34,396 nucleotides of DNA, from contig JAJYIF010000034.1 in the NCBI GenBank assembly GCA_021790195.1, positions 1-34,396 of the forward strand. The letters are read 5' to 3'. The position numbers and the translations under genes are program-made. This document shows positions 1 through 34,396 of this stretch, piece by piece. Every line of letters starts with the position of its first letter. Positions within the stretch are counted from its first letter, which is position 1. A model generated the notes under the pieces. That model searched no databases. It had not been told where the DNA came from and saw nothing but the letters and a program-made list of their open reading frames with translations. Source of the DNA: Nitrospirota bacterium (GTDB taxonomy: Bacteria; Nitrospirota; Thermodesulfovibrionia; Thermodesulfovibrionales; UBA9159).

Positions 1-43
1 CTTCTCCTGTTCCTCCTCATTTCATGAAAGCCTTTGCAAGATA

Positions 44-63
44 CCCCGTGGCTTGCCACGGGG
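44..63. repeat. Left-end hairpin of the IS200-like element
   Basis: Perfect palindrome with 8-bp arms CCCCGTGG/CCACGGGG and a CTTG loop, identical to the copy at 601-620. Expected to be the single-stranded hairpin recognised by the Y1 transposase. Confidence 0.85.
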
Positions 64-89
64 AGGAATGCATGCCTTACGCGGAGGGT

Positions 90-116
90 TATAAGGGAGG
101 CGCGAAGACTCCCTTA
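90..116 (+). repeat. Leader hairpin upstream of tnpA
   Basis: Perfect 9-bp arms ATAAGGGAG and CTCCCTTAT enclose a 9-nt loop between the IS left end and tnpA. By analogy with IS200 leaders it may lower transcription or translation of the transposase; that role is inferred. Confidence 0.6.
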
Positions 117-156
117 TCCGCATAGGCCCTTGTGCCGATATGGTATAGAATAATGC

Positions 157-585
157 ATGGCACTGAAGAGGGCGAGTCATGCGGTCTACGACGCGGTATA
201 CCATTTGGTGTGGTGCCCTAAATATCGGAAGAAGATATTTACAGAGGAAGCGATAAGGGAGCGAGCGGAACAGCTTATAAGAGAGATAAGCGAAGAATAC
301 GGGATAGAGATTGAGGAAATGGAAGTAGCGATTGACCATGTGCATATGCTGGTGTCGTTTCCACCCAAGCTTTCGATAGGTGAGGTGGTTAGGATAATAA
401 AGAGCATAAGTGCGAGAGAACTGTTCCGCGAGTTCCCGCGCGTAAAGAAACGGCTTTGGTCTGGCGAGCTTTGGGAAGACGGATACTTCGCCCGTACGGT
501 CGGAGACCGTATGACTCGTCAGATCATTGATAAATACATCAAGCATCATCGTGACATTGAGCAAGGGCCTGCGCAGTTGTTTTAA
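157..585 (+). CDS. tnpA: IS200/IS605-family Y1 transposase TnpA
   Basis: The 142-residue protein is the usual size for single-domain HUH (Y1) transposases, which cut and rejoin single-stranded DNA through a 5'-phosphotyrosine. The HUH motif is visible in IDHVHMLVSF (about residues 59-68), and the catalytic tyrosine is expected in the helix RQIIDKYIKHH near the C-terminus. The N-terminal AVYHLVWCPKYRKK is typical of the family. No Shine-Dalgarno is seen; a TATAGAAT-like -10 lies only about 10 nt before the ATG, suggesting little or no leader. No TnpB/IscB accessory gene is present, so this is the IS200-type minimal form. The reading frame is intact. Confidence 0.92.
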   Translation: MALKRASHAVYDAVYHLVWCPKYRKKIFTEEAIRERAEQLIREISEEYGIEIEEMEVAIDHVHMLVSFPPKLSIGEVVRIIKSISARELFREFPRVKKRLWSGELWEDGYFARTVGDRMTRQIIDKYIKHHRDIEQGPAQLF

Positions 586-600
586 GCTGCGCCAAAGATG

Positions 601-620
601 CCCCGTGGCTTGCCACGGGG
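601..620. repeat. Right-end hairpin of the IS200-like element
   Basis: Identical 20-bp copy of the left-end hairpin, placed just after tnpA and 5 bp before the cas4 stop codon. Confidence 0.85.
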
Positions 621-624
621 AGTT

Positions 625-1266
625 TCATTCTTCTGTCGCCTTCATCAGATAAGTGGTCGTTTTATAGCTCATCTTCGGCATACACTGCTCCTGCAAAGAA
701 CAGCTCTTGCATTTCTTCGAATATTCGACCCTCGGCGTCATACCCGAGTCAAGAAGCTCATGCACCTTCATTGCCGCATCTTCCGTCTCAAGCCGCAATT
801 CTTCATCGAAGACAACCTCTGCCCTGCGCCGGGTCCGGCCATAAAAAAGCGCGCCTTGTTGTATTTCAACATTGAGCATCTCCTCAAGGCAGGTCGCCTG
901 GGCGCAGAGCTGGACCTTATCGCAATCATCCATCTTTGGCTTTCCGCGCTTGTATTCCACGGGAAAAGGCGCCCACAATCCATTATCTTTCTTGTGAAAC
1001 TCAACTACATCGGCCTTTCCGATGAGACCAAGCCGCAATGACCTTATCGGCACTCCGTACTCGATGCGGACATTCCCTCTCGACTCCCGGTCCGCCGTAT
1101 CGACCTTGTCATGCATGATCCTGCCTTCGGCAGTGAACAGGTTTTCCGTCCATACCTGTTCGATGTGGATAAGGGCGCACTGTCTGGGGCAGTAAATAAA
1201 GTGCTGCAAGGCGGAAAGCTGAATCAGAGAATCTTCATCATATGTCTTATAAGTCTCATTAGCCAT
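625..1266 (-). CDS. cas4: CRISPR-associated exonuclease Cas4
   Basis: Cas4 is a RecB-type nuclease with a 4Fe-4S cluster that helps Cas1-Cas2 trim and orient new spacers. The 213-residue protein has the N-terminal cysteine motif YCPRQC (Cys26, Cys30), the RecB active site GKADVVEF (Asp85) followed by EYK (Glu103, Lys105), and a C-terminal cluster CKSCSLQEQC (Cys186, Cys189, Cys195). Length and motif order fit the I-C type Cas4. It is the last cas gene visible on this strand; cas1 and cas2 would be expected further left. An IS200-like element begins directly after its stop, so the last residues may not be original. Confidence 0.93.
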   Translation of the reverse strand: MANETYKTYDEDSLIQLSALQHFIYCPRQCALIHIEQVWTENLFTAEGRIMHDKVDTADRESRGNVRIEYGVPIRSLRLGLIGKADVVEFHKKDNGLWAPFPVEYKRGKPKMDDCDKVQLCAQATCLEEMLNVEIQQGALFYGRTRRRAEVVFDEELRLETEDAAMKVHELLDSGMTPRVEYSKKCKSCSLQEQCMPKMSYKTTTYLMKATEE

Positions 1267-1273
1267 ATACGAC

Positions 1274-1846
1274 CTATTTCTTTCCCTTCCGCGCTTCTGA
1301 GCGCGCTTTGTAAAGTCTTTCAGTAAACCCGCCCTCTGTCAAAAAGGCCTTTTCAAGCGCCCTGAGCTGTTGATCAAGCAGGAAGTTCGTCTGGTGAATC
1401 AGGCAGATCAGAGTGTTTGCCGCTGTCTCAGGGGGAGCCTCCTCGATATAGGGCCTATAAGTCTCATAAAACCTATTATTGGTGTGCGCCAACCGGCGCA
1501 CACCAATCGCTTGCTCGTTGTCTTTTCCCCAGAGTGGCAGCTTTTTCTGCCGCAGAAAATCCTGAAAATCGAGAAGCAGTTCTTCCAGACTTGCCCTCGC
1601 AACCCCAATGAGCTTGAGTTCAGTCTTTTTTGATGTGCCGGAGGCCATGCTGCCTTCGGCGATGTTCTGCTTGCCGCTCCGGGCAGCCTGCACCATTTGG
1701 TCATGGGTGCGCGAACGGCGATCAATAAACCTGTCGCAGAACATCACGGTGGCGTCATAGACAATCTCCGCCATCTTATATGACTGAAGTTCACGGTAGC
1801 CTCCGTGAGGAGGGATGAGAGGGGGGCTATTTTCAGAATCAGTCAT
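1274..1846 (-). CDS. Four-helix-bundle suffix protein (S23-like)
   Basis: The 190-residue protein resembles the four-helix-bundle proteins related to the 23S rRNA intervening-sequence protein, in the longer form known as the four helix bundle suffix family. Typical segments are RSRTHDQMVQAARSGKQNIA and the following EGS, then LKLIGVARASLEELLLDFQD. Function is unknown. The gene lies inside the cas operon: 15 nt after cas3 and 7 nt before cas4, same strand, with a Shine-Dalgarno-like GAAAGGA before the ATG. Proteins of this family are usually found elsewhere in genomes, so the position may be a local acquisition or a CRISPR-linked accessory. No catalytic motif is evident. Confidence 0.75.
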   Translation of the reverse strand: MTDSENSPPLIPPHGGYRELQSYKMAEIVYDATVMFCDRFIDRRSRTHDQMVQAARSGKQNIAEGSMASGTSKKTELKLIGVARASLEELLLDFQDFLRQKKLPLWGKDNEQAIGVRRLAHTNNRFYETYRPYIEEAPPETAANTLICLIHQTNFLLDQQLRALEKAFLTEGGFTERLYKARSEARKGKK

Positions 1847-1861
1847 CTTGGGTATCCTTTC

Positions 1862-2825
1862 CTACACCATCGCAAACCCATCAGCATCCATTTCGAGTAA
1901 CGGGATTATCGCAGCCATGTAGCCTAAGAATCTGCCATCATACTCACCGCGCCATTCAAACATTTCATCACGCCCATTAATGGGTACGCAGAAGTCGCTA
2001 AATTGTTTTGAGTTAATTTTGAAAAAACGTATCTGCACGCTATTTCGAATTAACTCTACGTGATCTACCTTTTCATAGCTTTTTAACGATTCAGCAATTC
2101 CAGAAGATATAACGACCAACCTTGCATCAGCATCAATTACTTTGCACAGTTTTGCTACCGCAGGGTAATCATTGGTCTGTTCGTGCTTCGTGATTTCAAG
2201 GGACTTGTCTTCAAAATCGCCGAAGTCGCTCATGAGTTCTCGCCTCATCGCCTCTGTAACTATTTCCGTGGGGTCTTTTGTCTCAAAATGTTTTTCTTGA
2301 AAGAGAGTCTTCAAAACATTTCTTGAAGTTCTTAACTGGGGATTTTCTTGCATAAGTGGATCACTGACACGAAAATCTATTACTTCAGCTCGCGCATCGG
2401 TGCCGTGCCTATTGACGCGCCCACCGATCTGAATCAAACTCGCCGCACTACAACTCTCTCTGAAAGCCGTAGCAAAAGAAAAATCCATGCCCGCTTCAAC
2501 ACAGCTTGTTGCCACAAGAGTCCAATCTGTGTCATCTTTCTTTTGTAGTCTCATTTTTATATTTTCAACAATGAAGTCCCTATCATTAGGGGTCAATGCA
2601 GTCGATAAATGCATTACCTGCTCTTTCGCTTCTCGCATTTTCCACGCTAAGACTGCTGCAGACTGGACAGTATTTAGGACAACCAGCCTTGGCCCCTTTT
2701 TTGACTGAATAAACTTTATTAAGCCTTTAATATCACATTCTTTTTCTATTGTGAAATATTTTACCCGATCCTTCTCCTGCTTATTTACTTGTATACGCTG
2801 TTTAATACTCAACAGATTCGGCACA
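1862..2825 (-). pseudogene. cas3: cas3, 3' part (second helicase lobe), separated by transposon
   Basis: This is the C-terminal 319 codons of Cas3. The authentic sequence begins at residues PNLLSIKQR next to the transposon edge. It holds the second RecA-like helicase lobe, with TSCVEAGMDFS (motif V region) and the arginine-finger motif QIGGRVNRHG (motif VI), then the C-terminal domain. An open frame extends into the transposon up to an ATG at 2947, so a lone helicase-lobe polypeptide with a transposon-encoded N-terminus is possible but would lack the HD nuclease and ATP-binding lobe. Joined to 14859-16124 after removing the insertion and one gcaca copy it restores a 741-residue Cas3 in frame. 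Confidence 0.92.
2821..2825. repeat. Target-site duplication, left copy (gcaca)
   Basis: The 5 bp gcaca occur directly left of the element start (TGCTTATTCCGG) and directly right of its end (14858-14862). Five bp is within the 4-8 bp range of IS21 elements, and collapsing the two copies restores the cas3 frame. Confidence 0.9.
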
Positions 2826-2915
2826 TGCTTATTCCGGTGAAACCTGCCGCTAAAACCGCCGCAAAACTGCCACCTATTCCGGTAAATCTGCCATTCGTTC
2901 CGTTTCATTTCTGCC
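2826..2915. repeat. Left end of the IS21-like element, multiple repeats
   Basis: Units of the form TTCCGGT..A..CTGCC lie at 2831-2848, 2876-2892 and 2898-2915, with a degenerate one ending at 2871. CTGCC boxes therefore recur every 21-23 bp (two helical turns), as expected for arrayed IstA binding sites. The outermost unit overlaps the terminal inverted repeat. Confidence 0.82.
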
Positions 2916-2930
2916 ATGCATTCTGATGAA

Positions 2931-2947
2931 ATGTTGCCCGGCAACAT
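2931..2947. repeat. Perfect palindrome inside the left end
   Basis: ATGTTGCC-C-GGCAACAT, 8-bp arms around one base, 16 bp inside the last end repeat. It could be an operator or a hairpin limiting read-out into cas3. No regulator can be assigned. Confidence 0.5.
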
Positions 2948-3038
2948 GAAGGTATGAGGCTATCGAAGGTCTGAATACAGGATTGTAGCGAAGGAGATAA
3001 GTAAAAGATTCATTAGACAGGGCCATGATCAGCCTTGA

Positions 3039-3480
3039 TTAAAGACCCTGATCTGACATGAGGCGCTTTATTTCCGCTACGGAGATATTTTCCTTATATG
3101 CCTTTGCGTAAATAGTCAGTAGATAGATGGTCGGCTCTTTTTCTGGATATATAGCCTTGCATTGAAAATGCGACATCACACAACCAATAGAATGGCTCTG
3201 CGTCTATGTTTCAAAACTATCGCATGTAGCGTTATTTATGCAAGCCTATATAGTAGTAAATTATCCGATAGCCTTTGCTTTTTCCTTTTTTTGTATCTGA
3301 ACTGGCAAACCGCATTTTAAAGATCTTCCCTCCCAATCCCTCAATGGGATCTCCGCAAGAGGGATTCTCGGCGAGAAGTTTGTTTAAGTCTTCGAGGTCA
3401 GAGACAATATGGCGATATTTTTTCTTGAGGTATTTTACTTCCCTCTGAAACTGAGGGGTCGGGATTATTCTATAATCCAC
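3039..3480 (-). pseudogene. RelE/YafQ-like toxin gene disrupted by a small insertion
   Basis: The 5' part (GTG at 3480 to the insertion at 3246) encodes a RelE/ParE-superfamily start, with FQREVKYLKKKY and the strand GYRIIYYY. The frame then enters a 93-bp insertion and stops at 3232. The missing C-terminus lies beyond it: from 3149 down to a TAA at 3039 the minus strand reads PEKEPTIYLLTIYAKAYKE followed by NISVAEIKRLMSDQGL, the usual end of these toxins. Removing the insertion and one TATA copy gives a 114-codon toxin in frame. The gene overlaps its antitoxin by 11 nt. Family members are mRNA interferases; this copy lacks its C-terminal catalytic strand and is probably inactive. Confidence 0.85.
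3154..3246. mobile_element. MITE-like 93-bp insertion in the toxin gene
   Basis: The 93 bp begin GCCTTGCAT and end ATGCAAGCC, giving imperfect inverted repeats of about 22 bp, and are flanked by TATA at 3150-3153 and 3247-3250. It has no coding capacity. Its position between two in-frame halves of a toxin gene defines the borders. Family and the transposase that moved it are unknown. Confidence 0.75.
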
Positions 3481-3688
3481 GCAGAAACTCTTTGAGAGTC
3501 TTGGGTTTTATCTTCCCTTCTTTTATTAATTTGACCTCACCGAGGGACTGCTTGATATTTGCGTTCACATCAAAGGCGTCATAATCGCCTTCAAGGTACT
3601 TAAGATAATCTACTACTTTTCTGAGCTTTTCTTCAGGCAGGCATTCCAGCATGCCTATAGCTTTTTGCCTCAACGGTACTGTCTTCAT
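3470..3688 (-). CDS. Putative antitoxin of a RelE-type module
   Basis: A 72-residue acidic/basic helical protein (from MKTVPLRQKAIGM) directly before a RelE/YafQ-like toxin, overlapping it by 11 nt. The segment LPEEKLRKVVDYLKYLEGDY resembles the DUF2281-like domain found in several antitoxins, and the C-terminus (LKEFLRGL) is basic. The frame could begin 5 codons earlier (3703), but the ATG at 3688 is preferred; a TATAAT-like box lies about 10 nt upstream on the minus strand, so it may have its own promoter. With its toxin broken, it may remain as an orphan antitoxin and autoregulator. Confidence 0.7.
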   Translation of the reverse strand: MKTVPLRQKAIGMLECLPEEKLRKVVDYLKYLEGDYDAFDVNANIKQSLGEVKLIKEGKIKPKTLKEFLRGL

Positions 3689-3714
3689 AAAATGATTATA
3701 CAATATTTCACGAT

Positions 3715-4077
3715 CTATTTTTTCGGCCTATAATCCCTTTCGATCTGCTCGAAGATAGTTCGTAAGATTCGGTAGGCCATCCTGATATCTTCCGGACGCT
3801 TTGTTTGAAGAAGAGCAAGGAGTTTTTCGCTTTCCCTCACTGAGGGTTTCTTATGAAGGGGAAATTCAAAGTCCAAAAGCTCTCTGATTCGAACATGTAA
3901 CGCCGTACTGATTTTCTCAATGGTTCTAAGAGACGGAACAGATACCCCGCGCTCAAGTCTTGAAATGGTCTCTACCGCTGTATCAATCATTTCCGCCAGC
4001 TGAGCCTGGGTCAACTCCCTGTCCTTCCTGAGCTGTGCTATTCTACACCCTATCAGTTTCTCAATGTCACCAGACAT
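3715..4077 (-). CDS. XRE-family helix-turn-helix regulator
   Basis: The protein of about 120 residues has an N-terminal Cro/C1-type HTH (IAQLRKDRELTQAQLAEMID followed by TAVETISRLERG) and a helical C-terminus. The ATG at 4077 (MSGDIEKLI) is preferred over the in-frame one at 4089. It is encoded upstream of the antitoxin and toxin genes on the same strand and diverges from the lipoprotein gene run, so it is well placed to control both sides from the 240-bp gap, which holds an inverted repeat overlapping a promoter. A TATAGT -10-like box on the minus strand lies at about 4100. The regulatory targets are inferred. Confidence 0.85.
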   Translation of the reverse strand: MSGDIEKLIGCRIAQLRKDRELTQAQLAEMIDTAVETISRLERGVSVPSLRTIEKISTALHVRIRELLDFEFPLHKKPSVRESEKLLALLQTKRPEDIRMAYRILRTIFEQIERDYRPKK

Positions 4078-4137
4078 TCTCGACTCCATATGATCACTTA
4101 ACTATAGACAAATAAAGTCCAATGTGACAGGACGTAC

Positions 4138-4176
4138 ATATCAATTTATAACTTGACAAAATTGCTCTATTGATAT
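4138..4176. promoter_or_regulatory. Inverted repeat overlapping a forward promoter
   Basis: ATATCAAT (4138-4145) and ATTGATAT (4169-4176) are perfect 8-bp arms around 23 bp. Between them lies TTGACA (4153-4158), with TATAAA at 4174-4179 (short 15-bp spacer). The arrangement suits repression by the adjacent XRE protein. No direct evidence of binding. Confidence 0.45.
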
Positions 4177-4205
4177 AAATTTGGAATGGTCTTATTATTT
4201 GACGG

Positions 4206-4301
4206 CAACTCTTTCAAGAATTGGGAGGGAAGAGATGGGATAAATAATCTTCACGCTCGTCTTCGTCTTAAGAGAATTCATCTTGTTACAACTTTGAGTT
4301 G
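4206..4301 (+). ncRNA. Possible structured leader ahead of a terminator
   Basis: CAACTC (4206-4211) can pair with GAGTTG (4296-4301), closing a domain of about 95 nt immediately before an intrinsic terminator. GACGG at 4201 could alternatively pair with the CCGTC arm of that terminator and act as an antiterminator. The layout resembles an attenuator or riboswitch, but I recognise no known aptamer. Confidence 0.3.
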
Positions 4302-4311
4302 AGAATATAGG

Positions 4312-4336
4312 GACGGTTTGTCTACCGTCTTTTTTT
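4312..4336 (+). terminator. Rho-independent terminator in the leader of the lipoprotein gene run
   Basis: GACGGT-TTGTCT-ACCGTC followed by seven T. It points in the direction of the downstream genes and lies 42 nt before the first start codon, with no convergent gene ending before it. It therefore acts on the leader transcript (attenuation) or stops read-through from the divergent promoter region. Confidence 0.7.
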
Positions 4337-4377
4337 GTTTTAGGGATTTATGGACATTGAAGAAAGGAGATGGGGAA

Positions 4378-4626
4378 ATGGGTTCGCTTACAGTACATGT
4401 GCTTGATGAGGACCAGGAGCCGGTCAGCGGCAAAAAGGTTTTCTGCAATTTCGTTGCAAGTTATTTAGGCATATTACCCACAAACAGCACAGAGTATACC
4501 GATGAGGATGGCATTGCGGAATTTGACGATATTCCAACCGGTGAGGTGCAAATATACGTGGCTGGCGAGGAGATAGATATTTCGGTGGGGCAAAACGATC
4601 ACGAAGATGTGACATTTACAATTTAA
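4378..4626 (+). CDS. Small Ig-like/carboxypeptidase-regulatory-type domain protein
   Basis: An 82-residue protein beginning MGSLTVHVLDEDQEPVSGKK; the start is set by AAGGAG about 10 nt upstream, and the extension to 4318 would run through the terminator hairpin. The pattern V.V.DEDG.PV.G..V followed by YTDEDGIAEFDDIPTGEVQI is that of carboxypeptidase-regulatory-like β-sandwich domains. No signal peptide or membrane segment is visible. It is the first gene after the leader and precedes the lipoprotein genes by 100 bp. Function is unknown; structural or adhesive roles are usual for the fold. Confidence 0.7.
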   Translation: MGSLTVHVLDEDQEPVSGKKVFCNFVASYLGILPTNSTEYTDEDGIAEFDDIPTGEVQIYVAGEEIDISVGQNDHEDVTFTI

Positions 4627-4727
4627 GGAGAGGTGGCCGGGTTTGTTTGGACAGCTATAGGAAACCTTGTATGAAGAACGACTTTATTTTCTTATTGTGA
4701 CAAAACGTCTCTGAAGGAGGGGCAACT

Positions 4728-7199
4728 ATGTTCAAGATCAAACGGTCTCTGTCAATAATCGTGCTGTTTTTCTTTGCGGTGAGTTTGGGGAGTTGCGGCG
4801 GAGGTGGAGGAGGAAGCTCGAGTGGAGGCGGCGGAGGCAGCAGCACGGGATCCACGATTATTGTTGGTCCTGTAGCAAATCCGTCAGCTGTTTTAGCTGG
4901 TCAACAAACGACTGTTAATATATCTGCTTATTTGCCGAGTGCGTCGGGGTCAACTGTTGCGGAACTTTATCAGAATAATGGGGGCAGTTTTACAAAGATA
5001 GGCAATATGGTTGATATGGCAAGCAACAAAGTCTATTCGATTTCGGTCCCGATAAATGAGTCCATCACTAATGCGGTAACCTTAAGGATCGTAACCTCAA
5101 ACGCGACGCAAGACATTACTATTCCTGTTATCTATGTGCCTGCTTATTCTTCAAATACTGAGTTGAACCAGGCAGCTTCTGATCTTTATACAGAGGCAGT
5201 AGCTACCAAAGCTCTGTTTGCTGGTATGAATAATAATCCGTCACCTCAGGATTATAAGAATATATCAACGAATTTGTATGACATGTTCGGTAAATTTGAA
5301 GGAATAACCAAGCAGGACATTGTGGAGTTGAGCCGCAGCGAAGCAGTTGATTTTGTGCCTTTGGCTCCCGGTGACGCTTTGCGCCGAGAACGAGGCACAA
5401 TCCTCAGCTCCGCATTCCCGGTGGCACGAAGCGCCGCAGGGAATGCGATACTTAATCTTTTCAATTTCGCTAATGATACGAATTCGTGCGCCTCGTTGTT
5501 GGATTTGATTAACAATCACCCCGACGATCCGCGGCTTAGTTCGCTGGAGCAGGAGATAGCAGCAAACAGTAACGGAACAATTGAGTTTTCTGATTTTACT
5601 GATCCATACGCGAAGGACGTTGCTGCCTTATTTGCAAGGAATTATATATTGAAGTATCAAATAACGCTAACTCTCGGGTGTCAAGGTGGCACTTTGAAGG
5701 AAGCAGCTGATGTGGTTGTTAAGGCTCAGACCGCTGAATATACGGATATTGCCGGAAACAGTCTGGATAATATTGTTGGATCTTTGGCAACAGGAATAGA
5801 GCAGGACATATATAACGCAGGGAAAAGCGCAGCTACAATTATAGGATGGTTCAAAGATCTCCTTGGAAATCTACATGTGAGCGTTGTGCAAGCAGCAAAT
5901 AATGAGAGTTATCGGGCGCCAGCTGGCACTTATAATTTATATGCCTGTTTTGACGGAAGCACAGCATTGGCAGTTGATAAGAATGTATTAATTTCAGCAG
6001 GCCAAACAACCATAGTCAATTTAACACCTGGCACAGTGGTTGACGGCTATACGATCTCCGGAACAGTCACATTTAATGGTGCTGGACTTTCAAGAGTGAC
6101 GATCAATATCGCTAACGCAGAAAATACCTTGTCAACTGCGGTAACAACTGATTCCAACGGCTACTATAATTATAGCGGCGCGACAAATGATTTTTACACC
6201 ATCACTCCGTCTTTGAGCGGCTATACGTTCAGTCCCGCAAGCAGATCGGTTTCAGTTAATGGCGGCGATGTTACGGGAAAGGATTTTACGGCGATCGCAA
6301 CGACGTCAACTCCTTCTTCACCACCATCCATCACCAATGTCAGCCCCAATCCTGTCACCGGTTCCTCTTCTCAGCAGACGATAACGCTGACTGGAAATAA
6401 TTTCCAATCCGGTCTTTCAGTGACCGTGGGCTGGACGGGTGGCTCTAAGACTTTGGACAGCTCGCAAGTAACTGTTGACAATGCAAATCAGGTTCGTATC
6501 TTCATTACCACCACTACAGTGCCCGATAACTGGACTGTAACAGTTACTAATCCTGATGGACAGTCTTCCAACATAATGAATTTCTCGGTGGTCGCGCCAC
6601 CGCCTACACCCGACACAACTCCGCCGACTGTTCCAACAGGCCTTACGACAACGGCCGTCTCATCAAGCCAGATAAACCTCGCATGGAATGCATCAACTGA
6701 TAATGTCGCTGTGGCGGGATATAAGATTTTTGATTCCGTTGGGTCATATGTTAAATCCGTTTCGACGACTTCAACTTCTATTATAGGATTAACCCCAAGC
6801 ACTCAATATTGTTTTTCGGTCTCTGCGTATGATGCTGCAAATAATGACTCAGGAAAGAGTAATCAGGTATGTGCTACGACGCAAACTGCACCTGACACAA
6901 CAGCACCCTCAGTTCCGACTGGACTCACAGTCACTGCTGTTTCATCAACTCAGATAAACCTCTCCTGGAACGCATCAACTGACCCTGATGATTCAGTGGC
7001 AGGATATAGGATTTATAGAGGCGGAGCGCCACTTACAACTGTCTCGGCGACTTCGACATCGGATACCGGCCTTAGTCCGAGCACTCAATACTGTTACACG
7101 GTTTCTGCTTATGACACGGCAGGAAATGATTCGGCACAAAGCGGATCGGTCTGTGCTACAACGCAGTCTAATACCGGCTCGGGCCTAATAAGCTGGTAA
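4728..7199 (+). CDS. Large lipoprotein with IPT/TIG and fibronectin type III domains
   Basis: An 823-residue predicted lipoprotein. The signal peptide ends in the lipobox LGSC (Cys23), followed by a Gly/Ser tether to about residue 40. Residues up to about 430 are of unrecognised type. A carboxypeptidase-regulatory-like domain follows (about 440-525), then an IPT/TIG-like domain (ITNVSPNPVTG to MNFSV, about 535-625), then two tandem fibronectin type III domains (each with SSxQINLxWNASTD and SPSTQYC), ending shortly after. A strong AAGGAGG lies before the ATG. Anchored in the outer membrane, it probably serves adhesion or matrix binding; the ligand is unknown. The next gene starts 10 nt downstream. 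Confidence 0.82.
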   Translation: MFKIKRSLSIIVLFFFAVSLGSCGGGGGGSSSGGGGGSSTGSTIIVGPVANPSAVLAGQQTTVNISAYLPSASGSTVAELYQNNGGSFTKIGNMVDMASNKVYSISVPINESITNAVTLRIVTSNATQDITIPVIYVPAYSSNTELNQAASDLYTEAVATKALFAGMNNNPSPQDYKNISTNLYDMFGKFEGITKQDIVELSRSEAVDFVPLAPGDALRRERGTILSSAFPVARSAAGNAILNLFNFANDTNSCASLLDLINNHPDDPRLSSLEQEIAANSNGTIEFSDFTDPYAKDVAALFARNYILKYQITLTLGCQGGTLKEAADVVVKAQTAEYTDIAGNSLDNIVGSLATGIEQDIYNAGKSAATIIGWFKDLLGNLHVSVVQAANNESYRAPAGTYNLYACFDGSTALAVDKNVLISAGQTTIVNLTPGTVVDGYTISGTVTFNGAGLSRVTINIANAENTLSTAVTTDSNGYYNYSGATNDFYTITPSLSGYTFSPASRSVSVNGGDVTGKDFTAIATTSTPSSPPSITNVSPNPVTGSSSQQTITLTGNNFQSGLSVTVGWTGGSKTLDSSQVTVDNANQVRIFITTTTVPDNWTVTVTNPDGQSSNIMNFSVVAPPPTPDTTPPTVPTGLTTTAVSSSQINLAWNASTDNVAVAGYKIFDSVGSYVKSVSTTSTSIIGLTPSTQYCFSVSAYDAANNDSGKSNQVCATTQTAPDTTAPSVPTGLTVTAVSSTQINLSWNASTDPDDSVAGYRIYRGGAPLTTVSATSTSDTGLSPSTQYCYTVSAYDTAGNDSAQSGSVCATTQSNTGSGLISW

Positions 7200-7209
7200 A
7201 GGAGAAAAA

Positions 7210-9222
7210 ATGAAAAATCATATTGCAGATAAAATAGACGGGATTATTGTAATAGTTCTTATGCTTCTGCTTGTAAGCTGCGGGTCACACACAGCGTCAG
7301 TCGTGAAATCGACAGGTTCGATAAAAGCGACTCTGGTATGGGTGGATTCAAACGGAAAGGTAATGCAATCAGTTGGGCAAAAACACGCGTCCACGGCCCC
7401 GCCAAGCGTGGCGACTGTAAGAATTATCGTGACGGCTTCTGATATGAACGCTATTCAACAGAACTTCCCGGCTTCAGCCGGACAGGGCCAGATTGACGGC
7501 ATACCGGCAGGCGCTAACCGCACTTTTACCGCAGAGGGGTTAGATTCTAACGGGACGGTGATATATCAGGGCTCAATAAGCGGCGTTACGATCCAGGCCG
7601 GACAGACGACTAATGTGGGAACGGTGGTTTTAACGGCCCTGATTACAACCCCTGCCACTTGGTCAAAGACGTATGGGGGACCGAATATCGACAGTCCGAC
7701 TGCTATTTTTCAAACTTCAGACGGAGGATATGTTGTAATAGGATATACGCGCTCCTTTAGTATCGGCAATACAGGATGGGGAGATATTTGGATTTTCAAG
7801 TTAGATGCAAGCGGCGTTGTACAATGGCAGAAAGTATATGGGGGTCCGGGCGACGATGAAGCCTATTCTGCTCAAACAACTTCAGATGGTGGGTATGTTT
7901 TAGCAGGTAGCTTTTCTTCTGACTCGGCATGGATATTGAAATTAGATCAGTCTGAAAACATTCAATGGCAAGAAACATTGGGGCTCGATACAGAATATGG
8001 TAACTCTTTTTCAGCAGTGACACAAACCTCTGATGGTGGATATATTGCAGCGGAAACCAAAAATTATCAAGGCCAGAGATTGATCTTCAAATTTGATTCG
8101 ACTGGTAACATAATCTGGCAAAAATCATATAGTCCTATATATGATGGAGTTATAAAGATATTCGAGTCTTCGGATGGCGGATACCTGATGTTCGGGAGTA
8201 GTTCATCCATTAGAATTGACGTTAATGGAAATATGTTGTGGTCGAATATATACAGTTTTGATTCTATGGAAAGCTTTCGAGCTATACAGCGAACCTCGGA
8301 TGGTGGCTATATTGCTACCGGAGCTTCCGATTGTTCAGGTTGCGGCGCAAGCACCCCCTGGCTGGCAAAACTCGATTCGAGCGGTAACATTATGTGGCGC
8401 GTCGGCAGCAACCTATCTGGCTTGTGGTCGACCGTGACACAAGCAGTTGACGGGGGCTATATAGTGGGGGGATATCAAGGAGATCATATAGGTGGCGGTC
8501 ACGCGGTCGCCTGGATTTTAAAATTTGACATAAATGGAACTATCGTTTGGCAAAGAACCTACGGAACTCTGAACCTAAGTGATAGTGCGTATAATTCTTA
8601 CATTAATCAAATCCAGCAAACATCAGACAACGGTTATATTGCTGCCGGTACGAGCAAGATTAATGGTGTAGACCCATCTGGCAATGGTGCAATATGGATT
8701 CTGAAGCTAGATTCCAGTGGGAATATGTCTGGATGCTCTTCAGGGTTAGTACAAAATTCTAATGCGACTATTTCGGCAATCAGTATTCCAACCACAACGA
8801 ATAGAAGCATCACAGCAGCCAACTTGAGTATTGTGCCGACGGTGCCTACTGTAACTATTACGGATACCAATGTCGCCCCTGGCAATGTTTGTTCTGGCGT
8901 GGCAAACCAAAACCCCGTTATTTCCTCGTTGACCGCTTCACCGTCAAATCCAACCATCGGGCAGTCAGTTACTTTAATATGCAATGCATCAGACCCTGAC
9001 AGTGATTCTCTTGAGCCTTCGTGGACTGCCAGTGGCGGCACTATTACGGGCGGTAGCAGCGATACTAAGGGAACTGTTTCCACCGCAACATGGCAGGCAT
9101 CAAGCGGAGGTACTTATACGATAACTTGCAGTGTTACAGACCACAGAGGCGGAAGCGATTCTAAGACGGTGAATATTTCAGTTGCCACTGTAATTCAGAT
9201 GAAGGAAGGTGAAGGCAAATGA
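7210..9222 (+). CDS. Lipoprotein with repeated TSDGGY β-propeller-like units and a PKD-like domain
   Basis: A 670-residue predicted lipoprotein with lipobox LVSC (Cys24). After an N-terminal β domain, residues of about 150-500 hold some seven repeats of the form W.K.YGG...D....Q.TSDGGYI..G, as in β-propeller surface proteins. A C-terminal Ig/PKD-like domain follows (NPVISSLTASPSNPTIGQSV to about 660). GGAGAAA precedes the ATG. The gene sits 10 nt after the previous lipoprotein gene and overlaps the next by 4 nt, so the three are translationally linked. Likely cell-surface; the partner is unknown. Confidence 0.82.
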   Translation: MKNHIADKIDGIIVIVLMLLLVSCGSHTASVVKSTGSIKATLVWVDSNGKVMQSVGQKHASTAPPSVATVRIIVTASDMNAIQQNFPASAGQGQIDGIPAGANRTFTAEGLDSNGTVIYQGSISGVTIQAGQTTNVGTVVLTALITTPATWSKTYGGPNIDSPTAIFQTSDGGYVVIGYTRSFSIGNTGWGDIWIFKLDASGVVQWQKVYGGPGDDEAYSAQTTSDGGYVLAGSFSSDSAWILKLDQSENIQWQETLGLDTEYGNSFSAVTQTSDGGYIAAETKNYQGQRLIFKFDSTGNIIWQKSYSPIYDGVIKIFESSDGGYLMFGSSSSIRIDVNGNMLWSNIYSFDSMESFRAIQRTSDGGYIATGASDCSGCGASTPWLAKLDSSGNIMWRVGSNLSGLWSTVTQAVDGGYIVGGYQGDHIGGGHAVAWILKFDINGTIVWQRTYGTLNLSDSAYNSYINQIQQTSDNGYIAAGTSKINGVDPSGNGAIWILKLDSSGNMSGCSSGLVQNSNATISAISIPTTTNRSITAANLSIVPTVPTVTITDTNVAPGNVCSGVANQNPVISSLTASPSNPTIGQSVTLICNASDPDSDSLEPSWTASGGTITGGSSDTKGTVSTATWQASSGGTYTITCSVTDHRGGSDSKTVNISVATVIQMKEGEGK

Positions 9223-10403
9223 AGAAATCGCTTTTGACATCAGCAAAACGTATAGTTGCGGGATCAATTATAGTGGGGTTGACACTATGGGTGATCGGGA
9301 ACTCTGTTGCCGCATCAGAGGTACAGACGAAAAAAACGCTTTCTAATGAGGACATAGTGTCACTTGTCAAGGCAGGATTAAGTGATCCCGCCATTATCTC
9401 TCTAATCGAGAGGTCGAACGCGCAATTTGACCTCGGTCCGGACGCTCTTGTAATACTGAAAAAATCTGGCGTCAGCAACAGCGTAATAGAGGCAATGTTG
9501 GGGAATCATCCGGTTGCGCCGAAAACAGGAGAGGCATTATTGATTCCATCGGCGTATGGATATTATGTGATCGAAGATGGCAAATTACTAAGAATTGATC
9601 CCGTGCCGGTTACAACGATAATGGGGTTGCAAGCCGGCGGCCCTCAAACTGGGAATCCCGGCATTGCCGTGGATGGCTTTAGAGATGACCCGTCAATAAA
9701 GCTGACTTCCCAAACGCCAACATTCTTTATTTATCAGCAGGACATAAATGCGGCTGACTTTCACTTATATGATCTCACTTACGTTGAGACCATGCAGGCT
9801 TATCAGTTCAATATGAACAAAACGAATCCGGCCTTTTTCAGGAATGTTTATGGGAGAAATTACTACGACGTTCTCCAGATCGATCTTTGGCGTCCCCATA
9901 ATAATATATCAGTCCGTATAGGGCCGGTCGATGGAAAACCGGGGATGTACAAGTTTATTCCTGAACAATCTCTCACACCGGGGAAATACGCGCTCTTTTC
10001 GGGAGATTCCGTTCATCCGGATAATATAATATTTGCAACAAGCCCACGCAGGACATCCACAGCATTTTACTTTGAAATTCAATCCGCTCCTCCTGAAAGA
10101 ACTAGTGGATTTTCTTCCCCCGAAACAAAGGTATCGGCTGGGAATGACGCTAATGAGATATGTCCGATAAAGACATTGTGTCAAATTGCCGGCGGGGTCA
10201 CTGATATCGATACATCTTCAAAGACCATTACTGTCAAAGGCAACAATATAGAAGTCTCAATGAGCTATGACGATAAGACAAAGTTTCATGGCACCAATAA
10301 TTTTGAAGACATTAAGGTCGGCAATAATGTAGTGGCCACATATACTAGAAAAATGGTGAGAGGGATAGTGGAGAGGGTTGCAATGCAGATTGACCTGAAA
10401 TAA
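9219..10403 (+). CDS. Exported protein of unknown function
   Basis: A 394-residue protein with an N-terminal signal or anchor segment (residues about 10-32, ending VAASE). Residues about 40-100 carry LSNEDIVSLVKAGLSDPAII and a second half ending ALVILKKSGVSNSVIEAMLG, a small helical module seen at the N-terminus of several exported proteins of unknown role. The middle is β-rich; the C-terminal 70 residues (GVTDIDTSSKTITVKGNN) look like an OB-type or DUF5666-like β domain. The ATG overlaps the TGA of the preceding lipoprotein gene (ATGA), showing translational coupling. Catalytic residues were not recognised. Confidence 0.75.
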   Translation: MKKSLLTSAKRIVAGSIIVGLTLWVIGNSVAASEVQTKKTLSNEDIVSLVKAGLSDPAIISLIERSNAQFDLGPDALVILKKSGVSNSVIEAMLGNHPVAPKTGEALLIPSAYGYYVIEDGKLLRIDPVPVTTIMGLQAGGPQTGNPGIAVDGFRDDPSIKLTSQTPTFFIYQQDINAADFHLYDLTYVETMQAYQFNMNKTNPAFFRNVYGRNYYDVLQIDLWRPHNNISVRIGPVDGKPGMYKFIPEQSLTPGKYALFSGDSVHPDNIIFATSPRRTSTAFYFEIQSAPPERTSGFSSPETKVSAGNDANEICPIKTLCQIAGGVTDIDTSSKTITVKGNNIEVSMSYDDKTKFHGTNNFEDIKVGNNVVATYTRKMVRGIVERVAMQIDLK

Positions 10404-10439
10404 AGAGAAGAGAGGCATTTAGGGGTTCTAAAATGCATT

Positions 10440-11405
10440 TTGAAATCGGCGGCTTCGACCTTCTGGTCAGTGTTATCGTTTTTGCTTCTTGTAATAGGTC
10501 TGTGGGTCATAAACAAGAAGCTGCCATCTGGAAGCAAAAGATTAACAGTCGATATTGGCTTATTGTTGGTCGTTGGGACAATTGCCGCTGCTTTAGTGGT
10601 CGTTATAATCCAGTCTAAGGCAGTGCGGGACAATCCTTTATTAACTGGGGTTGCTGCCTTATCGCTCATCACAGCCGTCGCGAGTTTTACGGATTCATTT
10701 GTCACGATCAAGTTTCGTAAGGACCTTGAACTTATCGCAGCGAGACTCCGCGCCCAGGTTGCGGGACTCGGTAATCTCATGTTCTATTCGACTAAAGATG
10801 AAGCTTTTAAGAATCTTTCGGCAATGACTTTACAGGCTAAAGAGAAGATTATGGCGACCCGATTTTCTCCTGCTGATATCAGTACAGAATCGGAATATTG
10901 GTTTGCAATAAAGCAACGCGCTATGGATCAATCCGTTCTTAGCGTGAGAATTCATTCTCTTGCGCACAGATCGTCGAGTTGCATTGATGGTGTGTGCAAG
11001 GTAATACGCGAATTCAGAGGCGCGAAGCAATTCAGGCTTGGCATAGCTTTCTTCAACAATGCTTTCGAGATGATTATTGCGGACGATAGGGAATGCGTGG
11101 TCTGTTTTCATGATTTAGAAATGACAATACGCAATGGATTTCGCGTCGATACCAATCTTCCCAGTAGCGCTGGCGTCGTCACAAATTTTGGCGATACTTA
11201 CCGTCGCATGTTGGAAAACTGCTATCTTCTTATTGACTTCGAGCGTTTTGTAAACTCCGATGAAGATGTCAGGAACTTGGAGGCGTTTCTGAGGGCACGT
11301 CACAAAGAGTATTGCGAAGGACGTCTACCGAAGGCTGTTCATCTCGGCGAGATGGAAGAGTACCTGAAAGACAATGTTTTTGTAAATGAATTGCATGGCC
11401 GCTGA
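10440..11405 (+). CDS. Membrane protein with a large cytoplasmic domain
   Basis: The 321-residue frame has three hydrophobic segments in its first 90 residues (VLSFLLLVIGLWVI, IGLLLVVGTIAAALVVVII and LLTGVAALSLITAVASF) and then a soluble domain of about 230 residues. The part around RIHSLAHRSSSCIDGVCKVI and FNNAFEMIIADDRECVVC is faintly like the phospholipase D-superfamily fold but lacks an HKD motif. The start is uncertain: the TTG at 10440 has no good Shine-Dalgarno, whereas the ATG at 10433, with AGGGG 8 nt upstream, is in another frame. It follows the exported-protein gene by 36 bp and completes the passenger gene run. Confidence 0.65.
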   Translation: MKSAASTFWSVLSFLLLVIGLWVINKKLPSGSKRLTVDIGLLLVVGTIAAALVVVIIQSKAVRDNPLLTGVAALSLITAVASFTDSFVTIKFRKDLELIAARLRAQVAGLGNLMFYSTKDEAFKNLSAMTLQAKEKIMATRFSPADISTESEYWFAIKQRAMDQSVLSVRIHSLAHRSSSCIDGVCKVIREFRGAKQFRLGIAFFNNAFEMIIADDRECVVCFHDLEMTIRNGFRVDTNLPSSAGVVTNFGDTYRRMLENCYLLIDFERFVNSDEDVRNLEAFLRARHKEYCEGRLPKAVHLGEMEEYLKDNVFVNELHGR

Positions 11406-11606
11406 GAAGTATTATCCTATTGCTACGCTAATGGCGCGACTGGGGAAGATAATCTCGATAAGCATTCTGGAATTCCTGGATTCACTAAAGCGTGGAACCC
11501 CGCAAGAAACCTCTTCATCTTCAATGACGACTCTGCCGAGTTTATCGAAGGGAAGATCTCTATAATCGACCTAATAATAGAATGGTACGAGGTGACCGCG
11601 AATTAA
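11406..11606 (+). pseudogene. Coding-like remnant in frame after the membrane protein stop
   Basis: Directly after the TGA at 11403-11405 the same frame stays open for 66 codons and ends at a TAA, reading for example GFTKAWNPARNLFIFNDDSA and then EGKISIIDLIIEWYEV. The composition looks like protein, but there is no start codon or ribosome site. It may be the lost C-terminus of the membrane protein or the tail of another gene. Confidence 0.3.
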
Positions 11607-11642
11607 AATAGTCATGCCTGGATTTTAAGAAGAAAGATTTTC

Positions 11643-11672
11643 TTGACATACTGCGAAATCGCAGTATATAAT
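11643..11672 (+). promoter_or_regulatory. Promoter with palindromic operator in the spacer (MerR-like gene)
   Basis: TTGACA (11643-11648) and TATAAT (11667-11672) are both consensus, separated by 18 bp. The spacer is almost filled by a perfect 16-bp palindrome ACTGCGAAATCGCAGT (11650-11665). An operator between -35 and -10 is typical of MerR-family regulation. The predicted transcription start falls on or next to the GTG start at 11679. Confidence 0.8.
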
Positions 11673-11678
11673 TCTTTC

Positions 11679-12341
11679 GTGGACAAGTTAAGGCTGCCAG
11701 AGGTCTTGAAAAAACTGAAAAAGGAGGGTATCAACATTTCCCCGAGAGCTTTTGAGTATTATCAGCGTCTGGGTTTGCTACCTAAGCCCGAGAAGCGTGT
11801 TGGGGAAAAGGGAAGAGGGGTATACGGGTATTATGGTCCGGAAATCGTCAACTTGGTGAAGAGGATTTACGAGTTAAAGAAAGAGGGGCTGACATTGCCA
11901 GGGATCATCAGAAGATTCCGCTTGGATTTCGAAGAGAGGGTCCGTTCTCTTCAAAATCGATGGAAAGCGGATGAAGACTATTCAGATATTGATACTCTTA
12001 TTCTGACAGATTTAGACTCTTGGGCTGATGATAATGCTATAGAATCCCGTATTCTTAAGTGGCTCATTGACACGAAATGGCATATCTTAAGCTCTACTGC
12101 TTACACGATTGGAGAAATTGATCTTCTAAAAGATCAAATGACGGAGGCAGAGCAGGGGACTGTTACAAAACTTACAAAGATGCTTCAGGAGAAATCATAT
12201 GAACGCAGGATTGCTTTACATCCGTACTATATTCGGCTCGCAGAACTACACGGTGAATATAATGGGAAGACTAAGGAAGAATGGGAGCAGCAACAGAAGA
12301 AGGAGATGCAAATGCTAAGGAATAGGGTACAGCCGTCGTGA
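11679..12341 (+). CDS. MerR-like transcriptional regulator of the transposon
   Basis: A protein of about 220 residues whose N-terminus (KKEGINISPRAFEYYQRLGL followed by LPKPEK) matches the MerR winged HTH, in which the residues before YY.RLGLL contact DNA. The C-terminal 120 residues are helical and of unknown type, without the cysteines of metal sensors. The frame extends to 11643, but that would start inside the promoter; the GTG at 11679, 7 nt after the -10, is the likely start and implies a leaderless mRNA. The gene lies 83 nt before istA, and a near-identical palindrome precedes istA. It therefore probably regulates both itself and the transposase genes. Confidence 0.72.
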   Translation: MDKLRLPEVLKKLKKEGINISPRAFEYYQRLGLLPKPEKRVGEKGRGVYGYYGPEIVNLVKRIYELKKEGLTLPGIIRRFRLDFEERVRSLQNRWKADEDYSDIDTLILTDLDSWADDNAIESRILKWLIDTKWHILSSTAYTIGEIDLLKDQMTEAEQGTVTKLTKMLQEKSYERRIALHPYYIRLAELHGEYNGKTKEEWEQQQKKEMQMLRNRVQPS

Positions 12342-12366
12342 GCGAATGCCTTTTTTGGACTTTATT

Positions 12367-12382
12367 AGTGCGATTTCGCAGT
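12367..12382 (+). promoter_or_regulatory. Second palindromic operator, upstream of istA
   Basis: AGTGCGATTTCGCAGT is, on the other strand, ACTGCGAAATCGCACT, matching 15 of 16 bases of the palindrome in the MerR-like gene promoter. It lies 43 bp before the istA start. A weak TTGGAC (12355-12360) and TCAAAT (12382-12387) flank it with a 21-bp spacer, which would need MerR-type distortion to work well. Confidence 0.7.
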
Positions 12383-12424
12383 CAAATGAGGGACTGAAAT
12401 AATATGCCAAAGGAGAGATTAACT

Positions 12425-13948
12425 ATGAGGAAAATTAAGGAAATCTTAAGGCTTTTCTTTGACCTTCAACTTTCTAAGAGGAAGATTGCCAATTCGACAG
12501 GCGTCGCGCGCCCGACTGTTGCCGACTACATTTCAAGAGCGAAGGCGGCGGGTCTGACCTGGCCCTTACCTGCTGACATGGACGAGGCTACGCTGGAAAC
12601 GCTCCTATTTCCATCAGCAAATAAAAACACCCAAGGGCCAAAGTGTATGCCGGATTTTGAAAAGGTACATCTGGAACTGAAGGAGAAGGGCGTAACGCTC
12701 CAAATACTGTGGGAAGAATACAAAGGCGTACATCAACAGGACGGCTATGAATACAGCCAGTTTTGTGAGCTCTACAGGCAATGGAAGCAAACCCTAAGAG
12801 TCAGTCTAAGGCAGGAGTATAAGTTCGGCGACAAGATGTTTGTGGATTACGCCGGCAAGACAGTACCGATCATGGACCCTGAGACCGGCCAGATTCGGCA
12901 GGCCGAGGTTTTTGTCGGAGTCCTGGGGGCCTCAAATTATACATATGCAGAGGCCTTCGAATCTCAGAGCCTACCAAATTGGATAAGCGCTCACGTCAAC
13001 GCCTTTGGCTATTTTGGGGGAACCCCTCGTATAATTACGCCGGATAATTTGAAGTCCGGCGTCGTAAAACCCTGCCGCTACGAGCCGGATATAAACCCGA
13101 CCTACCTGGATATGGCGAATCATTATGGTTGCGTCATCATCCCGGCACGAGTCCGCAAACCGAAGGATAAACCCAAAGCTGAGGCGGCAGTTAGGGTCGT
13201 CACCATGTGGATAATCGCGGCTCTGCGGAAGCACACATTCTTTAGCCTTGCGGAGTTGAACGGAGAGATAAGAAGGCTCTTGGAGATTCTAAATGCTAAG
13301 GATATGAAAAAGCTAAAGACTACTCGGAAGGAACTGTTTCTCAATGAGAAGCAGTTCCTTAGACCCTTACCAGCAGAGCGTTATGAATTTGCCGAATGGA
13401 TAAAGACGGTTGTCAACTTCGACTACCACGTGGAAGTAGCTGATCATTATTACAGCGTTCCATATACCTATATTAAGAAGGAAATCGAAGTGCGCCTTAC
13501 TCTCAGAACCGTGGAGTTCATTTACAAGGGAAGACGCATCGCATCGCACGAGCGGAGCAACGAAAAAGGGAAGATGACTACTCTGCCCGAACATAGGCCT
13601 ATGTCACACCAAATGGTTCTCGGATGGACCCCTTCAAGCGTCCTCGATCATGCCAGAAACAATATCGGCTCATCTGCAGTCAGTGTCTTCGAGAAACTTC
13701 TGGGCGAAGTGTCTCACCAAGAGAAAGGCACAAAATCATGTATAGGCATTATCAGTCTTGTAAACAAGTTTTCGGCAGCACGCGTGGAGGCCGCCTGCGA
13801 GAGATCCCTTGTTATTAACTCGGTGTCTTACAAGAGCATCCGCTCAATACTTCAGACCGGGCGCGATAAAATCGCTCTTTCCGTGCAACAGGGCGAGGTG
13901 GCAGCCGTCGCCCACGAGAATATACGCGGCAGCGGTTATTTTAAATAA
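12425..13948 (+). CDS. istA: IS21-family transposase IstA
   Basis: A DDE transposase that binds the multi-repeat ends and performs strand transfer. The ATG at 12425 is preceded by AAGGAG at a good distance, so the in-frame ATG at 12404 is rejected. The 507-residue protein has an N-terminal HTH (SKRKIANSTGVARPTVADYI), the RNase H-like core with Asp in KMFVDYAGK (about 141), Asp in ITPDNLK (about 207) and Glu in KPKAEAAV (about 253), and the C-terminal β-barrel region (DYHVEVADHYYSVPYTYIKK). The length is normal and the frame intact, so the element may still be mobile. istB follows after 51 nt. Confidence 0.95.
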   Translation: MRKIKEILRLFFDLQLSKRKIANSTGVARPTVADYISRAKAAGLTWPLPADMDEATLETLLFPSANKNTQGPKCMPDFEKVHLELKEKGVTLQILWEEYKGVHQQDGYEYSQFCELYRQWKQTLRVSLRQEYKFGDKMFVDYAGKTVPIMDPETGQIRQAEVFVGVLGASNYTYAEAFESQSLPNWISAHVNAFGYFGGTPRIITPDNLKSGVVKPCRYEPDINPTYLDMANHYGCVIIPARVRKPKDKPKAEAAVRVVTMWIIAALRKHTFFSLAELNGEIRRLLEILNAKDMKKLKTTRKELFLNEKQFLRPLPAERYEFAEWIKTVVNFDYHVEVADHYYSVPYTYIKKEIEVRLTLRTVEFIYKGRRIASHERSNEKGKMTTLPEHRPMSHQMVLGWTPSSVLDHARNNIGSSAVSVFEKLLGEVSHQEKGTKSCIGIISLVNKFSAARVEAACERSLVINSVSYKSIRSILQTGRDKIALSVQQGEVAAVAHENIRGSGYFK

Positions 13949-13999
13949 CCATTCTTACCCCTGCCTTTTGGACAGGAACTATCAAGAAGGAGGATCAAT

Positions 14000-14737
14000 A
14001 TGATCAACGAAACAGTCGACAAGCTCTATGGTATGAGACTAAAAACTATGGCAAACGTATTTAGGGAACAGATGAATTATCCCAATATAAACGACCTCAG
14101 TTTTGAGGAGCGCTTTGCTATGATTGTGGATCGTGAATGGGCAGCCAGGGAAACCAAGAAGTTGAACCGAAGACTCAAAGGGGCTCGACTTAAACAGAAG
14201 GCAACGATCGAAGAAATCGATTACAGGTATCCGAGGGAACTGGAAAAATCTATTGTTTTGACTCTCGCCACTTGCAACTGGATCAGGTCTCACCAGAATG
14301 TGATCATTACGGGCGGCACAGGCATCGGCAAGACGTATATCGGCGACGCATTTGCCGACAAGGCCTGTAGAGAAGGCTTTACTGCGATCCGTTACAGACA
14401 AGGCGAATTATTTGAGGAACTGTCTACCGCGAGAGGCGATGGCAGTTACAGCAAGCTCAGAGGCAAGCTGGCAAAAACAGATCTCTTAATTGTCGACGAT
14501 TTTGTCATCACGCCTATGAAAGAGGAGGAGAGGAGGGATTTCCTCGATATTATGGAAGACAGGCATGGAATACGTTCAACGCTCTTTACCAGTCAGTACC
14601 CTATTGCGACGTGGCATAGCAGAATTGGTGACCCAACCATAGCAGATGCTATTCTGGATCGGATTGTACATAATGCCCATAAGATTCCCCTCAAGGGTGA
14701 GTCTATGAGGAAAATGCTCTTTAATCTGAACGATTAG
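14000..14737 (+). CDS. istB: IS21-family AAA+ transposition regulator IstB
   Basis: A DnaC-like AAA+ ATPase that prepares target DNA and activates IstA. The 245-residue protein has Walker A GGTGIGKT (105-112), Walker B LLIVDDF (Asp166, Asp167) and the N-terminal helical IstB domain beginning MINETVDKLYGMRLKTMANV. AAGGAGG lies before the ATG. It ends 50 bp before the repeats of the right end. All motifs are intact. With IstA it forms a complete IS21 transposition module. Confidence 0.95.
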   Translation: MINETVDKLYGMRLKTMANVFREQMNYPNINDLSFEERFAMIVDREWAARETKKLNRRLKGARLKQKATIEEIDYRYPRELEKSIVLTLATCNWIRSHQNVIITGGTGIGKTYIGDAFADKACREGFTAIRYRQGELFEELSTARGDGSYSKLRGKLAKTDLLIVDDFVITPMKEEERRDFLDIMEDRHGIRSTLFTSQYPIATWHSRIGDPTIADAILDRIVHNAHKIPLKGESMRKMLFNLND

Positions 14738-14787
14738 GAGTTGTAGAATACACCTGAGCCGTTGTTAAGTATTTTTGGTTTCAGAGT

Positions 14788-14857
14788 GGCAGGTTTAAAT
14801 CGGAACAGGTGGCAGGAATCAATCGGAATGGGTGGCAGGAATGGTCCGGAAAATGCA
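14788..14857. repeat. Right end of the IS21-like element, multiple repeats
   Basis: Three units starting GGCAGG and reading to TCCGGA or ATCGGAA lie at 14788-14805, 14811-14829 and 14834-14850, exactly 23 bp apart, in the opposite orientation to the left-end units. The outermost ends in CCGGAAAATGCA at the element border. Confidence 0.85.
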
Positions 14858-14862
14858 GCACA
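14858..14862. repeat. Target-site duplication, right copy (gcaca)
   Basis: Matches 2821-2825. It is the first host sequence after the element terminus TGCA and belongs to the cas3 codons for V422-P423 (minus strand). Confidence 0.9.
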
Positions 14863-16124
14863 TCCACAGTCGGGCTTGTGATCTTTTCATTCTGCCAGAA
14901 CTGCGGCAATGATCCCGACGCAAACACAAAATGACAACGCCAATTTGAAGACAAATCCTTCAACCAGCGCCATGCTTGTGGCCACAGCCATGTGGGTATT
15001 GCCGCATGTGCTTCATCTAAGAATATCGCCGAACCGGGTAATTCATGCAGCTTACGCAATTGAGCCGGATGGTTCGCGCCTAATGTTTCAAAAAATTGAA
15101 CTGCCGTCGTCACGATAATAGGCGCTGTCCACAAAGAGGCGTGCTGTCGCATGTCATAGTTTGAAAAATCAGCTTGATGGTGATGCTCAGCAACAACCTC
15201 TTCGGGATTCTCATCCGGAAGAATCAGTGCCTTGCGATAGACATCTACTGATTGCTTGATGATATTCGTGTAAGGCAACACCACAAAGATATGTCTCAGC
15301 TCTTTATTAATCGTTGCTTGTAGAAGATGAGCCACTACTGCTGTAGTCTTGCCGGTGCCCACTGGACTGTCACATGCAAACAAGCTCGGATTGGTATCCG
15401 CATCACGGCAGTCTTCGTAAGTGTATTTCCTTTGTGTCTTACGGTCTTTAGAGGCATCGGATTTGTCTTGCAAGCCTTGGACATATTCACTTAATTTATC
15501 GAGGCGCTCTTTCCATCGCCGCTTGACCGCTTTCTTCCCTGATTCACCACCATAATGTACGGCAGTGTCGCCATAATCAGCATCCACAAGACACGAAAAG
15601 GTCAGCCTCCTTGTTAGACCACTCCATCCGGATTTAACAATCTTGTCTGACGAACCCTCAACACTTCCGCACCATTTTGCATGCTCCGAAAAGTAATCAA
15701 AGAGCTTTTGATCGACCTCTCCGCAAATTTTGTCGTCCCGCAAAAAAGAAGCTCCTCGCCCCGATTCATAAGGCACAGAGCACAAGCCTATGTGATGACC
15801 GTATACAAAGACAGCAGCCTCATGTTCTTTGCCTTTGGATAAATAGGCCGCGCCTGCATCGACATGATTCAATGGCAAGTGCTTCTTACCGCCTGTTTTT
15901 AGAACTGTCTGGTTCGCCTCATCGAGCTTGCCTAAGTCATGAAATAAACCTGCCCGTTTTGTTACGTCATGCAAAACTTGGGCATCTCCTGAGAAATACT
16001 GAGTCATGACTGAGACATTTTCGCCGGCTCGCTCCACAACTCCCGCTATATGCTTCACATATGTCTGCGGAGGAATGCCATGCTCCGGCTTTGCGCTATG
16101 CGCCAACGGCTCTTCACTGTTCAT
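14858..16124 (-). pseudogene. cas3: cas3, 5' part (HD nuclease and first helicase lobe)
   Basis: The first 422 codons of Cas3, the nuclease-helicase that degrades DNA unwound by Cascade. It carries the HD nuclease motif GLFHDLGK (His62, Asp63) with downstream NHVDAGA and YGHHIGL, Walker A SPVGTGKT (253-260), the DEAH box FLDEAHA (370-373) and motif III FASGSLP. After V422 the frame runs into the transposon and ends at 14781 with 25 foreign residues. The product would lack the second RecA lobe and so all translocation activity, although the HD domain could in principle fold. The start overlaps the end of cas7 by 11 nt, showing coupling. Confidence 0.93.
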
Positions 16125-16986
16125 TCATTAAATCTCTAAAGTCATTCAGCTTATCTCTCAATTCACTTGGTAATTCTTTTGGTACATCATAGTCATCATG
16201 CCATGAATTTGAGGGCTTTCCTGAATCCTGATCTTTCTTTCTTGTAGGTGTTAATGCGTCAATTAATGCGAAATCCGAGCACGATCCTAAAGCAGACTTA
16301 TGCTCCATATACCAAGCGTGGCGTACTTCAACGCATGAGCGAACATAAGATGCAGTATGCGGATAAGCAAAGGGAATAATCTTCAATAGGACTTTTAAAT
16401 CATCTTGAGTGCATTGGGTCTTGCTTGCAGCAGTTGGGTTAACAAAGAACGGCATACAATAGACTCCGTGTTGAACGACGCGGAAAGCCAACGGCGCCAT
16501 TCCCACCTTCTTGTCGCCCTCTACAGGCGGATTTGTGGTTGTCATACGCCTCACTTCAACGGGGGACACTGACACCCCAAGCCCGAACTGGACTACGCCT
16601 GTTTTAACCGGTATATTTCTCCCCTTTTCGAGTTCTGTATTGCCAAAGATACGCCCGTCCCAAAACTTTTCGGTAAATTGATCTTCGTTTAAATTGCGGA
16701 TATCGGCAAGCTTTACTTCACGGCTTTCTGAAATCATAAACTTATTCGGATCAAGAGTCGGCGAAAACTGTTTTGAGATAGATTCCCAAACCGTCCCTGA
16801 TTTTCTTTCCACAAGATCACGCACTTTCCGTTTAAACGAAACCGGTGATATCTCACCGCGACCATCCTGTCTTTGACGTGGGTCGCTTTCTCTATCGGGA
16901 TCGCCATTTGGATTAGAATTACGTACTTCGACAATTAATAACCCCGTAGCCCTTTTGTCAATCAAATTTTCTTTCTTTTCCAACAT
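16114..16986 (-). CDS. cas7: Cas7 (Csd2) backbone subunit of the type I-C Cascade
   Basis: A 290-residue RAMP protein of the Csd2/Cas7 family, which multimerises along the crRNA spacer. The N-terminal strand LIVEVRNSNPNGDPDRE and the following segment (DPRQRQDGRG, then SFKRKVRDLV) are diagnostic; the middle carries IFGNTE and TGVVQFGLGVSVSPVE. Length is normal for I-C. GGAGGTTTTTT sits before the ATG, 21 bp after cas8c. No frame defects. It overlaps the downstream cas3 by 11 nt. Confidence 0.93.
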   Translation of the reverse strand: MLEKKENLIDKRATGLLIVEVRNSNPNGDPDRESDPRQRQDGRGEISPVSFKRKVRDLVERKSGTVWESISKQFSPTLDPNKFMISESREVKLADIRNLNEDQFTEKFWDGRIFGNTELEKGRNIPVKTGVVQFGLGVSVSPVEVRRMTTTNPPVEGDKKVGMAPLAFRVVQHGVYCMPFFVNPTAASKTQCTQDDLKVLLKIIPFAYPHTASYVRSCVEVRHAWYMEHKSALGSCSDFALIDALTPTRKKDQDSGKPSNSWHDDYDVPKELPSELRDKLNDFRDLMNEQ

Positions 16987-17007
16987 AAAAAACCTCCTTC
17001 AATTTTG

Positions 17008-19050
17008 TTATTCTTCATTTTTTATGTGAGCCAAGTAACCCAGCAGGATTTGAGCTTTAATTGCATCATCAGCTTGTGCTGGAATGGTGACATTTTCCAT
17101 GGCTGCTGAAACCTGTCCCATTTGTCCTAAAACCCATTTCGCTAATCTGACTTGCTTTGTAACGCTCTCATCATCTCCATCATCTTGAACGCTGGTAGCC
17201 CATGCATGATAAATAGGCAATCTCTCACTCAGCAGAGATAGTCCTTTTGTGGGATTATCCAGTGCTGTACGCATAATGGCATTGCCGATCAATTGTGTTG
17301 GCACATCTTTTTTTCGAACTTTCCAGCAATACGCATAATGCAATTTATCAGCAAGTGCAAGCATCCTGCCGACATTAAATGCCGCATTTTTCATATAGTC
17401 CTCCTTTTTTATGCCGAGTTTATATAACGCTATCGCTAAAATTGATATGCCGTTAAGTATTGTTTTACGGGCATCTGGCGAATATTCCTTTGTGGCATCC
17501 GCATGATCGGCGCTTCCATATCCTACAAACAGCTCTCCAAGACGCTGTAAGGCAAGACTCAGGAAATTATTTGCCGTCTGTTCTGCTATAAAGGCATCGC
17601 CAAGATATAAATCGTATACGTGGCGCAAATAAAGTCCTGAAACCTCTATTTTATCAAGCCCTTGTCTGATCCATTGGTTTTGGTAGCATTTCATAACATC
17701 AACAGGAGAAGGGGCTGAAGGTTCGGACTTAATTGCCTTTTCACCTTTTTTCCCCGGAAGCCACAGGGCAAATATAGGCAGATTCTTAGCCGCTTCTCTC
17801 CATTCTTCTACGCTGTTAATAATATTTTTGATACTATAAGCGTTGCTGAGCACTACTTGAGCACGCCCTTCGTCAACCTTACTGATAACTATCACATTAA
17901 CTTGAGAATTGTCATTTAATCCTGGTATCCCCCGCAAAGCGTCACAAGCAATTCTTGCTTTGCTTTCGTAAGCAGCTTCCGCTGTGATATTTTCCCCAAC
18001 ATCCGGTGCTGCAAAAATACTTGCAAGCGCAATTTCATTTTCAGGTTTTTCCTCTAAATAAGAAATAAGTAAATCCTGTTTACGCTTCTTACCTTTTACA
18101 ACAGGAACTCCTTGCCATGTCTTCCCTTTTCGCCCATCAGCAACGCACCACTGAAGGGCACCATCCATAGCCTCAACCTCGCTCGAACTCACTGGAAATA
18201 TTGAAGAAGATATCTTCTTATATCGGTAATGACATGGTGCGTCATCATTCATCGAAAACAAATATGACTGCCCAGCCGGCCCAAGTTTTCGTTTCGGGAA
18301 TGGGTCAACTTTTAATCCAGAGCTTCCATATGCAGAAATTGCTTTGCCTTGATTATCCCCGCTTGTTCTTGGCAAATATTTACTTACTAATATGCCCATT
18401 TCGGGACTTGCAACCTTGCATTGGTATTTAGCCCGATCGCTAACGTCGAAGAATAACGGTGCATCGCATACTATTTCCTGAGACCGTTCTTTTAAATCGC
18501 CGATAAGAATTGTTTTTGCCAAATCGACCGTCTGTTCCTGTATATTCTGCAAAATTAATTCCGCCAACTTCATAAGAAACTCACTTGAAGAAGCTGGGTT
18601 ATGTGGCATTCTGATAGTAAGATCAATAAGAGCTTGCATTTTGTTATCTTTCCCATTAATTTCAGCAATTCGGTCTCGTGTCCATGAGGCAAGACTAATA
18701 TCCTGCTCATTAAATTCATATTGACGTTCTTCTATCAACGATTTTCTTTTTTCCTCATATTTCTTCTTGCCTTTAAAGATGCCGAATGCTGGGCTATTAG
18801 CTGTCACCTTCCATATCGGTTTCTTTAATTTTACAAATGGAAAGCTATTGTGATTTCCCTTACACAACTTCCATAATTTTTTTATTTGATCCGCAGTTAC
18901 GTATTCTATGGTCTCTGGCAATCCAGCGTTGTTCACACATACAACAAAGCCTTCTTTTTTGCCGGGCGATTCTACGTATTGATGTGGCTTGCCAACCTGA
19001 ATTCCGCATTTCTGCAGGTTACGAGATAGTTGATAGAGTTCATTTAGCAT
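17008..19050 (-). CDS. cas8c: Cas8c (Csd1-like) large subunit of the type I-C Cascade
   Basis: A 680-residue protein in the position of the Csd1/Cas8c large subunit, which recognises the PAM and recruits Cas3. Supporting features are the order cas5-cas8-cas7, a size somewhat above the 560-620 usual for Csd1, and segments such as KPIWKVTANSPAFGIFKGKK, LGQSYLFSMNDDAPCHYRYK-like text near the middle and GNHNSFPFVKL. The C-terminal part is helical, as expected for the small-subunit-like region, which in I-C can also be produced from an internal start. The start ATG overlaps the end of cas5 by 11 nt. The frame is intact. The call rests partly on context. Confidence 0.85.
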   Translation of the reverse strand: MLNELYQLSRNLQKCGIQVGKPHQYVESPGKKEGFVVCVNNAGLPETIEYVTADQIKKLWKLCKGNHNSFPFVKLKKPIWKVTANSPAFGIFKGKKKYEEKRKSLIEERQYEFNEQDISLASWTRDRIAEINGKDNKMQALIDLTIRMPHNPASSSEFLMKLAELILQNIQEQTVDLAKTILIGDLKERSQEIVCDAPLFFDVSDRAKYQCKVASPEMGILVSKYLPRTSGDNQGKAISAYGSSGLKVDPFPKRKLGPAGQSYLFSMNDDAPCHYRYKKISSSIFPVSSSEVEAMDGALQWCVADGRKGKTWQGVPVVKGKKRKQDLLISYLEEKPENEIALASIFAAPDVGENITAEAAYESKARIACDALRGIPGLNDNSQVNVIVISKVDEGRAQVVLSNAYSIKNIINSVEEWREAAKNLPIFALWLPGKKGEKAIKSEPSAPSPVDVMKCYQNQWIRQGLDKIEVSGLYLRHVYDLYLGDAFIAEQTANNFLSLALQRLGELFVGYGSADHADATKEYSPDARKTILNGISILAIALYKLGIKKEDYMKNAAFNVGRMLALADKLHYAYCWKVRKKDVPTQLIGNAIMRTALDNPTKGLSLLSERLPIYHAWATSVQDDGDDESVTKQVRLAKWVLGQMGQVSAAMENVTIPAQADDAIKAQILLGYLAHIKNEE

Positions 19051-19651
19051 AGATCAACTCTCCTTCCCTGATCTCTGCGTCAACGGTAAAACTTGGCGCA
19101 ACTTGACCATCGGATATCTTATCGAAAACACTATGCAGCATAGAGGGAATAAGAATATTGATGCCCTCTTGCTTTTTTGTACCTTCCCGAAACATTCCTG
19201 CGTAAGACGGCACAAACTCTTTCCAACCGAGACAAGGCGTGTAATAAAATCTTCCTTTTTTTAAACGTCTATTAAAAACATCCTGTAATGCATGCAAGTG
19301 GTTATTACCTTCCGGTGCTTGCATAATCTCCTCGACGACCCCATGAATTCTATAACACACATCTATCAATATCGTGGCTGGAATCTGATAAGAACTACCT
19401 GTGGCCATTTGATTACCTTTCCGCAACGGCCCGCCATAGTTGGTCGTATATTTGTGATATTTGATGGGCGCACATATTTCGACCATAGTGGGGCGTATAC
19501 ATGCACTTGTCCACCGTGCGATTGCCTCAAACATGCCTTTGGCAGCAGAAAAAGTTGGCGCAGGGTATGACACCTGCGCAGCTCCTGAATCCGGCCGCGT
19601 AAACATTGCCGCAGGGCCAGCGATTTCAAATTTGACTTCGTAAGGTTCCAT
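19040..19651 (-). CDS. cas5c: Cas5 (Cas5c/Cas5d), crRNA-processing subunit
   Basis: A 203-residue RAMP protein of the I-C Cas5 type, which cuts pre-crRNA (replacing Cas6) and caps the 5' handle. It begins YEVKFEIAGPAAMFTRPDSG, followed by SYPAPTFSAAKGMFEAIAR, the classic Cas5d N-terminal region, and has CLGWKEFVPSY in the C-terminal half. GGGAGGA lies 6 nt before the ATG. It is slightly shorter than most family members. It is the first intact cas gene of the operon; a broken cas3-like HD frame precedes it. Confidence 0.92.
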   Translation of the reverse strand: MEPYEVKFEIAGPAAMFTRPDSGAAQVSYPAPTFSAAKGMFEAIARWTSACIRPTMVEICAPIKYHKYTTNYGGPLRKGNQMATGSSYQIPATILIDVCYRIHGVVEEIMQAPEGNNHLHALQDVFNRRLKKGRFYYTPCLGWKEFVPSYAGMFREGTKKQEGINILIPSMLHSVFDKISDGQVAPSFTVDAEIREGELIYAK

Positions 19652-19671
19652 CTATGATCCTCCCTTTTTAA

Positions 19672-19935
19672 TCAGATGTTATTTCCAAGCGAATACTTCC
19701 CCAAATCATGCCACAACCCCGCCAGATACCCAAATTCCCTACATCCGAATTCACCGCCAAAGTTCTTCGCCGTGTAATCCCCATTTGCCAATATTTTTTT
19801 CAGTGGCTTTGAGAGTTTTTTTCAGGCATCGTGCAGGTGTTCATTTGCACTGCGTAAAGGACAATCTGAGGCTGATTGTGTCTTGGTTAGGCAGCGGAAA
19901 ATCGCCGTTCTGTTCATTGAATAATCCCCGTTCAT
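19672..19935 (-). pseudogene. Relic of a second cas3: HD-domain start with premature stops
   Basis: Upstream of cas5 the minus strand has GGAGGGGACA and an ATG (19935) opening a frame of 37 codons (ending SANEHLHDA), a TGA at 19822-19824, then 49 more codons in the same frame up to a stop at 19672. The second part reads FGGEFGCREFGYLAGLWHDL and then GKYS, the HD signature of I-C Cas3, and the first part ends in the usual EHL helix. Everything after the HD motif is lost. cas3 normally comes first in I-C operons, so this is probably the decayed original or a duplicate of it. Confidence 0.72.
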
Positions 19936-19983
19936 TGTCCCCTCCTGCTCACGACGAGAATCCTTCTGAGGAACTTGCGTTTA

Positions 19984-20013
19984 AGACTACACCCGCTGAA
20001 TGCTCGCTGTCAA
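19984..20013 (-). promoter_or_regulatory. Candidate promoter of the cas operon
   Basis: On the minus strand TTGACA (20013-20008) and TAGTCT (19989-19984) are separated by 18 bp, about 50 bp before the ATG of the cas3 relic. Position and direction suit transcription of relic-cas5-cas8c-cas7-cas3. The -10 is only a moderate match. Confidence 0.45.
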
Positions 20014-20044
20014 TCGGCAGATGTAAAGAAAGACGCGGATTTTC

Positions 20045-20851
20045 CTATTCTGCTTTCTTATGTTCGCCCGGCCCGAAGGTCCATTGAAAGGCGAGATATG
20101 CAAAAAAGGCGCTAGGTCCTTTAAGGTCGCGGCCTGCAGAAAAGAGGATGTGTTGTTCTTCGGACAGGTTGAGAAACCCTCCGATGTTGAACCCTGTTTC
20201 ATCGCTCTCCACCCTTGTTTTCGGAGAGGTATTGAAGATCTCTGCTCCGAGGGTGAGGCTCCTGGAGATATCGCGCTGCAAAAGCCAGCCCGTAAACCAG
20301 TAGTTCCTGTTCCCCTCGCCCGGATGATACCAATATCCGCCGCCGCCATAGGTTGTCCATGGACCCCAGCTCTTCTGCACCCAAACAGGGAAGAACATCT
20401 TTATTCGTCCTTCACCAAGCCCGCGGGAACTGTTTCCGGTGGGAAGCACGACAATAGGGAATGTCCCTACCTGGGGGGTCGGGCACGCGTCATCTTCATG
20501 AATAAAGCGATACTTAACACCGAGTTCCATGTCTCCAAGCCCGTATTGTCGCGGGCCCTCATGAGGCGATAAATATGCCATCGGGACGATCGCGTGGACC
20601 TGCACATCCGGAATCAAGCCGTAGTTCACTTCCATATGCGGAAGAGTGGCGGAAGTCCCTTCGTGCCTGTCATGCTCCCATTGCGAGGCCGCATAGACTT
20701 CCCAATGCAAATGCTCGACAGTCTCCGGGTCGTCCGTAAAGAAAGGCGGTCCCGCCCATGCAGAAGAATAAGACACCAGGACCATCAGAGAGAAAGAGAT
20801 TACAGTGATGCAGATGCGCTGACAAGAGCGGTTGCTTTGCGTGGATTTCAT
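20045..20851 (-). CDS. Outer-membrane-type transporter/porin-like protein
   Basis: A protein of about 268 residues starting MKSTQSNRSCQRICITVISF, with a signal peptide ending SSAWA-GPP. The mature part begins PFFTDDPETVEHLHWEVYAA, has alternating β-strand segments (GDMELGVKYRFIHED, TYGGGGYWYHPGEG, GFNIGGFLNL) and ends in a strand close to the C-terminus (FAYLAFQWTFGPG). This is the pattern of β-barrel proteins annotated as transporter or MetA-type. The frame extends further upstream, but that part overlaps an OmpA-like remnant in another frame. The substrate is unknown. It is a single gene downstream of the OmpA remnant, which it overlaps by 4 nt. Confidence 0.78.
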   Translation of the reverse strand: MKSTQSNRSCQRICITVISFSLMVLVSYSSAWAGPPFFTDDPETVEHLHWEVYAASQWEHDRHEGTSATLPHMEVNYGLIPDVQVHAIVPMAYLSPHEGPRQYGLGDMELGVKYRFIHEDDACPTPQVGTFPIVVLPTGNSSRGLGEGRIKMFFPVWVQKSWGPWTTYGGGGYWYHPGEGNRNYWFTGWLLQRDISRSLTLGAEIFNTSPKTRVESDETGFNIGGFLNLSEEQHILFSAGRDLKGPSAFFAYLAFQWTFGPGEHKKAE

Positions 20852-21147
20852 TGGGCCACCAGCTCCACCCTGAGGTTCCTGGCCTGTCCGGATTCCGGCT
20901 TGATCTCGGCCTTTCCGGTGTCGAAGTAGATACCGTAGACAGCGGCCTTTCCACTCTCCTTTATGCTGCTGGCAAAACTTTCGGCCGACGCGGCCACGTC
21001 CTGCTTCATCAACTGCTTTTCGATGATGGTAACATTGCACATACCGTATGTCGCTATATAATAATGATTGCCGTCAAAATAGACAAGTCGGAGGACTGCG
21101 GCTGAAAGAGGGCGGGTTTCATTCTTTACATTAAGGATCTCATTCTG
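20848..21147 (-). pseudogene. OmpA-like (DUF4892-type) protein remnant with internal deletion
   Basis: The minus strand reads VYFDGNHYYIATYGMCNVTI and later AAVYGIYFDTGKAEIKPESG, then jumps to QARNLRVELVAQ. In full-length members about 70 residues of the OmpA peptidoglycan-binding domain lie between KPES and the NRRVELV end; here they are missing in frame. The N-terminus is also lost, as the frame is closed by a TAG at about 21148 with no ribosome site. The stop overlaps the start of the barrel protein gene, so the pair was probably once an operon. Confidence 0.7.
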
Positions 21148-21163
21148 TAGAATGGACTATAAT
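21141..21163 (+). promoter_or_regulatory. Candidate promoter with palindrome before the RNase G/E genes
   Basis: TATAAT at 21158-21163 is preceded by a perfect palindrome CATTCT-GT-AGAATG (21141-21154). No good -35 is seen at 17 bp. It lies about 55 bp upstream of the gene at 21217. Confidence 0.35.
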
Positions 21164-21216
21164 TGTAAGAGTGACACAATTCGTCGCCGCGGAAGGGCCT
21201 GAGCGGATTTGAGCGG

Positions 21217-21519
21217 ATGGAAGGGATAGACGAATTAATCAAACGGTACGGCCTTGAGGAAGACCTCGAGCATGTCATCATACCGGTGACTGCAGAGGAC
21301 GGACATACGAGACGCTTCTTCTTGCTCAAGAGGAAGTTTATGCGGGTGGTTTATCCAAGCGGGCACTTCATCGATTTTCCTCTTGAGGAAGTGATAGAAG
21401 CGACGGTGAGATACCCGGAGTTGTTGTTGAGCGAGGCCCTTTATCTGATGCACAAAGAGTGGGACGAGCATTCGCATAAGAGCGATATTCCCGAGGTGGG
21501 AAGGGAAGTGACCGACTGA
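21217..21519 (+). CDS. Small conserved-looking protein upstream of RNase G/E
   Basis: A 100-residue acidic protein (MEGIDELIKRYGLEEDLEHV start) with a probable β core (FMRVVYPSGHFIDFPLEEVI) and a charged, histidine-containing tail (EWDEHSHKSD). I do not recognise the family. No signal peptide or membrane segment. It lies 18 bp before rng on the same strand, so the two are probably co-transcribed. GAGCGG before the ATG is a weak ribosome site, but no alternative start fits better. Confidence 0.7.
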   Translation: MEGIDELIKRYGLEEDLEHVIIPVTAEDGHTRRFFLLKRKFMRVVYPSGHFIDFPLEEVIEATVRYPELLLSEALYLMHKEWDEHSHKSDIPEVGREVTD

Positions 21520-21537
21520 ATTGATGAAAGGAAACGG

Positions 21538-23325
21538 ATGAAAAAGAGGATACTGATTAATGGTTTGTACCGTGAAGAGAAGAGAGTGGCGATTGTCGAA
21601 GGGGATGCGCTTGTGGATTTCTACGTGGAAGTGTCAACGAAGGAATATCTGAAGGGCAACATCTACAAGGGAGTTGTCTCACGTATTGAGCCCGGCATTC
21701 AGGCCGCGTTTGTGAATTTCGGGCCCAAGAAGGACGGTTTTCTGTCGTTGAGGGAGATAAATCCCGAATATCTGAAGGGCAGGAAAGAGGGAAGAAGGAC
21801 AAGGATCCAGGATAGTCTTTCGAAGGGCCAGGAGCTGATCGTCCAGGTCGAAAAGGACGAGAGGGACACGAAGGGGGCGAGCCTGACAACGTATTTGTCG
21901 ATTCCCGGCAGGTATATCGTCTTGATGCCCGGGCGGGAGAAGGTCGGCATTTCGAGAAAGATCGAGGCGAGGGAGGACAGGGAGCGGCTGAAGGAGCTTT
22001 TCGAATCTCTCAAGCTGCCTGAACACATGGGTTTTATCGTTAGGACGGCGGGTATCGACAGGACGGCGGAAGAATTGTCCAACGACCTGAAATACCTTAC
22101 AAAACTGTGGGCCAAGATACAGTCGGAATCGAAGAAGGCAAGCGGCCCTTCTCTCATTTACAAAGAGCAGGATATCGCTGTCAGAACCGTGCGCGATTAC
22201 CTCACCTCGGACGTGGCCGAGGTGCTTGTGGATGATGAGGAAGACATGAAGAAGATGAAGGAGTTCCTGAGGAAGACGCTCCCCTGGCGCAGGACCAATA
22301 TCAAGCTATATAAAGAGAAGAAACCGATCTTTTCGAGATTCAATATAGAAGAGCAGGTCGCCCGGATATACGAGAGGTACGTGTACCTTCCTTCAAGGGG
22401 GTATCTTGTGATCGATACAACGGAAGCCCTGACCGCCGTGGATGTGAATTCGGGCAGGTCGAGAAAGGAAGGCGACGTCGAGGCCACGGCCCTGAGGACG
22501 AATCTTGAGGCAGCGGACGAGATAGCGAGGCAGCTGAGACTCAGGGACCTCGGAGGGCTGATTGCGATAGACTTCATCGACATGGAATCTTCCAAGAACA
22601 GGAGGGAGGTCGAGGCGAGGCTCGAGAGCGCACTCAGCTCCGACAAGGCCCACTGGGACATCAGCGGGATATCCAAATTCGGGATCCTTGAAATGACGAG
22701 GGAGAGAATGAGGCCCCCGTATTTCGAGTCCATAAACAGGAAATGCGATGCGTGCGGCGGTGCGGGCGTCGTCAGGACGGACGAGATGACCGCTATCTCG
22801 GCGCTCAGGGAAATGCATGCGAAGGCCGCGGGCGGCGGTATCAGGGGCCTTCAGTGCACGCTTCCGGTGGGCAGCGTGAATTATCTTATAAACACGAGGA
22901 GGGGCGATATCTCCCAGATCGAAAAGGAGTTCAAGGTTGCCGTCAGGATCGTGGCCGATGCGCACCGCCTGTCCGGTCAGTACGAGATGACGGTTGAAAA
23001 GCTTGCTGAAGAAAAAGGAGAGGAAGGAAAGAAGGTCGAGCATCGTGCGGAAAAGGGAGGGTATGAGCCTGAAAAGTCTGCGGAGACGGCCAAGCCGGAA
23101 GGTTTGGAGTTGCCGGCAGAGCCGGGGGAAGCTGGCGAGCAGGGCGCCGAACAAAAGGCCGGACCCAAAAGACATAGAAAGCGCCGCTCCCGCTCTCGCG
23201 GCAGGAGGCGAGCCGGCCACGGACGCGTAACAGGGGAGGGGGAAGTAGCGCCCCGGGCTCAGGAGAGAATTGAAGAGGCGGCCGCTGAGTCCCCGGCTTC
23301 TGAAACGCCCGCCGATGAAACCTGA
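21538..23325 (+). CDS. rng: Ribonuclease G/E family endoribonuclease
   Basis: A single-strand-specific endoribonuclease of rRNA maturation and mRNA decay. The 595-residue protein starts MKKRILINGLYREEKRVAIV with an S1 domain insert (KGVVSRIEPGIQAAFVNFG). The DNase I-like catalytic part has VDVNSGR (Asp about 302) and LIAIDFIDM (Asp about 345), the Mg2+ ligands known from RNase E. The zinc-link cysteines are in KCDACGGAG (about 403 and 406). The last 100 residues are a charged, low-complexity tail ending with an Arg-rich stretch (RHRKRRSRSRGRRR), longer than in E. coli RNase G, that may bind RNA or partners. GAAAGGAAACGG precedes the ATG. Confidence 0.93.
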   Translation: MKKRILINGLYREEKRVAIVEGDALVDFYVEVSTKEYLKGNIYKGVVSRIEPGIQAAFVNFGPKKDGFLSLREINPEYLKGRKEGRRTRIQDSLSKGQELIVQVEKDERDTKGASLTTYLSIPGRYIVLMPGREKVGISRKIEAREDRERLKELFESLKLPEHMGFIVRTAGIDRTAEELSNDLKYLTKLWAKIQSESKKASGPSLIYKEQDIAVRTVRDYLTSDVAEVLVDDEEDMKKMKEFLRKTLPWRRTNIKLYKEKKPIFSRFNIEEQVARIYERYVYLPSRGYLVIDTTEALTAVDVNSGRSRKEGDVEATALRTNLEAADEIARQLRLRDLGGLIAIDFIDMESSKNRREVEARLESALSSDKAHWDISGISKFGILEMTRERMRPPYFESINRKCDACGGAGVVRTDEMTAISALREMHAKAAGGGIRGLQCTLPVGSVNYLINTRRGDISQIEKEFKVAVRIVADAHRLSGQYEMTVEKLAEEKGEEGKKVEHRAEKGGYEPEKSAETAKPEGLELPAEPGEAGEQGAEQKAGPKRHRKRRSRSRGRRRAGHGRVTGEGEVAPRAQERIEEAAAESPASETPADET

Positions 23326-23436
23326 GTCCGTAGCGACCTTTCCTGGTTGACAGCATAAAAGCCGTATGTATAAAGGCGCAGATTCTGGCTGAGCACAGCC
23401 AACGGAGCAAATCGCCTGAGCGGGAGCCGGGCGCAG

Positions 23437-24936
23437 CTAATAAGCCCGTGCGTATATTACTTTTGTCCTTACCTTTTTCCCGGTAAAGATACATTCCCCT
23501 TCTTCATCCTGCATTCCGAAAGGTATACAGCGCGCCGACACTTTCAGCTCTTTCAAGATAGCTTCCCTGGAAGCCGAATGTTCATACGGGTCGCTATAGC
23601 ATATAGCGAAGCCGCTTTTACCGGAGGCCGAAAAATATTTCTTCAACTCGTCAACCGTCGATATCGTGTGCGTATTATGCTCTCTCAATTCCTTTGCCCG
23701 ATTAAAGAGGCTGCTGTGTATATTCGACAGAACATCTGCGATCTCATCTATGACCTTATCCTTGGGCTCCACTGTCCTCTGGCCGGCCGGTTTATCCCGT
23801 GTGCCGACAGTTATTGTCCCCGCATCCATTTCCCTTGAGCCCACCTCCAGCCTGACAGGCACGCCGCGTTTCACATTGCTCCAAAAACGATCCCCCCCTC
23901 CAATATCCCTGTCGTCAATGAATACGCGAACCTTTTCACCGCCGAAGGTCTTTTCGGAGAGGAGCTGCATAATACCCCTGCAATAATCCATTATCTTCGC
24001 CCGTTCTTCGCTCTTTCTGATCAGCGGCAATAAGACGACCTGTTTAGGGGCAATCATAGGGGGCAGAACAAGACCGTCATCATCGCTGTGACTCATTATC
24101 ATGCCGCCTATGAGCCTTGTGGATACGCCCCATGATGTGGTCCATGCATATTCGTCCTCCCCTGCCATGTTCTTAAATCTTATGCCTGAGGACTTTGAGA
24201 AATTCTGTCCGAGAAAGTGCGAAGTGCCCATTTGAAGGGCCTTAAGGTCCTGCATCATCGCCTCTACCGTATATGTATTGACGGCGCCGGGAAAACGTTC
24301 TTCAGGCGTCTTCTCCCCCTTTACCACAGGGATTGCGAGATAATCCCGGACAAATTCCTCGTAGATGTCCAGCATTTTTCTTGTTTCGGTCTCGGCTTCA
24401 TCCTGAGAAGCATGAGCCGTATGGCCTTCCTGCCACAAGAACTCCGATGTCCTCAGGAACAGGCGCGGCCTCATTTCCCACCGCATGACATTGGCCCATT
24501 GATTGATCAGGATCGGCAGGTCCCGATATGACTGTACCCACCTCGAGTACGCTTCTCCTATGATCGTTTCGCTTGTCGGACGCACAATTAGAGGTTCATC
24601 GAGCTTGCCGGATGGAAGCAGACGGCCTTCTCCATCCGCCTCCAGTCTATGGTGAGTCACCACCGCGCATTCCTTGGCGAACCCCTCTACATGTTCGGCT
24701 TCCTTTTGAAGAAAGCTCAGGGGTATCAGGAGGGGGAAATAGGCATTCTCATGACCGGTGTCCTTGAAGCGCCGATCGAGGATTCTCTGAATGTTCTCCC
24801 ATATCGAATAGCCCCAAGGCTTAATTACCATGCAACCTCTTACGGGTGAATTTTCAGCAAGGCCTGCGTTCTTTATGACTTGCAAGTACCATTCAGGATA
24901 GTTGTCCTTTCGAATGGGACTGATGGCGTTCTTCAT
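23437..24936 (-). CDS. proS: Prolyl-tRNA synthetase (archaeal/eukaryotic-like type)
   Basis: A class II aminoacyl-tRNA synthetase charging tRNA-Pro. The 499-residue size, lacking the INS editing domain of the common bacterial form, and the C-terminal end in Tyr (KVIYARAY) mark the ProS type 3 seen in archaea, eukaryotes and some bacteria. Visible are RPTSETIIGEAYSRWVQSYR (motif 2 region), RWEMRPRLFLRTSEFLWQEG and HTAHAS, and the anticodon-binding domain from about residue 290. It is convergent with rng, with a gap of 111 bp without a clear terminator. The start is the ATG at 24936. Confidence 0.95.
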   Translation of the reverse strand: MKNAISPIRKDNYPEWYLQVIKNAGLAENSPVRGCMVIKPWGYSIWENIQRILDRRFKDTGHENAYFPLLIPLSFLQKEAEHVEGFAKECAVVTHHRLEADGEGRLLPSGKLDEPLIVRPTSETIIGEAYSRWVQSYRDLPILINQWANVMRWEMRPRLFLRTSEFLWQEGHTAHASQDEAETETRKMLDIYEEFVRDYLAIPVVKGEKTPEERFPGAVNTYTVEAMMQDLKALQMGTSHFLGQNFSKSSGIRFKNMAGEDEYAWTTSWGVSTRLIGGMIMSHSDDDGLVLPPMIAPKQVVLLPLIRKSEERAKIMDYCRGIMQLLSEKTFGGEKVRVFIDDRDIGGGDRFWSNVKRGVPVRLEVGSREMDAGTITVGTRDKPAGQRTVEPKDKVIDEIADVLSNIHSSLFNRAKELREHNTHTISTVDELKKYFSASGKSGFAICYSDPYEHSASREAILKELKVSARCIPFGMQDEEGECIFTGKKVRTKVIYARAY

Positions 24937-25274
24937 GATATATCTACCTCCGCATCAATAAAACATTCCGGTTTAGAATAAAGCGGCGTCATATATTACC
25001 AAACATGGCGCATTAATTGACAGATATCGCGCATACCCAGAATGCACCACCTAAAACACAAAAACCACAGAGACACAGAGAAGGATTTCTGAAAGAATAG
25101 AGTCACCTTTTTCCATCAATTTCTTTTTGCTCCGTGCCTCTGTGACTCTGTGGTTGATGGTGAATCTTGGCGTGCCTTAACAGCTGACGCTGTTTTTTCG
25201 CACCAATCCGGCAGGGGAACTTTAAAAAATAACGTGAAAGTGTTAAATTACTTTACTATCGTTTGGGGGAATGA
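24937..25274. other. Intergenic region between proS and greA
   Basis: This 338-bp gap between divergent genes holds an inverted repeat at 25063-25155 (see separate entry) and AT-rich DNA before greA. TACTAT near 25254 could be the greA -10, but no clear -35 is visible. I see no RNA gene or further open frame. Confidence 0.6.
25063..25155. repeat. Interspersed inverted repeat (ACCACAGAGACACAGAG type)
   Basis: Arms AACCACAGAGACACAGAG (25063-25080) and CTCTGTGACTCTGTGGTT (25138-25155) pair at 17 of 18 positions around a 57-bp centre. Related wording (CTTTGTGTGCCCTGTGGC) occurs at about 26651. These look like copies of a dispersed non-coding repeat. Confidence 0.6.
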
Positions 25275-25751
25275 ATGGAAAAAAGAGTGGTTGTTACGCC
25301 GGAGGGTTTCCAGAAGCTCCAAGAGGAGCTCGACAAACTCCTGAAGGTGGAGAGACCGAGGAATATTCAGGCAATCGCCGAGGCGAGGGCACACGGAGAT
25401 CTCTCTGAGAACGCGGAGTATCATGCGGCAAAGGAAAGGCAGTCCTTCATTGAGGGACGGATCCAGGAGCTTCAGGCAAAGATCGCGATGGCCGAGGTGA
25501 TCGACCCTGCGAAGATCAACCAGTCCAAGATAGCTTTTGGCGCCACGGTAAAGGTGCTGGACGTCCAGGCCGATGAGGAGTATATCTTTACCCTTGTAGG
25601 GACCGAAGAGGCGGACGTCAAACAGGGCAAGATATCGATAAGCTCTCCCGTCGGCAGGGCCTTGCTGGGTAAAGAGGTCGGTGACGAAGTGATGATCAAG
25701 GCCCCCGCGAGGACTATGGAGTACGAGATATTAGAGATAAACTTTGAGTAG
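25275..25751 (+). CDS. greA: Transcription elongation factor GreA
   Basis: GreA enters the RNA polymerase secondary channel and stimulates cleavage of backtracked RNA. The 158-residue length is standard. The N-terminal coiled coil (KLQEELDKLLKVERPRNIQA) includes the tip motif HGDLSENAEYHAAKE with the conserved acidic residues; the C-terminal FKBP-like domain ends ISSPVGRALLGKEVGDEVMI followed by KAP. GGGGGAATG-type ribosome site before the ATG. The end overlaps the start of pyrK by 8 nt. Confidence 0.97.
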   Translation: MEKRVVVTPEGFQKLQEELDKLLKVERPRNIQAIAEARAHGDLSENAEYHAAKERQSFIEGRIQELQAKIAMAEVIDPAKINQSKIAFGATVKVLDVQADEEYIFTLVGTEEADVKQGKISISSPVGRALLGKEVGDEVMIKAPARTMEYEILEINFE

Positions 25752-26562
25752 GTATTTCAAGGCAGAAATAACCGAGAATATTTCCCTCAATAAAGATTAC
25801 AGCCTTCTTACGTTCCACCCGCTTACAAGTTCAATAGATCCCGGCCCGGGGCAGTTTTATATGATAGGCTGCGTTTCCGACGGCGGCGGCTCTCCGGAAT
25901 CTCCGGCCTTCAAGTATGTGTACGATCCCCTTCTGAAAAGACCGTTTAGCCTTTTTCGAAGGACGGACAAAGGGTTTCAGGTGCTTTATCGAATAAGGGG
26001 GAAGGGGACGGCGATAATAAGAGACATGAGAAAGGGCGCGGTTGTGGACGTTCTCGGACCTCTCGGAAACTCCTATCCCATGCCGCCTGAGAACAAGACC
26101 GCGCTCGTTGTGGCGGGTGGACTGGGGATTGCGTCGGTCTTCTATCTTGCGGAAAAGATAGCGGGCTCCGGCGGCAGCGCACATATCCATTACGGCGCCA
26201 GAACGGAAACCGACCTTCTGATGGTAGAAGACCTGCGCACGATAGCGGGGACGCTTAATATAAGCACCGACGACGGGTCATGCGGTGAACAGGGCTGCGT
26301 GACCGACATGTTAGGCGACTTCCTTGCGCAGAATCAGACAGCGGCGGCAGCCGGGGTGATTTACGCCTGCGGACCGCACAGGATGCTTGAGGCGGTGTCG
26401 GTAATTGCGAAAGAGCGGGGGATCGAGGCATATATCTCGGCTGAAGAGCGCATGGCGTGCGGGATCGGGGCGTGTCTGGGCTGCGTCATCAAGACGGTGA
26501 ACGGCTATAAGAGGGTATGCAAGGAAGGGCCGGTTTTCAGGGCGGAGGAGATAGTATGGTGA
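25744..26562 (+). CDS. pyrK: Dihydroorotate dehydrogenase B electron-transfer subunit PyrK
   Basis: A ferredoxin-reductase-like FAD/2Fe-2S subunit that passes electrons from PyrD to NAD+. The 272-residue protein has an FAD-binding barrel (KRPFSLFRR), an NAD domain (LVVAGGLGIASVFYLAEKIA) and a C-terminal cluster site with cysteines in MACGIGACLGCVIK and later VCKEGPVF. The start shown is a TTG overlapping the greA stop; no better start with a ribosome site is visible, so coupling with greA is likely. pyrD follows after a 198-bp gap. Confidence 0.93.
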   Translation: MSRYFKAEITENISLNKDYSLLTFHPLTSSIDPGPGQFYMIGCVSDGGGSPESPAFKYVYDPLLKRPFSLFRRTDKGFQVLYRIRGKGTAIIRDMRKGAVVDVLGPLGNSYPMPPENKTALVVAGGLGIASVFYLAEKIAGSGGSAHIHYGARTETDLLMVEDLRTIAGTLNISTDDGSCGEQGCVTDMLGDFLAQNQTAAAAGVIYACGPHRMLEAVSVIAKERGIEAYISAEERMACGIGACLGCVIKTVNGYKRVCKEGPVFRAEEIVW

Positions 26563-26760
26563 TCGAATTTCTGAATACAAGAATTTTAGTTACACGAAGG
26601 TACGAGGACCACAAAGAAGGTCGATGAATAAAAGATGCTATCTTTCTTTGTGTGCCCTGTGGCTTTGTGTGAGAAGGACATATTTGTTCTCTTTGCGCTT
26701 TGCGTCTTTGCGCGAGGAAAGAGTCTTCTGTTTCCGGCTTTGCAGCATTAGGGTTGAATT
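26563..26760. repeat. Repeat-rich gap between pyrK and pyrD
   Basis: The gap contains CTTTGTGTGCCCTGTGGC and CTTTGTGTGAG, followed by CTTTGCGCTTTGCGTCTTTG, i.e. short reiterated words like those of the repeat at 25063-25155 (partly inverted with ACCACAAAGAAGG). It is non-coding and probably a degenerate dispersed repeat inserted between the two pyr genes. Confidence 0.45.
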
Positions 26761-27669
26761 ATGAATCTGAGCGTCGATATAGGAAAGCTTAAACTCAACA
26801 ACCCCGTAATGACCGCTTCGGGTACATTCGGTTACGGGGAAGAGTATTCAGAGTTTGTCGACCTGGACCGGCTTGGAGCGGTTGTGGTGAAAGGCCTGTC
26901 GCTTCAGCCGAGAGAAGGAAATCCGCCTCCCAGGATCATTGAGACGCCTGCGGGGATGTTGAACGCCATAGGGCTTCAGAACATAGGGATCGGGCGATTC
27001 GTAAAGGAGAAGCTGCCGTTCCTCAGAAGGTTTGGCACAAAGGTGATAGTAAATTTTTTCGGGGATTCGATTGAAGAATATTCTGAAGCGGCAAGGCGCC
27101 TGAGCGGCGAGGAGGGAATTCACGGGCTCGAAATGAACATATCCTGCCCCAACAAGGAGGCTGGATGGTGTATATTCGGGACCGACCCGCGAGTGACTTT
27201 CGAGGTTGTCAGCGCGGTCCGAAAGGTCACGGATCTGACCCTTATTGTCAAACTCTCTCCGAACGTCACCGACATCGCGACTATGGCAAGGGCTGCAGAA
27301 GAGGCGGGGGCAGACGCCCTGTCCCTCATCAACACCATTACGGGCATGGCGATTGACGCATTTACGAGGAAGCCGAAGCTCGGCAATATCACTGGGGGGC
27401 TGTCCGGTCCTGCGGTCAAACCGGTGGCCCTGAGGATGGTTTGGGAAGTTCATAAAGCGGTGAAGGTCCCTATCGTCGGAATGGGTGGGATAATGAATGC
27501 TCAGGACGCGATAGAATTCTTCATCGCGGGCGCCACGGCTGTCGCGGTAGGGACGGCAAACTTCGTGAAGCCTGCGGCTATCGGTGATATAATTAACGGA
27601 ATAGAGCGTTTTATGACGGACAACGCGGTCCCGGACGTTAAAGAACTCATAGGTTCGCTCATTACTTAG
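26761..27669 (+). CDS. pyrD: Dihydroorotate dehydrogenase, class 1B catalytic subunit
   Basis: Oxidises dihydroorotate to orotate in pyrimidine synthesis with FMN, working with PyrK. The 302-residue TIM barrel has the start [16 protein letters not shown], the catalytic cysteine in [12 protein letters not shown] (serine in class 2), [10 protein letters not shown], and the FMN phosphate site [20 protein letters not shown] and [11 protein letters not shown]. Active cysteine and a neighbouring pyrK define class 1B. The ATG at 26761 follows AGGGTTGAATT. The frame is intact. Confidence 0.96.
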
Positions 27670-27715
27670 AAAGCGCGCTTTTGTTGTCATGCGGAGAGGT
27701 TGTCGGAGGTGAGGC

Positions 27716-28519
27716 ATGGACAATCCGATCATTACCCTAACAACAGATTTCGGTTATAAGGACCCCCTGAGCGGGGTCATGAAAGGGGTCATCCTCGGCA
27801 TAAGTCCCTCTGCAAACATCGTGGATATCAGCCATGGCATCAACAAGTACGACGTGAGGGAGGCCGCGCTTACTATCGGGACGAGCTATATCCAGTTCCC
27901 GCCCCGCACTATTCATGTCGTGGTGACAGACCCCGGCGTCGGCTCTCAGCGAAGACCTATCATGGTGATAGCGGAGAATTACTATTTCGTAGGCCCTGAC
28001 AACGGAGTCTTTTCTATCATATTTGAAAGCGAGTACTGCGAGGTCGTCCATGTGACCTCGGACCACTATTTCCAGCGCAAGATGAGCAGCACCTTTCACG
28101 GCAGGGACGTATTTGCACCCGTGGCCGCGTGGCTTTCGAAGGGGATCCCCGCGTCTAAGTTCGGGGATACGATAACCGATTTCGTCAGGCTGCGTCTGCC
28201 GGTCCCTGCTCAGCCCACCAGGACTACTCTGGAAGGCGAAGTGATCCTTATCGACCATTTCGGCAACGCTGTTACAAATATAAAAGCTTCGGACCTGGAG
28301 CGTTTGCGGAGCGAGTCCAAAGGGAGGCTGAGGATCATTGTCAAGGGCACGGAGGCGCCGTTAAAGGAGTATTACAGTCAGGCCGCGGACAAGGGACTTT
28401 ATTCGGTGATTGGAAGCATGGATTATCTGGAGCTTTTCGTGAACAGGGGAAATGCTTCTTCGGATTTCAATATCAGGGTCGGTGACGGCATAGGCGTCAT
28501 GATGGCGGCGGAGAAGTAG
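27716..28519 (+). CDS. SAM hydroxide adenosyltransferase (DUF62) family protein
   Basis: A 267-residue protein of the family that hydrolyses S-adenosylmethionine to adenosine and methionine (related to fluorinase/chlorinase). Typical are the start ITLTTDFGYKDPLSGVMKGV, NIVDISHGI, VVVTDPGVGSQRRPIMVIAE, FVGPDNGVFS and the C-terminal DHFGNAVTNI. The family catalytic Asp-Arg-His set fits DPGVGSQRR and HGRDVFAP. GGAGGTGAGGC lies before the ATG. It follows pyrD by 46 bp, probably in the same transcript. The physiological role is unsettled; halogenase activity is unlikely. Confidence 0.92.
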   Translation: MDNPIITLTTDFGYKDPLSGVMKGVILGISPSANIVDISHGINKYDVREAALTIGTSYIQFPPRTIHVVVTDPGVGSQRRPIMVIAENYYFVGPDNGVFSIIFESEYCEVVHVTSDHYFQRKMSSTFHGRDVFAPVAAWLSKGIPASKFGDTITDFVRLRLPVPAQPTRTTLEGEVILIDHFGNAVTNIKASDLERLRSESKGRLRIIVKGTEAPLKEYYSQAADKGLYSVIGSMDYLELFVNRGNASSDFNIRVGDGIGVMMAAEK

Positions 28520-28540
28520 GCTCTTCCTTGCCGGCGACAT

Positions 28541-28570
28541 TTGACGTTGCGACGCTATTATGGTTATAGT
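28541..28570 (+). promoter_or_regulatory. Candidate promoter of the zinc-ribbon gene
   Basis: TTGACG (28541-28546), 18 bp, TATAGT (28565-28570), 43 bp before the ATG at 28613. Both hexamers differ by one base from consensus. Confidence 0.6.
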
Positions 28571-28612
28571 AAAATAGTTTAGAGTAAGTGAAACTTTTGT
28601 GGAGGTTGTAGC

Positions 28613-28816
28613 ATGCCGATATATGAATATGTCTGTGTTAAATGCGAAAAGAGCTTCGGGGTATTGCAGAAGATGGGGGCTACTGAGAAAGACACCTCGT
28701 GTCCGGAGTGCGGCTCCGGGGAGGTCAAGAAGAAGTTGTCCGCCTTCTGTTGCTCTCCTGGAGGCGAACATTCTTCTTCGACATCTTCTTATCCCCGCTT
28801 CAGCGGAGGCGGTTGA
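28613..28816 (+). CDS. FmdB-family zinc-ribbon protein
   Basis: A 67-residue protein starting MPIYEYVCVKCEKSFGVLQK, with zinc-ribbon cysteines in CVKC and SCPECGSGEV, then a Ser/Gly-rich tail. This matches the FmdB regulatory family, small proteins of unclear role often called putative regulators. GGAGG stands 9 nt before the ATG, and a promoter precedes it. The tail has two further cysteines (FCCSPGG). Confidence 0.9.
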   Translation: MPIYEYVCVKCEKSFGVLQKMGATEKDTSCPECGSGEVKKKLSAFCCSPGGEHSSSTSSYPRFSGGG

Positions 28817-28879
28817 GGGGTCTCATCCTGCTGAACCGTGCGTTCAGGACCGTTCCGGCAGAAAAAAGTAAAAAAAATC

Positions 28880-28909
28880 TTGACATTTCCCTCCCTGTAG
28901 CAATAGAAT
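28880..28909 (+). promoter_or_regulatory. Promoter of the response-regulator gene
   Basis: TTGACA (28880-28885), 18 bp, TAGAAT (28904-28909). The predicted transcript has a leader of about 75 nt with three small hairpins before the start codon. Confidence 0.65.
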
Positions 28910-28913
28910 TTTT

Positions 28914-28980
28914 CTTGAGAAGCATCAAGGGAGAACGACAGGTTCTCTTAATTTAATTCGTTTTGGGGAGAATTCCCCGG
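28914..28980 (+). other. Leader with three successive hairpins
   Basis: CTTGA/TCAAG, GAGAAC/GTTCTC and GGGGA-GA-ATTCCCC pair locally, the last one right before the ribosome site GGAAAGGA. This could modulate translation of the response regulator. No known RNA family is recognised. Confidence 0.35.
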
Positions 28981-28990
28981 GGAAAGGAAT

Positions 28991-29941
28991 ATGGCACACA
29001 AACTTCTCCTCGCTGATGACAGCATTACCATTCAAAAGGTCGTGGAACTCGTGCTTGCCGAGGAGGGCTTCGATATCAAGGCCGCGGGTAACGGCGAGGA
29101 GGCGTTGTCGGCCTTAGCCTCTTTTGTGCCCGATGTGGTATTGGCCGATATCGATATGCCGCGAATGAACGGCTATCAGCTCTGCGAAAAGATAAAGGCA
29201 AACCCCGGGACCAGGAAGGTCCCGGTAATTTTGCTCGCCGGCGCTTTCGAGCCCATTGACGAGGAGCTGGCAAGGAATGTGGGGGCCGAAGATTATATCA
29301 TTAAGCCTTTTGAATCCCAGGAGCTGATAAGCAAGATAAACGCCGTTCTCGCCGCGGAGGAGATGATGAAGGGAGTCGCACCTGAAGCGGCGACTGCTGC
29401 CGAAGCGGTGGAACTCGGCTCCGAGGAAGACCTTTGGTCTATGGAAGAGATCGTTTCAGAGCCCGTAGCCGTCAGTGAGGTTGCCGAAACCTCGGTCGAG
29501 GAGGCCGCTCCTGCCGATATATTGGAGTTTGAAGAAGAGGCTGTGGCAGAAGTCGAACCTGCTCCGGCCGTTCCTAGAGAGGCCCCTGCAGCCGTTCCGC
29601 TCGAAAGGCACGAGGCCGTCTTGCCGGTTATTGAATCTTTGTCAAAGGAAGAAGTCTCCGAGATATTCAGAAAAGAGGCCGGCAAACAGATCTCCTCGAT
29701 GCTTTCGCTAGATATTAAGGACCTGATGGTTTCGTCTCTTTCTCCTTCGATAAAGGATTCCGTGGAGAAGGTCTTATGGGAGGTCGCGCCTGAGCTTGCT
29801 GAAAGGCTCCTGAAGGAACTCTTGCAGGGCGCCCTTGCATCGCTTGCGAAAGAAGTGGAAAAGGTCATATGGGAAACGGTCCCCGACCTCGCGGAAAGCT
29901 TGATTTCAAAGGAGATAGAGCGTATAAAGTCCGAGATGTAG
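28991..29941 (+). CDS. Response regulator with helical repeat C-terminus
   Basis: A 316-residue protein. Residues 1-120 form a CheY-like receiver: acidic pair DD (9-10), phospho-acceptor Asp53 in LADIDMPRMNG, and Lys in YIIKPF. An acidic Ala/Glu/Val-rich linker follows (about 125-215). The last 100 residues are amphipathic helices with two related units (VEKVLWEVAPELAERLLKEL and VEKVIWETVPDLAESLISKE). No HTH or enzymatic output is visible, so signalling is probably by protein contact; gliding or chemotaxis-type regulators of similar build occur in related phyla. No partner kinase is in the window. It has its own promoter and GGAAAGGA before the ATG. Confidence 0.88.
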   Translation: MAHKLLLADDSITIQKVVELVLAEEGFDIKAAGNGEEALSALASFVPDVVLADIDMPRMNGYQLCEKIKANPGTRKVPVILLAGAFEPIDEELARNVGAEDYIIKPFESQELISKINAVLAAEEMMKGVAPEAATAAEAVELGSEEDLWSMEEIVSEPVAVSEVAETSVEEAAPADILEFEEEAVAEVEPAPAVPREAPAAVPLERHEAVLPVIESLSKEEVSEIFRKEAGKQISSMLSLDIKDLMVSSLSPSIKDSVEKVLWEVAPELAERLLKELLQGALASLAKEVEKVIWETVPDLAESLISKEIERIKSEM

Positions 29942-30017
29942 CGTCTTCCTTTTTCCCGAGTTCTCGCCAAGAGGTCCGGCAGCAAGACCGTTCAATTCAA
30001 GCGTCGCTGGTTATGAA

Positions 30018-32702
30018 ATGAAGGAACTGAATAAGAGTTATAGTCCTGAGACAATAGAGAAGAAATGGTACGATCTGTGGCTCGAAAGGGGCTACTTCAG
30101 TCCAAATCCCGCCGGAGGTGAGCCTTACTCCATCGTGATCCCCCCTCCGAATGTCACGGGATCTCTGCACATGGGTCATGCCCTTAACGCCACCTTGCAG
30201 GACATCCTCATCAGATGGAAACGGATGCTCGGATCAAAGACACTGTGGGTTCCCGGCGCCGATCATGCCGGCATCGCGACCCAGAACGTGGTGGAGAGGC
30301 AGCTTGCGGGGGAATCTCTCGACAGACATAAGCTCGGCCGTGACGCTTTTATCGAGAGGGTCTGGAAATGGAAGGCGGAGTACGGCGGCAGGATAACGCA
30401 TCAGTTGAAGAGAATGGGCGCCTCCTGCGACTGGTCGAGGGAGAGGTTTACGCTCGACGAGGGTCTCAGCCGCGCAGTGAAGGAGGTCTTCGTAAGACTT
30501 TACGAGGAAGGGCTTGTCTACAGGGACAACAGGCTGATCAACTGGTGCACGAGGTGTCATACGGCGCTTTCGGACCTTGAGGTCGAGCACGAGGAGCTTG
30601 ACGGGATCCTTACGTATATGAGGTATCCGTTTTCCGATGGGACAGGATTTCTCGTTGTCGCCACCACTAGACCCGAAACTATGCTGGGAGATACCGCAGT
30701 TGCCGTAAACCCCGGGGACGAGAGATATAAGGGCGTGATAGGAAAGACCGTTGCCCTGCCGCTTACGCGCAGAAAGATACCGGTAATAGCGGACGGGGCA
30801 GTGGACCCGGCCTTCGGCACGGGAGCTGTGAAGGTGACTCCCGCCCACGACTTCAATGACGAGGCCATGGCGAAGCGGCGGACGCCTGCCTTGCCGTTCA
30901 TTACCGTGATCGGCGAAGACGGTAAAATGACCGCCGGGGCCGGAAGCGGGTATTCAGGAATGGAAAGATACGCCTGCCGGAAGAAGGTGGTCGAGGACCT
31001 GAAGGCAAGAGACCTTATCGAAAAGGAGGAAAAGTACAGACACTCCGTAGGGCATTGCTACAGGTGCAAGACCGTTATCGAACCCCTCCCCGCGCTCCAG
31101 TGGTATGTCAGCACTAAGCCCCTTGCCGAAGAGGCCATTAAGGCGGTCCGGGAAGGGAAGATACGCATAATACCCAGGAGCTGGGAGAATACCTATTTTT
31201 CGTGGATGGAAAATATCAGGGACTGGTGCATATCCAGACAGATCTGGTGGGGACACAGGATCCCTGTCTGGTATTGCGGGGACTGCGGGGAAGTCATCGT
31301 TTCCGCCTCGACCCCGACTTCCTGCACTAAGTGCGGAGACGGCAAACTCCGCCAGGATGAAGATGTCCTTGACACATGGTTTTCTTCTGCGCTATGGCCA
31401 TTCTCCACACTTGGCTGGCCGGATGAGACAGAGGACCTGAAGACTTTTTATCCGACGAGCGTGCTCGTGACCGCCTTCGATATCCTCTTCTTCTGGGTCG
31501 CCCGGATGATCATGATGGGCCTGAAATTCAGAGGCGACGTCCCGTTCAGAGACGTATATATCCATGCGCTTGTCAGGGACGCCTCCGGTCAGAAGATGTC
31601 CAAATCCAAGGGCAACGTGGTCGATCCGCTCGTCATGATCGACAAGTACGGGACCGACGCATTCCGTTTTTCTCTTGCTGCCTTCGCTGCCCAGGGCCGG
31701 GACGTCAGGTTCTCGGAAGACAGGGTGGAGGGTTACCGGCATTTCGTCAACAAGCTCTGGAACGCCACGCGGTTTATAACGATGAACATGCAGGGCGTAT
31801 CGCATGACATTTCCCGCATCCGCGCAAGCAGTGATGCGGTTCCGCCTTCTTTCGGACTGCCAGAGCGGTGGATACTGAGCAGGCTTTCGGCCGCGACGGA
31901 GGAGATCAACGCCGCGCTTCGGGAGTACCGTTTCAATGACGCGGCAAGCGCCATCTATCAGTTTATCTGGCATGAGTTCTGTGACTGGTATATAGAAATG
32001 TCCAAACATTCTCTTTACAATGAAGGTGAGGCGAAGGAGAATACGGTCTCTTGTCTTCTCTATGTGCTGGACAGCTCCCTGAGACTCCTGCATCCCTTTA
32101 TGCCCTTTGTGACCGAGGAGATATGGCAGTCGGTCAGGGAAGGTCTGCCGGGCGCCGCCGAAAGTATTGTCGTGTCGGCGTATCCCGGGGCACTGCCGAG
32201 GGACCCAGCGTCCGAGGAGCGGATGTCTTATCTCATAGATGCGATTACGGGTGTGAGGAACATCAGGGGTGAGCTGAACATATCCCCCGGGGCGCAGGTG
32301 AAGGTCCTGGTAAAGACTTTCAGGGAAGAGGCGGGCGAAACGCTCCGGGAGAATGTGGGCCTCTTCGAGAGGCTGGCGCGCGCGAGAGAGGTGGAGATAG
32401 GTCCGGCGGTGAGCAGGCCGGGAGGCTCCGCCACCTGTGTCAGGGATTCCTTTGAGCTCTATGTTCCGCTTGAGGGGCTTCTCGACATCGAGGAGGAAGT
32501 GGCGAGGATGACTAAGGAGCGGGCAAAAATTGCCGAGTCGCTGAGGTTCCTGGACAAGAAACTCTCGAGTGAGGATTTCCTGAATCGCGCGCCGAAAGAT
32601 ATTGTGGAAAAGGAGAGGGCAAAGTATCGGGAGCTTGTCCTGAAGGACGAGCGTCTCGATGCGGGTGTTAAACGCTTAAGGGAAATGAGGGTAAAGCAAT
32701 GA
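30018..32702 (+). CDS. valS: Valyl-tRNA synthetase
   Basis: A class I synthetase with editing of threonine. The 894-residue protein has the HIGH motif in PNVTGSLHMGHAL (about residue 44), the CP1 editing domain (VVATTRPETMLGDTAVAVNP), tryptophan-rich ISRQIWWGHRIPVWYC, zinc-binding type cysteines (CGDCGEV, CTKCGDG), KMSKS in GQKMSKSKGNVVDP (about residue 527), and the C-terminal coiled coil from about 820. It follows the response regulator gene by 76 bp and overlaps the next gene by 4 nt (ATGA). Confidence 0.97.
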   Translation: MKELNKSYSPETIEKKWYDLWLERGYFSPNPAGGEPYSIVIPPPNVTGSLHMGHALNATLQDILIRWKRMLGSKTLWVPGADHAGIATQNVVERQLAGESLDRHKLGRDAFIERVWKWKAEYGGRITHQLKRMGASCDWSRERFTLDEGLSRAVKEVFVRLYEEGLVYRDNRLINWCTRCHTALSDLEVEHEELDGILTYMRYPFSDGTGFLVVATTRPETMLGDTAVAVNPGDERYKGVIGKTVALPLTRRKIPVIADGAVDPAFGTGAVKVTPAHDFNDEAMAKRRTPALPFITVIGEDGKMTAGAGSGYSGMERYACRKKVVEDLKARDLIEKEEKYRHSVGHCYRCKTVIEPLPALQWYVSTKPLAEEAIKAVREGKIRIIPRSWENTYFSWMENIRDWCISRQIWWGHRIPVWYCGDCGEVIVSASTPTSCTKCGDGKLRQDEDVLDTWFSSALWPFSTLGWPDETEDLKTFYPTSVLVTAFDILFFWVARMIMMGLKFRGDVPFRDVYIHALVRDASGQKMSKSKGNVVDPLVMIDKYGTDAFRFSLAAFAAQGRDVRFSEDRVEGYRHFVNKLWNATRFITMNMQGVSHDISRIRASSDAVPPSFGLPERWILSRLSAATEEINAALREYRFNDAASAIYQFIWHEFCDWYIEMSKHSLYNEGEAKENTVSCLLYVLDSSLRLLHPFMPFVTEEIWQSVREGLPGAAESIVVSAYPGALPRDPASEERMSYLIDAITGVRNIRGELNISPGAQVKVLVKTFREEAGETLRENVGLFERLARAREVEIGPAVSRPGGSATCVRDSFELYVPLEGLLDIEEEVARMTKERAKIAESLRFLDKKLSSEDFLNRAPKDIVEKERAKYRELVLKDERLDAGVKRLREMRVKQ

Positions 32703-33181
32703 TTGAATCCGAAGAAAGAGAGATCGAGGGTGAAGACGTAGAGTTCGTTGAGGCGGAGTTCGTAAACGTCAGACAGAGCAGCGTGAGGGCCATCGAGGGC
32801 GGACATGTGGAGCTCCAGCAGGTCGGCGCCCTGAGCGTTGACGGCGAAAGGATCGAGGCCACGCAGAGCGCGGCCGCCATTGTTCGCGGGAGCGATGTCA
32901 ATCTTCAGCAGAGTATGAGCTTGATGACCGCCGGAAACAACACGAGTCTGAATTACTCCTGTACGCCGGTTTCGATTTCAAAAGAAGCCGAGGTGAACCG
33001 TAGTGCCGCGGGAGTCATTGTCGCGAGGGACGTTAAGGCCGAGAATTCTTCAGCTCTCATGGTCATCGCCAACAGAGTGGAAGGGGACCTGACCACGCTT
33101 TTGGACTGGCGTTCTGCGCTGGCCCTCGGCGCAGTGATAGGGGGGACCCTTGGGTTCCTTTCACTTTTCAGGAAAAGATGA
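32699..33181 (+). CDS. Repeat protein with C-terminal membrane anchor
   Basis: A 160-residue protein coupled to valS by an ATGA overlap. Residues 10-120 consist of short β-type repeats alternating V.. and Q/N-rich turns (VEFVEAEFVNVRQSSVRAIE, VELQQVGALSVDGERIEATQ), suggesting a small β-helix or solenoid. The C-terminus has one hydrophobic segment (ALALGAVIGGTLGFLSLF) followed by RKR, a tail-anchor layout. No signal peptide. I do not recognise the family. The function is unknown, and the link to valS may be only transcriptional. Confidence 0.75.
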   Translation: MIESEEREIEGEDVEFVEAEFVNVRQSSVRAIEGGHVELQQVGALSVDGERIEATQSAAAIVRGSDVNLQQSMSLMTAGNNTSLNYSCTPVSISKEAEVNRSAAGVIVARDVKAENSSALMVIANRVEGDLTTLLDWRSALALGAVIGGTLGFLSLFRKR

Positions 33182-33248
33182 GTATTATTGCGGGAGGCCG
33201 GCAGCCCGGCTTCTGACGCCGGGAGATCCGCAAATTCCGGATAATTAG

Positions 33249-34082
33249 ATGCAAATCCCATTTTCCGTAAGAAATTTTCTGCGTCTGGCCCTCGAAGAGG
33301 ACATAGGCAGCTGTGACCTTACGACCACACTCCTTATTCCGGAAAACCAGAAGTCGAGGGCGTTGGTGGTGGCAAAGGAGAACTTTATTGTCGCAGGCAT
33401 GCCCTTTGTGCAGGAGGTGTTCAATATCGTGGATACAAAGACCGAATTCAGGGTCTTCTTCGACGACGGCTCAAGGGTCAGAAAGGGCGATATGATGGCT
33501 GAGATCCACGGCAGCACGAGGACCCTGCTTTCCTGTGAGCGGGTGGGGCTCAATGTGTTGCAGAGACTTTCGGGCGTTGCCACTCTCACGAACGCGTTTG
33601 TGGAGCAGGTCAGGGGCACGCGCGCAAGGATCGTGGACACCCGGAAGACGACTCCCTGCATGAGGTTCATGGAAAAATATGCCGTGAAAATCGGCGGCGG
33701 CAGCAATCACAGGTCCGGCCTCTATGACGGAGTATTGATAAAGGACAACCACATCGAGGCCGCTGGCGGCATAAAGGAGGCGGTCACTGCCGCAAGATGT
33801 ACGCATCATCTCTCAAAGATAGAGGTTGAGGTCGAGAGCCTGCGCGACCTTAAGGAAGCCCTCTCCGTAGGAGCGGATGTCGTGATGCTGGACAATATGT
33901 CCGTTAAGGACATGAAGGAAGCGGTCGCTATGGTGAAGGGTAAGGCCCTGATCGAGGCCTCGGGAAACATGACGCTTAAGAGGGTCCGAGAGGTGGCCGA
34001 GACAGGTGTCGATATTATTTCCGTCGGGGCCCTTACGCATTCCGCGCCGGCAGTCGATATCAGCATGAAGATCGTAAGATAA
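33249..34082 (+). CDS. nadC: Nicotinate-nucleotide pyrophosphorylase (quinolinate phosphoribosyltransferase)
   Basis: NadC converts quinolinate and PRPP to nicotinate mononucleotide in NAD synthesis. The 277-residue protein has the N-terminal EEDIGSCDLTT, the barrel motifs RIVDTRKTTPCMR, the PRPP/quinolinate loop KIGGGSNHRSGLYDGVLIKD followed by NH, EVEVESL, VVMLDNMS, and ASGNMTL. All family landmarks are present. It follows the repeat-protein gene by 67 bp on the same strand. No clear ribosome site stronger than a weak GGATAATTAG is seen before the ATG, which is nonetheless at the family start. Confidence 0.95.
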   Translation: MQIPFSVRNFLRLALEEDIGSCDLTTTLLIPENQKSRALVVAKENFIVAGMPFVQEVFNIVDTKTEFRVFFDDGSRVRKGDMMAEIHGSTRTLLSCERVGLNVLQRLSGVATLTNAFVEQVRGTRARIVDTRKTTPCMRFMEKYAVKIGGGSNHRSGLYDGVLIKDNHIEAAGGIKEAVTAARCTHHLSKIEVEVESLRDLKEALSVGADVVMLDNMSVKDMKEAVAMVKGKALIEASGNMTLKRVREVAETGVDIISVGALTHSAPAVDISMKIVR

Positions 34083-34182
34083 GTTTTTTTTCTTGGTACG
34101 CTCTCAAATCTCCTAGTAATAACTTTCCCCCGAATTATGTTGCAAAAATGGCCTAAAATCAAACAAATACAACTGATTCTTA

Positions 34183-34212
34183 TTGACACTCGCCATTTTG
34201 GAGACATATAAT
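34183..34212 (+). promoter_or_regulatory. Strong σ70-type promoter ahead of the IS630-like gene
   Basis: Consensus TTGACA (34183-34188) and TATAAT (34207-34212) with an 18-bp spacer. It overlaps an 8-bp inverted repeat AAAATGGC (34145-34152)/GCCATTTT (34192-34199). Only a 10-codon frame and the transposase start lie downstream. Confidence 0.6.
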
Positions 34213-34292
34213 GCTGCAAAGATTGAAGAAAGATAAAAAACAATGTTATAGCCAATGAAAAATAAGAAGATACTAATCAGTTCATAAGTAAG

Positions 34293-34317
34293 GCCTCATT
34301 ATGGTATACTATGAGGC
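34293..34317 (+). repeat. Palindrome containing a -10 box before the transposase start
   Basis: GCCTCAT and ATGAGGC pair around TATGGTATACT, which contains TATACT 10 nt before the ATG. It may be a promoter with an operator or part of the insertion-sequence end. Confidence 0.45.
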
Positions 34318-34396
34318 ATGAGAGAAACAGACGGAAGAAAGCTCAAGCATGATGTTTTGGAAGCACTTCGGATAAGGGCAGTTCAGCAGATAGAAG
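34318..34396 (+). CDS. IS630-family transposase, N-terminus (runs off the window)
   Basis: The 26 visible codons read MRETDGRKLKHDVLEALRIR and then AVQQIE, which matches the start of IS630-family transposases (helical region leading into an HTH). The rest lies beyond the window edge, so the DDE residues cannot be checked. The start is set by the ATG after the palindrome; no Shine-Dalgarno is evident. Confidence 0.6.
   Translation, partial: MRETDGRKLKHDVLEALRIRAVQQIE

Follow-up and report, generated by a model that had tools for sequence, protein, structure and literature searches.

Insertion sequences of the IS21 family are usually described as consisting of two genes whose expression is governed by promoter boxes that lie in the ends of the element. 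Regulators of the MerR family recognize an operator dyad inside the spacer between the −35 and −10 boxes, which is usually 19–20 bp long, and in mer transposons such as Tn501, MerR controls the resistance operon carried as cargo. For IS21, the normal promoter boxes lie inside the terminal repeats, autoregulation by IstA has been proposed, and a published assay gave 5-bp target duplications (PMC10122671). A MerR-type regulator that acts on transposition genes is known from V-K CAST transposons, where CvkR (Alr3614), encoded by a leaderless mRNA, represses cas12k and tnsB (PMC9938897). CvkR acts through a 15–16-nt palindrome shared by the two promoters (motif AnnACATnATGTnnT); it is apparently not autoregulatory, and no binding was seen at its own promoter (PMC9938897).

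The window (the whole analyzed stretch of 34,396 nucleotides) contains an IS21-type element of 12,032 bp (positions 2826–14857, forward strand) inserted in a type I-C cas3 gene. The element has TG...CA tips and is bracketed by a 5-bp target-site duplication, GCACA (2821–2825 and 14858–14862). When the flanks are rejoined with a single GCACA, one continuous open cas3 frame results. Both ends carry IstA-type repeats, organized on the left as four units centred on CTGCC(A/G) at intervals of about 23 bp (2836–2924, forward strand) and on the right as three copies with 23-bp spacing (14779–14857, reverse strand). The IstA DDE transposase gene (12425–13948, forward strand; NF033546 transpos_IS21, E = 2.3e-80) adjoins the gene for the IstB AAA+ helper ATPase (14000–14737, forward strand; PF01695, E = 4.6e-65; NF038214, E = 2.7e-68), so that genes, multiple terminal repeats, tips, and target duplication are all those of the IS21 family. 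For istA, the ATG at 12425, which is preceded by AGGAGA, is a better start than the alternative ATG at 12404.

In contrast to IS21 elements of about 2 kb, the window element measures 12 kb and holds passenger genes between its left end and istA. The stretch from the left end to the regulator gene (2826–11640) holds about 8.7 kb of passenger DNA, an unusual length for an IS21-type element. This region comprises a ParE-like ORF (3232–3480), a Cro/C1-type helix-turn-helix gene (3715–4089), and genes for fn3- and PKD-domain proteins (4728–9222). A separate small IS21 nested around the regulator, istA, and istB was rejected because strong end repeats occur only at the two outer positions; the GCACA duplication, which brackets the 12-kb unit, contradicts it as well.

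A further difference from the IS21 family is a MerR-type gene with an internal promoter in place of promoter boxes in the ends (PMC10122671). This promoter (11643–11672, forward strand) matches the consensus at 12 of 12 box positions, with a perfect TTGACA (11643–11648) and a perfect TATAAT (11667–11672) separated by 18 nt. The most likely start of the regulator ORF (11679–12341, forward strand) is the GTG at 11679, as judged from the sequence, whereas the TTG at 11643 falls within the −35 box and is the less likely start. Because this GTG lies six bases after the −10 box, at the predicted +1, the mRNA of the regulator is probably leaderless. Both the regulator and istA are present as single copies in this genome.

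The original prediction had described the encoded protein as MerR-like, and the family searches agree. PF13411 (MerR_1) covers residues 20–79 above its curated cutoff (E = 9.9e-8), and a profile built from two regulator sequences matches the solved regulatory protein 4ua1 in the PDB (E = 1.1e-5). The best Foldseek matches of the structural model, SoxR, BmrR, and NmlR, are weak (E about 0.1). By these profile matches, the N terminus is a MerR-type winged helix-turn-helix. The C-terminal half gave no significant match in Pfam and further family models, to ligand-domain families or otherwise. It does contain conserved blocks, for example YTIGEIDLL and YYIRLAE. The AF2 model, based on two sequences, stays below a pLDDT of 50 for the larger part of residues 95–163, and this region is therefore modelled too poorly for a ligand domain to be named.

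Two near-identical palindromes accompany the regulator gene. Palindrome 1 (ACTGCGAAATCGCAGT, 11650–11665) is operator-like, consists of two 7-bp arms around a non-palindromic AA, and fills the spacer between the TTGACA and TATAAT boxes, just as had been proposed. Palindrome 2 (AGTGCGATTTCGCAGT, 12367–12382), likewise operator-like, differs by one mismatch from the reverse complement of ACTGCGAAATCGCAGT. It ends 42 bp before the istA ATG at 12425 (21 bp before the alternative ATG at 12404), so that the distance of 43 bp given for this 15/16 copy was right to within one base. No further copy of ACTGCGAAATCGCAGT was found in the window with up to three mismatches allowed, and none of 100 dinucleotide shuffles contained as many matches as the window itself. 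In the whole 3.3-Mb genome, the pattern STGCGAWWTCGCAS occurs at two sites, which are palindromes 1 and 2, compared with none in the control.

The sole independent homologous element that we found is on a 4.4-kb contig (4378 bp) of low coverage from the Nitrospirae MAG WY3.bin57 (JAKAIZ010000233.1, here L015). A second hit (L003, G374:C168) is apparently the same contig, and the two were counted as one element. A full-length regulator homologue is found in one of 396 genomes of the phylum (G374), with 52–55% identity. L015 has the gene order regulator, istA, istB, right-end repeats, in which the first three genes follow each other as in the window element. Its regulator starts with a GTG at the same distance from the −10 box. 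One in-frame TAG separates the two halves of its istA (L015:2473–2499), reflecting either decay or a sequencing error on the low-coverage contig. No left-end repeats were found in the 1 kb upstream of the L015 regulator, which suggests passenger DNA in this element as well.

Conservation of the paired sites in homologous elements had been suggested as a check on the original prediction, with absence of the istA-proximal copy counting against it, and L015 indeed keeps both palindromes in the same places. The first, ACTGCGATATCGCAGT, lies inside an 18-bp spacer between TTGACA and TATATT, and the second, AGTGCGATATCGCAGT, lies 43 bp upstream of istA. In both elements, the left arm of the istA-proximal copy shows an identical departure, AGT for ACT. 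Between the window and L015, palindrome 2 agrees at 15 of 16 positions, whereas its intergenic flanks agree at 9 of 25 and 10 of 21 positions (about 40%); against a background of 41%, this conservation has a binomial P of 1.5e-5. The promoter block is identical at 33 of 39 positions, compared with 59% for the regulator gene.

Further searches for the regulator and its motif returned little else. Single-protein scans of viral contigs, plasmids, and genome contigs yielded no more homologues, two-row alignment scans of genome contigs and viral contigs recovered L015 only, and searches at order and class level added only weak hits to the MerR domain, with no copy of the motif at their loci. The promoter-linked palindrome pattern had no match in viral contigs. 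Six IstA relatives from the same order (L026–L031, 40–59% identity) have istA near end repeats or the contig start; none of these six loci shows a MerR-type gene immediately upstream of istA or contains the palindrome motif. In two plasmid relatives of the ISSpu5 and ISPpu7 groups, the end repeats immediately precede istA with no annotated regulator in between. Motif and regulator are therefore either both present or both absent, although only two elements carry them.

The paired sites of the original prediction are thus confirmed, and its interpretation is supported in part. Taken together, we consider it probable (about 0.68) that the element encodes a self-limiting MerR-type repressor that would combine negative autoregulation with repression of istA and istB. 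That one element-borne protein serves both self-regulation and control of istAB is the best reading because the relative keeps both sites and the regulator-less IS21 relatives lack the motif. The strong consensus promoter would give rise to a leaderless regulator mRNA with read-through into istA and istB, until a regulator dimer bound to the spacer palindrome shuts it. At palindrome 2, bound regulator would either shut a weak local promoter or stop the elongation of transcripts begun upstream. A possible weak istA promoter (TTCGCA-17-AATAAT, 12375–12403, forward strand) matches the consensus at 9 of 12 positions, and its −35 box overlaps palindrome 2. This assignment is uncertain; the promoter scan recovered no equivalent in L015, so that palindrome 2 may work instead by blocking elongation. 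An element entering a cell free of repressor would thus produce a burst of IstA and IstB, and the accumulating regulator would then hold transposition low. The internal controlled promoter would replace the usual IS21 end promoter, which is unlikely to serve istA across about 8.7 kb of passenger DNA; this intervening DNA would itself be the reason why an internal promoter is needed. With the palindrome pair kept in a distant relative, the element probably restrains its own transposition.

The spacer position of palindrome 1, together with the MerR-type winged helix-turn-helix and the conserved C-terminal blocks, would also fit a classical MerR activator, in which the spacer-bound regulator and a ligand twist the DNA and switch on the regulator's own operon, making transposition signal-dependent. 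The dyad indeed lies in the spacer as in the MerR family, but the spacer measures 18 bp in both elements instead of the usual 19–20 bp. With this spacer and near-consensus boxes, RNA polymerase should need no help and a spacer-bound dimer should repress, which points to a promoter that is on unless repressed, unlike the classical MerR activation promoter. Moreover, the window regulator lacks any cysteine with which to sense metals or redox state, its C-terminal half matches no ligand-domain family, and palindrome 2 lies outside any promoter spacer of that kind. We therefore regard classical activation as unlikely. It also appears doubtful that this cargo-carrying IS21 lineage controls transposition through a signal-responsive MerR-type switch dedicated to it, the C-terminal domain of which senses a host or stress cue and opens both operators together.

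The palindromes might instead be operators of another protein, such as a host regulator or IstA, with the MerR-type protein acting elsewhere. For IstA there is a precedent in the proposed autoregulation of IS21, where it would cover promoter elements in the ends (PMC10122671). However, the motif is unlike the IstA end repeats, is absent from the remaining host genome and from the regulator-less IstA relatives, and accompanies the regulator in both elements, which makes this explanation improbable. Still less probable is a main role of palindrome 1 as a terminator-like hairpin that shields the operon from outside transcription, with palindrome 2 arising by chance or as an RNA-level feature: a scan does mark 11648–11667 as a terminator-like stretch that has a short T-rich tail, but it flags nothing of the kind in L015, palindrome 2 has no T tail, and the two copies have one conserved sequence in common beyond their symmetry. 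A functionless chance recurrence could appeal to the frequency of such palindromes. A 16-bp palindrome alone is not unusual, as 15 with at least 14/16 symmetry are present in the window compared with 13.7 expected. What is not due to chance is the combination of a repeated sequence, the position of both copies at gene starts (one inside a promoter), their uniqueness in the genome, and the retention of both in a diverged element, and a chance origin is hardly credible.

A self-limiting repressor of this kind would have its closest known counterpart in CvkR. Both are MerR-type winged helix-turn-helix proteins encoded by a transposon, the leaderless mRNA of CvkR has a predicted counterpart here, and both are associated with a 15–16-nt palindrome that recurs almost unchanged at two promoters, including that of a transposase gene. 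However, CvkR belongs to a Tn7-like element, is encoded beside cas12k, uses the motif AnnACATnATGTnnT, and apparently does not bind the promoter of its own gene, whereas the present element is of the IS21 type, has the motif ASTGCGAWWTCGCAGT, and places one site inside the regulator's own promoter. Because element family, motif, and the site in its own promoter differ, the present regulator is not a member of the CvkR type; it would work alike, and the comparison extends to the MerR fold only. With MerR of Tn501-type transposons, it shares the location of a MerR-type gene on a transposon and the operator dyad in a promoter spacer. It differs in that the sites precede the regulator and transposase genes and in that it lacks a set of metal-binding cysteines.

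In the titles and abstracts of open-access papers, we found no earlier account of a MerR-type regulator on an IS21 element. If the proposed circuit holds, an IS21-type element with passenger DNA and its own paired-operator repressor would show a simple insertion sequence becoming a regulated transposon, parallel to and apparently independent of the control of V-K CAST transposons by CvkR. The prediction of two binding sites is directly testable.

The 12-kb element splits the type I-C cas3-like gene into two parts (1862–2825 and 14863–16124, reverse strand), and CRISPR interference is therefore probably broken, whereas the remaining cas genes look intact. These are cas5-, cas8c-, and cas7-like ORFs at 16114–19651 and a cas4-like ORF at 625–1266, all named by eye. 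An ORF of 190 amino acids (1274–1846, reverse strand), flanked by the cas4-like ORF and the cas3 remnant, by its appearance encodes a four-helix-bundle protein of the 23S intervening sequence type. A small ORF at 157–585 resembles, by eye, a TnpA of the IS200/IS605 type.
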